DNA from: a virus
Length of the DNA stretch: 37,686 nucleotides
IMG/VR virus record: IMGVR_UViG_3300033149_005302
Coordinates: 1 to 37,686 of that record
Direction: 5' to 3' (one strand)
The translations under genes were made by a program, and so were the position numbers. Below are positions 1 to 37,686 of the stretch, one piece after another (position 1 is the first letter of the stretch; the number at the start of each line of letters is the position of its first letter). The notes beneath the pieces are model-generated. The model was given only the letters and a program-made list of their open reading frames with translations. It did no database searches and was not told where the DNA came from.

Positions 1-114
1 GTACATCCGCTCCCTGTCACCCAGCTTCAGGTATTCGTTGCGATATGCCAGCTCGAACTCCTCGCTGGGCACGGTGGCAAAGTCGATGGGCTGGTTCCCC
101 AGAATCTCCAGCCA
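1..114. repeat. Terminal direct repeat, left copy
   Basis: Bases 1-114 are identical to 37573-37686. The repeat lies inside the 3' part of the giant leftward gene, whose frame stays open across the join. This is the usual sign of a circular or circularly permuted genome assembled with an overlap, not of a biological end repeat; a 114-bp fixed terminal repeat lying within a gene is less likely. Confidence 0.95.
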
Positions 115-3100
115 CACTTTCTGGTAGTAGTCGGGGTGCTCTTTCAGGAACCGCTCCCGGGCATAACCAGTGTTCGGCAGGCTGTAGTACGATGCGTACT
201 GCCCCACCATGTCCTCAGGGACGCCCTTGCTCCAGGCCGTCCTCTCCAGCCGTGCCACGGCGTACTCCGGGTTCTGCCTCAGGTATTCGTCCCGCTCCTG
301 CTGGCTGAGCTGCTCGTACACCCTGTCCTGCTCCCACCACTGGATATCGATCGCCAGCGCGCCTTTCCCTTCCTTCACGGCTGCCCGCACGCGCTCGTAC
401 TTCTCCGGGTTATCGGCAAAGGCCGGTATGGCCTCCGGCCCCACCTCGTACTTCTCCATCAGCTCTAGCACGTCCTGCCAGGACGTCGGGTTCTGGCACG
501 CGTCCAGTCTGCCCCAGAAAACCATCTGCGCCTCTACGTCGGGGAACTGCTTACGGAATAGCTTCCGCGATTCACCCTGCGCGGGCAGGTCGTCGTACGG
601 CTGCCACAGGTCAGATGCGTGCAGGTATTCCAGCGCCATCTCGTGGCCGTCCTGCTCCAGCCTGTCTCTGCCTACCAGTGCCTCAAGCCGCCTTACCTCA
701 GAGGCAAACGTGGCCGTAGTGAACAGCCTCTCCGCCGGCTCACCAGCCTCCATCACCGTGACCCGGTGTCCCAGCTTGCCCTGCGCCTCTGCCAGCGGCC
801 CCTTCGTGTCGGTCCCGAAGACGTCGCTATAGCCCTCGACCCACTCGGGCTTCAGTCCGTGCTTCGACATCAGGCGCTCCACGTGCTCCCTGGCCTCGTC
901 GGTAGACAGCCTCGTGACCTGCCCGATAATGAACAGCTTGGCCTCTACCTCCGGGTGGTTATAGCGGTACTGCCGACGCTCGCTGACTCCCTCGAGTTCG
1001 CTGTACTCTTTCAGGTCGGGTTCCCAATCGTGGGCCATCTCTCCTATGACCCAGTTCTGCCGCTTCAGGTAGAAGAGCAACGTAAGCCAGTCTCTCTCCC
1101 CGGAGGCGACGTCGTCGATCTGCCTTACTATGCCCATCAGGTTCTCCGGCGACAGCTTGTACCAGCCCTCTTTCAGCATTCGGTTGTCGCCGGTCAGGTA
1201 GCCGCCAACCACCTGTGCCACGGCCCCCGGCAGCTCCAGGGCCGGCAGCCTGCCACTGAGGATGTCGGCTATGTACTGAATAGACGTCCAGCCGGTATAC
1301 TCCAGCGCCTTGAGCCTGGTGCGCTCCGCTACGGCAAAGGCAAGCACCAGTAAGCCCAGGTAGATTGCCAGCGCCTTGTACCGCTTCGTCCAGCTCATCG
1401 GCTGTACCTTATTGCCCGTCGCAGCCTCGTACTCTGCCAGCACATACGACGGGCGACCCTTGACCCACCGCGTCAGCAGCTCCACGAAGTTCTCCGGCCA
1501 GGTCGCCAGGACAGAGAGCACACGCCCGAGAGACGACTGGACGAAGACGGGCTGGCCCATTCGCGTGTAGATGTATTGCGTGTCGGCGGCGACCTCGTCC
1601 CCGCGCTTGATGCACCACTCCTCCGGCATACCCAGTGCCTTGCCCTCGGCGTAGCCGGCCATGAAGGCGTTACTGACGTTTACCCAGTCAGCCTTGCGGA
1701 ACATCCACATGGCAGCCTCTCTCACCCTGTCCGTGTACTGCGACAGGTACGTGCTATCGATGCCCGGCGTATAGGCCTGCTTCCTGCTACGCAATACCAG
1801 GGACTGCCGCATAGCCGCCTTCCCCTCTTCAGAGAAGCGCAGCTTCAGACCATCGACGAAGGCCACCGGCCCTACCTCAGCCACCGTAAGCGCATTCTGG
1901 CTCAGGTTACGGATAGCCGATGTCGGCTTGAAGCCCAGCCACAGCATGTAGAGCATCGACGTGAACTGGTACGCTACCCAGCCGGCCGGGTTACCCGCCG
2001 TAAGGCGCGCCGCCAGCCGGTCCCCATCCGGCAGCTTCCTGATAGCGTCGGCGAACTCTGCCAGCGTCGCGTTGATCTCACGGTCGATCGCCAGCGGGGT
2101 GCCGGTCATCCGCTTCACGTAATCACGCATGTAGCGCGACACGTTCGGGGGCATGTAGTGCTCGTAGGCGCGAATACGCTGGATCAGCGGCTGGTAGTAG
2201 TAGACCCGCAGGGCGCGGCCCTCGTATGCCTCGGCAGCGGCGAAGGCGTCCTCTCTCAAGCCGACCGTGCGACCGAGCCTCTCCTGAAGGTACGGGTTGA
2301 ACACCGTCTTCGGTGCGGCGAAGTCCAGCGCCTTGATAAGCGCCGGGTCCAGCGGGTGTCGTGCTCGTAGCTGTTGCTCGATGTCGTGCTCAAAGATATG
2401 TGTCACGTAGTTCTTACGGCGCTTTTCCTGGGGTAGCTCCAGCTTGTCGGCCCAGGCATCAAAGCGCTTGCGGAACCAGGACACTGCCCACTTTTCGTCC
2501 TCTGTCAGGTCGAGCACCTGCTCGGGGTCCTCCAGCGCGCGGAAGATACGCTGGCGCGTGTCCTTGCTGTTGCCTACTCTGTTCAGCACCGCCTTGAGCT
2601 CATCTCTGAAGGCCATCAGGTCCTCGTATATCTTGACCTCCGCCTCAAATACGGGCTCGAACACCTGCTGCCTCAAACCGATCTTCTGTAGCACCTGCCG
2701 CGTGGGGCGGACCTTCTCCACTACACCGATCTCGCGTAGCACCGGGACATCGTCCACTACCGTCTCGGGCACAGGCTCATCGGGGTCATCCGGCGGCGCC
2801 AGCTCGGTCTCTTCAACTGCGGCCTCACTGACCGGCACCTCTTCCACCGTCACGGCGTACGTCGTCTCCGATAGCTGTTGCCCGGGCTTCACCGGCGTCT
2901 CGCTGGTAAAGGTTTGGCCCGTGCTATCGGTCACTCTATACGAAACTGTGGAGATGGCGGCCCTGCGCTTCTGCCTTGTCTCCGGCCTGCCGAACACCGG
3001 TCGCTCGGCCAGAATATCGGCGAGCACAGTCTCATAGGCCCGCTTCCACTCGGCGTACTGTCGTGGCGTCGGTCGCTTCGGGGCCTTCGCCGGCTCCTCT

Positions 3101-4950
3101 TTGACGGCACGGCCAACCTGGGGCTGCATAGCCATAGCTTCCGGCCTGGAAAGCTGCGGTAGCTGCTGCAAGATGTCGCGCTCTGCCTGGTCCAGGAAAT
3201 AGTCCCAGGCCACGGCTTCGGCCCTCTCCTCCGGCTTTACCCGGGCGCGGAGCTCCTCCAGCTTAACGATATCCACCATGGCCTGTATGGTCTTCTTCCC
3301 CTCCTCCGTCTCGGCTACCATGTCCAGCGCCTTGACCCTGGCCGCCTCCAGCGACATACCTTCGTTCCGGGCGTCGTTCACCACCCGGTCAAACTCAGAC
3401 TTCATCCCCGGCGACAGCGCCGCCTCGGTCATGCCCTGTATCGCCTGGTACGCCGCGCCGCCGGCCCCCAGGCCCAGCCCCATCATGCCCCCAATAGCCA
3501 TGGCGGCCTGCATCTCTTCGTCCAGCTTCACTTCCTGGCCGAGGGCCGAGCGCAGTATCACGTCCTGATAGGCTTCTTCACCCGCCTCGGTCAGGCCGGT
3601 TACTACCAGGCTGCCGCCCACGCGCCCTACCCTGAGCAGGCCACGGAGTATGGCGTTGCTCACCGCCCTGCCCGGCATAGGGGCAAACGCAGCCGCAAAC
3701 TGCGCCGCGTCCAGCCCTGCCAGCGTCCAGTTCCTGGCAAACACGCTGGACGCCGCCCGGTCTGCCTCTTCGGGCGTCATCCCGCTGCGGATGGCCTCAT
3801 CGAAAGCCCCGCCGGCCTCAAGCGCTCCCTCGCACGCCCTGCTGGCGACACCGCCGGCAATAGAGCCGAGCACGAGCTTGCCGAAACTACCCAGGCCGAC
3901 GGCACCGGCAGTCGCCGCCCCTGCGTAGAGGCCAGCAATAGCAGGCACCATCAGGGTGAGAGTGAAAGCCCCTGACCTTACCCCTGTGCTGGCCCAGAAG
4001 CCCGGGTTGAACAGCGACTTCCACCCTTTCCACGGCTCCGTCGGTGGGGCCTCGGCTATAACCGGCGCCGCGTACTCCGACAGCTTCTTACCGATACCGT
4101 CGGCTCCCAACCAGCGCATAGTGCCGCCGGCCACATTGACGACGTCGGCTATCCCTGCCTCGAAGTGGACCACGGGCGGGGTGCGCTCTAGAGTCCACAG
4201 TTGCTCCTGTACCCAGCCAAAGATGTTGTCCTGGAAGTCCGGTTTCTTCGCCTGGATGGGCACGATCTCCTGGGTGTCCGGCCTGTACGTCCCCACGCGC
4301 TGGTCGCCAAGCCAGACGCTGTAGTCCTGTTTCAGCGTCAGCTCCTGCCCGCCCTCAGCCGGTACCTTCAGCCCCTCAGGCGGTATACCGCTGAAAAGCT
4401 CGGCCATGTCTTCTTCCGTAATACCCGGCATGAGGGTACGCAGCACGCCCTCGCTGAGCTCGTTGCGCCCTACCTGCCTCATGGCATCGACGAAGTCGGG
4501 CATGTCCTTTTCCAGCCAGTCGGTGAGCATCGTCCAGCTCATCTCAGGCGCAAATAGGTTGAAACCTTTCCCAGGAAAGAGCTGCTGTAGCTGCGCCGCT
4601 AGCTGTTCCTTGTTGACCGGCTGCGGCGCCGGCTCCTGGGGCATGTCTATCTCAGACACGCCGACCACGTCTGGACTGGGGCTCTCCCACTCCTCCGGCG
4701 TGAACTCGGTGCCCTCCGGCGCGATGTACCGGTACTGGAACGTATCCGGGTCCTCGGCGCTCGGCACCAGCTCCAGCATCCAGTCCTGCCAGTCCTCTGT
4801 GCCTATAGCCTGCTGCATGTCGAACCCGTACAGGGCGGCCTCATCGGCTGTGAGCACCCGCGGCTGCTTCAGAGTGCCCAGCAGGTCACGGAGACGGTAC
4901 TGCTTCTCCGCCCCCCTAGGTACAGGCAGAAGTCCCCTGGTCGCCGCCAT
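1..4950 (-). CDS. Giant virion-associated protein (large polyvalent-protein type), 5' part; continues across the contig join
   Basis: The frame opens at ATG 4950, stays open to base 1, and continues at 37572-37456, giving 1,688 aa in total. The start lies 5 nt after the stop of the preceding 67-aa gene, so it is probably translated by coupling. Hydrophobic or Ala/Gly-rich stretches occur near residues 331-355, 481-503 and 1191-1208. A conserved-looking block near 1122-1166 (around QYIYTRMGQPVF and ATWPENFVELL) resembles domains of the large polyvalent proteins of uncultured phages. The C-terminal ~250 residues are charged and repeat a motif of the type REFLxxxPxYY. The position between portal and scaffold and the membrane-like segments suggest an internal, ejected virion protein replacing the ejection proteins of short-tailed phages. 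That role is inference; no enzymatic motif was recognised. Confidence 0.7.
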   Translation of the reverse strand, partial: MAATRGLLPVPRGAEKQYRLRDLLGTLKQPRVLTADEAALYGFDMQQAIGTEDWQDWMLELVPSAEDPDTFQYRYIAPEGTEFTPEEWESPSPDVVGVSEIDMPQEPAPQPVNKEQLAAQLQQLFPGKGFNLFAPEMSWTMLTDWLEKDMPDFVDAMRQVGRNELSEGVLRTLMPGITEEDMAELFSGIPPEGLKVPAEGGQELTLKQDYSVWLGDQRVGTYRPDTQEIVPIQAKKPDFQDNIFGWVQEQLWTLERTPPVVHFEAGIADVVNVAGGTMRWLGADGIGKKLSEYAAPVIAEAPPTEPWKGWKSLFNPGFWASTGVRSGAFTLTLMVPAIAGLYAGAATAGAVGLGSFGKLVLGSIAGGVASRACEGALEAGGAFDEAIRSGMTPEEADRAASSVFARNWTLAGLDAAQFAAAFAPMPGRAVSNAILRGLLRVGRVGGSLVVTGLTEAGEEAYQDVILRSALGQEVKLDEEMQAAMAIGGMMGLGLGAGGAAYQAIQGMTEAALSPGMKSEFDRVVNDARNEGMSLEAARVKALDMVAETEEGKKTIQAMVDIVKLEELRARVKPEERAEAVAWDYFLDQAERDILQQLPQLSRPEAMAMQPQVGRAVKEEPAKAPKRPTPRQYAEWKRAYETVLADILAERPVFGRPETRQKRRAAISTVSYRVTDSTGQTFTSETPVKPGQQLSETTYAVTVEEVPVSEAAVEETELAPPDDPDEPVPETVVDDVPVLREIGVVEKVRPTRQVLQKIGLRQQVFEPVFEAEVKIYEDLMAFRDELKAVLNRVGNSKDTRQRIFRALEDPEQVLDLTEDEKWAVSWFRKRFDAWADKLELPQEKRRKNYVTHIFEHDIEQQLRARHPLDPALIKALDFAAPKTVFNPYLQERLGRTVGLREDAFAAAEAYEGRALRVYYYQPLIQRIRAYEHYMPPNVSRYMRDYVKRMTGTPLAIDREINATLAEFADAIRKLPDGDRLAARLTAGNPAGWVAYQFTSMLYMLWLGFKPTSAIRNLSQNALTVAEVGPVAFVDGLKLRFSEEGKAAMRQSLVLRSRKQAYTPGIDSTYLSQYTDRVREAAMWMFRKADWVNVSNAFMAGYAEGKALGMPEEWCIKRGDEVAADTQYIYTRMGQPVFVQSSLGRVLSVLATWPENFVELLTRWVKGRPSYVLAEYEAATGNKVQPMSWTKRYKALAIYLGLLVLAFAVAERTRLKALEYTGWTSIQYIADILSGRLPALELPGAVAQVVGGYLTGDNRMLKEGWYKLSPENLMGIVRQIDDVASGERDWLTLLFYLKRQNWVIGEMAHDWEPDLKEYSELEGVSERRQYRYNHPEVEAKLFIIGQVTRLSTDEAREHVERLMSKHGLKPEWVEGYSDVFGTDTKGPLAEAQGKLGHRVTVMEAGEPAERLFTTATFASEVRRLEALVGRDRLEQDGHEMALEYLHASDLWQPYDDLPAQGESRKLFRKQFPDVEAQMVFWGRLDACQNPTSWQDVLELMEKYEVGPEAIPAFADNPEKYERVRAAVKEGKGALAIDIQWWEQDRVYEQLSQQERDEYLRQNPEYAVARLERTAWSKGVPEDMVGQYASYYSLPNTGYARERFLKEHPDYYQKVWLEILGNQPIDFATVPSEEFELAYRNEYLKLGDRERMY

Positions 4951-4955
4951 CGGTG

Positions 4956-5159
4956 TCACTGGCGTGGCTCCTTCCGGATGGCCCCCAGGCGCTGCTGCCT
5001 GAGCACCTCCCGTAGCCTGGACAATGGTGCGCCGGTCCCCATTGGGAATCCCACTGGGAATGCCGTTGGGAGCCCTTCACGTGTGAGCCCGAGCTTCTTC
5101 AGGGCCATGTCCTCCAGGTCTTCTACGGTCAGCTTCCTCCGTCCTGCGTTCCGTCCCAT
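4956..5159 (-). CDS. Small conserved-looking protein between portal and giant protein, 67 aa
   Basis: A 67-aa basic protein starting at ATG 5159, which overlaps the portal stop by one base (TAATG), so it is translationally coupled to the portal. It begins MGRNAGRRKLTVEDLEDMAL, then a Gly/Pro-rich middle and a basic C-terminus. It stops 5 nt before the giant protein start. No domain is recognised. The location in the head-morphogenesis run suggests a small structural or connector role, which is inference only. Confidence 0.6.
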   Translation of the reverse strand: MGRNAGRRKLTVEDLEDMALKKLGLTREGLPTAFPVGFPMGTGAPLSRLREVLRQQRLGAIRKEPRQ

Positions 5160-6874
5160 TACTCCTCTACGTCGGTCGGCTCTTCGGCCTCTATCTCTGC
5201 GGCTGCCTTGGCGGCTGAGAGCATCGGCCCACCGCCACCGACAAGCGGTAGCAGGGCGCCACCGGGCACGGCGCCTCTGGCGCTTGCACGTTGGCCGTAG
5301 GTGCCGATCTTCCCGCTCTCTATCTGCTCCAGGGTCAGGCCGATCTGGTTGGCGATAACGAGCGCCGCCGTCTCGTCGCCTTCTTCCAGGGCCGCCTTAG
5401 CCATGTTCAGCAAGGCCAGGTCGGGCACCGCCCTCTCCGCATCTTCTATCTTCCTAAGGCGCGCCTCGCGCCTGGGGTCGTCCTGTTTCAGGATTTCCTC
5501 TCCGATGGTGGCCTCGGAGTAGTGCGGCCTGGCCGCGTTGGCCACCGTCAGGTTGAGGATGTTCTGCTCCGGGTCGACAGCCTCGTAGGAGTACGTGATT
5601 GAGTACTGCCCTTCGAGGTCGCCTGCGCTGTACTTCGTCTGGTTGCCCGGGCGGCCCAGCTCGGTGTCGAACCCGCCGCGGATATACTGGTCGATCATCA
5701 TGCGGGCCAGCTTCTCGCGGAAGCTAGCTATAGCCCTCAGCCGCGGGCCGAATACCCTGTGCTTGCCGTCGGTCAGCTTGGCCAGGGCTACCGCCGACAG
5801 CGGGTGGTGGACGTCGCCGTACTCCGCCGCCGGTAGGCTGCCCCGCTGCAGGTTTGACTCCAGCTCTGCGTGTAGCAGGCGGGTGGCGTTGCGGATGTCG
5901 TTCATGGGTACCCGCTCCAGCACCTCTTCCTTCCCGATAGGCACAATCACACGCTTGCCGTACGGTGGCAGCTGGAGCGCCGGGCTACGCGATCCTTCTT
6001 CGTTGCGGAACTGGAGCGGGCCGAAGGCGGCCATCATGGTGAGGGTTGCCAGCAGCGACATGAGGGTGTTCTTGGTATCGTACAGGTCGCGGTTGGCAGC
6101 GAAGATGCTCTCCCCCTGGTAGGCCAGTGAATCGTTGTCCTGAAGCAGGCTACCGCTGGGGCACGCCTGTATCACCCAGGGCACGTATCCCAGGTTGTGC
6201 TTCCGCTCTTTCACCATGTCCTTTTCCAGGTAGACCCGCTCTACCCTGTCGTCCCAGTAGTCGCGCACCGTGGAGTAGTCGCTGTTCGTCTCTACGCCGT
6301 ACTCGCGCCACACCTGGGCTTTGCTCCGCGTGGTGGTGTAGGAGACCCACAGTAAGCTATCGCGTCCTATCTCGTGGGTCAGGTAGCGGGTGTCCACGGG
6401 CAGCACGTCTGGAATGAAGGTATCGCCGTTCATGTAGAGCTGGCAGCGGGCCGCGATCCAGCCGCGTATCGTGATCTGCTCGGCCAGGAAGTCCCGCAGG
6501 CGCCCAATGAGCCTGTCCTGGAGGCGGACGTCGATCATGTAGTCCAGGTCGCGCAGGAAGCTCTCGATGATGGTGGTGCGCTCGTCGATGCGCTGTAGCT
6601 CCTTGCCCTGTGGCCCCAGGCCCTCGACGATTATCTGCTCCTTGCACTCCTGGATGGTGGCTATGACGTACTGGGCGAAGACACGCGGGTCGTTGGCCGT
6701 GACGTGCTCCACGTCGGGGATTTCGCGGTTGTCCTTGTCCACAAGGGTGAAGTCCTTGAGCCACCACAGGTCGCGGTCTGTGTCCATGCGAGACCAGAGG
6801 GTGGAGAACTGCGCCTCCCGCTCGATAATCTTGCGGTAGCAGTCCTCGGGGGTTTCGTTCCTGTACTCGGTCAT
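5159..6874 (-). CDS. Portal protein
   Basis: A protein of 571 aa when started at ATG 6874, which overlaps the previous stop as ATGA and has GAGG about 12 nt upstream. A TTG at 6886 is possible but sits directly against the GAGG. The sequence has the portal layout: an acidic/aromatic N-terminus (WWLKDFTL), a helical core with LQDRLIGRLRDFLAEQI and VLPVDTRYLTHEIG, a hydrophobic segment near LLATLTMMAAFGPL, then a long helical C-terminus (LNLTVANAARPHYSEATI, then alternating E/R helices) and a Gly/Ala/acid tail. Portals form the dodecameric DNA channel at one capsid vertex and dock the terminase. Its place between tail-type proteins and the scaffold/coat genes fits this. Assigned by pattern, not by search. 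Confidence 0.78.
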   Translation of the reverse strand: MTEYRNETPEDCYRKIIEREAQFSTLWSRMDTDRDLWWLKDFTLVDKDNREIPDVEHVTANDPRVFAQYVIATIQECKEQIIVEGLGPQGKELQRIDERTTIIESFLRDLDYMIDVRLQDRLIGRLRDFLAEQITIRGWIAARCQLYMNGDTFIPDVLPVDTRYLTHEIGRDSLLWVSYTTTRSKAQVWREYGVETNSDYSTVRDYWDDRVERVYLEKDMVKERKHNLGYVPWVIQACPSGSLLQDNDSLAYQGESIFAANRDLYDTKNTLMSLLATLTMMAAFGPLQFRNEEGSRSPALQLPPYGKRVIVPIGKEEVLERVPMNDIRNATRLLHAELESNLQRGSLPAAEYGDVHHPLSAVALAKLTDGKHRVFGPRLRAIASFREKLARMMIDQYIRGGFDTELGRPGNQTKYSAGDLEGQYSITYSYEAVDPEQNILNLTVANAARPHYSEATIGEEILKQDDPRREARLRKIEDAERAVPDLALLNMAKAALEEGDETAALVIANQIGLTLEQIESGKIGTYGQRASARGAVPGGALLPLVGGGGPMLSAAKAAAEIEAEEPTDVEE

Positions 6875-8121
6875 TTGCTCATCCAACCTCTAGGCGCCGC
6901 CGGGGGTGGGCCGCTCGGCGTGTAGGTGCAGTAGATGGACATCTTTACGTCAAGGGGCGAACGATCAGGTGGGAACGGATCAGGCGAGCCGTCATCGAAC
7001 TCGTCCTTAACCTCATAGTATGTCGCGCCAGAATCCCAATAGTGCCGAAGGTACCTGGATTGATGCGACCCTAGAAAATAGTCTGCTGCACTTAAGCTAG
7101 CGCCATTTATGGCAGAGAGGGTGTACCAGCCGGCGTCTGACGGATAATAGTAGTCCTCTGTGTAGTCGACAAGGCTGCCGGGATAGCCGCTATCGCTACT
7201 ATAAATTAACCATCGCACCGTACAGCGGCTGCTGTCATACTGGCAATACGCTGTCAGCGATTCGACTGTGCCGCTTTCGGGGCAGGTGAACAAGCTAACA
7301 CGTAGCACGTCATCACTGAATACCCCGGAACTACTGCCTATTGTCTCATACCCGAACGTGGCCCCAGCCGCGTGCCGCACGGGGTAGACCGCGGAGTCCA
7401 AAAACTTCCACGGTATCTCCACTACCATCAAGCCAGCATCCTCATCGATGCCAAGGTCGCCCCACACGGCGTTGCCCGCAGCATCGACAATTCTTGGCCG
7501 GTAAATGTGGAAGGCTTTACCACACCGGTACTTCTCGCCATCACTCTTGCTTCGGTGCACGTTGCCCCGCGTGGCATGATATACAGCGTAGCTGCCTACT
7601 ACGTTCTCGGGCCGCACGCTATAGCCACCATCTGGCTCCTCGCACCATGTCGGGTGTTCAGGATGCAGTGGCGGCTGATAGTAAAACTTCAACCCCTTAG
7701 TCTCGATAGGCAACGCCAGCATGAAAGATTCCGGTGACCTGGTAAATGGCAAGAGCTTACGCAGCCTGTCAGTCAAACTCCGTGGGGGCTTCTTCTTCAG
7801 GATAACGTTAAACTCGAACCCACCGTCCTGGCACTGCTCAAATAGCTGCTCTCCCCAGGGTGTATCGACGACTACTCTCCGCGGGACGGTTGGGTACGTT
7901 TCCATCTCTATGGCTTCGCTGCCCCATCGCACCTTGTGATCTGTTACCTCTAGCAAATCACCCGGCTCCTGAAGCCACACTGCTAAGGAGCACTCACCGC
8001 CCCATCGTTTCAACTGCACATGAGGAACGAACGCCTCTTCCCACCTGACATCCCCTACGATAACCTCGTCCCCGTTCGGAAGCGTGTGGCTGTAGCTGTT
8101 CTTCTTCAGTACCGTCCACAT
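6871..8121 (-). CDS. Putative virion surface/tail protein, 416 aa
   Basis: The start is ATG 8121, which shares one base with the upstream stop (TGATG) and has GGTGGGG about 8 nt upstream; the longer TTG start at 8148 lacks this. The protein is rich in Tyr, Ser, Gly and aromatic residues, with no signal peptide and no membrane helix. The N-terminal ~260 residues look like a beta-rich domain with paired Trp/Tyr strands. The C-terminal ~150 residues (SSSGVFSDDVLRVSLFTCPE onward) resemble a jelly-roll domain followed by a proline-rich tail. It lies in a coupled run between another structural protein and the portal, so a tail or decoration function is likely. The exact function is not recognised. 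Confidence 0.55.
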   Translation of the reverse strand: MWTVLKKNSYSHTLPNGDEVIVGDVRWEEAFVPHVQLKRWGGECSLAVWLQEPGDLLEVTDHKVRWGSEAIEMETYPTVPRRVVVDTPWGEQLFEQCQDGGFEFNVILKKKPPRSLTDRLRKLLPFTRSPESFMLALPIETKGLKFYYQPPLHPEHPTWCEEPDGGYSVRPENVVGSYAVYHATRGNVHRSKSDGEKYRCGKAFHIYRPRIVDAAGNAVWGDLGIDEDAGLMVVEIPWKFLDSAVYPVRHAAGATFGYETIGSSSGVFSDDVLRVSLFTCPESGTVESLTAYCQYDSSRCTVRWLIYSSDSGYPGSLVDYTEDYYYPSDAGWYTLSAINGASLSAADYFLGSHQSRYLRHYWDSGATYYEVKDEFDDGSPDPFPPDRSPLDVKMSIYCTYTPSGPPPAAPRGWMSK

Positions 8122-8756
8122 CAGATGTACCCCACCACTACTCTGCAACTGGCCGTGTCCACGTCCAGGTATATCCCTGTGCCGAACTCAAACGGCGGGT
8201 CAAAGATATAGTGCGCGTACCCGTCCGCCGGTAGCGTAATCCCCCACACGTCGCTCCCGCTGTTGTCCGTCGAGTCGTTCAGCTCCAGGTTCAGCGCAGC
8301 CGTACACGACACCGTGATCTCGTACACCTTCCCCGCGCTGCCCTTAATCGACGTGTCCGCGCTCAGTATCCCGCTGCTCTGTAGCCCCGCCGGCGCCCGG
8401 GCCGTCTTCAGCGTCCCACCGCTGTACACGCCGAGCGCATTCCCCGAGCCGTCCACCAGCAGCGCCTTGATAGCGTCGGCGGTGTCCTCGGTAATCTCAT
8501 CCCCGCCGGCGCTGGTGAGCCGTACCTTGCCGATGAGGTTGCTCCCACCGGCCAGGACAATCCCTGTGAGCAGGTCCTTCAGCCGCGCCAGCACCGTGTT
8601 GGCCGTGGGCGTCTCCTGTACCTCGCCCAGCCGCCCGGTGAACACGTCCTCCGTCAGCGGCTCTATGGTGGCCGAGTCATCCGCCTTACGGATGATAACC
8701 TCCCACAGCCCGCCCGGGAGCCTCTTGTGCATGTCCAGCGCCGTCGGGTCACTCAT
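8121..8756 (-). CDS. Putative tail/structural protein, 211 aa
   Basis: Starts at ATG 8756, one or two bases after the stop of the beta-helix gene. Three parts are visible. Residues 1-50 carry charged strands. Around 50-75 there is a helical linker (NTVLARLKDLLTGIVLAGG) of a kind often seen in phage fibre and neck proteins. The C-terminal ~90 residues (from GKVYEITVSC) look like a small beta-sandwich with alternating hydrophobics and two cysteines. There is no signal peptide or transmembrane helix. It is coupled to the gene downstream (TGATG). A trimeric fibre or decoration role is possible but unproven. Confidence 0.55.
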   Translation of the reverse strand: MSDPTALDMHKRLPGGLWEVIIRKADDSATIEPLTEDVFTGRLGEVQETPTANTVLARLKDLLTGIVLAGGSNLIGKVRLTSAGGDEITEDTADAIKALLVDGSGNALGVYSGGTLKTARAPAGLQSSGILSADTSIKGSAGKVYEITVSCTAALNLELNDSTDNSGSDVWGITLPADGYAHYIFDPPFEFGTGIYLDVDTASCRVVVGYI

Positions 8757-8758
8757 GG

Positions 8759-10120
8759 CTAAGCTAGCTCATTAGGGACCAGGTAATACTCCAGGATGAT
8801 GCAGGCTTTCCCTGCCGTCGGCTCGCTCCCGCCGTTCACGTAGTACGCCTCCACGTCTCGCTGCGTGCCATTGAACCCGGCCAGGACGCCCAGCGTGACG
8901 TCCTTCATTCCAGTGGTGGATACGTTAGTCAGCGTCCCGAATGCATCTTCATCTCCGTCGTAGCCCACGCGAATCTGGTTCGTGCCGTCTGAGTTGAACG
9001 CCTCCGTGACGTGAATCCAAACCTTCGTAACGAAGCTGTTCTTTATTAACGTGCCCAGTGCCCCATTCTGCGTGTCGTCCGCCAGCCACACGTGCATACG
9101 GTGCAGTGTGCCCTCCTCTTCAGAGAAGACGTACGAGCCTTCTCCCAACTCCAGGTCATAGTCTGTCGTGTTACCATCGACGTGTGGCCAGAGTAGGTAG
9201 ATTTTTGGGACGTGCGCATATATACCAACATTACAGAGCTGGATATATGGGTGATATACATGCTGGTCTCCATGGTCGAAGCGCATACCTATATCACATT
9301 CGGTAATACAACCACCAACCCAGATATCGTGGGCACCTTTCGCAACGTAAACACCAATACTACCGGCAATGTTGTCGCCATCAATATAGAGATTCTCAAA
9401 CCGGTTCGAGTTGGGTTGGTAACTCGCCCCCGATTCCTGGTCAAGGTAGACACCATATAGACAGCCCTGTACACACACATCCCTCACTACATTCCGATAG
9501 CACGAGCCTCCATACGCACGAGCCTCAAAATAGATCCCCGCTTTGCCATTCTTAAGGGATAGTCGTTCAAAGATACATCTATCTACAGTGGGAGCATAAA
9601 TAGCGTAGGAGTCCATGTGCTCGCCCTCGGCTGTAATAAGCATGTCAGAAATGCGAACATTGAACTGCGTGCTGTTGTCCGCGAATGCAATCGGGCTATT
9701 ATTCGCATAACCCTGAATGAAAAGTCTGGTAGATGTTATACCTTGACCTTGAAGGGTTTTATGCGATCCGGATATTTTGATGCTGTCACTCGTGTAATAA
9801 ATACCCTCCAGCAGCTGTACCGTCCCCCCGGTGTCCGGCAGGTCGTCCAGCGCCCGTTGAATCTGAACCTCGTCTGCCGTCCCGTCGCACCGGTACTTAG
9901 GCTCTACGTCAAACCTGTTCAGCGAGTCCGACGCTGCCACAACGATCGTCGGCCCCCGCACGTCCAGCGTGTCGGAGTACCGGTTGACGATCGGGTTCCC
10001 CTGGGGGTGGTAGATATCCCCCAGCGGGCCAAACAGGCCCGGCAATACAAAGCTGAGGATTAGTACGCCAAGTATGCCGGGGATCGCCCAGCGCTTCAGA
10101 CTGTCGAGCATAGCCTTCAT
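8759..10120 (-). CDS. Pectate-lyase-like beta-helix protein with N-terminal membrane anchor
   Basis: A 453-aa protein. Residues ~12-30 form a clear hydrophobic helix (IPGILGVLILSFVLPGLFG) after a basic start, that is, a signal-anchor pattern. From ~75 it shows the hallmark of pectate-lyase/tailspike beta-helices: DEVQIQRALDDLP, then GGTVQLLEGIYYTSDSIKI and LQGQG. Repeating short beta rungs with Asn/Gly/Ile/Tyr periodicity run to ~320, and a ~120-residue C-terminal domain follows. Such proteins bind or cut surface polysaccharide. A membrane anchor is unusual for a tailspike, so surface display in the lysogen, or membrane insertion during infection, are alternatives. GGAGGGAGG abuts the first ATG, so the ATG at residue 4 (10111) may be the true start. 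Base composition in 9180-9760 is more AT-rich than the neighbours, hinting at horizontal replacement. Confidence 0.72.
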   Translation of the reverse strand: MKAMLDSLKRWAIPGILGVLILSFVLPGLFGPLGDIYHPQGNPIVNRYSDTLDVRGPTIVVAASDSLNRFDVEPKYRCDGTADEVQIQRALDDLPDTGGTVQLLEGIYYTSDSIKISGSHKTLQGQGITSTRLFIQGYANNSPIAFADNSTQFNVRISDMLITAEGEHMDSYAIYAPTVDRCIFERLSLKNGKAGIYFEARAYGGSCYRNVVRDVCVQGCLYGVYLDQESGASYQPNSNRFENLYIDGDNIAGSIGVYVAKGAHDIWVGGCITECDIGMRFDHGDQHVYHPYIQLCNVGIYAHVPKIYLLWPHVDGNTTDYDLELGEGSYVFSEEEGTLHRMHVWLADDTQNGALGTLIKNSFVTKVWIHVTEAFNSDGTNQIRVGYDGDEDAFGTLTNVSTTGMKDVTLGVLAGFNGTQRDVEAYYVNGGSEPTAGKACIILEYYLVPNELA

Positions 10121-10199
10121 CCTCCCTCCGGCTTGCCCGCGGCCCTCAGCACTGTGCTAAAATAGCAGTGGCCAGGGCCTACGGGCTCTCGCTATCCGC

Positions 10200-10233
10200 C
10201 CCGGCGAGTGAGTTTGCCGACCGCCGCCGGGGC
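10200..10233. terminator. Possible hairpin between holin and beta-helix gene
   Basis: CCCCGGCG and CGCCGGGG form an 8-bp perfect stem around an 18-nt spacer in the 130-bp gap between the holin and the beta-helix gene. There is no run of T after it on either strand, so an intrinsic terminator is not established. It may only be an mRNA-stability or attenuation structure. Confidence 0.3.
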
Positions 10234-10250
10234 TTGCTATTTCTTCTCTC

Positions 10251-10481
10251 TTACCTCCGCTTGGCAGCCTCGCGCCCGCCAAACCAGTAGCCGATCACCA
10301 TCGTCGACACCGTGGCACCCAGCTCAAACGCGTTCCGATCGCCACACCACACCGTGCCGTGGATGATCACGACCGCCAGCACCACTGCGAACATGAGCGT
10401 TACCAGCGGTCTAATGTTCCGCTTCAGCCACGTGTTGTCCCCAAAGGAATCGACCTTAGTTACCTGGGTCTCTTCTACCAT
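10251..10481 (-). CDS. Holin-like membrane protein
   Basis: A 76-aa protein from ATG 10481 with AGGAGG 5 nt upstream. It has a charged N-terminus, a hydrophobic helix (PLVTLMFAVVLAVVIIHG, residues ~26-43), and a second weaker one (ELGATVSTMVIGYWFGG, ~53-69), then a basic tail REAAKRR. The NIRPLVTL start and YWFGGREA end resemble small holins such as the GTA-type 3-TM family. Holins open the inner membrane at lysis. No endolysin is recognised nearby, and an unrelated membrane role cannot be excluded. Confidence 0.5.
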   Translation of the reverse strand: MVEETQVTKVDSFGDNTWLKRNIRPLVTLMFAVVLAVVIIHGTVWCGDRNAFELGATVSTMVIGYWFGGREAAKRR

Positions 10482-10490
10482 CCTTGCCTC

Positions 10491-10868
10491 CTAGCTCTCC
10501 TCTACTAATCTCTGCTGGTGCTCTATCTTGTACGTTGCGTGGTTGCCCTCCGAGGCGGATTTCATGTCCAGCTTAAGCCTCTGCCTGGCAGTCCACATCA
10601 CGTCTAGAATGACATACTCGCCGGCATCAATCCGTCTCTCGGGTAGCAGGTCAAGCCACTCGCCGTCATCGTAGTCTCGCCGCCCGTCCAGCTTGACCAA
10701 GAGCGGGTTCGTATCGTGCGTGTTCCTCACCGTCAGCCTGGTGTCTAGCGCCATGCGGTCGTCCAGGTCCAGCACCGTAACGTAGCTATCGGTCGTAGCT
10801 CCCGTAACTTCTCCTTCAACCCAGGGCCGAGGCTGCTGCCCGGTTTCCTCCATCTGCGTCATCGTCAT
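10491..10868 (-). CDS. Small beta-rich structural protein, paralogue 2
   Basis: A 125-aa protein that starts at ATG 10868 and overlaps the previous stop by ATGA. It is clearly related to its neighbour 10865-11239. The shared blocks are TxxSYVTxLDLDxRxALxT, LTVxNT, LLVK, a PE..xDAG segment, and SASxGNHATYxxE near the end. It has no membrane helix and is predicted to be mainly beta. Its place just after TerL in the late run suggests a head decoration, head-tail or tail protein; the function is not known. The pair probably arose by tandem duplication. Confidence 0.6.
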   Translation of the reverse strand: MTMTQMEETGQQPRPWVEGEVTGATTDSYVTVLDLDDRMALDTRLTVRNTHDTNPLLVKLDGRRDYDDGEWLDLLPERRIDAGEYVILDVMWTARQRLKLDMKSASEGNHATYKIEHQQRLVEES

Positions 10869-11239
10869 GCTGCTACCAGCTTCTGGTGGTACTCCACCGT
10901 GTACGTCGCGTGGTTCCCTGACGAGGCCGACTTCACCTCGACCTTCGTCCGCGCCCTACCGTATATCAGCTCAATCAGCGCCTCGTCCCCGGCGTCAACC
11001 TGCGTCTCGGGATACACCACGTCCCACGTCCCTGCGCTGTAGTCCGAGTGCCTGACGCTGACCTTCACCAGCAGCGCATTGCCCCCATCCGTGTTCTTCA
11101 CCGTCAGCGTCGTCGCCAGCGCCCCACGTTCGTCCAGGTCCAGCGCCGTAACGTAGTTGTTCGTCGTCGTGCCCGTTGCCGTCCCCTCCGTGTATGTCTT
11201 GGGGTACCGCCTGTCTTCGTCGAACCACGTACTTGTCAT
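10865..11239 (-). CDS. Small beta-rich structural protein, paralogue 1
   Basis: A 124-aa protein, first of the duplicated pair, starting at ATG 11239. Its ribosome site GGAGGAT is tandemly repeated upstream (see 11243-11268). It shares with its partner the blocks NYVTALDLDERGALATTLTV, NTDGGNALLVKV, DAGDEALIEL and SASSGNHATYTVEYHQKLV. The conserved SASxGNHATY near the C-terminus is the best fingerprint of the family. No enzymatic motif, signal peptide or helix bundle is visible. A structural role is inferred from late-operon context. Confidence 0.6.
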   Translation of the reverse strand: MTSTWFDEDRRYPKTYTEGTATGTTTNNYVTALDLDERGALATTLTVKNTDGGNALLVKVSVRHSDYSAGTWDVVYPETQVDAGDEALIELIYGRARTKVEVKSASSGNHATYTVEYHQKLVAA

Positions 11240-11242
11240 AGC

Positions 11243-11268
11243 ATCCTCCGGTTATATCCTCCGGTTAT
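11243..11268 (-). repeat. Tandem duplication of a ribosome-binding module
   Basis: The 13-mer ATAACCGGAGGAT (minus strand) occurs twice back to back just upstream of ATG 11239. A decayed third copy overlaps the TerL stop (11267-11280). Each copy carries GGAGG, so the first paralogue has two good Shine-Dalgarno sites in series, the nearer one well placed for the start. Confidence 0.8.
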
Positions 11269-11276
11269 CCCTTCGG

Positions 11277-12677
11277 TTACATCCTCCAGACCGGCCTCTC
11301 TTTTACCAGCGGCAACTGCGTCTCGGGGGCAAAGTCAGACAGGATATACCTCATCGCCGCCAGCAGGTGGTACCGGCTCTCGTCCTTGACCTTGTTGGTT
11401 ACCTGCCTCTCTTCGTCCAGCTCCCACATGCAGTTACTGAGCTGCGCCAGGAACTGATGGCATGTCTCGAACACCAGCAGCTTGTTCAGCTCCATCAGCC
11501 CGATCACCCTGTCGATCTGCGCCTGGACCCGGGCAAACTTCGGTGGCTGTATCGGCCACCCGTGCGCCGTGTACGCCTGCCTGATCTCTTCCTCCGTCGT
11601 CAGGTTCCCACCGACCGACCGCTGTACGGTGTACCCGTGGCTCATCTCCCGAAACGCCGCTACGTGCTCAAACGCGCTCCGCCCCGGGCCTGGCGCGTAC
11701 TCCGCCCATAGCACGAAGTCACCTTTCCGTACCTGCGCCCCCGTGGACACCCGCGGCTCGTCCGGCCCGGGGTTCTGTGCCAGGAATATCGCCGCCGGGT
11801 TCGCCGTACCGAAGTCGTGGCCCGTGTACACCGGCCAGCTCCGCGGTATGGCAAACGGCTTGATCTTGCACCGCGCTTCGTCAAACGCGGAGTACACGAG
11901 CCAGGACGCCTCGATCTCGTCGTCCTCGGCCATAATCTCGCGCCGGTACGCGTCCAGGCTCATATCCTGGGTCACCGCCGCCAGTCCCTCCCGTGAGATG
12001 TACGGGTTGTCGTAGCTGGTAAAATGGAATGCCTGCCACAGTCCCGTCGTATCGACCTGGGCTGCCTTGAACATCTTGGCTGCGTGCCTGGGGTCCCGGG
12101 CCTTGCTTATCCCTGCCCTTCTGGGACTCGGCGGTGTATACACGAAGATAGCGTCGCCGGCGTTGTCGGCCAGCATGGGGGCGCCTACGGTCTCCCAGAC
12201 GTCTTCGTTCATGAGCTGCCACTCGTCCAGGATCAGAAGGTCGGCGTAGTCACCTCGGAGCATATCGGCGTTCCATGCAGTCTTGGCTCTAATACGCGTC
12301 TCGCTGCGTGGTAGCTCAATCGTGTGCTTCGTCTCGTTGCACACCAGCACCCGGGCCTCGATCGCCTCAGAAAACGCCCGCTTGACCTCAAACCAGAACT
12401 TGTCAAGCTGCTCCGTTGTCGGCACTGCGTAGAGCACCCTCCGTCCGGCCAGAAACGCATCGCAGGCTATGATCGCCAGCCCCACCGTCTTCCCTCCGCG
12501 GCGTCCGCCCCGTACGATACGCCGCTTGGCTCTCGAGGCACGGACCCTCGCCTGGAACGGGTGCGGCGTGCGTAGCCGGACGGTGTATTCAACTTCCGCT
12601 GCGCGCCCCGCCTGCGCCTCTGCCCGCCTAAACCCCTTCGTTCTCGCCGTCGGTTCAGTCCACCCCCTCCGGTTTGC
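11277..12677 (-). CDS. terL: Terminase large subunit (ATPase/nuclease); start codon unresolved
   Basis: The open frame of 466 codons carries the packaging-motor signatures. These are PHPFQ upstream of the ATPase, Walker A GGRRGGKT (about 12483-12506), Walker B DLLILDE, a nuclease-domain YTGHDFGTANPAA and a C-terminal KDESRYHLLAAMRYIL. TerL translocates DNA into the procapsid at the portal and cuts it. The frame is oddly bounded: between its upstream TGA (12678-12680) and the GTG at 12485 there is no ATG, GTG, TTG or CTG, and starting at that GTG would delete Walker A. The frame is +1 relative to TerS, which overlaps it and has a G5 run near its end. So TerL may be made by +1 frameshifting from TerS, start at a non-standard codon (ATC 12518 is too late), or the assembly has an indel. 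Confidence 0.88.
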   Translation of the reverse strand, partial: ANRRGWTEPTARTKGFRRAEAQAGRAAEVEYTVRLRTPHPFQARVRASRAKRRIVRGGRRGGKTVGLAIIACDAFLAGRRVLYAVPTTEQLDKFWFEVKRAFSEAIEARVLVCNETKHTIELPRSETRIRAKTAWNADMLRGDYADLLILDEWQLMNEDVWETVGAPMLADNAGDAIFVYTPPSPRRAGISKARDPRHAAKMFKAAQVDTTGLWQAFHFTSYDNPYISREGLAAVTQDMSLDAYRREIMAEDDEIEASWLVYSAFDEARCKIKPFAIPRSWPVYTGHDFGTANPAAIFLAQNPGPDEPRVSTGAQVRKGDFVLWAEYAPGPGRSAFEHVAAFREMSHGYTVQRSVGGNLTTEEEIRQAYTAHGWPIQPPKFARVQAQIDRVIGLMELNKLLVFETCHQFLAQLSNCMWELDEERQVTNKVKDESRYHLLAAMRYILSDFAPETQLPLVKERPVWRM

Positions 12678-13290
12678 TCACGTCCTGCCCTTCGGCCTGC
12701 CCTCCGGCCTGACGTTCCTCGCCAGCCCCGCTATCTATTTCGTTGAGCCTGTCCATCCACGACGGGCGGCACTTGATCGTGAAGGGATAGCGTGGCCAGT
12801 CGTCTATTGACCGCGTCTGTGGCGAGCTGGGCTCCGGCTCCTCGTACACTACCCTGAACGTCACCGGACCTCCGCCCTGGCCCGATAGCTCGTACCGTTC
12901 TCTGTACCTCTCGGGCCTGAGTCCCTTGAGTAGAAAGATTAACAGCGTATCTGAGTACTTACGGATCGTCCCGCAGCGCTCGCCCTTCCAGTACACCGGC
13001 TCCTCAACGCCGGCGTACGCCCGCCGGATGGCCTCTTTCTCCAGGACATCAGCCACGTCCTCCTTAGCCTGCTGGAACCTCTCAGCGTATTCGGGGTACA
13101 CGGACATCCATTCGTAGTGGTTATGGCGCCCGATACCCGTCTCCTGGCAGGCGTACAAGATGACGCCAAACCGCCGGTACGCCTCCAGAAAGCGGTCCTG
13201 GACTTCGCGGACGCACTGCTGCGGAGTCTTGCCCGTGCGTTTGGGTTTCGCTTTGTCGCCGGCCTTGCTATCCGCCTTGCTATCTGCCAT
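12655..13290 (-). CDS. terS: Terminase small subunit
   Basis: A 211-aa protein from ATG 13290 with GAGGT about 9 nt upstream. The N-terminus is a Lys/Asp/Ser-rich repeat (ADSK, ADSK, AGDK). A helical DNA-binding core follows (RFGVILYACQETGIGRHNHY, then EYAERFQQAKEDVADVLEKE), then a segment typical of TerS (KYSDTLLIFLLKGLRPERYR) and a Pro/Glu tail. TerS recognises the packaging site and recruits TerL. It ends at TGA 12655 after a GGGGG run (12663-12667) that could be a +1 slip site into the TerL frame. Confidence 0.78.
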   Translation of the reverse strand: MADSKADSKAGDKAKPKRTGKTPQQCVREVQDRFLEAYRRFGVILYACQETGIGRHNHYEWMSVYPEYAERFQQAKEDVADVLEKEAIRRAYAGVEEPVYWKGERCGTIRKYSDTLLIFLLKGLRPERYRERYELSGQGGGPVTFRVVYEEPEPSSPQTRSIDDWPRYPFTIKCRPSWMDRLNEIDSGAGEERQAGGQAEGQDVSKPEGVD

Positions 13291-13428
13291 AAGTATTGAC
13301 CTCTACTTTACTTCTACCACGCATGTCAAACACAACGTCCTTCAGTGCATAAGGGCGGAGCATGGTATCCTTCTCACCAGGAGCACGTCCTTTTTCTTTA
13401 ATATATTTTCTTTAATAGTGCGTGAAAA

Positions 13429-13535
13429 GGTATCAATATTGATACCCAAGGGTATCAGTACTGATATTCGTAAGCGACTATCAATTCTGATACCCTTCGT
13501 TCGTACTGGCTCAAAAAGGTATCAATTCTGATACC
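13429..13535. repeat. Four palindromic iterons (second cluster)
   Basis: Four copies of an 18-bp palindrome, consensus GGTATCANNNNTGATACC, start at 13429, 13451, 13477 and 13518. The first, GGTATCAATATTGATACC, is perfect and identical to the copy at 17349. The first two are 22 bp apart, about two helical turns. The last extends to an 11-bp arm (AAAAGGTATCA and its complement), so it could also form a hairpin. They are probable binding sites of the O-like initiator; a repressor is the alternative. Confidence 0.75.
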
Positions 13536-13649
13536 TTTTGTTCGTGAACCGCGGCTGTTAACTTTTCCTCAGGCTTTCCCTCCGGCTTTTCCATTCGTGC
13601 AGAAAGATTAAGATTGTCTCACAAAACCGCACAAAGGTGCAGAAAAGTA

Positions 13650-13678
13650 TTGACAAGTGTAGTTGCGTGTGGTAGAGT
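13650..13678 (+). promoter_or_regulatory. Sigma70-type promoter of the rightward cluster
   Basis: TTGACA at 13650-13655, a 17-bp spacer, and TAGAGT at 13673-13678. It lies 28 bp upstream of ATG 13707, whose ribosome site GGGAGG is within the expected leader. The -35 is perfect and the -10 matches 4 of 6. It is the only good promoter seen between the iterons and this cluster. Confidence 0.6.
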
Positions 13679-13706
13679 ATAGTCAATCAAAGTGAGGGAG
13701 GGACAC

Positions 13707-14102
13707 ATGAAAGCTATCGTCACTATTCCGAGGTTGGGCGATCCGCGGTTCAAGAGGTGGGCGAAAATCGTCGAGAAAGTAGACGTCACCCGCGCGAACG
13801 GCTACGCGTTCGTGGGGGAGTTCGTGCGGGGGAAAGTGGAGGTGGAGGTGGGGAAACATATTCTCGTCTTCGGCGTGAGGGGGTCGAACAAGCGCAATAA
13901 CCCCTTTGTCGAACTGCACCGCGTTGATCCCGACGGACTCAGCCTGGTATACCAGGCCGGACCGCTGTGTGAGCAGTGGGCGCTTGATGTGCGGGACGAT
14001 ATCGCCCGCATCGTCAACGAGTCCCCGGAGGAAGTCAACCCGCTGGCCGGGTTCAGCGACGATGAGATTCTCGCTGAGGCCCGGAGGCGGGGGTTAATTT
14101 AG
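13707..14102 (+). CDS. Unknown protein, first gene of rightward cluster, 131 aa
   Basis: Started at ATG 13707 because GGGAGG lies 5 nt upstream; a GTG at 13692 in the same frame is less well placed. The protein is a soluble, mixed alpha/beta sequence beginning MKAIVTIPRLGDPRFKRWAK. It has a Lys/Val strand-rich centre (GKVEVEVGKHILVFGVRG) and an acidic-basic helical C-terminus (FSDDEILAEARRRGLI). No domain is recognised. As promoter-proximal gene of a small separate transcription unit it may be an early host-directed or regulatory protein, which is inference. Confidence 0.55.
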   Translation: MKAIVTIPRLGDPRFKRWAKIVEKVDVTRANGYAFVGEFVRGKVEVEVGKHILVFGVRGSNKRNNPFVELHRVDPDGLSLVYQAGPLCEQWALDVRDDIARIVNESPEEVNPLAGFSDDEILAEARRRGLI

Positions 14103-14116
14103 AAAGGAGGAGAGTG

Positions 14117-14308
14117 ATGAAGTGCACGAAAGAAAAGTTTCAAGACCTCAAGCATCCCGATGACATCCTCGACCAAGTAGTCGAGGAGTTTAACCACGGG
14201 GGCCGAACTCACTACATCGTGAGCTGCCCGATTCATGGTGAGCACAAGTGGGTCGGGAAAGAGTGGGGAGTAATCCCCAACCAGCCCGCCTTGGGCTGGG
14301 TATATTAG
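14117..14308 (+). CDS. Small unknown protein, 63 aa
   Basis: ATG 14117 has AAGGAGG 6 nt upstream, a textbook site, preferred over GTG 14114. The 63-aa product contains YIVSCPIHGEHKW in its middle, a Cys-His cluster that could bind metal together with the N-terminal MKC, and ends GWVY. A 7-bp perfect stem (CCAGCCC / GGGCTGG, 14281-14299) lies in its last codons. The function is unknown. Confidence 0.5.
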   Translation: MKCTKEKFQDLKHPDDILDQVVEEFNHGGRTHYIVSCPIHGEHKWVGKEWGVIPNQPALGWVY

Positions 14309-14374
14309 CCTCCGACTCTGGCTCTCAGTGTGCTGGGGGCCAGGGATGGGAGACTAAGCGAAAGGAGTGAGACA

Positions 14375-14923
14375 TTGGAAGAGAAGTTCATATGCGCAGT
14401 CTGCCGCAAAGGCCTCGGCACTCGCGAGGCAGATGATGGCTGCATTTTCCCCGGGGGGCACGTCTGGCAGCGCGTAGCCGCGTGCGAGAGGTGCGGTTAC
14501 GTGGCTCCTCTGTTCCCGGCCCCGGTCGGGTTGGGGGATGCGACCCTGTGCTTTCGCTGTGTCAGGGTAGCGGAGGCAGAGGCAAAGGGCGTGCGCGTGG
14601 TATGGGTTGAACCACGGGAGGCTGTGAACTCCCCGTTCGACTATGCCAGGGAGTACGGACTCGCTGTTTTTGTCGATCCGCCCTACCTCAGCTATAAAGA
14701 CGCGCTTTGCCTTGATGACGATGCCTACCCTGCCCTCTGGGCGTGCTTATGGCAGGAAGCAGCAGGGGATGACCAGGAGGCTGCGGAGCGCGCGAGGTTT
14801 TATCAGGAGTTTGAGGAAGTGCTTCTTGTCGCCCCCCTGTCGTACGATCCGGGGCAGTTCCTTAAGAGTGCCCACACCGTGACAGCGTACTTGCCCCGTA
14901 TAGCCAAAGGAGAAGCGAGATGA
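14375..14923 (+). CDS. Zinc-ribbon-containing unknown protein, 182 aa
   Basis: The start is chosen at TTG 14375, with AAGGAG about 9 nt upstream; an upstream GTG (14330) has none. Cysteine pairs CAVC, CERC and CFRC in the first ~65 residues suggest one or two zinc ribbons. An acidic alpha-helical region follows (DDQEAAERARFYQEFEEVLL) before the end. Its stop overlaps the next start as ATGA, so the two are translationally coupled. Possibly a nucleic-acid or protein-binding early regulator; no family is recognised. Confidence 0.5.
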   Translation: MEEKFICAVCRKGLGTREADDGCIFPGGHVWQRVAACERCGYVAPLFPAPVGLGDATLCFRCVRVAEAEAKGVRVVWVEPREAVNSPFDYAREYGLAVFVDPPYLSYKDALCLDDDAYPALWACLWQEAAGDDQEAAERARFYQEFEEVLLVAPLSYDPGQFLKSAHTVTAYLPRIAKGEAR

Positions 14924-15084
14924 AAAGACAGTGAAGGTTTGTCAAGGCCCACTGCCCTATCTGCGGCAGGGAGTATGAGTTCCTGCCGCAGTACAAGCCG
15001 GCAACGTGTGGGCGATTTGACTGCCTGCAGGTTGCGCGGGAGCGCGGCTTGCTCCCTGGCTATCGCAAAGGAGGGCCCAGTTGA
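14920..15084 (+). pseudogene. Zinc-knuckle peptide ORF interrupted by in-frame UGA at codon 5
   Basis: ATG 14920 has AAGGAG 6 nt upstream and overlaps the previous stop (ATGA), so initiation here looks genuine. The fifth codon is TGA (14932-14934), yet the same frame continues 49 codons to 15084 with a sensible product: FVKAHCPICGREYEF, then ATCGRFDC, a CxxC...CxxxxC zinc-binding pattern. No ATG/GTG/TTG precedes the Cys pair after the TGA. The next gene start (TTG 15081) overlaps this ORF's final stop, which implies that the downstream part is translated or was recently. A nonsense mutation, UGA readthrough, or a sequence error would each explain it. Confidence 0.5.
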
Positions 15085-15266
15085 ACGAGACGTTATACAC
15101 CATGGATGAGGTCGCCGAATTGCTCCGTGTCCCACGCAGTCGGGTGCGGTATTGGGTCCGCACCGGCCAGCTCCCTTGCACCCGGCTGGGCTTCCGGACG
15201 ATCAGAATTTCGGAGGCCCAGCTCGAACGGTTCAAGTCCGGCCCACCACCGCGTCGTAAAGATTGA
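15081..15266 (+). CDS. Excisionase/MerR-type HTH DNA-binding protein
   Basis: A 61-aa protein starting at TTG 15081, with AAAGGAGG 6 nt upstream; the start overlaps the preceding ORF stop (TTGA). YTMDEVAELLRVPRSRVRYW and RLGFRTIRISEAQLERF match the small winged HTH (HTH_17/excisionase) fold used by phage Xis and early regulators. It is the last gene of the rightward cluster and overlaps the 3' end of the leftward gene 15232-15672 tail-to-tail by 35 bp. It may act as an excisionase or a transcriptional regulator; it lies 10 kb from the integrase. Confidence 0.75.
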   Translation: MNETLYTMDEVAELLRVPRSRVRYWVRTGQLPCTRLGFRTIRISEAQLERFKSGPPPRRKD

Positions 15267-15672
15267 CGCAGTCCTCTCTCAGTGGGCACAGGTCGCAGTT
15301 GTGGAGCCGGCTGCAACTCGTCGTCAGTACGGCCATCACCTCTGACTCCGCATCGATCGGCCCGTGCGGGCAGCAGGGAACCACGGTCACCCACAGGCCC
15401 CGGCGCCGGCTGCCGGTATCTCCCTGTAGCACGGTATGCCGCAGGTGCGCCGGGTCGGTATAGCGTACCAGGCCAGTCTGAACCAGGGCGCGGTCTACAT
15501 TCTCCAGCACGCGACCGGCGTTCCGTGGACGCCTGCCGAACCGGACCCCGACGATGGCCCGCTCAGGCGCCTGCCAGCGAGACCGGCGCACGCTACGCAG
15601 TGACGCCCGTCGCACGGCCCGGGCCAGCTCTTCGTAGTCCCTCGGCACCCGGTCCAGGTGGAACGTGATCAT
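15232..15672 (-). CDS. Unknown replication-operon protein with C-terminal four-Cys cluster (possibly RusA-like)
   Basis: Start at ATG 15672, overlapping the dnaB stop as ATGA; the longer GTG frame extends into dnaB. The 146-aa basic protein has a central segment (NVDRALVQTGLVRYTD, then HLRHTVLQGD) whose spacing recalls the RusA Holliday-junction resolvases, but the usual D-x-D-N acids are not clear. The C-terminus has C-x5-C-x2-C-x5-C (CSRLHNCDLCPLREDC), a pattern like the Fe-S or zinc loops of DNA-repair enzymes. A structure-specific nuclease or DNA-binding accessory of replication is plausible but not established. Confidence 0.45.
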   Translation of the reverse strand: MITFHLDRVPRDYEELARAVRRASLRSVRRSRWQAPERAIVGVRFGRRPRNAGRVLENVDRALVQTGLVRYTDPAHLRHTVLQGDTGSRRRGLWVTVVPCCPHGPIDAESEVMAVLTTSCSRLHNCDLCPLREDCVNLYDAVVGRT

Positions 15673-17021
15673 CCTTCCCTCTCGGCTCCCTGCCTGGCTG
15701 CGTCCCTGTACCGATGCTCTTTCTCTACCCACACCAGCCTCACCACGCCTTCGCCACCGAGCTGTCGGTGCTTGGCCATCTTGATCTCCAGGATGCCCTT
15801 GTTCTTCCCCGGGTCGTACAGCTCCGGTCGGTGCAACAGGAGCACTATGTCGGCGTCCTGCTCCAGGTCCCCTGATTCCTTCAGGTCCGCCAGCATCGGC
15901 CGGTGGCCGTCCCTCATCTCAACCTGCCTCGAGAACTGGGACGCGGCGAGCACCGGTACGTCCAGGTCCGTGGCGATGCCCTTGAGGCCGTTCGAGATGT
16001 GCCCTATCCGCTCCCTCAAGGTGTCGCCCGCTTTCCTATTCGACCGGTCGCGGAGTAGCTGAATGTAATCGACCACCACCAGCCCTAACCCCCTCGTTTG
16101 CTTCAGCAGCCTGGCACTGTGCGCTATGCCGGCAACAGTCAGTCTCCCAGCCAGGAAGTGAAGCGGCAGGCCGGAGACCTCAGCCACAACTGCCTGAACA
16201 CTCTCCCACTCCGACTCCGAGAGCCGGCCTTTCCTGAGCCTTCTCATGTCGATCCCCGTTTGCATTACGATTTCGCGGTCCATTAGTTGGGCCAGGGACA
16301 TCTCCGCTGACGCAAACAGGACCACACGGCCCGCTGTCGCATTGCTGAGAGCCGTCTCTAGCAGAACCTGGCTCTTGCCGACCGACGGCCTGGCCCCCAC
16401 TATCACGAAGTCGCCGCCGTACATACCGCCGCTGAGCTCGTCCAGGTCCCGATAGCCAAACGGCACGTAGTCTAACCGACGGTTCTGCCTTCTGGACACC
16501 AAGTCCATCATCAGCTCTGCGTGGCGCGTCGGGTCAATCAGGCCGTCGCCGCCCTCCGGCTCAAGCTCCGCCAGCAGGTAGCGGGCACGGGCGAGCAGGT
16601 CTGTGCCGTCCTGCGGGGCCTCGTAGGCCATCGCTGATATCTGCGCAGCGGCGGTTATCAGGCGCCGACACAGCGAGAGCTGTTTCACTATGCCGGCGTA
16701 GTACTCGGCGTGCACCGAAGTCGGCAGGTTGGCCACGAGCTGAGACAGGTATGCAGCGCCTCCTGCCTTCTTCAGGTTGCCTGCTCTCGAGAGCTCCTGG
16801 GTGACGGTGATCTGGTCTACGCCTTCTCCTACGGTTTCGCCAACGGTTTCGATGGCATGAAATATTAACTTGTGCCGGTCGTCGAAGAAGTCCTGGGCGC
16901 CGACGTGCGCCTTTACGTCGCCCAGGCAGTCCGAATCTATCAGGCACGAGGCAAGCACCGCCTGCTCCGCCTCCAGGTTGTGTGGTGGTACCCTGCCGCT
17001 GTTTATCACCTTACCCTCCAT
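15669..17021 (-). CDS. dnaB: Replicative DNA helicase, DnaB family
   Basis: 450 aa, close to the normal family length. The N-terminal helical domain starts VPPHNLEAEQAVLASCLID. The RecA-type core has Walker A GARPSVGKS (209-217), the SAEMS motif, Walker B VVVDYIQLL (315-323), LAASQFSR, DLKESGDLEQDAD and the KHRQLG arginine-finger region. The hexamer unwinds DNA at the phage fork. It starts at ATG 17021, overlapping the end of the O-like initiator gene by 16 bp. That arrangement is like lambda O-P, except that the phage supplies the helicase itself instead of a loader. Confidence 0.97.
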   Translation of the reverse strand: MEGKVINSGRVPPHNLEAEQAVLASCLIDSDCLGDVKAHVGAQDFFDDRHKLIFHAIETVGETVGEGVDQITVTQELSRAGNLKKAGGAAYLSQLVANLPTSVHAEYYAGIVKQLSLCRRLITAAAQISAMAYEAPQDGTDLLARARYLLAELEPEGGDGLIDPTRHAELMMDLVSRRQNRRLDYVPFGYRDLDELSGGMYGGDFVIVGARPSVGKSQVLLETALSNATAGRVVLFASAEMSLAQLMDREIVMQTGIDMRRLRKGRLSESEWESVQAVVAEVSGLPLHFLAGRLTVAGIAHSARLLKQTRGLGLVVVDYIQLLRDRSNRKAGDTLRERIGHISNGLKGIATDLDVPVLAASQFSRQVEMRDGHRPMLADLKESGDLEQDADIVLLLHRPELYDPGKNKGILEIKMAKHRQLGGEGVVRLVWVEKEHRYRDAARQGAEREG

Positions 17022-17836
17022 TCGAGCTCGTACTCACTATCCTGGCCGTTCCGCCGGCGCCACTCCCCAATCTGGTTCTGGACCGTCATCATAAACAGCG
17101 CCTTGTCTTCCCAGAAGGGCCGTGCCTTCAGCCAGTCGTAGCAGCTCAGAATGTCGCTCACTGTGTACCCCTCGCGCAGCATCCAGCGTACTGCCTTGGC
17201 CTCCGCTGCACTTTTCGCCGTGTTCCAGCCCCTACGCTCTTTGAGTCCGGCAAAGACGCTCCTTACATCGTTCTCATCAAGGGCACATCCTTTTTCTTTA
17301 ATATATTTCTTTGTAGTGACTGAAAAGGTATCACTACTGATATCTTTGGGTATCAATATTGATACCTTTTCTGTAGGCTTTTCCGCGGGCTTTTCCGTAG
17401 GCCCTCCCGTAGGCTCTACTTCCTCAAACGCGTGCTTGGCCCCAGGCGCTATCAGTTCCGATACCCTTTCTTCGTGATCATCACGCTCGTCGAACGCTTC
17501 CTTAGCCTTAGACGCTACCAGTTCCGGCTCCTCTTCTTCATAGCCGACCCATCTCTCCCAGTCCTTTTGCAGCCCAATTCTCCTGCCCTCCCGCACGAGC
17601 ATGCCCCTTGCGGTCAACCCCCTGAGTGCGCGGTACACATTCGGCTTCAGTATGCGCGTCATCCGTGCCACCCTAGGCCCGGTGACGTACCCGGCCTTAG
17701 TGCTGTAGCCATAGCTCAGCCTGATGATGCAGAGAAGCACCTGCCATTCACTGGGGCTGAGATGGACGCCGGCGAGCTTCTCTAAGAGCTCATTAGCGAT
17801 CCGCGTATAGCCGTTCTCCAGTTCCGGGCTTGCCAA
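17006..17836 (-). CDS. Replication initiator, lambda O-like (phage Rep_O)
   Basis: 276 aa from TTG 17836, with AAAGGA about 9 nt upstream. The N-terminal ~95 residues match the phage replication O winged-helix domain: ENGYTRIANELLEKLAGVHL, SEWQVLLCIIRLSYGY, a recognition helix around RILKPNVYRALRGL. The acidic/Lys middle contains the PTEKPAEKPTEK repeat and is encoded by DNA carrying palindromic iterons and an AT-rich tract. The C-terminal domain (TAKSAAEAKAVRWMLREGYT, then WLKARPFWEDKALFMMT) resembles helicase-contact domains of DnaD/O proteins. It binds the origin inside its own gene and loads DnaB, as lambda O does. It overlaps both the upstream Mom-like gene and dnaB. Confidence 0.88.
   Translation of the reverse strand: MASPELENGYTRIANELLEKLAGVHLSPSEWQVLLCIIRLSYGYSTKAGYVTGPRVARMTRILKPNVYRALRGLTARGMLVREGRRIGLQKDWERWVGYEEEEPELVASKAKEAFDERDDHEERVSELIAPGAKHAFEEVEPTGGPTEKPAEKPTEKVSILIPKDISSDTFSVTTKKYIKEKGCALDENDVRSVFAGLKERRGWNTAKSAAEAKAVRWMLREGYTVSDILSCYDWLKARPFWEDKALFMMTVQNQIGEWRRRNGQDSEYELEWRVR
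17289..17465. other. Replication origin inside the initiator gene
   Basis: Palindromic iterons GGTATCACTACTGATATC (17327-17344) and GGTATCAATATTGATACC (17349-17366) lie 22 bp apart. A weaker copy GCTATCAGTTCCGATACC is at 17448-17465, with a degenerate one near 17513-17530. Immediately beside them, 17289-17318 is a T/A-rich tract suitable for unwinding. Iterons plus an AT-rich element inside the O gene is the lambda origin layout. A decayed second copy lies at 13371-13535. Confidence 0.75.
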
Positions 17837-18347
17837 CTGTTATGGTCCTTTCTTTTGGCCTTCGTTCAAGTATTACCAGGCCACCCTTCGTCTTGCCACA
17901 GACTGTCCAGCCGGCTTGCTTGAAACAATAGCCAGGGTTTGGGCTTTTGATCCTTTTCGGATTGACGTAGGTGTACAATCTTTCACCTGGCCATCGCTGC
18001 CATGCCAGCTCGCATGCTTCCTCGATAAGCTGGGAGGAGAGCACTGGACATCTTTCGTTGCGAAACACTGCACAGTTGACGCCCTCTTGCCCATTATCAC
18101 TGTGGAACTTGCGCCATACGAACAATGCTGAGCTGTCTGCCGTCATGAGCATGATGTATTCGCCCGGACCCACGAGCTTTCGTGGCCGCCTTCCATCCTT
18201 GTAGCGTCGAGCCGAGTAGTGTCGGTCTAACATCGCCCGTGCTCGCGGGTCCCCGTCTCGGATGCTATACCAGTGGTGGCCAAACACCAGGCAGTCCCTT
18301 AAGATTGCTATGTGTCGCTCGCCACTCTCAGCAGGAACTCCTGGCAT
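17793..18347 (-). CDS. Mom-like / GNAT-fold phage protein (DRHYS motif)
   Basis: 184 aa from ATG 18347; a GTG three codons earlier is equally possible and neither has a clear ribosome site. Recognisable blocks are DRHYS (41-45), KLVGPGEYIMLM, ALFVWRKF, VFRNE (95-98), SSQLIEEA and NPGYCFKQAGW (137-147). This set characterises a widespread phage family with a GNAT-like fold, to my knowledge related to the Mu Mom DNA-modification protein. If so it may modify phage DNA to evade restriction. It lies in the early operon upstream of the initiator, whose start it overlaps by 44 bp. Family match is from memory of motifs, so function is tentative. Confidence 0.5.
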   Translation of the reverse strand: MPGVPAESGERHIAILRDCLVFGHHWYSIRDGDPRARAMLDRHYSARRYKDGRRPRKLVGPGEYIMLMTADSSALFVWRKFHSDNGQEGVNCAVFRNERCPVLSSQLIEEACELAWQRWPGERLYTYVNPKRIKSPNPGYCFKQAGWTVCGKTKGGLVILERRPKERTITVGKPGTGERLYADR

Positions 18348-18517
18348 TGCCGGCACAGGCGCCAGCCGTCCTGCCAGTCAGACGACACCGATATAGACCT
18401 TCCACACGCAGTCCGACCGTCCCACATGTCGTACACGTGCGCCACGCCGTTGTCGCTCTGTTCGAGCCTATGGTTGGTTAGGGTTGCCATGCGTTGTAAG
18501 ACTTCAGATTGGGTCAA
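18308..18517 (-). CDS. Small zinc-ribbon protein (array copy A)
   Basis: 69 aa from TTG 18517, with GGAGG 5 nt upstream; the TTG overlaps the previous ORF stop (TTGA). The HVYDMWDGRTACGRS block followed by GWRLCRQCQEFL matches the array family: His...aCGr...LCxxC, a probable treble-clef or zinc-ribbon pattern common in small phage proteins. It is the last of four related domains encoded in 18308-19214. The function is unknown; small zinc proteins of this kind often bind nucleic acid or host transcription machinery. Confidence 0.55.
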   Translation of the reverse strand: MTQSEVLQRMATLTNHRLEQSDNGVAHVYDMWDGRTACGRSISVSSDWQDGWRLCRQCQEFLLRVASDT

Positions 18518-18753
18518 AGCTCCTCCTCGAACCCCAGTGCGTTTAGAAACCCCTGACATCTCTTGCAGAGCGGCAGATCGCCCAGTCACAAGTCAGTGGG
18601 TCTGGTTGGCCCGGCACGACAGATGGTGAACTGGTCAATGCCTTGCTCTGTGTCCATTACATCTGCTACGTGCAGCAGCTTTCCGTCTCCTACGAGGCAC
18701 AGTTTCAAGCCAAAATGCCTCATCAGTCTCCTTGCGACTTCGTGTTCTTTCAC
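18514..18753 (-). pseudogene. Small zinc-ribbon protein (array copy B) interrupted by in-frame UGA
   Basis: It starts at GTG 18753, overlapping the previous stop (GTGA), with AGGAGG just upstream. The frame reads KEHEVARRLMRHFGLKLCLV, DQFTICRAGPTRPTDL, then TGA (18586-18588), then without a break LGDLPLCKRCQGFLNALGFE to a stop at 18514. The neighbouring copy C has the intact equivalent ATDLGPGDLPLCKECERFL, so the part after the TGA is homologous coding sequence and holds the second Cys pair. Without readthrough the 55-aa product loses half of its metal site. The context TGA-C is a known leaky one, so readthrough is possible; a simple nonsense mutation (GGA to TGA) is the other explanation. 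Confidence 0.6.
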
Positions 18754-19214
18754 AGCTCCTCCTCGCGTTCCAGTTCCTTCAGGAACCTCTCACATTCCTT
18801 GCAAAGCGGCAGATCGCCCGGGCCCAAATCGGTGGCTGTAGTCGGCCCTATGCCACAGACGCTGAACCGGGTAACGCCCTGGCCCGTGTCCATTCCTTCT
18901 GCTACGTGCAGCCGCCTTGTGTCTCCTACGAGACACGATTTCAAGCCAAAACGACTCATCACTCTGCTTGCCATTTTCTTTTGTTTCACAGCTCTTCTTT
19001 TAGCTTTAGAGCAGTGCTTGCAAAGCTTGAAGCTGTCCGGCAATTTGTCTATAGCTACCGTTGGCCCGATACCACAGATGGTGTACTTGTCCATCTCTTC
19101 CGGGCCAAATCTGTAGGCCAAATGCAAGTCCTTACTGTTTCTTACCCGGCAGAACTGTAAGAGTCGTAACCCCTGGTCATCCGAGTGATACCGCAGAAGC
19201 CTATGGTCTATCAT
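18750..19214 (-). CDS. Double zinc-ribbon protein (array copies D and C fused)
   Basis: 154 aa from ATG 19214 (GGAGGGGG upstream). Two tandem copies of one domain are visible. Residues ~1-78 contain HLAYRFGPEEMDKYTICGIG, PTVAIDKL and LCKHC. Residues ~81-154 contain RLHVAEGMDTG, FSVCGIGPTTATDL and LCKECERFL. Shared hallmarks are CGIGPTxAxDL and LCKxC, with CxxG...CxxC as likely metal ligands. The second half is closest to copy B downstream. It lies in a chain of overlapping small genes (ATGA before, GTGA after). The function is not known. Confidence 0.6.
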   Translation of the reverse strand: MIDHRLLRYHSDDQGLRLLQFCRVRNSKDLHLAYRFGPEEMDKYTICGIGPTVAIDKLPDSFKLCKHCSKAKRRAVKQKKMASRVMSRFGLKSCLVGDTRRLHVAEGMDTGQGVTRFSVCGIGPTTATDLGPGDLPLCKECERFLKELEREEEL

Positions 19215-19381
19215 TCCCCCTCCCTATCCACCATGGCCAGCTCGGGGATGGCAGCAAGCAAGTCCCTTGCCTGTTGCCGGTACCAGTTCTTTTGCCCTTC
19301 CACAAGGTTCGACCACTTCTGTATCCCGCGAACCTTGGTCAGTTCCTGAGCCAGCTTTTCGATTACGTCGTCTCTGTTCAT
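19211..19381 (-). CDS. Small helical protein, 56 aa
   Basis: ATG 19381 overlaps the previous stop (ATGA), and GGAGGTG lies 5 nt upstream. The product is MNRDDVIEKLAQELTKVRGI, then a Trp/Tyr-containing helix and LLAAIPELAMVDREGE. It is acidic-amphipathic, probably a helical hairpin, with no Cys cluster. Its stop overlaps the start of the double zinc-ribbon gene (ATGA). It is too small to classify. Coupling on both sides is good evidence that it is real. Confidence 0.6.
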   Translation of the reverse strand: MNRDDVIEKLAQELTKVRGIQKWSNLVEGQKNWYRQQARDLLAAIPELAMVDREGE

Positions 19382-19611
19382 TCATCACCTCCGCTTGCTT
19401 TTGCATCCTGATTGTCCTTTGGGGCCGCGATTTTCTGTACTGCCATAATGGGTGATTCTGGGTTAGCTAGCTTTGCAGCATCATATTCATCATAAACCGC
19501 TAAGAAGCCGACCTCGTGCTTATTTTCAACGGTCACAGGCCAACCGCACGCCCGCATGTCTGCCCAGTGCCGCAAGTTCAACGCAACGTAGAACTGTTCT
19601 GCATCACCCAT
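19378..19611 (-). CDS. Small unknown early protein, 77 aa
   Basis: ATG 19611 follows directly after the ASCH gene stop (TGA-ATG), with AGGAGGTG inside the end of that gene. The sequence starts MGDAEQFYVALNLRHWADMR and ends in an Ala/Lys/Gly tail with acidic residues. It shows a small alpha/beta pattern (GFLAVYDEYDAAKLA). It is translated in a chain with the ASCH gene and the downstream 56-aa gene. No family is recognised. Confidence 0.55.
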   Translation of the reverse strand: MGDAEQFYVALNLRHWADMRACGWPVTVENKHEVGFLAVYDEYDAAKLANPESPIMAVQKIAAPKDNQDAKASGGDE

Positions 19612-20052
19612 TCACAACACCTCCTGTTTGGTATCTAGCAAACCCACTTCAAAGAACCCCAGCCGCCCCCTGTACGGGATTGGCTTCTCGTAAGACTCAG
19701 GGTCGGCCAGGATGAAGCCGTACGGGCCGGTGAACCAGTCACGATCATTGTCACTGTGGGTTATGCAGTCCACGATTGTGACCTCGCCAACGATGGATCC
19801 CAATGGCCATGGTCTCTTACGTCCTCGCTTGTCATATAACATTTCACGCACACTAACCCAGGTCTCCACACTCAGTATTTCCCTGAGCCTGAGAAGGTCT
19901 ACGTTCGATATGCGATCTGGTGTACTGCTAGCGTGAATGTAGATGCGCTGGCCCTTCATGTACGATGGTAGAGGCCAGGTGCGGTTCTCGATGTCCTTGT
20001 AGCCCAGCACGATCAGCGATGCCCAGGGCTGCTTTATCGATAGTGCTTTCAT
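19612..20052 (-). CDS. ASCH-domain protein
   Basis: 146 aa beginning with the diagnostic ASCH start MKALSIKQPWASLIVLGYKD followed by IENRTW. The fold continues with RIYIHASSTPD, GSIVGEVTIVDCI, the WFTGPYGFILADP segment and PYRGRLGFFEV. ASCH domains share the PUA-like fold and bind RNA or modified nucleobases; some are nucleosidic amidohydrolases or translation regulators. In phages they are common small accessory genes. Next to a Mom-like protein and a methylase remnant, a link to modified bases is possible, but that is inference. Confidence 0.88.
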   Translation of the reverse strand: MKALSIKQPWASLIVLGYKDIENRTWPLPSYMKGQRIYIHASSTPDRISNVDLLRLREILSVETWVSVREMLYDKRGRKRPWPLGSIVGEVTIVDCITHSDNDRDWFTGPYGFILADPESYEKPIPYRGRLGFFEVGLLDTKQEVL

Positions 20053-20068
20053 ACGCTCTTTTCTCGAC

Positions 20069-20848
20069 TCAGGTTAGCCTGCCTTCCCAAATGACGGCTG
20101 CCTTTTCCCCCGAGTGCAGCCGCCACACCTCGCCGTCAAACGATGGTATTACCCCTCTGCGCCACAGCCCAGCCCCAACCTGAAATGACTTCCACTGTCT
20201 GCGAGACATGCCCGGGCAACTGAATCCTGGTTTAAATAATGAGGCTGCGTAGGACGCAGCACAGCTCACGGCAGAGTCCCAGGCCTTGTCAGGGAAGCAT
20301 CTCCAGATGGGATATAAGGGCTCCATGCTAAGCAGAAGGCGGTTCCAAATACCATCCCTGACAGTGATCCAGAGGAGTGGCAGTCCATCCATGAAAGTGC
20401 TTATAGGTAAACCAAGAGTCCAGACGCGGGACCACTCTCTCAAGATATCCAGCATTTCCCCGGTAACTTCGACTCGTGGTGCCAGGAATGGGTTTATAGG
20501 GTTGCACGCCTCCGTGTAGTTAAACGGGAACAGACTGTCCAGGTCTGTGATCTCTTCCAGCACCTCCAGTTCGACGAATCCGTACTTGCGTTTGTCCTCG
20601 GCGACTGGTACACCCCTGACGCGATATGCTGAGCACGGGATGCGCGCCCCGACAAAGCAGTCCTCGGGACGTACAGAGGCGTGGATTACACCAGGAGAGC
20701 ACACACCCAGGGCGGGCCTGGGGTTAGGCACCCTAACGGTGTGGGGAAATGTCCCGTCGCCCCGATAGTTAATCGTGCAACCTGTACGGAAGTCCCAGCC
20801 GTCGGGCTGGGCGAGCTTATAGCACTCAATCGTCTTGCGCCGTGCCAT
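20069..20848 (-). CDS. Unknown protein with N-terminal DUF7666-like domain, 259 aa
   Basis: Start at ATG 20848 (GGAG about 11 nt upstream, directly after the preceding TAG); the longer frame runs into the upstream gene. The first ~110 residues, with TIECYKLAQPDGWDFRTGCT, GVCSPGVIHASVRPEDC and AYRVRGVPV, resemble small phage domains that pair a Gly-rich turn with a Cys/His cluster (DUF7666-type). The C-terminal half has Trp-rich helices (WITVRDGIWNRLLLSMEPLY) and a stretch CAASYAASLFKPGFSCPGM typical of a helical module in phage pentapeptide or DUF proteins. No catalytic role can be assigned. Confidence 0.5.
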   Translation of the reverse strand: MARRKTIECYKLAQPDGWDFRTGCTINYRGDGTFPHTVRVPNPRPALGVCSPGVIHASVRPEDCFVGARIPCSAYRVRGVPVAEDKRKYGFVELEVLEEITDLDSLFPFNYTEACNPINPFLAPRVEVTGEMLDILREWSRVWTLGLPISTFMDGLPLLWITVRDGIWNRLLLSMEPLYPIWRCFPDKAWDSAVSCAASYAASLFKPGFSCPGMSRRQWKSFQVGAGLWRRGVIPSFDGEVWRLHSGEKAAVIWEGRLT

Positions 20849-20849
20849 G

Positions 20850-21128
20850 CTAGTTCTTGCTCCATTCGATCCGCTCAATGATCTCCACCAAGTCCAGGTG
20901 GTGGAACGGGCGGGCAATCTTCAAACACACAGGCAGCTCTCGGTTGGCCGCCTCTTCCATGGCCTTTATCCAAGCGTGCGCCGTGCGGGCCATGAGTAGC
21001 TTGTGCATCTCTTTCTTGGTTAGCTTCCTGGGACGAATCAGACTCCACAAGCGGTAGTCCGCCTGCTCTGCCTTGCGCCTATCACGGTCGGGCACCCAGC
21101 CCCAACCCGGGAACCTTCGTTGTCCCAT
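20850..21128 (-). CDS. Small unknown early protein, 92 aa
   Basis: ATG 21128 has AAGGAG 5 nt upstream, better than the longer frame starting at 21191. The product is basic, beginning MGQRRFPGWGWVPDRDRRKA. It has a helical middle (KLTKKEMHKLLMARTAHAWI) and a C-terminal segment HHLDLVEIIERIEWSKN. It is possibly a DNA-binding or replication accessory protein judging from charge and location, but no family is recognised. Confidence 0.5.
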   Translation of the reverse strand: MGQRRFPGWGWVPDRDRRKAEQADYRLWSLIRPRKLTKKEMHKLLMARTAHAWIKAMEEAANRELPVCLKIARPFHHLDLVEIIERIEWSKN

Positions 21129-21138
21129 GCTTCTCCTT

Positions 21139-21324
21139 TCACTTCTCGGATCCAGCGCCGATTGAAGGATCCAGCATCTTGACGATCGCAATCATAGGAA
21201 TCAATACCCTTCTCCCGATTCGCACGTGGGGGATGTCCCCACGCGCAATCGCCTTGCGAATAGTGTTCTCTCCAACCCCTAGCAGTTCTGCGCACTCCTT
21301 TACGCTTAGTGTTTGCTTGTTCAT
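21139..21324 (-). CDS. Excisionase-type HTH protein
   Basis: 61 aa from ATG 21324 with AAAGGAG upstream. TLSVKECAELLGVGENTIRK, then IARGDIPHVRIGRRVLIP, is the standard HTH_17/excisionase fold: helix-turn-helix then a wing. It sits in the leftward early operon, unlike the similar rightward protein at 15081. Such proteins work as Xis or as small transcription factors. Which of the two, if either, is the directionality factor for the integrase at 26 kb cannot be decided from sequence. Confidence 0.85.
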   Translation of the reverse strand: MNKQTLSVKECAELLGVGENTIRKAIARGDIPHVRIGRRVLIPMIAIVKMLDPSIGAGSEK

Positions 21325-21452
21325 TCACCACTCCTTTCTAGATATGCCTCGCCGGGGCGACGGCCTGTCTATCGTCACGTACACAGTCCCTCACTGATCT
21401 ACTCCTCCTTTCCCTCAGATTGACCATCGCCCCAGCGCTCATGAGCACTCTT

Positions 21453-21947
21453 TCAGATCAACCTCGGGGCCTCTACCGGCAAGCAGTGCGGGCTGAGCCA
21501 GAGTACCTCGCGGTGTCGGTTGGCTTTCCGAGGGCCATTGCCCACATTGTTGTAGCCCCCTCCGGTAGACCATCTCTTGCATGTCCACCCATGCCCTGTC
21601 AGCCAATCGTGCTCAGCGGTCAGATTCTCCAGCAAGTACTGCCCCTGTGCCACCAGTCGTCTCCGGCGGGCTATTAAATCAGCGTGGTTCACTGGCCAAT
21701 CGCACCAATGAGCTACTTCGTCCGGCGCAAACTGAATCGCGCGCCAGACGTTTGCCACGTAGCCATCGGCGTCGCACACGGTCTCAATGTGCCGCTGCGG
21801 GTCGTAGTTAGGCCGTTGCAATAGCACGGCACCGGAGCCAAAGAACGGTTCCATGTAGTGTTTCACGTCCCCTAATGCCCTCCACACTAGGGGGGCTATC
21901 TTAGACTTGCCCCCAAAATACGGAAAAGGCGCCTGGAGTCTGCTCAT
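21453..21947 (-). pseudogene. DNA adenine methylase (Dam/D12 type) with catalytic middle deleted
   Basis: 164 aa from ATG 21947, overlapping the exonuclease stop (ATGA). Residues 1-105 are a good D12-class N6-adenine methylase start: APFPYFGGKSKIAPLVW, EPFFGSGAVLL (SAM-binding motif I) and the CDADGYVANVWRAIQ segment. Residues ~118-160 match the C-terminus of the same phage family (GWTCKRWSTGGGYNN, NRHREVLWLSPHCL). The ~150-200 residues normally between them, including the catalytic DPPY, are absent while the frame is kept. It is therefore probably unable to methylate, although it could still fold as a SAM- or DNA-binding remnant. Listed as degraded because the active site is missing. Confidence 0.75.
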
Positions 21948-22591
21948 ACGCTTATGCGCTTCTCAACCCCGTAAATTTCCCGTGCTAGCGTAAACACTCG
22001 CCAGCCAGCCACCTGTTCGGTTACCCCTATAAGCCGATCCTCGAAGTTCTCGTCCTCCGTCCGGCCTATACGCAAGATTCGCGCGGCTTCTGGCTTGTAT
22101 CCGTTCTCCTCCAGCAGGCGCATGTACGCTGCCAACTGGTAGACCATCTCGCGGTAGATCGCCTTGCCTGTCTTGAAGTCAATCAGCGTGAGTGAGCCGT
22201 CCAGCATAGCCAGGCAGTCTATGGTCCCGCCATACTCCATCTGCTCGTGCACCAGTGGCTGTTCCACCAGCACAGGCTCCATACTGTGCCCCTTCTCCCA
22301 CTCGAAGTAGCTCAGCACGCAGTTCTCCGCCAGCGAGACGTCCTCCGGTGCATACTCGCCCAGCTCCGGCTCGATGCCTTTCAGGTGACACATGATCAGG
22401 TAGTGGGCGATCGTGCCCACCTGGGCGGCTGCGCCCCTCACCTTGCGGTAGTCCTCGCCCTGGCAGCCGCACTCCCAGGCCCAGTGGATCAGTGCCGGCT
22501 TAGCCAGGACCCCGAGCACGGTCGTCACGCTCGGCACGCGTGTCCCGTTGGCCAGCCTGTAGACTGTGTGTACCTGTGTTCTCGTAATCAT
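21944..22591 (-). CDS. PD-(D/E)XK exonuclease, RecB/Cas4-like
   Basis: 215 aa. It begins with VPSVTTVLGVLAKPALIHW, then GTIAH (His 63). The nuclease core follows: a Glu near 110, GGTIDCLAML (Asp 125), LTLIDFKTGK (Asp 138-Phe-Lys 140) and YQLAAYM (Gln 152, Tyr 156). This is the RecB/lambda-exo-like order H...D...DxK...QxxxY. Such enzymes resect DNA ends. With the nearby putative annealing protein it would form a phage recombination pair. Its stop overlaps the methylase start as ATGA. Confidence 0.85.
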   Translation of the reverse strand: MITRTQVHTVYRLANGTRVPSVTTVLGVLAKPALIHWAWECGCQGEDYRKVRGAAAQVGTIAHYLIMCHLKGIEPELGEYAPEDVSLAENCVLSYFEWEKGHSMEPVLVEQPLVHEQMEYGGTIDCLAMLDGSLTLIDFKTGKAIYREMVYQLAAYMRLLEENGYKPEAARILRIGRTEDENFEDRLIGVTEQVAGWRVFTLAREIYGVEKRISV

Positions 22592-22618
22592 TTCGTTACC
22601 CCCTCTCTATTTCCCCAT

Positions 22619-22661
22619 CCTGGGCCAGGGGCCTGGGGGGTTGCGACCGTCCTGGCCCAGG
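22619..22661. other. GC-rich hairpin between VRR-NUC and exonuclease genes
   Basis: CCTGGGCCAGG at 22619-22629 and its exact complement CCTGGCCCAGG at 22651-22661 form an 11-bp stem with a 21-nt loop in the 148-bp gap (22592-22739). No T-run follows, so it is more likely an mRNA-processing or attenuating structure within the early operon than a full terminator. Nothing else is seen in the gap. Confidence 0.5.
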
Positions 22662-22739
22662 GCTGGGTTGGCTACGGAGCCAGCGGGGTCGAGGTAAAGG
22701 AGGGACCCGAAACCCCCGACCCGTGGCTGCCGGCTCCCC

Positions 22740-23024
22740 TTAGTCGTGCTCATAACTTCGTATCCTCTCGTAAAGCTCGTCGGCATCCCTGATGACCCAG
22801 TAGTCGATGCCGTCCTGTCGGCACTGCTCCTGAAACCTGACTTGTGCGTCCCTCATCTTTCCCGTAGCGCTCTTCAGCTCTAGATAGATCACCCGCCCCT
22901 TGTAGTGCATCACGCGGTCGGGCAGCCCAGGGAAGGCGCCCAGGCCGGCGAGCACGTGGTAGTTGAAGATGCCGAGAGCGCTCAGCAGGTCCTTCACCTG
23001 CCGCTTGATGTGGTTCTCGGTCAA
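22740..23024 (-). CDS. VRR-NUC domain nuclease
   Basis: 94 aa, the length of stand-alone phage VRR-NUC proteins. It has a helical start (IKRQVKDLLSALGI), GLGAFPGLPDRVM with catalytic Asp 36, VIYLELKSATGKM with E49-L-K51, and QVRFQEQCRQDG before WVIRD. The family is a PD-(D/E)XK nuclease acting on branched DNA, including Holliday junctions. The first codon is TTG 23024 with no clear ribosome site, so the start is uncertain. It lies between the exonuclease and annealing-protein genes, fitting a recombination/repair set. Confidence 0.9.
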   Translation of the reverse strand: MTENHIKRQVKDLLSALGIFNYHVLAGLGAFPGLPDRVMHYKGRVIYLELKSATGKMRDAQVRFQEQCRQDGIDYWVIRDADELYERIRSYEHD

Positions 23025-23040
23025 AGAGCAGCGCCGCGTA

Positions 23041-24003
23041 CTACGCAGCCGCCGCCTGCCATTCCTTGAACGTAGTGTAATTTCTGACCTCCTCGCAGCC
23101 GTTCAGCTTCGCATAGTCGAACGCCTGCTGTAGTGCCAGCGTCAGCGACCGCCCGGTAGCTTGGGCCGGCTTCTCTACACCCAGCGCCTTAACTGCGTAG
23201 ACACGGTGCTTCAGCCCCATCCTCGCAGCGCCTTCATAGTATTTTCGCCAGGCGATACCGTTGTTGAGGGCTTCCTGAGGCTTCTCCTGAGGTTGGGTCT
23301 GCGGGGTATCCTCTGGATCGTCCTCGCTTTCACTGCCATCCCCTTCGTCCTCGGTCGGTGCTGCCTTCGGCCTACTGGGTATTGCGTCCTCCACCGGTGC
23401 AACGCCGTTGTCCTGCATGTCCTCGATGTCCTGCGTGAAGACATCCGACAGGCGGCCACTAGATAGGGCGGCGTCGATCAAAGCCCTCTTCTTAGCCATC
23501 TTCAGGATCGTGTTGACCAAGCTATAGATATCATCGTTCTGTACCCGATACTGCTTCGCTAGCCCCTTACGCGTGCGCACGGTGCGGGTTACCAGGCTGT
23601 CCTTGTCGATGTCGTTGCCCAGCTCAGAGCTGAACACCCACCGCCAGCGGTACTTGGACTCCATGCTGTTGCACTCGCCCAAGCCCTCAGAGATGACTAC
23701 CCCGGACGATATGGAGACAAGCCGGCACTTCACCAGGTACCGGAAAAACCCGTGCTCCCAATCCTCTTTGCAGTGCACAATTTCGTATGTGTCGGATAGA
23801 CCCAGGAGCTTGGCTATCTTTTCCGCCCCGGGCTTAAGCAGCGTGGGCTTGTTGCTTGTCCCCGGTATCACACCGAAATCGTGTCCGGGTCGCATGTTCT
23901 GGCGGACGATTTGCTGGAATCTATTAATGGCCTGGATGTCCGCTATAAACTTCTGTTCGTCTGGCAACGCAATGGCAGCGTTACTTGCTCCGTTCGTCGT
24001 CAT
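23041..24003 (-). CDS. Putative single-strand annealing / recombination protein
   Basis: 320 aa from ATG 24003 with AAGGAGGAG upstream. The N-terminal ~200 residues (INRFQQIVRQNMRPGHDFGV, LLKPGAEKIAKLLGLSDTYE, CNSMESKYRWRWVF, ILKMAKKRALIDAAL) belong to a family common in phages and integrative elements and often found beside exonucleases. A long Asp/Glu/Pro/Gln-rich linker (~205-245) precedes a helical C-terminal domain with IAWRKYYEGAARMG. Location next to a RecB-like exonuclease and VRR-NUC suggests a RecT/Erf-like annealing or ssDNA-binding role. That assignment is by context and remembered motifs, not proven. Confidence 0.6.
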   Translation of the reverse strand: MTTNGASNAAIALPDEQKFIADIQAINRFQQIVRQNMRPGHDFGVIPGTSNKPTLLKPGAEKIAKLLGLSDTYEIVHCKEDWEHGFFRYLVKCRLVSISSGVVISEGLGECNSMESKYRWRWVFSSELGNDIDKDSLVTRTVRTRKGLAKQYRVQNDDIYSLVNTILKMAKKRALIDAALSSGRLSDVFTQDIEDMQDNGVAPVEDAIPSRPKAAPTEDEGDGSESEDDPEDTPQTQPQEKPQEALNNGIAWRKYYEGAARMGLKHRVYAVKALGVEKPAQATGRSLTLALQQAFDYAKLNGCEEVRNYTTFKEWQAAAA

Positions 24004-24028
24004 CGTCTCCTCCTTTTCTTTGCAATGT

Positions 24029-24095
24029 TTACGAAGGGTTTTGTGTAAAATTGGCCCCTTCAGGCCCTAGACCCCACGGCCTGCCGCGGAACCTG
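24029..24095. repeat. Direct repeat copy 1 (3' end of zinc-ribbon gene)
   Basis: About 65 bp starting TTACGAAGGGTTTTGTGTAA is closely similar to 28331-28395 in the same orientation. Both encode, on the minus strand, the C-terminal FTQNPS-stop. The two copies flank the regulator-attP-integrase-TnpB-like region. Confidence 0.7.
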
Positions 24096-24244
24096 GAAGT
24101 GCACGTCATTGCGCGCTGAAGCGGTATCACGCGATGGCAGGCCGTGCACCAGACCACGTCCTTCATCTCGCTGGAGCCCCGGGCTAGGAGCTGGCTGGCG
24201 AACACGAGCCAGCCCCCGCACTCACAGTAACCTACCCGTCTCAT
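24029..24244 (-). CDS. Zinc-ribbon protein, 71 aa
   Basis: ATG 24244 overlaps the preceding stop (ATGA), with AGGAGG 5 nt upstream. The ribbon is CECGGWLVF followed by MKDVVWCTACHRVIP. A C-terminal extension (GRPWGLGPEGANFTQNPS) follows, and its DNA is duplicated at 28331-28395. It is probably a small nucleic-acid or RNA-polymerase-binding early protein. It is paralogous to the peptide at 28432-28581, which shares the MKxxxxCxxCHKV pattern. Confidence 0.6.
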   Translation of the reverse strand: MRRVGYCECGGWLVFASQLLARGSSEMKDVVWCTACHRVIPLQRAMTCTSRFRGRPWGLGPEGANFTQNPS

Positions 24245-24381
24245 AGCCTCCTCCTGTCTTCCCTGTGCTCCACGTCCAGCCCCGTGAGCTCACGCCAGCA
24301 CCACTCACACAGCCCCGAGTCGTCCGCCACCCTGCGCTGACACACCTTGCAGAGTGGCTTCAACACCTTGACTTCTGCCAT
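24241..24381 (-). CDS. Zinc-ribbon micro-protein, 46 aa
   Basis: ATG 24381 has AAAGGAGGG 4 nt upstream, and its TGA overlaps the next start (ATGA). The 46-aa product has two Cys pairs, LCKVC and LCEWC, spaced as in a single zinc ribbon, then a charged helical tail ending DRRRL. It overlaps the end of the less certain ORF 24305-24532. It forms a coupled pair with the 71-aa zinc-ribbon gene. Confidence 0.6.
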   Translation of the reverse strand: MAEVKVLKPLCKVCQRRVADDSGLCEWCWRELTGLDVEHREDRRRL

Positions 24382-24532
24382 TTTGCCCTCCTTTCTTATT
24401 CCCGCGACCCCCTCTCCGACCGCACTCTACGTAGAATTGCCTATCGTACCGCTTGAACGGGTTGCTTCGCCGCGCCCCCTTGCGCCGGTTGATGTCCCAC
24501 TGCACGAGCCTCTCGCACACTATGCCGAGCAC
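24305..24532 (-). CDS. Possible small basic protein (uncertain)
   Basis: An open frame with strong third-position G/C in its first ~45 codons (CERLVQWDINRRKGARRSNP, then YDRQFYVECGRRGG), lying between the RHH gene and the zinc-ribbon gene. Candidate starts are GTG 24532 or GTG 24520. The AGGAGG at ~24546-24551 is 13 nt or more away, so the start is weak. The last 77 bp overlap the 46-aa gene in another frame. It may be real and truncated, or a relic. Confidence 0.35.
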   Translation of the reverse strand: MLGIVCERLVQWDINRRKGARRSNPFKRYDRQFYVECGRRGGRGNKKGGQNGRSQGVEATLQGVSAQGGGRLGAV

Positions 24533-24554
24533 GGGACAAACGATCCCTCCTACG

Positions 24555-24743
24555 CTATTCCTGGCTTGCACGGTACGCCCTGTACATCTTTACCGCCCTG
24601 CGCACGATCGCAGAGGCGGATACCCCTTCTGCCCTGGCCAGCGCCTCAATCACGCTCCGGTCCTCCCGCGACAGCGAGATTGTGAACGTGCTCCTACCAC
24701 CCTTGATAACTTTCTCACGCCGTCTTGTAGTGCTCTCATCCAT
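24555..24743 (-). CDS. Ribbon-helix-helix (CopG/Arc-type) regulator
   Basis: 62 aa from ATG 24743. A basic N-terminus (TTRRREKVIKGG) precedes the RHH strand RSTFTISLSREDRSVIEAL, the turn ARAEGVSASAIVRRAV and a terminal helix. This is the classic dimeric RHH DNA-binding fold (Arc/CopG/MetJ type). It is the first gene of the leftward early operon, transcribed from a strong promoter whose spacer contains a TAACAC/GTGTTA palindrome. It may autoregulate there and act on the divergent repressor promoter. Confidence 0.85.
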   Translation of the reverse strand: MDESTTRRREKVIKGGRSTFTISLSREDRSVIEALARAEGVSASAIVRRAVKMYRAYRASQE

Positions 24744-24752
24744 GGTGGCCGT

Positions 24753-24781
24753 ATTTTAACACTTCCGTGTTACCATGTCAA
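24753..24781 (-). promoter_or_regulatory. Leftward early promoter
   Basis: On the minus strand TTGACA (24781-24776) is separated by exactly 17 bp from TAAAAT (24758-24753), just upstream of the RHH gene start at 24743. This is a near-consensus sigma70-type promoter. Its spacer is filled by the palindrome TAACACTTCCGTGTTA, a likely operator. Confidence 0.75.
24757..24772. promoter_or_regulatory. Operator palindrome in the leftward promoter
   Basis: TAACACTTCCGTGTTA, a 6-bp inverted repeat with a 4-bp centre, occupies the promoter spacer. A related site, TAACGCAAATGTGTTA, lies in the same position of the divergent rightward promoter (24865-24880), and a half-site TAACAC is at 24788-24793. Shared sites in both promoters suggest one repressor controls both. 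Confidence 0.6.
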
Positions 24782-24855
24782 GACTTTTAACACACGGCCC
24801 ACACATTAGCGTCAAATGAAACCTTTGTAACCGCCTGACCACACCAGCTTTTGTG

Positions 24856-24884
24856 TTGACAAAGTAACGCAAATGTGTTAAGTA
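24856..24884 (+). promoter_or_regulatory. Rightward (repressor/lysogeny) promoter with operator
   Basis: TTGACA (24856-24861), a 17-bp spacer and TAAGTA (24879-24884) precede the XRE-type gene. The -10 is weak, as expected of a regulated promoter. The operator-like palindrome TAACGCAAATGTGTTA (24865-24880) overlaps the spacer and the -10 start. With the leftward promoter it forms a face-away divergent switch. Confidence 0.55.
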
Positions 24885-24914
24885 TGGGAGATACCCCCTG
24901 CTAGATTCGGAGGC

Positions 24915-25235
24915 TTGGTGGCGAGGAGGAGGCTAAGATTAGGAGAGCACAGCTTAAGAGGCAAGAAGATTCAGGCAGAGCTTGACAGGCTTCAGTTGTC
25001 ACAGACAGAATTGGCTTCCAGGATAGGGATGCCCCAGCAAACATTGAACCGAATAATGACGGGCCAGATACACGACCCTGGCGTAGAGACGATGGCGCGG
25101 ATAGCCCGTGAGCTGGGCCAGCCGCTCGACTACTTCCAGGACGATATCACCATCGGCCTTAGCATGGCGAGCGAGCTGAGAGCCTGGCTGCAAATGGGCA
25201 TCCGTATCATGCGCAAGTATAATGCCTGGCCATAA
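24915..25235 (+). CDS. Cro/CI-type HTH repressor
   Basis: 106 aa. The first codon is TTG 24915 or GTG 24918, and GGAGG lies immediately upstream of both. After a basic start comes a standard XRE HTH: KIQAELDRLQLSQTELASRI, GMPQQTLNRIMTGQ, then ETMARIARELGQPLDYFQD. A short C-terminal helical segment follows; there is no peptidase domain, so a LexA-type cleavage switch is unlikely. It is divergent from the RHH gene, the usual place of a phage lysogeny regulator. It leads an apparent operon through the membrane proteins to int and the TnpB-like gene. Confidence 0.85.
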   Translation: MVARRRLRLGEHSLRGKKIQAELDRLQLSQTELASRIGMPQQTLNRIMTGQIHDPGVETMARIARELGQPLDYFQDDITIGLSMASELRAWLQMGIRIMRKYNAWP

Positions 25236-25250
25236 GGAGGTGGAATATTC

Positions 25251-25439
25251 ATGACGTACATCAGTTTAATACTTTCGATCGGTCTCGCGTATGCCTTGGG
25301 TATAGCAGCAGATATCATTGTGCGCCACAGGAAAGTGCTATGGCGGGACCGCAGACGTCGCCTGATATTGCCCATGGTATCGTTCACAGCGGGAATCGTG
25401 ACATTGGTGGTAGTCGCTACTTATGCCGCCGATGGCTAG
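25251..25439 (+). CDS. Two-TM small membrane protein 1
   Basis: 62 aa from ATG 25251 with AAGGAGGTGG upstream. Helix 1 is SLILSIGLAYALGIAADIIV, then a strongly basic loop (RHRKVLWRDRRRRL), then helix 2 MVSFTAGIVTLVVVATY and a short tail. It is roughly two-thirds identical to the next gene, so the pair is a tandem duplication. The position between repressor and attP, where lysogenic conversion genes usually sit, suggests superinfection exclusion or host-membrane modification; this is inference. Confidence 0.6.
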   Translation: MTYISLILSIGLAYALGIAADIIVRHRKVLWRDRRRRLILPMVSFTAGIVTLVVVATYAADG

Positions 25440-25470
25440 CGTGGCACAAGCTGCTTCAGAAGGAGGTGGA

Positions 25471-25665
25471 ATGTTTATCAGTACGCTGGCTTCGCTCGGT
25501 CTTGGGTATGGTTTGGGTATAGTAGGATATATCATTGTCCGCCACGGAAAAACGCTATGGCAGGACCGCAGCCGTCGCCGTCGCTTGATCTTGCCCGCGG
25601 TAGCCTTCACAGCTGGAATCGTGATATTGTCTGTGATAGTCGCTACTTATCCAGCCGATGGCTAA
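25471..25665 (+). CDS. Two-TM small membrane protein 2
   Basis: 64 aa from ATG 25471 with AGGAGGTGG upstream, the same leader sequence as its paralogue at 25251. Helix 1 is STLASLGLGYGLGIVGYIIV, the loop is basic (RHGKTLWQDRSRRRRL), and helix 2 is AVAFTAGIVILSVIVATY. The LILPxVxFTAGIV block and the ATYxADG end are shared with copy 1. The paralogues differ mainly in helix 1, as expected if they diverged in what they recognise. Confidence 0.6.
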   Translation: MFISTLASLGLGYGLGIVGYIIVRHGKTLWQDRSRRRRLILPAVAFTAGIVILSVIVATYPADG

Positions 25666-25700
25666 TCTAGCACAATGGCTGTGGTTCTAGACCTGGTAAC

Positions 25701-25722
25701 ATAATCTTTCCGTTTAGATTAT
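25701..25722. promoter_or_regulatory. Perfect 7-bp inverted repeat upstream of membrane protein 3
   Basis: ATAATCT and AGATTAT flank an 8-nt centre in the 83-bp gap between membrane-protein genes 2 and 3. It could be an operator, a weak hairpin, or an integrase accessory site given its position 240 bp from attP. No T-run or promoter was seen with it. Confidence 0.4.
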
Positions 25723-25748
25723 CAGAGTGGCCATAAGGGGGGGGTAGA

Positions 25749-25928
25749 ATGAAGTACGTTCTCGGTCTATTACCTACGATGCTCCTGGGTCTGGCTGCAG
25801 GTAGCTTCCTGCTACTCTACACAAAAGAGGCAGCGCACTACTCCAACCGGCGCCGGATAGCGATCCTGGCCCTGTGTGTCGTCCTGTTTCTGATGGCTTC
25901 TGCGCTGTTCGCCATTCCCAACGAATAG
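25749..25928 (+). CDS. Two-TM small membrane protein 3
   Basis: 59 aa from ATG 25749, with AAGGGGGGGG upstream. Helix 1 is VLGLLPTMLLGLAAGSFLLL, a short basic loop has YSNRRR, and helix 2 is IAILALCVVLFLMASALFAI. It has the same topology as the two preceding proteins but little direct identity, so it is a distant relative or an independent recruit. Together the three make a small-membrane-protein cassette next to attP. Confidence 0.55.
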   Translation: MKYVLGLLPTMLLGLAAGSFLLLYTKEAAHYSNRRRIAILALCVVLFLMASALFAIPNE

Positions 25929-25939
25929 CTGGTCTGCCC

Positions 25940-25996
25940 TTTTAGACAACAAGACTGGCAGTCAGAAGGTCGGGGGTTCGAGTCCCCCCAGCTCCA
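25940..25996. other. Probable attP: tRNA 3'-end sequence next to the integrase gene
   Basis: GGGGGTTCGAGTCCCCC (25972-25988) is a perfect tRNA T-arm, followed by CAGCTCC and a discriminator A (25989-25996). The upstream part does not fold as D- and anticodon arms, so it is a tRNA 3' fragment, not a tRNA gene. Three bases later the integrase starts. Temperate phages often carry the 3' end of a host tRNA gene as attP so that integration restores the gene. TTTTAGAC and an inverted copy of GACCTTCTGA lie beside it and recur inside the integrase gene, as integrase-binding sites might. Confidence 0.8.
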
Positions 25997-25998
25997 AA

Positions 25999-26985
25999 AT
26001 GAGCACGAATTTTGAGAAATTTGCCGAAAACAGCGGTCTTAGACCTTCTGATTTTTGGGAGTGGCTGCGTAAACAAATGGTTTTAGACCTTCTGATTCCG
26101 AAATCCTTGGGAGAGGCCGTGGCCCTCTGGGTGACCGAAAAGGGCATCCACCAGTGCTCAAAACGCACCATTGACTTTTACAGATACAACATGCGGCCGT
26201 TCCTTGAGCGATTTGACGCGGAATCAGAGGTTCACGCCATTAGCCCCGACCAGGTCCGGGAGTTCTTCGCCCTGGAGTCGCAGCGGCTGCGGGGCAAGGC
26301 GCACACGCTCCACGCCGAGTACCGCACTGTGCGAGCCTTCTTCTCGTGGGCACAGGCCAACCGGTACGTGCTGGAGAACCCCGTACAGTTGCCAGCTCCG
26401 CAGCTTCCGCAGCGGGTGAAACCCATCATCGAGCCCCAGGACTTCGCCTGCATCCTGCGCCACTGCGACAACACCGTCATCGGTCGCCGTGATCGTGCTA
26501 TCCTCATGCTGTTTTACGACACCGGCATCCGGCTCCAGGAGATGGCCGACCTAAAGCTGGCTGACATCGACATTGCAGAATCGCGCATTACCGTGCACGG
26601 TAAGGGGAACAAATACCGGGTGGTGCCTCTCTCAGAGAACGTCCTGGCTGCCGTGTGGGAGTGGCTCAAGGTGAGACAGTCGATCCTGCCGGCCCTGTGG
26701 CTGGGTGAGGAAGGCCAGCCGCTGACGGCCTCCGGCATACAGCAGGCCGTGAAACGTGTAACGCGGAGGGCGTTAGGCAAACCGCTCGGCACCCACATCT
26801 TCAGGCACTCGTTCTCCTGCCTGTTCCTGGAAGCCGGAGGCGATTCGTTCGATCTACAGACCCTCCTGGGCCACTCCAGCCTGAGGACTACGCAGGGCTA
26901 CTCCGAGGCAACGAAGGTTCGGAGGGCGCTCAAGGCCCACGAGCGGTATTCGCCGGTGGGGCGCCTAGATTGGGGCAAGCGATGA
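25999..26985 (+). CDS. int: Tyrosine recombinase / integrase
   Basis: 328 aa. The N-terminal core-binding domain (~38-125) includes SLGEAVALWVTEKG and HTLHAEYRTVRAFFSWAQAN. The catalytic domain carries the full set: Arg 178 (DTGIRLQE), Lys 202 region (VHGKGNKYR), His 266-x-x-Arg 269 (THIFRHSF), His 292 (LLGHSS) and Tyr 301 (TTQGYSE). It would integrate the phage at a tRNA gene via the adjacent attP. The first ~35 residues are encoded by two DNA repeats that may be binding sites, so the start could be cis-acting DNA as well as coding. Its stop overlaps the TnpB-like start as ATGA. Confidence 0.95.
   Translation: MSTNFEKFAENSGLRPSDFWEWLRKQMVLDLLIPKSLGEAVALWVTEKGIHQCSKRTIDFYRYNMRPFLERFDAESEVHAISPDQVREFFALESQRLRGKAHTLHAEYRTVRAFFSWAQANRYVLENPVQLPAPQLPQRVKPIIEPQDFACILRHCDNTVIGRRDRAILMLFYDTGIRLQEMADLKLADIDIAESRITVHGKGNKYRVVPLSENVLAAVWEWLKVRQSILPALWLGEEGQPLTASGIQQAVKRVTRRALGKPLGTHIFRHSFSCLFLEAGGDSFDLQTLLGHSSLRTTQGYSEATKVRRALKAHERYSPVGRLDWGKR
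26035..26097. repeat. Two direct repeats in the 5' part of int
   Basis: GGTYTTAGACCTTCTGATT occurs at 26035-26053 and 26079-26097, 44 bp apart. The inverted TCAGAAGGTC is at 25962-25971 and TTTTAGAC at 25940-25947. This set centred on attP looks like arm-type integrase sites or, alternatively, an int-autoregulation element. Confidence 0.6.
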
Positions 26986-28124
26986 TCAGGAAAGTGTTCC
27001 GTGCCGAGATCGTAAAGCCAGTTAACATGGACTGGCAGGGGTTTAACACGGTCCTCAACAAGGCAATGTTCGCGTCCGCTCGCCTGGGCAACGAGGTCAT
27101 GGCCACGTCGTACCTCTTGGCCAAGAAACAGGTGGTCAGGGAGGGCAGTTTCTGCCGGATGATCACTAGCTGCCGAGAAGATGACAGCACCAGTTTCAAC
27201 GTGCGGTGCGCCGTCTGCCGCCGGGCCCGCCTCCGCTTTCAGGCGATGGCCCGGGAGCTGCTGCGTGGGGATGTGCGCCTGCCCACGTTCCGCAACAACA
27301 GTCTCTACATGCGGGACCGGGCGGTGAAGCTGTGGCCAAACGCCGACAATGGGGACTGGGAGGCCCGGCTGGCCATCCTGCCGGGGCACCAGCTTCAGCC
27401 GGTGGTTCGGTTGAGGATGAGGACCATGCGCCGCAGGTCGCCGGGCTACTACCAGATACTGGAGCGCATCGCCAGCGGTGAGTACAAGCTGGGGACAGTG
27501 GAGCTGGTGAGGAACCGGCAACGGGGAAAGCTGTACCTGCTGATGTCATACAGCTTCGAACCTGCTGGTCGAACTGTGGACTCTGACAGGGTCATGGCAG
27601 TCTACCCCGATGTCACCACGCTCTGTTCGCTCGATGGCCGCGAGCACGAGTTCCCGCCCCGGCGGGTGCTAGAGGTCAAGGACCAGATAGAGCGCCGGAG
27701 GGAGACGATCCGGCGTGAGATCAGTGGCCGGAGCCGACGGCGGGGGCACGGGCGAAAGGCGAAGTACGCCTCCCTGACGAAGCTGGAGGACCGATGGGCG
27801 AACTTCTGGCGGAACTGGTCTCACGCCCGGGCTCGCGAGGTGGTGGACTATGCCCAGCGCCAGGGAGTCAGTACAATTTACGTTGCAGACACGCCCGAAC
27901 CGGGCAAGGACTGGCCAAGCTACGACCTAGTGCAGAAGATTCAAAACAAGTGCGACGAGGCCAAGCTAAGGGTGGTGGTCGTCAAGGACAGCAAGCTCAG
28001 CCAAGCCTGTTCTCAGTGTGGGAGTCTGGAGGGTGAGGCTGAGGATGGCACGTTTCGTTGCGGGTCGTGCGGCTACGAAGATAGCGTGGCCCGCAACACG
28101 GTCAGGGTGCTCATTAACAAGTGA
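26982..28124 (+). CDS. TnpB/Cas12f-like RNA-guided protein, predicted nuclease-dead
   Basis: 380 aa from ATG 26982, overlapping the int stop (ATGA), so it is co-translated with the integrase. The N-terminus (KVFRAEIVKPVNMDWQGF) is typical of Cas12f/V-U and TnpB-like proteins. Cys 58, 64, 76 and 79 could form an N-terminal zinc finger. The Arg-rich bridge region (240-262) and the C-terminal finger CSQCG...CGSCG (343, 346, 360, 363) are kept. The three RuvC acids are not: the motif-I Asp aligns with Tyr 208 (VMAVYPDV), the motif-II Glu with Ala 302 (IYVADT), and the motif-III Asp with Ala 370 (SVARNT). There is no TnpA transposase. This is the profile of nuclease-dead TnpB-like repressors (TldR) or dead Cas12-type proteins: RNA-guided DNA binding without cutting. 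Function is inferred. Confidence 0.82.
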   Translation: MIRKVFRAEIVKPVNMDWQGFNTVLNKAMFASARLGNEVMATSYLLAKKQVVREGSFCRMITSCREDDSTSFNVRCAVCRRARLRFQAMARELLRGDVRLPTFRNNSLYMRDRAVKLWPNADNGDWEARLAILPGHQLQPVVRLRMRTMRRRSPGYYQILERIASGEYKLGTVELVRNRQRGKLYLLMSYSFEPAGRTVDSDRVMAVYPDVTTLCSLDGREHEFPPRRVLEVKDQIERRRETIRREISGRSRRRGHGRKAKYASLTKLEDRWANFWRNWSHARAREVVDYAQRQGVSTIYVADTPEPGKDWPSYDLVQKIQNKCDEAKLRVVVVKDSKLSQACSQCGSLEGEAEDGTFRCGSCGYEDSVARNTVRVLINK

Positions 28125-28330
28125 ATATGTTTTTGGGCCGACTTCACCGGCCCAAGAGCGAGAAGTGCCAGCGCACCGAGCCCGCGGTGTTGGATCTCTC
28201 TCGAAACGGGCTGACGACGGGGGACGGTTCCCGGCTGGTAACACTCGCAAGCCACTAACTGAGATGGTGGCAGTGAAGGTGAGGCAATTCTATCTCGTAC
28301 AGGTAGCTTCAGCGCTGTAACGTGTCAGTC
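28125..28330 (+). ncRNA. Candidate guide-RNA (omega-RNA-like) scaffold downstream of the TnpB-like gene
   Basis: This ~200-nt part of the 307-bp gap (28125-28431) contains no convincing gene but strong structure. TTGGGCCG/CGGCCCAA (28133-28155) is an 8-bp stem. CACCG/CGGTG around 28174-28189 is extended by CCA/TGG. GCCAC/GTGGC is around 28250-28270. The GAAACGGGCTGACGACG and GACGGTTCCCGGC stretch recalls TnpB right-end RNAs. In TnpB and TldR systems the guide RNA is read from exactly this place. No promoter of its own is evident. The remainder to 28431 is the decayed duplicate of a zinc-ribbon gene 3' end. Confidence 0.4.
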
Positions 28331-28395
28331 TTACGAAGGATTTTGTGTAAAAACCGACCCTTCAAGTCCTAGACCACACGGCCCGCCCCGAACCC
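28331..28395. repeat. Direct repeat copy 2 (decayed zinc-ribbon gene 3' end)
   Basis: Starts TTACGAAGGATTTTGTGTAA, one mismatch in its first 20 bases from 24029 onward, and stays similar for about 65 bp. On the minus strand it still reads GLGLEGSVFTQNPS-stop but is out of frame with the zinc-ribbon gene 28432-28581. It begins just after the candidate guide-RNA scaffold. Confidence 0.7.
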
Positions 28396-28431
28396 GCCTG
28401 AAATCGCCTCTCACAGCCTGATAAGGGCATT

Positions 28432-28581
28432 CTACGTGCTGGCAGGTCTGACCTTGTGGCACTTCAGGCACCGCCAGTAGGCTTTCATGCCGATGCCTGT
28501 AGGGCGCATCTCTTTGGTCATAGGCAGGTGGCACTGCGGGCAGGGAGGCCCGGCGTTAGAGTCTTCGACGTGGTCACTCAT
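28432..28581 (-). CDS. Zinc-ribbon peptide, 49 aa (paralogue of 24029-24244)
   Basis: ATG 28581 with AGAGGA about 9 nt upstream, starting 8 bp inside the preceding reading frame. Cys pairs PPCPQCH and YWRCLKCHKV make one zinc ribbon. MKAYWRCLKCHKVRP aligns with MKDVVWCTACHRVIP of the 71-aa protein at 24029. Here a TAG and a frame change separate the ribbon from the C-terminal FTQNPS part, which survives untranslated downstream. It is probably still functional as a short ribbon. Confidence 0.55.
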   Translation of the reverse strand: MSDHVEDSNAGPPCPQCHLPMTKEMRPTGIGMKAYWRCLKCHKVRPAST

Positions 28582-28726
28582 GCTTTACCATCCTCTGTTT
28601 CTTCAATTCCAGCAGGTATTGCAGGCGTTCTTCGCGGAGGGCATCCACCTGCTCCTGCAAGTGGGCCAGCTCGTTGATAAGCGCCTGTTCATCGCGCGCC
28701 CACTTGATGACTACGGGGTCCCACCT
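28574..28726 (-). other. In-frame coding-like extension after the UGA of the XhlA-like gene
   Basis: Directly after the TGA at 28727-28729 the same frame runs 50 more codons: RWDPVVIKWARDEQALINEL, then an amphipathic Leu/Glu/Arg coiled coil (EQVDALREERLQYLLELKKQ) and stop at 28574. There is no ATG/GTG/TTG before the TTG near 28646, so the first half cannot be made independently. The end overlaps the zinc-ribbon start by 8 bp, as expected for a translated gene. It may be a readthrough extension, or a separate gene that lost its start. Confidence 0.45.
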
Positions 28727-28957
28727 TCACGAGCCGACTCCCAGCACGGCGCCACTGATAATCCCTGAGCCTACCAGCACGCCGATAAGTATATAGACGG
28801 TGAGTCTCAGACGGTTGTGCCCGTTTTCCAGCTTCTCCAGGCGCTGCGTCATGCGCCGGACATCGCCACACAGGCCGTTGTCGCCGTCTATGCCTACCAG
28901 TACGGCCTTGACCTCCTGGACTGTGCGGTGTGTCTCGTATAGTAGCTGGTCGTTCAT
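28727..28957 (-). CDS. XhlA-like holin-associated membrane protein
   Basis: 76 aa from ATG 28957 with AGGATGAGG upstream. An N-terminal coiled coil (HRTVQEVKAVLVGIDGDNGL, then VRRMTQRLEKLENGHNRLRL) is followed by one hydrophobic helix (VYILIGVLVGSGIISGAVLG) at the C-terminus. This coil-plus-tail-anchor layout is that of haemolysin XhlA and similar lysis accessory proteins. It lies at the distal end of the late run; the holin-like gene at 10251 would be its partner. The frame continues past its UGA (see 28574-28726). Confidence 0.6.
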   Translation of the reverse strand: MNDQLLYETHRTVQEVKAVLVGIDGDNGLCGDVRRMTQRLEKLENGHNRLRLTVYILIGVLVGSGIISGAVLGVGS

Positions 28958-28967
28958 TGCCTCATCC

Positions 28968-28997
28968 TTGACAAGGTGGTGTTGGTTGTGATATGTA
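28968..28997 (+). promoter_or_regulatory. Possible promoter of the lone rightward ORF
   Basis: TTGACA (28968-28973), an 18-bp spacer and TATGTA (28992-28997) lie 22 bp upstream of GTG 29020. The -35 is perfect and the -10 matches 4 of 6. It faces away from the XhlA-like gene and into the 3' end of the tail gene. Confidence 0.5.
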
Positions 28998-29019
28998 ACC
29001 CTGACGAGGGGGTGAATCG

Positions 29020-29139
29020 GTGAAACACATACCTCCGCCCACGAAAGATACCCATAGCCGTGTACGCTTTATCGACTTCGTTCTTGCCCTCATTCTTGCT
29101 TTCGCCATCAGCAGGCTTATCGTCAAGGTTCTTTCCTAA
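29020..29139 (+). CDS. Lone 39-aa single-TM peptide on the opposite strand
   Basis: GTG 29020 has GAGGGGG 7 nt upstream. The peptide has a basic N-terminus (KHIPPPTKDTHSRVRF) and one hydrophobic helix (DFVLALILAFAISRLIV), ending KVLS. It is the only rightward ORF in the late region, with its own promoter, and ends 4 bp inside the tail gene 3' end. Expression in the prophage is possible because it does not depend on the late transcript. It may be a small membrane toxin, exclusion peptide or spurious ORF. Confidence 0.4.
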   Translation: MKHIPPPTKDTHSRVRFIDFVLALILAFAISRLIVKVLS

Positions 29140-31889
29140 ATTAGCCTCGTCTTATATAGTGTAACGACTTTCGTTTCCCCTGATTCATCGCCAGCGTGGA
29201 TATTGAGGTATGGCGTACTACCACCCGTTACTGGCCCCGTGAAGACTACGAAATCCAGCCACATCTCAGAGGTATGGGCTCTATTAGCAAACTGCTTCAC
29301 GATCATATTGCCATTGCTGTCCACAAAGTAACCGATCAGCCAGGGATTAATGAACGTCCCCGTGGTACATTCCATTTTTACTGCAAGAATCCAATATTGC
29401 CCCTTGCTGAAATTCGTATTTCCGCTATATGTGTGGGTAGAACTGGACAATTGAGAAGAGCTGTGTTGTGTGTCTGTGACCTGTACCCCGTCACTGTTGA
29501 ACTCAATTCGCCCACCGCCACACGTAGCCTTCCCAGTGCTGGAACTAAGCTCAAACTGCACCTCGTCGGAGGCGTTCTTGCCTCTTATACCGTCGCTGTC
29601 TATCTCGGTCCGGGTGTTACCACTTTCCGCTGAGCTGAATGTCATTTGTCCTGTGCTTGGGCTGACCTGGAACCGGATGTTGCCGTCGGCGTCCACACCC
29701 TTGATGCCGTCGTCGGAGTTGATCTCCACCCTGGCACCGCCCGGCGTGCCCTGTACGATCACCTGGGAACCCTTCAGCAACACCAGATCGTCCACGCACC
29801 AGTTACCAGCCGGACTGCCAGTGCCTACCGTGTAAATGGTCAACTCAACCCACTGCGTGTTGGCTGGCGCCTTCTTGGAGCCGCTCGCCTTCGCCCACGC
29901 TGTTGACGGGCTACGGTCGAGAAACACGTCGTACGATATCTCGCTCTTATTTTCGTCGAGCCACGTGAAGCGTGCTTTCAGGTTCGAGTTTGCCGCCACG
30001 GAAGCGGAGCTCCAGACCTCGGCATAAAAGATGTCGCCCTCTTTCGCCTTGAAATAGTGCGAGCGCAGGCATTGGTCTAGCAAAGTGATGTCGCCCTTGG
30101 CACTGTAGCTACCTGAGTGAGCTTTGTCCCCGGTGACTACCCAGTTGGCTACCGATCTCCATCCCGACAGGTCGCCGGTCTCAAAGTCGGGGTTCGTTAG
30201 GAGCTGCCAGCCCATGCCCACCAGCGAGTTAAGCTCGATGGTATCAGTCTGAATCTTGTCCCCGGTAATAGAGTTTGCCTTCAGGTGGTCAGTGTCCACC
30301 TCGCCGGCTTTGATGTGCTTACCCAATATCAGGTCACTGTACAGAATATTGGCTGACAGCACCGGCTCCTTGCCGTGTGCCGGCAATATCAGCGCCTTGC
30401 TACTGTCAGCGTTGCCCTTCACTGCCACGGCCAGCAGCCCCCTGTCCCGTCCCAGGGTGTCCCCGAAGTCCGTAGACCACTGGACGGTGCTATTCCCCAC
30501 GATGAAATAGGCGAAGTGCGTGGCGCTCAGGTCGTCCTTAGACCCAGCGTCCAGCGTAGTCGGTGTGCCCTCGGCAAAGTGCACCGTGCCGCCCGACCAC
30601 GTAGCATTCGTCACACCGGTAGAACTCCAGTCCATGTCCACCACGTACGGGCGCATAGACTCCAGCAACAGCTCGGGGCCGATGCTCTGTTGCTTCAGCA
30701 CGCGTCTGGCGCTCACACCGCCACCAAGCGCCATCTCGTCTACGATCTGCCGTATGTCGTACGCCGTCTGTCTCTGTAGACCGCCCAAGCCGATGTCCAG
30801 CCTGTAGACTCCCTTGAGCGGCTGGTACCGGGCGTACAGCCCACCTACCCGTCCGGTACCCCCTGTGTTGCCCCTGTTGTCCGTAATGGTAACCTTGTCG
30901 TACAGCTCCTGGAGGCAGTTCATGATCGGTACGCTGTAGTAGCCGGCGTCCGCCTCCAGCTCGGCGCGCTCTACCTGCGCCTGCGCCAGCCACTCGCAGT
31001 CGGCGTCCGATCCGGTCACGCCCCAGGCGTCGTACAGCGTCAGCACGCCCATACTGGAGTCCCAGTCGGCGTGGGCGTACTCACCGCTGTTGCCGGAGAC
31101 ATTTATCACCTTGACCTTCATCGGCTTGAAGTACAGCGACCGCGTATAGCCGTCCTTAAACACGTGCCCGGTGGTGACGGGTATCTCGTAGGTGTAGTCC
31201 ACGCTATCGCCCGCCTGGCAGTACTTCGCGTGGAGGCAGTCCGTGCGGGGTAACAGTACACAGCGAAAGACCTGCAGCAGGCGCCTGATGGCCTCCATGC
31301 CGTTCTCACCAAACTGGACGGTGAAGGCCGGCTTCCAGGAATCTATCTTCCCGTCCAGCGTGCCTATGTTGGCCCCCAGGTCAAGCCCCGCCTGCTCGGC
31401 AATGTAGTCGATGATATCAAGCCCCGTCTTGTTGTCCAGGCCGGCGTCTAGCCCGGGCTGGTTAAAGCACAAGTCGTCCTCTGCTATCCAGCGCCGCAGG
31501 ATAGAGAAGGCGCCCTCACAGTGTAGGACGTACATATCCTGGCCCGGGCGAGAGATGAAGTCCTGAGCGTAGCACTTCAGGTATGGCGGGTGGCTCACCT
31601 CGTTGCCCGTACTGCATACGGCGCCCCAGCCGATAGCCACCCACTTGCCGTTCAGGTTGTAGGCGTCAAAGGCTCCGTCGCTGTTGTCCAGCACTATACT
31701 GGCCTGTGACCCGTACGGCTCCTGGTCGTACCTGATGTCCAGGATGCGCTGTTTCGAGCCGACGTTATCGATGCGCGTCCAGCTACCGCCAGCGTCGCTC
31801 GGTCTGCCGCTGGTGTAGTACTCAACCGTGACGTACGGTGTGAGATGCCCGCTCTTTTGCGCGGCTTCCAGTGTAGCGTTCGTCCTCAT
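29136..31889 (-). CDS. Large tail/receptor-binding protein, 917 aa
   Basis: Start at ATG 31889, overlapping the adaptor gene stop (ATGA); a GTG at 31904 is less likely. The N-terminal ~400 residues resemble tail-hub or tail-tip proteins (VTVEYYTSGRPS, RILDIRYDQEPYGSQASIVL, LKCYAQDFISRPGQDMYVLH). Around 430-560 are short collagen-like or shaft strands (DHLKANSITGDKIQTDTIEL). Residues ~560-700 form a CBM-type jelly roll (LLTNPDFETGDLSGW to NWCVDDLVLL). The C-terminus repeats IEFNSDG/IEINSDDG/TEIDSDG strands, a triple-stranded fibre pattern, ending in a beta domain. This is most likely the host-contact tail fibre or tip. Confidence 0.7.
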   Translation of the reverse strand: MRTNATLEAAQKSGHLTPYVTVEYYTSGRPSDAGGSWTRIDNVGSKQRILDIRYDQEPYGSQASIVLDNSDGAFDAYNLNGKWVAIGWGAVCSTGNEVSHPPYLKCYAQDFISRPGQDMYVLHCEGAFSILRRWIAEDDLCFNQPGLDAGLDNKTGLDIIDYIAEQAGLDLGANIGTLDGKIDSWKPAFTVQFGENGMEAIRRLLQVFRCVLLPRTDCLHAKYCQAGDSVDYTYEIPVTTGHVFKDGYTRSLYFKPMKVKVINVSGNSGEYAHADWDSSMGVLTLYDAWGVTGSDADCEWLAQAQVERAELEADAGYYSVPIMNCLQELYDKVTITDNRGNTGGTGRVGGLYARYQPLKGVYRLDIGLGGLQRQTAYDIRQIVDEMALGGGVSARRVLKQQSIGPELLLESMRPYVVDMDWSSTGVTNATWSGGTVHFAEGTPTTLDAGSKDDLSATHFAYFIVGNSTVQWSTDFGDTLGRDRGLLAVAVKGNADSSKALILPAHGKEPVLSANILYSDLILGKHIKAGEVDTDHLKANSITGDKIQTDTIELNSLVGMGWQLLTNPDFETGDLSGWRSVANWVVTGDKAHSGSYSAKGDITLLDQCLRSHYFKAKEGDIFYAEVWSSASVAANSNLKARFTWLDENKSEISYDVFLDRSPSTAWAKASGSKKAPANTQWVELTIYTVGTGSPAGNWCVDDLVLLKGSQVIVQGTPGGARVEINSDDGIKGVDADGNIRFQVSPSTGQMTFSSAESGNTRTEIDSDGIRGKNASDEVQFELSSSTGKATCGGGRIEFNSDGVQVTDTQHSSSQLSSSTHTYSGNTNFSKGQYWILAVKMECTTGTFINPWLIGYFVDSNGNMIVKQFANRAHTSEMWLDFVVFTGPVTGGSTPYLNIHAGDESGETKVVTLYKTRLI

Positions 31890-32503
31890 GCCACCTGCGG
31901 CCACCTCTCAATAATCTGCGGCTTCTGTATCTGCATCAGCCGTCGCAGGACGACGGTCAGTAGCTGGCTACCCCACTCCTGGTAGTCCCGCGTCACTCCC
32001 TGGCCGCCGACCGTAACCTGGTTGACGTAGTCTATGCTCTTGCTGATAGCTGCCCGGCCAGCGCACAGGTCGACCAGCAGGCCCTCAAGGTAAGGGTCGA
32101 GCGTGTTCGTCGTCGTGCCGTCTACCACGTGCGGCTGCCTGCAATATAGCCTGACGTCTTCGCCGTCGCTGGGGGCGAAGGAGATGTCCATTATGAGCTT
32201 GCCCTGGCGCACTTCGAAGTTACGGTACCGCGGCGGGTCTTTATCCGTGGGAAACTCCACGTACTCGAAGCTCCTGGCATCGTCCGTCCCATAGAGCAGG
32301 TCGGTCAGGCTGCTAATGTCGACCTGCTTAGAGTTGGCCGTTGTCGTCACCGTAGCCAGGACGACCCGCGGCTTGTAGTACGATACCTCGAGCAGGCAGG
32401 CGTCCATGACCTGGCCGATCTCCGCCGTCGACCAGATGGCCGTACCGCTGTCCTGGAGACGCTGCAGTACCCTGCTTACGAGCTGGTCTTCCGTGTAGGC
32501 CAT
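31886..32503 (-). CDS. Putative head-tail adaptor/connector protein
   Basis: 205 aa from ATG 32503 with GAGGAGG upstream. The N-terminus is a helical domain (YTEDQLVSRVLQRLQDSG, then EIGQVMDACLLEVSYYKPRV). A beta segment follows (VDISSLTDLLYGTDDARSFE, YRNFEVRQGKLIMDISF), then a C-terminal helical bundle with LEGLLVDLCAGRAAISK and RDYQEWGSQLLTVVLRRLMQ. This alpha-beta-alpha layout and the position between capsid and tail genes fit the adaptor proteins that extend the portal. Assigned by pattern and place only. Confidence 0.5.
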   Translation of the reverse strand: MAYTEDQLVSRVLQRLQDSGTAIWSTAEIGQVMDACLLEVSYYKPRVVLATVTTTANSKQVDISSLTDLLYGTDDARSFEYVEFPTDKDPPRYRNFEVRQGKLIMDISFAPSDGEDVRLYCRQPHVVDGTTTNTLDPYLEGLLVDLCAGRAAISKSIDYVNQVTVGGQGVTRDYQEWGSQLLTVVLRRLMQIQKPQIIERWPQVA

Positions 32504-32505
32504 CG

Positions 32506-32649
32506 CTACCTCCTCTTCCGCCTGGGCTTGTGCGTGCCCTTGATCGTCCCTGCGCTCTGAGAAGCGTAGAACACCCGGTCACCCTTCTCTTTCCCGTAGT
32601 GTTTACGCATCTCCCGCCGAATCTTCTTCCCCTTCTCAGTTAGCGGCAT
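32506..32649 (-). CDS. Small basic phage protein, 47 aa
   Basis: ATG 32649 has AGGAGG upstream and overlaps the radical-SAM gene end by 14 bp. The product, MPLTEKGKKIRREMRKHYGK followed by KGDRVFYASQSAGTIKG and a Lys/Arg tail, is a widespread small phage protein. It is usually found in morphogenesis regions and of unknown function; the strong positive charge suggests nucleic-acid contact. Short but well supported by ribosome site and family resemblance. Confidence 0.7.
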   Translation of the reverse strand: MPLTEKGKKIRREMRKHYGKEKGDRVFYASQSAGTIKGTHKPRRKRR

Positions 32650-33832
32650 GATAACCTCCTGTATACGTAAACCCTCTGAACTGGGCCAGGTCGTCGAACG
32701 TCAGGCTGTCCGTCCGCACCAGCAATGCCCCGTAGCCGTACTGGCTGTAATCGACGTGTCGCTTGTGCCCCTTGGCCGTGACTATCTTGTCCAGCTCCGT
32801 GCCGGGAAACGGGCAGGCATAGGCCCACCCATAGCGTGTCGGCTTTATCTCGTGGATCAGCTTGTCGGTCTCCCGTAGCGTCTGCCACGTCTCGCCCGGG
32901 CAGCCGACCACGAAGCTGCACTGGGCGTCTATGCCCACCTCGTGGGTCAGCGCAATGGCCGCCCGGCTTTCCTCGACGGTCGTGCCCTTCTTCATGTTGT
33001 CCAGCATGGCTTGACTGCCACTCTCAACCCCGTAGAAGATGTTCCATACCCCCGCACGCTTAGCAAGTTCAAGGTACGGGCGCGACGTGAGCCGACGGTT
33101 TACCCTGCCGGTCACCTTGAACGCCATCCGCTTTTGCAGGTTGCGCCGCAGGATACCCTCGAAGATGGCCGTCGCCCAGTCGTGGTTCAGGTTGAACGTG
33201 TCGTCCTGGAAGAAGACCTCGTTGATGCCGTGGTGCCTGTGGAGCGTCTCGATTTCCTCCAGCACCAGCTCCGGGTTGCGGTAGCGCACCTTCTTGCCCC
33301 AAAACAGGGGCGTATTGCAGAAGATGCACTGACCGGGGCAGCCGCGGGACGCCATGATGCTCATGCTCGGTGGCGCTATCATGGGGGGTGTACCGCAAAA
33401 CCGCCTCAGGTCCACCAGGTTGTAGTCCGGCACAGGCACGTCGTCGATCGTGTGTACCTCGGCTGGATGCCCCAACAACTCCAGCCAGGCATTTTCTCCC
33501 TCACCCACCACGACGTTATCTCCCTCGCCGTCCCAGGCCATAGCGTGAGGCCCACCTATCACCAGCCGGATGTGGCTGCTTACGGATCGAACGGCCTTCG
33601 CTACGGCCCGCGCTGACCGGACCTGGAACGTGTTTAGGGTCACCCCCACAATGTCAGGCTTGAACGACCTCACTTCATCCTCGACGCTCACCCTGTCGAT
33701 GTCCAGGTGCAGGATGCGCACCTTGTGCCCGCGTTGCTTCGCCAGCGTGCCGAGGATGAGCAGCGCCACCGACGGCACCTCGGCAAACGTCTGCTCCCAG
33801 TTCATCCTCGGCTGTACCAGCAGTACGTTCAT
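32636..33832 (-). CDS. B12-binding / radical SAM enzyme
   Basis: 398 aa from ATG 33832, overlapping the preceding peptide stop (ATGA). Residues 1-~125 form a cobalamin-binding-type Rossmann domain (MNVLLVQPRMNW, PSVALLILGTLAKQRGHKV, VIGGPHAMAW). A radical SAM domain follows with C165-x3-C169-x2-C172 (ASRGCPGQCIFCN), EVFFQDDTFN, and FYGVESGSQAMLDNMKKGT, all typical of B12-dependent radical SAM proteins of the methyltransferase/BchE type. It sits among structural genes next to a glycosyltransferase-methyltransferase. It may modify a glycan, lipid or protein on the virion or host surface. The substrate is unknown. Confidence 0.92.
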   Translation of the reverse strand: MNVLLVQPRMNWEQTFAEVPSVALLILGTLAKQRGHKVRILHLDIDRVSVEDEVRSFKPDIVGVTLNTFQVRSARAVAKAVRSVSSHIRLVIGGPHAMAWDGEGDNVVVGEGENAWLELLGHPAEVHTIDDVPVPDYNLVDLRRFCGTPPMIAPPSMSIMASRGCPGQCIFCNTPLFWGKKVRYRNPELVLEEIETLHRHHGINEVFFQDDTFNLNHDWATAIFEGILRRNLQKRMAFKVTGRVNRRLTSRPYLELAKRAGVWNIFYGVESGSQAMLDNMKKGTTVEESRAAIALTHEVGIDAQCSFVVGCPGETWQTLRETDKLIHEIKPTRYGWAYACPFPGTELDKIVTAKGHKRHVDYSQYGYGALLVRTDSLTFDDLAQFRGFTYTGGYHAAN

Positions 33833-33972
33833 CCTTCGCGCCACACCTTGTTGGCCCACTCGCAGCCGCAGAGCTTCTGGCAGAAGCGGTACACCTTCAC
33901 CACTGCGCCCTCTATGCGCTCCCAGGTCACACACTGGCCGTTTATCTGTCTACCACACCAGTCACACTTCAT
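33829..33972 (-). CDS. Zinc-ribbon peptide, 47 aa
   Basis: ATG 33972 follows the glycosyltransferase stop by a few bases, and its TGA overlaps the radical-SAM start (ATGA), so it is translated in the chain. Cys pattern MKCDWCGRQ ... FCQKLCGC gives four or five ligands around an intervening beta segment (VTWERIEGAVVKVYRF), a likely zinc ribbon. No clear ribosome site; probably reinitiation. The function is unknown. Confidence 0.55.
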   Translation of the reverse strand: MKCDWCGRQINGQCVTWERIEGAVVKVYRFCQKLCGCEWANKVWREG

Positions 33973-33978
33973 ACCAGT

Positions 33979-35541
33979 TCACCACGTGATCACGCCGTCC
34001 CCCGTGCTGGCCACGGTATACGGCAGCCTGACTACCTTGTGGTCCGGGTCTCCCTTGAAGTTCGGGTTCTGCGGGGTGCTGAAGATACATACACCGTGGA
34101 CGCCTACCCTCTTGGCCTCTGCCAGCGCCTTCTCCGGCTCGTCGAGGTGCTCCAGTACCTCGCTCATCCACACGAAGCCGAACTCCCCATCCTCGAACTG
34201 GCTCAGGTCACAGGCGTCTGCCTTGACCACGCCGTTGCCCCCACGGATGTCCACCCCGACGTACTCCCCGAGGTGCTCCAGCAGCGGCTTATAGGGCTGC
34301 GTCACACCACACCCGATGTCCAGCACCTTGCGCGGCATGCAGGCTGGTGGAATAAGCACCTTGCGCCATTCTTGCACCCCCTCCAGGTTCCGCGGCTGCC
34401 TGATTTTCTTTTGCAGGTCGGCCAGGACCGGCACCCAGTACTTCGGATAGACCACCGAGGCATCGTACTGGCGCGCCGCCTTGCGCGCCTTCTTCTGCAT
34501 GGCGCGGATGCTGCCGTCCTTCTTGGCCTGGTACGCTTGCTCCAGCCTCTCAGCTACTTCCTCATCACGGCATTCAAACTGGCGTGCGCCCTGCGTCGTC
34601 CACCGCGGTATGAGGTCTTCGATGAACCAGCCGCGGTCGGTGTCCACCAGCTCCTGGTGTGACGTGCACTTCGTGGTGATCACCGGCACGCCACAGGCCA
34701 TCGCTTCCACGATAGGGCGACAGAACCCCTCGCCCTTCGACGGCAGCAGGAACACGTCCAGGGCATTGTACATGCGGCTCATGGTCTCCATGTCTATGCC
34801 CGCGGCAAGCTGTGTCATGCTGGGGAAGACCGATATCTCTTTAATGCCTACATTTTGCCTCAGCCCGAGCAAATCGATCCCCCTCTCATCGACAGGGTTG
34901 GTATGGCAGTAGAATACCACCTCCCCGGGGTGGCGCTTGGCGAATATGCTCACCCCACCCATGGCCGCATTCCAGTTCTTACGCTCCGCGTGGTTCGTCG
35001 CCACCATGCCGATGACAAACTTGTCCTCCCAGCCGAACCGCTCCCTCCCGGCGCGTCGCCACTCAGGCTTGGGCGCAAAAAGCTCGGTGTCGAAGTCGTT
35101 CGGGATATAGTAGGCGTCTATACCCAGCTCTTTGAGCTTCTGCTGCCCGAACCGCGACTGCACGATCGGCTTCACGATCGCCGGGTGGTTCCGCAGCGTG
35201 TCCACTACCAGCGGCGGCGGAGGGTCGTGGTCGATAGGCAACCACGGCACCCAGTGCAACGTCGGGTCCAGCCCCCGTAGCACCCAGACGTCTATCAGTG
35301 TTATGAAGATGTCCGCCTGCCAGTCGTCGTAGAACATACGGGCGTTCTTCACGCCGTAGTCGCGGGGGTCGTTCGGGTACAGCGGGATATCGCCCCAGTC
35401 TACTTTGGAGCCCTCGAGGCCCCAGAAGGCAAAGATCGCCACGTCGTGGCCCATCTGCCTCAGGTGCCTGGCTGCTGAGGCCGTCTGCTGCCCGTACCCG
35501 GTAGGGCAGAACGGGCCGTTGCTAGACCATAGAATTCGCAT
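33979..35541 (-). CDS. Glycosyltransferase (GT-B, family 4-like) fused to a SAM methyltransferase
   Basis: 520 aa from ATG 35541 with AAGGAGG 4 nt upstream. Residues 1-~375 are a GT-B glycosyltransferase: RILWSSNGPFCPTGYGQQTA, an acceptor-side Rossmann domain, then the donor domain with VIGMVATNHAERKNW and the E-x7-E motif at Glu 271/279 (GEGFCRPIVEAMACGVPVI). Residues ~405-520 are a class-I methyltransferase: VLDIGCG (406-412), Asp 431, a DACDLSQFEDGEFGFV segment and EVLEHL. The fusion would add and methylate a sugar. The place directly after the coat gene is unusual and suggests glycosylation of virion proteins or alteration of host surface sugar. The donor and acceptor are unknown. Confidence 0.9.
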   Translation of the reverse strand: MRILWSSNGPFCPTGYGQQTASAARHLRQMGHDVAIFAFWGLEGSKVDWGDIPLYPNDPRDYGVKNARMFYDDWQADIFITLIDVWVLRGLDPTLHWVPWLPIDHDPPPPLVVDTLRNHPAIVKPIVQSRFGQQKLKELGIDAYYIPNDFDTELFAPKPEWRRAGRERFGWEDKFVIGMVATNHAERKNWNAAMGGVSIFAKRHPGEVVFYCHTNPVDERGIDLLGLRQNVGIKEISVFPSMTQLAAGIDMETMSRMYNALDVFLLPSKGEGFCRPIVEAMACGVPVITTKCTSHQELVDTDRGWFIEDLIPRWTTQGARQFECRDEEVAERLEQAYQAKKDGSIRAMQKKARKAARQYDASVVYPKYWVPVLADLQKKIRQPRNLEGVQEWRKVLIPPACMPRKVLDIGCGVTQPYKPLLEHLGEYVGVDIRGGNGVVKADACDLSQFEDGEFGFVWMSEVLEHLDEPEKALAEAKRVGVHGVCIFSTPQNPNFKGDPDHKVVRLPYTVASTGDGVITW

Positions 35542-35567
35542 AAACCTCCTTATTCCTTACGGGCCTG

Positions 35568-35594
35568 GAGGGCTGGGGCCTGGCCCCAGCCCTC
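35568..35594. terminator. Strong GC hairpin between coat and glycosyltransferase genes
   Basis: GAGGGCTGGGG and CCCCAGCCCTC form an 11-bp perfect stem with a 5-nt loop, in the 63-bp gap after the coat gene stop. No T-run follows in the transcription direction. It is therefore best read as an attenuator or an mRNA 3'-stabilising structure that lets coat protein be made in excess over the enzymes downstream. Confidence 0.55.
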
Positions 35595-35604
35595 GTACCC
35601 TTGC

Positions 35605-36720
35605 TTATCGCGCGTCACACAGGCGACAGGCCAGGTCCCGGTCAAGCGTCTTGAAACCACACAGCAAGTCGATGGAGATGACGTTTTTCTTCGTCATGAT
35701 CGTGTAGTCGTAGACGACCCGCGCCGAGATGCCCTTGTAGGTCACCGTGGTCGCCTTTGCTCCGCCCAGCGGGGGCTCCAGCGGTGCCGTCACCATGGCA
35801 AAGGCGTTCTTGTGGAACGCCAGGTTTGCCCTGTGGCTCTGCTGGAACACGACCGTTGCGTCGTCCACCCTGGCCCCTGAGAGGGCCGGCTGGAAGTTGA
35901 GTGTACAGGTGCCCACGTTGGCCGTAGCCGCCTGCCCCAGGACGTGCCACTGATCGTACCCGACGATCTTGAACACGTCGTAGGCGTTGGCTGTCCCACC
36001 GGAAACGCAGCCGTCAACGGTGATGGCTGTAGCACCGGCGGTGGCCGCCCCCTTGAGCTGTATCGTGGCAGTGCCGCCGCCGCTCAGGCCGCCCGTGGTG
36101 TGCTCGGCGATATTCTGGTCCATGTAGAAGTCAAAGCCGAGCACGCGCCCCATGCTGGCTTCCTTGATTGCCCTGGTGTCCCCACGCTTCTCCGCGTGCA
36201 GGAAGGCGTCCAGGTGCAGGTAGTCGGCCTCCGTCATGGGGTGTAGCACGCAACGCCTCTCGGTCAAAGGCACCTTGAGCACGTTCATCACGGCGCGGAC
36301 CCCTGTGATGTCTGAGATCGCCGGGGTATCGGACACCGCGTAGTGAGCAGCCACGTTTACGTACTCGTTACACAGGTACTTGTCGATGGCCTGTGCGTGG
36401 GCTCTCATCATGGGCCTCAGAATCTGCTCCGAGAAGTCCACGATGTCGAGCGTAAGCTCCTGGCTGGTGACCTCAACTGTTATGTCGAGGTGCTTGTCCA
36501 GGACGACCGCCACGCTGGACTCTGTCGCCGTGGCCATGTTCACCGTGTCGCTGACTACCGTGGAGGTGAAGCTGGCGGGCTTCCGGATAAGTACGGTAGA
36601 GCCTACCTTCTGGAACTCCTTCGAGTAGTCGCGGTGCACGAGGTTGGCCATGACCAGCTCGTTCTCAAGCACCAGGAGTGCCTGTCGCGCGATGATCGTT
36701 GGCGTCAGGAATGTTCCCAC
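35605..36720 (-). CDS. Major capsid protein, P22 coat-like
   Basis: 371 aa from GTG 36720; AGGAGGT lies about 11 nt upstream. The N-terminus matches P22-type coat proteins: FLTPTIIARQALLVLENELV, NLVHRDYSKEFQKVGSTVLI, RKPASFTST, then the E-loop and P-domain helices (AHAQAIDKYLCNEYVNVA). A Gly/Ala/Thr-rich insertion (~210-300) corresponds to the surface I-domain region. The C-terminus returns to the HK97 fold (THRANLAFHKNAFAM-like strand, RVVYDYTIMTKKNVISIDLL). It forms the icosahedral shell together with the scaffold encoded just upstream. Confidence 0.9.
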   Translation of the reverse strand: MGTFLTPTIIARQALLVLENELVMANLVHRDYSKEFQKVGSTVLIRKPASFTSTVVSDTVNMATATESSVAVVLDKHLDITVEVTSQELTLDIVDFSEQILRPMMRAHAQAIDKYLCNEYVNVAAHYAVSDTPAISDITGVRAVMNVLKVPLTERRCVLHPMTEADYLHLDAFLHAEKRGDTRAIKEASMGRVLGFDFYMDQNIAEHTTGGLSGGGTATIQLKGAATAGATAITVDGCVSGGTANAYDVFKIVGYDQWHVLGQAATANVGTCTLNFQPALSGARVDDATVVFQQSHRANLAFHKNAFAMVTAPLEPPLGGAKATTVTYKGISARVVYDYTIMTKKNVISIDLLCGFKTLDRDLACRLCDAR

Positions 36721-36736
36721 CTATATAGATGACCTC

Positions 36737-37435
36737 CTATATAGCGTTATGCTTCTTTGCCCAATCTGCATATTGCTCCATGGTCATCTTCTCCAGTTGC
36801 TCCGTGGAGAGACGACCTCCGCCGCCAAGGGTTACCAGCGAGTCGGGGACCACCTCACTGGGCTGGCTCTGCTGTCGGTACCTGGCCATCGCCTTGGCCA
36901 GGCCCTCCATAGCCTCAACTGAACCGTCGGTGTACTCGGCCAGCGGCGTGGGATCGACGTTGTACTTGGCTGCTATCGTGGCAGCGCGCTGCTGCCGCCG
37001 ATAGGTATCGATCTCCTTCTCCTGCTCCGCCAGCTTCTGTTCCCGCTCCGCCAGTTGCTTTTCCTTTTCGGTTGCTTCAGCCAGCCGCTTGCGAATCTCC
37101 TGCCTCTGTTGGTAGATGCTCAGCTTGTCGGGGTCGTCCTTCACCTTGGCGTACTCCGCCTGCTCTTTCTCCTGCTCGTACTCTTTGATACGAGCTGCTA
37201 CGTCAGCAAGCTCACGCTTCAGCTTCTCGCTCTCCTCCCGCGCCGCCTTCAGCTCCCTACCAAGGTCGGCCCGGCCGTCGTTCACAAGCTTCTTGATCTC
37301 CTCCTCTGTGTAAGCCCTGGCTTGAGTACTCCCTTCCTTCTCTGCCGAAGAGTCCTGGCCAGCGTCCTGGGTCGTCTCCGAGCCAGCGTCCAGGCCAGAA
37401 GTGTTCGCAGTCTGTCCGGTTTCGTCTTCCTGCAT
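36737..37435 (-). CDS. Scaffolding protein
   Basis: 232 aa from ATG 37435 with AGGAGGT about 10 nt upstream; longer frames overlap the giant gene. An acidic, disordered N-terminus (Thr/Gly/Asp/Gln-rich, 1-40) is followed by a long Lys/Glu coiled coil (~43-150; KAAREESEKLKRELADVAAR, KEKQLAEREQKLAEQEKEI). A C-terminal helix-turn segment (LSTEQLEKMTMEQYADWAKK) closes it. Acidic start, coiled coil, and basic-amphipathic C-terminus directly upstream of the coat gene are the hallmarks of P22-type scaffolds that guide procapsid assembly. Confidence 0.85.
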   Translation of the reverse strand: MQEDETGQTANTSGLDAGSETTQDAGQDSSAEKEGSTQARAYTEEEIKKLVNDGRADLGRELKAAREESEKLKRELADVAARIKEYEQEKEQAEYAKVKDDPDKLSIYQQRQEIRKRLAEATEKEKQLAEREQKLAEQEKEIDTYRRQQRAATIAAKYNVDPTPLAEYTDGSVEAMEGLAKAMARYRQQSQPSEVVPDSLVTLGGGGRLSTEQLEKMTMEQYADWAKKHNAI

Positions 37436-37455
37436 GATTGGTTCGACCTCCTCTT

Positions 37456-37686
37456 TTATTCTTTTTCTACGGCTTCTCCTACTAATATCAGGCCGGCGCC
37501 CGTGGGTCGGGCCGCCGACCACATTCCCAGTTCCATGCCTTCCTGGTTGAACCACGGATGTAGCATCCTGTAGTACATCCGCTCCCTGTCACCCAGCTTC
37601 AGGTATTCGTTGCGATATGCCAGCTCGAACTCCTCGCTGGGCACGGTGGCAAAGTCGATGGGCTGGTTCCCCAGAATCTCCAGCCA
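37456..37686 (-). CDS. Giant virion-associated protein, 3' part (wraps to base 1)
   Basis: The C-terminal codons of the 1,688-aa gene that starts at 4950. Bases 37573-37686 repeat 1-114, and the unique part 37456-37572 supplies the last 38 residues (YRMLHPWFNQEGMELGMWSA to GEAVEKE) and a TAA stop. Its end lies 20 bp upstream of the scaffold ATG, whose ribosome site is in the gap. In the circular genome this is one gene; the fragment appears separate only because of where the contig was opened. Confidence 0.85.
   Translation of the reverse strand, partial: WLEILGNQPIDFATVPSEEFELAYRNEYLKLGDRERMYYRMLHPWFNQEGMELGMWSAARPTGAGLILVGEAVEKE
37573..37686. repeat. Terminal direct repeat, right copy
   Basis: Identical to bases 1-114 and therefore evidence of circularity. 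Removing one copy leaves a 37,572-bp circle. Confidence 0.95.

What the first reader, a model, noticed from the sequence alone, without database searches (positions are those of the whole stretch)
26982..28124. Nuclease-dead TnpB/Cas12f-like protein coupled to the phage integrase
Seen: a TnpB/Cas12f-type protein with an intact C-terminal zinc finger and Arg-rich bridge, but Tyr 208, Ala 302 and Ala 370 where the RuvC Asp, Glu and Asp should be. There is no transposase, and the gene overlaps the int stop by ATGA in the lysogeny operon. Known: nuclease-dead TnpB homologues (TldRs) act as RNA-guided repressors, some carried by prophages, and type V-U relatives can bind DNA without cutting. Inference: this is a domesticated RNA-guided DNA-binding factor made together with integrase. 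It could repress a host or phage gene, exclude related phages, or control the lysogeny decision or recombination directionality.
Basis: partly seen in the sequence, partly recalled or inferred. Interest (0 to 1): 0.92.

Follow-up and report, generated by a model that had tools for sequence, protein, structure and literature searches.

The report
Phage nuclease-dead Cas12f with guide RNA
A temperate phage carries, directly behind its integrase gene, a small CRISPR-type protein that seems to have lost its DNA-cutting residues but kept a matching guide-RNA gene, so it probably finds and sits on DNA rather than cutting it; its target is not known.

Summary
The 380-aa protein at 26982-28124 is a Cas12f (type V-F/U3) relative by sequence (AsCas12f1, E about 1e-41), predicted fold (Z 29.3 over 363 residues) and tree (with Cas12f rows, 100/98, apart from TnpB rows; long branch). 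All three RuvC catalytic residues are replaced (Y208, A302, A370); of 80 relatives 76 keep D-E-D and none lacks more than one. The zinc finger is intact. New here is its RNA: a covariance model built only from relatives' tracrRNAs has one match in the window, 28133-28251, 8 bases past the stop codon (E 2.8e-5; no match in 0.92 Mb of other loci). Repeat searches showed no CRISPR array. The scaffold seems to end in a fused repeat:anti-repeat and a guide (about 28322-28341), a natural single-guide RNA; that 3' part is inference. attP (tRNA-Ala 3' part) lies just before int, so integration should place int-dcas12f-gRNA behind the host tRNA. Best reading: a prophage RNA-guided DNA binder, probably a transcriptional roadblock acting in trans. 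It would work like TldR but derives from Cas12f, not TnpB. Host, target and activity are untested.

The parts
26982..28124 (+). nuclease-dead Cas12f (380 aa); catalytic D/E/D replaced by Y208, A302, A370; Cys4 zinc finger kept
28133..28251 (+). guide-RNA scaffold (tracrRNA type, 5' hairpin and main stem), found by a covariance model built from relatives only
   Evidence: 24.7 bits, E 2.8e-5; 17 of 18 aligned pairs are standard
28252..28321 (+). 3' part of the scaffold; from about 28297 a short self-complementary segment ending CTGTAAC, read as fused anti-repeat and repeat (inference)
   Evidence: comparison with relatives' scaffolds and repeats; not predicted by the minimum-energy fold
28322..28341 (+). 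putative guide (start inferred, about plus or minus 3 bases; may be as short as 9 bases)
   Evidence: position after the repeat-like end; no target found
25999..26985 (+). int, XerC-like tyrosine recombinase, upstream partner in the same orientation; a later start near 26078 is possible
25953..25996 (+). attP core: 3' part of a tRNA-Ala(GGC) gene
26022..26097 (+). two 32-base direct repeats (78% alike) at the start of int; possible integrase arm sites (inference)
28331..28390 (.). 60-bp block, copy A; overlaps the distal half of the putative guide
   Evidence: 50 of 60 identical to copy B
24029..24088 (.). 60-bp block, copy B, just upstream of the minus-strand gene that starts at 24003

Best explanation
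A naturally nuclease-dead Cas12f with its own single-guide RNA, carried in the integration module of a temperate phage. Shown by computation: Cas12f sequence family and predicted fold, loss of all three RuvC residues, and a tracrRNA-type scaffold directly downstream. Inferred: int, dcas12f and the guide RNA are read as one transcript; after integration at a tRNA-Ala gene this transcript lies behind the host tRNA, so that expression is tied to the lysogenic state; the RNP binds a TTR-flanked target chosen by the guide near 28322 and blocks transcription there without cutting, as TldR and Cas12m do. As no site in the phage fits, the target is probably in trans: a host promoter (lysogenic conversion) or a competing phage or plasmid.
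For: Cas12f family and fold. Triad lost, 76 of 80 relatives D-E-D. Loss focused on RuvC: of positions conserved in at least 80% of rows the window keeps 8 of 22 in RuvC-I/II and 1 of 7 in RuvC-III, fewer than any of the 80 relatives, but 7 of 7 in the zinc finger. Scaffold: one match in the window, E 2.8e-5; the model matches 31 of 59 Cas12f-type loci and 0 of 66 other loci; 17 of 18 aligned pairs kept in the window. No array seen. attP before int. Precedents for silencing without cutting: TldR (PMC13418256, passages) and Cas12m (PMC10442227 and PMC11013384, start of abstract in a listing).
Against: No target found in the phage, viral contigs, phages or plasmids. The start of the guide and the fused hairpin are inferred; the minimum-energy fold differs, and the last helix of the model was not aligned in the window. 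The window's scaffold score is near the low end of the family. Long branch (2.21) and loss of near-invariant RuvC residues also fit relaxed selection. Single genome: no close relative found, so selection on the gene cannot be measured.
Confidence: 0.55

Rival explanations
1. Decoy or anti-CRISPR: the dead Cas12f and its tracr-like RNA capture crRNAs of a host type V-F system, or occupy its effector partners, as proposed for a phage Cas9 with an inactive RuvC that carries its own tracrRNA.
For: Nuclease loss with a kept scaffold fits; the precedent is described in PMC11656645 (passages seen).
Against: The 3' end of the scaffold looks self-paired rather than a free anti-repeat (compare); that reading is itself inference. 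No host system is known.
Confidence: 0.12
2. Decaying relic: a former phage Cas12f that lost its array and is drifting.
For: Long branch, many near-invariant RuvC residues lost, no array, shortened N-terminal half, no close relative.
Against: Open 380-aa frame, zinc finger 7 of 7 conserved positions, scaffold stems kept in 17 of 18 aligned pairs, some with both sides changed against the commonest pair, confident model (pLDDT 81).
Confidence: 0.15
3. Unusual nuclease: nearby acidic residues (Asp210, Asp303) replace the triad and it still cuts or nicks.
For: Asp210 and Asp303 lie within two residues of lost positions; single catalytic substitutions occur in 4 of 80 relatives.
Against: All three positions are changed, RuvC-III (residues 367-380) keeps 1 of 7 conserved positions.
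Confidence: 0.05
4. Self-regulation: the RNP binds phage DNA (the leader of the 24003 gene, or att) and controls the lysogeny decision or integration.
For: The distal part of the putative guide lies in a 60-bp block repeated just upstream of the gene that starts at 24003, and a TTTG precedes that site at one guide offset, with 6 of 20 mismatches. Operon with int.
Against: The mismatches are in the seed half; at the assumed guide start no TTN-flanked self site has a perfect 7-base seed and no TTR+GTGTCA site exists.
Confidence: 0.08

Closest known systems
AsCas12f1 and type V-F (V-U3) CRISPR-Cas12f
   Same: Protein family and fold, zinc finger, tracrRNA-type scaffold
   Different: Catalytic triad lost, no CRISPR array seen, RNA probably single-guide; 24-27% identity to AsCas12f chains
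TldR (TnpB-like nuclease-dead repressors)
   Same: Nuclease-dead, guide RNA encoded just downstream, carried by a temperate phage; some TldR loci have a recombinase gene (hin) upstream (PMC13418256, passages seen)
   Different: TldR derive from TnpB; this protein groups with Cas12f. No flagellin-like or other partner gene recognised; target unknown
Nuclease-deactivated Cas12f of PDB 9n9c/9n9m
   Same: Cas12f fold (Z 22.5 and 21.9); entry titles call it dCas12f
   Different: Remote in sequence (phmmer E 0.019). That it acts naturally with a sigma factor is recalled, from no call; the window has no such gene among the proteins scanned
Cas12m (type V-M)
   Same: Silences by binding without dsDNA cleavage (PMC10442227, PMC11013384: start of abstract); on plasmids and some prophages (PMC11656645, passages)
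   Different: Larger, best Z 15.4 against 29.3 for AsCas12f; works with a CRISPR array
Phage Cas9 with inactive RuvC and own tracrRNA
   Same: Phage-borne dead effector with RNA (PMC11656645, passages)
   Different: Cas9, not Cas12f; proposed to sequester crRNAs

Membership tests
Cas12f CRISPR nuclease (type V-F) | Cas12f sequence family and fold | tested here: met
   NCBIfam names guided_TnpB first but below its cut-off (62.8 of 100 bits); array-bearing Cas12f relatives also score on that model, over its cut-off
Cas12f CRISPR nuclease (type V-F) | RuvC catalytic D-E-D | tested here: not met
   Y208, A302, A370
Cas12f CRISPR nuclease (type V-F) | tracrRNA-type scaffold | tested here: met
   controls
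Cas12f CRISPR nuclease (type V-F) | CRISPR array | tested here: not met
   none in repeat searches of the window; no second copy of the repeat-like segment above chance
Cas12f CRISPR nuclease (type V-F) | works as a dimer | not testable with these tools
   only a monomer was modelled; the feature is recalled
TldR | descent from TnpB | tested here: not met
   grouped with 42 Cas12f-type rows, 100/98, apart from 17 TnpB-type rows; no TldR sequence was in the tree
TldR | RuvC inactivated | tested here: met
TldR | guide RNA encoded next to the gene | tested here: met
   scaffold at 28133-28251; guide itself inferred
TldR | guide matches a promoter that it represses | tested here: inconclusive
   no target in the phage or the collections searched; host unknown
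TnpB transposon (IS200/IS605, IS607) | transposase gene and transposon ends | tested here: inconclusive
   no transposase domain besides this protein's own among the proteins scanned; not all ORFs scanned, ends not searched
Cas12m (type V-M) | Cas12m family membership | tested here: inconclusive
   Cas12m rows score far below Cas12f rows (Z 15.4 against 29.3); no Cas12m in the tree

The most novel reading that the evidence does not exclude
A further domestication of a type V effector: Cas12f (not TnpB) lost cutting, replaced its CRISPR array by a natural single-guide RNA, and was placed behind the integrase so that integration into a tRNA-Ala gene switches on an RNA-guided repressor in the lysogen: a lysogeny-conditional RNA-guided transcription factor aimed at a host gene or at competing phages.
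Probability: 0.42. Interest if true: 0.86.

Novelty: new variant of a known kind. Interest (0 to 1): 0.74.

Why it matters
It would show that nuclease-dead RNA-guided regulators arose in phages from Cas12f as well as from TnpB, and that a split tracrRNA/crRNA system can turn back into one natural guide RNA. It offers a compact (380 aa) natural dead effector with a predicted native guide RNA, and a directly testable link between phage integration and RNA-guided control of the host or of rival phages.

Tried and rejected
Close relatives: P0001 alone found none in viral contigs (5 stretches matched, 0 confirmed) or genome contigs (37 matched, 0 confirmed); the integrase found none in viral contigs (2 matched, 0 confirmed); window DNA 22000-29500 and 1-25000 found none in phages. 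Of the 80 terminase-related loci kept (113 found) 50 records were searched with P0001: one weak match, E 0.004. The scaffold motif as an exact pattern gave 0 in viral contigs.

Host: the 44-base tRNA core with up to 3 mismatches was found in 0 of 10, 2 of 398 (Bacillota sample, each with 3 mismatches) and 0 of 151 genomes; with up to 2 mismatches in 0 of 5 and 0 of 13. Other bacterial phyla could not be reached because I held no genome handle in them. Host unknown.

Guide targets: window with up to 3 mismatches, only itself; own genome with TTN flank; 183 held sequences, 2.0 Mb, five offsets, 0 or 1 hit each, no more than 12 control guides with 0 to 3; viral contigs 18-mer, 0; phages and plasmids, only chance-level matches with E 3 to 10. 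Idea that the 60-bp block marks sibling phages as targets: pattern in 0 viral contigs, so untested rather than refuted.

Rfam at gathering thresholds gave nothing. Promoter-like sites 3 against 2.1 in shuffles, terminator-like 3 against 4.3. The 211-base fold has z -2.07, 6 of 200 shuffles at least as stable: the evidence for the RNA is homology, not stability. A constrained fold of the 3' scaffold returned the unconstrained structure because my brackets overlapped by one base; it tests nothing. CRISPR detection is a crude script; near-identical records count separately and some rows may not be arrays. In one search, 97 of 98 loci gave a matching ORF; identical proteins and those under 330 aa were dropped, leaving 80. 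In one search the 60 rows were chosen by me. The 66 loci are 47 terminase-related phage loci and 19 remote TnpB/Cas12-type loci; at least one of the latter (L175) has array-like repeats, so the model also misses remote members, as it does 28 of 59 loci.

Literature: searches listed no paper that I recognised as describing a phage-encoded, naturally nuclease-dead Cas12f; subscription journals are mostly not held and I saw listings only, so this is weak. The PNAS survey of TnpB and Cas12 diversity was not held.

Full report
WHAT THE WINDOW IS. The record has a 114-base direct repeat at its ends (1-114 = 37573-37686), so it is most simply a complete circular phage genome of 37,572 bases. It has terminase, DnaB-like helicase and O-like replication genes, a P22-type coat protein, a repressor-type regulator at 24915-25235 and an integrase at 25999-26985. 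A 44-base 3' part of a tRNA-Ala(GGC) gene lies at 25953-25996, directly before int. It is therefore most likely attP. On integration the int operon would come to lie directly behind the host tRNA-Ala gene, in the same direction (inference).

THE PROTEIN. The frame 26982-28124 overlaps the int stop by ATGA. Pfam gives Cas12f1-like_TNB (E 1e-8, over its cut-off); NCBIfam gives guided_TnpB below its cut-off, a model on which array-bearing Cas12f relatives also score. AsCas12f1 is the best solved relative (E about 1e-41). PADLOC Cas12f and Cas12u3 profiles match residues 2-368. AlphaFold2 with 25 rows gives pLDDT 81, pTM 0.66. Foldseek ranks AsCas12f first (E 4.6e-30); VIA-align gives Z 29.3, rmsd 3.9 over 363 residues, against 18.4 for the best TnpB row and 15.4 for the best Cas12m row. 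In a 60-row tree it groups with 42 Cas12f-type rows (100/98), apart from 17 TnpB-type rows, on a long end branch of 2.21, so its place within that group is unsure.

CATALYTIC SITE. Y208, A302 and A370 replace D, E and D. Of 80 relatives 76 are D-E-D and four have one substitution (L005, L119, L134, L139); only the window has more than one. The change is focused on RuvC: of positions conserved in at least 80% of rows the window keeps 8 of 22 in RuvC-I/II and 1 of 7 in RuvC-III, fewer than any relative, but 7 of 7 in the zinc finger. Cleavage is therefore unlikely; target binding is not excluded.

THE RNA. Relatives carry a tracrRNA-like element with the motif CGAGAAGTG...TAACxCTCG, and at 51 of 97 loci a simple script finds array-like repeats. 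Six tracrRNAs, aligned without the window, give a structure in which 17 of 25 pairs show double changes. The model built from them has one match in the window up to E 10: 28133-28251 (+), 24.7 bits, E 2.8e-5, 8 bases past the stop codon. The same model finds 35 matches in 31 of 59 Cas12f-type loci, all on the gene's strand (six of these loci built it), and none in 66 other loci with 921,952 bases. On the joint alignment of 22 matches 94% of cells pair, against 67.8% in shuffles and 29-42% with slid partners (this alignment is fitted to the model). The window forms 17 of the 18 pairs that were aligned in it; the seven pairs of the last helix were not aligned.

SINGLE GUIDE. In relatives the scaffold is followed by an anti-repeat that pairs with a separate repeat. 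In the window, at about the same distance, lies a short self-complementary segment ending CTGTAAC, similar to repeat ends such as TGTAAAC, and no array was seen. I read it as a fused repeat and anti-repeat, with the guide from about 28322. This is inference: the minimum-energy fold differs, and from 28331 on the sequence belongs to a 60-bp block repeated at 24029-24088 (50 of 60 identical). A guide of only about 9 bases is possible; for TldR guides of 6 nt suffice (PMC13418256, passages seen).

FUNCTION. The most economical reading is an RNA-guided DNA binder that blocks transcription in trans, made by the prophage. The phage's own genome has no fitting target, and nothing convincing was found in viral contigs, phages or plasmids. 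The host could not be named, so a host target stays open. Rivals (crRNA decoy, decay, unusual nuclease, self-regulation) are set out with their evidence in their own section; decay is the one that the present data exclude least, because only one genome is known.

COMPARISON. It would work most like TldR and Cas12m, but protein and scaffold are of Cas12f type. It fails two features of a Cas12f CRISPR system (triad, array) and one of TldR (TnpB descent), so I file it under neither: it is a new variant, a nuclease-dead, probably single-guide Cas12f derivative in a phage integration module. An inactive Cas12f is known from PDB 9n9c (listed; its natural sigma-factor role is recalled), but it is remote in sequence.

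Noticed in passing
24029-24088 and 28331-28390: A 60-bp direct repeat (50 of 60 identical) brackets the whole lysogeny module (regulator, attP, int, dcas12f, scaffold); possible module boundary, terminator or regulatory site.
   Followed up: partly
13367-13545 and 17267-17475: AT-rich repeats with palindromic TATCAATATTGATACC-like motifs at both places, including 43-base inverted copies; they look like paired operators.
   Followed up: no
32636-35541: A radical SAM/B12-binding protein and a glycosyltransferase-methyltransferase fusion lie between the tail-side gene at 31886-32503 and the coat protein gene.
   Followed up: no
L114 5470-5580 and 7276-7386; L132 4804-4921 and 6910-7053: Two tracrRNA-type matches on either side of one Cas12f-type gene.
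   Followed up: no
L005, L119, L134, L139: Cas12f-type relatives with a single catalytic substitution (N, R, N, N), possibly further inactive or altered effectors.
   Followed up: no
L002 2020-3753: Alicyclobacillus phage MMB025 carries an active-looking Cas12f, annotated as transposase, with a CRISPR repeat region and tracr-like motif upstream.
   Followed up: partly
18500-18971 and 10692-11176: A 236-base tandem duplication (76% alike) and a 114-base repeat (74% alike, 371 apart) in the phage.
   Followed up: no
25251-25665: Two similar small membrane-protein-like ORFs in tandem upstream of attP.
   Followed up: no

What the first reader, a model, noticed from the sequence alone, without database searches (positions are those of the whole stretch)
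28125..28395. Structured segment after the TnpB-like gene as a guide-RNA locus, with a possible self-target at 24.03 kb
Seen: ~200 bp without a gene but with several strong stems directly downstream of the TnpB-like ORF, where TnpB guide RNAs are encoded. Right after it, TTACGAAGGATTTTGTGTAA matches 24029 onward with one mismatch in 20. If the scaffold ends near 28330, that would be the guide, and the 3' end of an early zinc-ribbon gene its target. Caution: similarity continues for about 65 bp and looks like a gene duplication, so guide-target pairing is only one reading.
Basis: partly seen in the sequence, partly recalled or inferred. Interest (0 to 1): 0.68.

Follow-up and report, generated by a model that had tools for sequence, protein, structure and literature searches.

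The report
Phage nuclease-dead Cas12f with guide RNA
A temperate-looking phage carries a miniature CRISPR protein (Cas12f) that has lost its DNA-cutting residues but kept a matching guide-RNA gene directly behind it, so it probably binds chosen DNA and switches genes off (or on) instead of cutting.

Summary
The segment after the "TnpB-like" gene is a guide-RNA scaffold, but of Cas12f rather than TnpB. The 380-aa protein (26982-28124 +) is closest to AsCas12f1 (phmmer E 1e-41, PADLOC Cas12f E 3.5e-44, VIA-align Z 27), yet its RuvC acids D225/E324/D401 read Y/A/A. Covariance models built only from other Cas12f loci hit the window once, at 28134-28274 (E 1.6e-4), and nothing in 24 Cas12f-free phage loci. 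There is no CRISPR array (23 of 27 relatives have one); repeat and anti-repeat seem fused in one hairpin, a natural single-guide RNA. Best reading: an exapted, nuclease-dead Cas12f for RNA-guided DNA binding, probably a transcription regulator in the lysogeny block. The 24.03-kb "self-target" is not supported: the likeliest scaffold end (28338) leaves it without a T-rich PAM, and the similarity runs past the guide on both sides. It is not excluded, as a guide starting at 28334 would meet a TTTA PAM. Other inactivated Cas12f proteins (L157, L160, L151, L146) lie scattered on the tree, so nuclease loss looks recurrent.

The parts
26982..28124 (+). nuclease-dead Cas12f1-like protein, 380 aa
   Evidence: phmmer to AsCas12f1 E 1e-41; PADLOC Cas12f E 3.5e-44 over residues 2-368; D225/E324/D401 -> Y208/A302/A370; AF2 pLDDT 83, VIA-align Z 27 to 8dzj
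28131..28157 (+). guide-RNA hairpin 1 (TTGGGCCG..CGGCCCAA)
   Evidence: fold; aligned to GGGGCGATTCAGCGTCC of Cas12f loci by CM
28158..28248 (+). guide-RNA stem 2 with conserved GAGAAGTGCC (28160-28169) and GGTAACACTCG (28237-28247), long variable loop between
   Evidence: motif shared with about a dozen Cas12f loci incl. AsCas12f tracrRNA L107; CM hits R1/R2
28251..28338 (+). 3' part of scaffold: stem GCCAC/GTGGC or, alternatively, the fused repeat/anti-repeat-like hairpin 28258-28329, then CTTACGAAG handle
   Evidence: RNA folds; CGAAG equals the 3' end of the L085 CRISPR repeats and ACGAAG occurs in the array-less L157 scaffold. Inferred, not shown
28339..28358 (+). most likely guide (GATTTTGTGTAAAAACCGAC); start uncertain (28322, 28334 also possible)
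   Evidence: position behind the predicted handle; inference
28331..28395 (+). copy 2 of the 65-bp direct repeat (82%)
24029..24093 (+). copy 1 of the repeat, the proposed self-target, 26 bp upstream of the ATG (24003 -) of a 320-aa gene of the recombination operon
25999..26985 (+). tyrosine integrase; its stop overlaps the dCas12f start (ATGA)
   Evidence: Pfam Phage_integrase E 4e-32; sequence
24915..25235 (+). HTH (XRE-type) regulator at the head of the lysogeny block
   Evidence: Pfam HTH_3 E 8e-12
28435..28581 (-). small zinc-ribbon protein, convergent with the gRNA
   Evidence: sequence, correct frame

Best explanation
A phage-borne Cas12f1 protein has lost RuvC nuclease activity and been kept as an RNA-guided DNA-binding protein. 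Directly behind its gene lies its guide RNA: a Cas12f tracrRNA-type scaffold fused to a repeat-like 3' part and one built-in guide, with no CRISPR array. The gene sits in the lysogeny block (HTH regulator, integrase, dCas12f, gRNA, all + strand, int and dCas12f overlapping), so the complex is probably made in the prophage state and, like TldR or natural dCas12f, binds a PAM-flanked target and blocks or alters transcription. Shown here: family, loss of the catalytic acids, a homologous scaffold, no array. Inferred: single-guide fusion, guide boundary, DNA binding, regulatory role. Target unknown.
For: AsCas12f1 is the best solved relative (E 1e-41, well above the other Cas12f entries and TnpB); PADLOC Cas12f E 3.5e-44; fold matches AsCas12f best (Foldseek E 2.5e-29; Z 27.1 over 367 residues). 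On the tree it lies in the Cas12f clade (100/99), apart from TnpB. All three catalytic positions are changed while the relatives of the first set keep D/E/D, and all four zinc-ribbon cysteines are kept. Scaffold: shared motif, CM hits at E 0.0022 and 1.6e-4 from models without the window, no hit in 24 control loci. No array-like repeats in the window, against 23 of 27 relatives with one. Not a decaying gene: 380 open codons on an end branch of 2.65 changes per site, codon-position GC like other phage genes (0.60/0.46/0.80), about 12 stops in base-shuffled versions. Recurrence: array-less L157 (R/D/E) and L160 (D225R), each with a scaffold. Phage-encoded TldR repress host genes with guides as short as 6 nt (PMC13418256).
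Against: Single sequence: no relative above about 34% identity in any collection searched, so selection could not be measured directly. Only 23 of 51 conserved columns are kept. The first acid could be D210 if a two-residue insertion is allowed, but the other two are lost in every alignment. Target, host, transcript and guide boundary are unknown. CM scores are modest (25 bits). The collections may withhold near relatives.
Confidence: 0.77

Rival explanations
1. Self-regulating version: the guide pairs with 24028-24052 and dCas12f blocks the phage's own recombination operon upstream of the 320-aa gene, helping to hold lysogeny.
For: 20-nt match with 1 mismatch; the first 22 nt are 21/22 identical against 32/43 in the next 43 (Fisher p 0.047); with guide start 28334 the site has a TTTA PAM, fitting the T-rich PAMs of many Cas12f; it lies just upstream of the ATG at 24003.
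Against: Predicted scaffold end 28338 shifts the guide so that no T-rich PAM is present; the similarity includes the scaffold's last 8 nt and continues well past a guide; p is marginal and the split was chosen after seeing the data.
Confidence: 0.15
2. Decaying remnant: an old Cas12f locus that lost array and nuclease and is on the way out, with a leftover tracrRNA.
For: Very long branch (2.65) and 28 of 51 conserved columns changed.
Against: Intact 380-codon frame, codon-position GC like other phage genes, zinc ribbon and scaffold motifs kept, start coupled to the integrase stop.
Confidence: 0.1
3. Competitor-exclusion role: dCas12f with its gRNA silences a rival phage or plasmid, as Cas12m does, instead of regulating a gene of its own or of the host.
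For: Cas12m2 with an altered RuvC triad protects by binding alone (PMC10442227).
Against: One fixed guide and no array to update; candidate guide stretches 28322-28339 and 28333-28352 have no exact match in viral contigs (the most likely guide as a whole was not searched).
Confidence: 0.12
4. On the repeat alone: the 65-bp repeat is simply a duplicated zinc-ribbon 3' region that happens to lie where the guide ends; the guide is whatever followed the scaffold. Compatible with the best explanation.
For: Similarity extends with gaps into the zinc-ribbon 3' part (about 117 nt) and both copies lie at the 3' ends of small zinc-ribbon genes on the - strand.
Against: The real frames differ at the two copies, and the best-conserved part is not coding at 28331.
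Confidence: 0.6

Closest known systems
AsCas12f1 (type V-F, Sulfoacidibacillus/Acidibacillus; PDB 8dzj, 8j12, 7wju; locus L107)
   Same: full-length fold, zinc ribbon, gene followed by the scaffold with GAGAAGTGCC..GGTAACxCTCG and hairpin 1
   Different: window lacks the catalytic acids and the CRISPR array; stem-2 loop is longer; no more than about 34% identity
TldR (TnpB-like nuclease-dead repressors, phage-borne; PMC13418256)
   Same: nuclease-dead, in a temperate phage, single guide RNA downstream of the gene
   Different: descends from Cas12f, not TnpB; no flagellin or other cargo gene seen; target unknown
natural dCas12f (PDB 9n9c, 9n9m; sigma-factor link recalled from memory, paper not held)
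   Same: naturally inactivated Cas12f with its own gRNA
   Different: 14% identity, another branch; no sigma-factor gene noticed beside this one; here in a phage lysogeny block
Cas12m2 (type V-M)
   Same: binds and silences without cutting
   Different: HDD site, crRNA only, CRISPR-linked, 596 aa

Membership tests
type V-F CRISPR-Cas (Cas12f1) | Cas12f effector by sequence and fold | tested here: met
type V-F CRISPR-Cas (Cas12f1) | tracrRNA-type scaffold beside the gene | tested here: met
type V-F CRISPR-Cas (Cas12f1) | RuvC D/E/D catalytic triad | tested here: not met
   Y208/A302/A370; D210 possible for the first only
type V-F CRISPR-Cas (Cas12f1) | CRISPR array nearby | tested here: not met
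   no repeats at 45-85 nt spacing in the window; 23 of 27 relatives have them
TldR | inactivated RuvC | tested here: met
TldR | descent from TnpB | tested here: not met
   in the Cas12f clade, 100/99; Cas12f-type scaffold
TldR | guide matching a promoter with a target-adjacent motif | tested here: inconclusive
   host unknown; the only strong intragenomic match is 24.03 kb
dCas12f of the 9n9c kind | sequence kinship to that lineage | tested here: inconclusive
   17 bits, E 0.019; same fold at 14% identity
dCas12f of the 9n9c kind | linked sigma factor | tested here: inconclusive
   none recognised among the neighbouring ORFs that were scanned; not every ORF was scanned; the linkage itself is recalled, not read
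Cas12m | HDD site and single crRNA from an array | tested here: not met

The most novel reading that the evidence does not exclude
A temperate phage uses a dead Cas12f and a built-in guide as an RNA-guided lysogeny repressor of its own recombination operon: a CRISPRi-type genetic switch evolved by a virus from Cas12f, one of several independent exaptations of Cas12f.
Probability: 0.14. Interest if true: 0.88.

Novelty: new variant of a known kind. Interest (0 to 1): 0.7.

Why it matters
It suggests that Cas12f, like TnpB, has been turned into a DNA-binding tool more than once, here inside a phage lysogeny block with a guide RNA that needs no CRISPR array. It offers a very small natural dCas12f (380 aa) and a direct test of how guide, PAM and target evolve after nuclease loss.

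Tried and rejected
Rfam: no hit. Close relatives by protein in viral contigs, in phages and plasmids and in 37 terminase-related phages: none, or only distant ones. Integrase relatives: none. DNA pattern of the scaffold in viral contigs: two hits; L140 was read and looks like chance, no Cas12f recognised there; L139 gave no model hit. Guide-stretch patterns in viral contigs: none. 791 Chloroflexota and Clostridia genomes gave only distant homologues with D/E/D. Host identification by capsid protein: only 34-35% matches in Bacillota. Guide targets of L157 and L160 in their own genomes: no better than controls. Rejected: TnpB origin (tree, scaffold). Window and L157 as one dead clade: AU p 0.038, but long branches are involved. 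The sigma-factor dCas12f paper is not in the library.

Full report
Observation. The window is an IMG/VR virus record of 37,686 bases with a 114-bp direct terminal repeat, so probably a complete genome. The ORF in question runs 26982-28124 (+); its ATG overlaps the stop of a tyrosine integrase (25999-26985). The stretch behind it is structured (z -1.8 to -2.2) and the stated match to 24029 is as described.

Protein. Pfam and PHROGs call it transposase-like, but the best solved relative is AsCas12f1 (E 1e-41), PADLOC gives Cas12f E 3.5e-44 over nearly the whole protein, and the AlphaFold model (pLDDT 83) matches AsCas12f entries first (Foldseek E 2.5e-29; VIA-align Z 27.1 over 367 residues, rmsd 7.8). 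In the tree it falls with Cas12f, apart from TnpB (100/99), on a very long end branch (2.65, median 0.25); its place inside the clade is unresolved.

Active site. Aligned to AsCas12f1 (L107), D225, E324 and D401 are Y208, A302 and A370; the other rows in that alignment carry D/E/D except where a row has a gap. A two-sequence alignment allows D210 for the first acid; the other two are lost in either case. Of 51 columns conserved in the relatives the window keeps 23, and many of the losses gather around the three RuvC motifs while the four zinc-ribbon cysteines stay. The frame is open over 380 codons with codon-position GC like the other phage genes.

RNA. The AsCas12f locus has its tracrRNA directly behind the gene, then a CRISPR array. 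The motif GAGAAGTGCC..GGTAACACTCG and a preceding hairpin recur beside many Cas12f genes and at 28134-28248 of the window. Model R1, from nine other sequences, hit the window once, there, at E 0.0022; R2, from 31 hits at other Cas12f loci, at E 1.6e-4. Over the window and 24 loci of related phages, R2 gave only that hit, whereas most newly found Cas12f loci have one.

No array. No repeat pattern of CRISPR spacing exists in the window, while 23 of 27 relatives have one. Instead the 3' part folds as a long hairpin, 28258-28329, followed by CTTACGAAG (z -1.56, so the hairpin alone is weak evidence). The 3' ends of repeats in relatives are of the type TGAAC, TGAAG, CGAAG; CGAAG at 28334-28338 fits best, so I place the guide at 28339. 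This is inference; 28322 and 28334 remain possible.

The 24.03-kb site. With a guide at 28339 the site has CGAAG, not a T-rich motif, on its 5' side. The shared stretch begins at 28331, inside the predicted scaffold, and continues through the zinc-ribbon 3' flank. The 22 nt nearest the boundary are better conserved than the rest (p 0.047, chosen post hoc). A guide starting at 28334 would find TTTA. I judge self-targeting possible, not supported.

Wider picture. In a sample of Bacilli genomes two further Cas12f homologues have changed catalytic residues and no array in the stretch fetched: L157 (R/D/E) and L160 (D225R), both with a scaffold nearby; two viral ones have single changes (L151 D225N, L146 E324R). 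They lie apart on the tree, so loss seems to have happened several times, with the caveat of long branches.

Function. By analogy with phage TldR, which represses host flagellin with guides as short as 6 nt (PMC13418256), with Cas12m2, which silences without cutting (PMC10442227), and with natural dCas12f structures (9n9c), the likeliest role is RNA-guided control of transcription from the lysogeny block. Binding, target and effect were not tested.

Noticed in passing
L157/L165 (G1011:C94:92307-93518 -), L160/L166 (G1122:C1:1382958-1383926 +): Chromosomal Cas12f homologues in Bacilli with altered catalytic residues (R/D/E; D225R), no CRISPR array in the stretch fetched, scaffold nearby; in L160 the scaffold is on the opposite strand.
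   Followed up: partly
L151 6001-6699 and L146 559-1497: Viral Cas12f homologues with single changes at catalytic positions (D225N, E324R).
   Followed up: partly
L100 797-856, 5359-5418, 6851-6901, 7845-7904: Four dispersed scaffold copies in one viral contig, each followed by ATATAAGAAGGACTGAAC-type repeats.
   Followed up: no
L085 5471-5583 and 7277-7389: Cas12f gene flanked by two scaffolds and two different repeat arrays.
   Followed up: no
window 13403-13545 and 17301-17475: Clusters of palindromes such as GGTATCAATATTGATACC, in two copies 3.9 kb apart; operator-like or replication sites.
   Followed up: no
window 25251-25439 and 25423-25665: Two tandem related small membrane-type proteins between the HTH regulator and the integrase.
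   Followed up: no
window 18500-18971: 236-bp tandem duplication (76%) among small ORFs.
   Followed up: no
window 24781-24753 (-): Near-consensus sigma-70 promoter (TTGACA-17-TAAAAT) divergent from the HTH regulator, likely the early promoter; speaks for a bacterial host.
   Followed up: no
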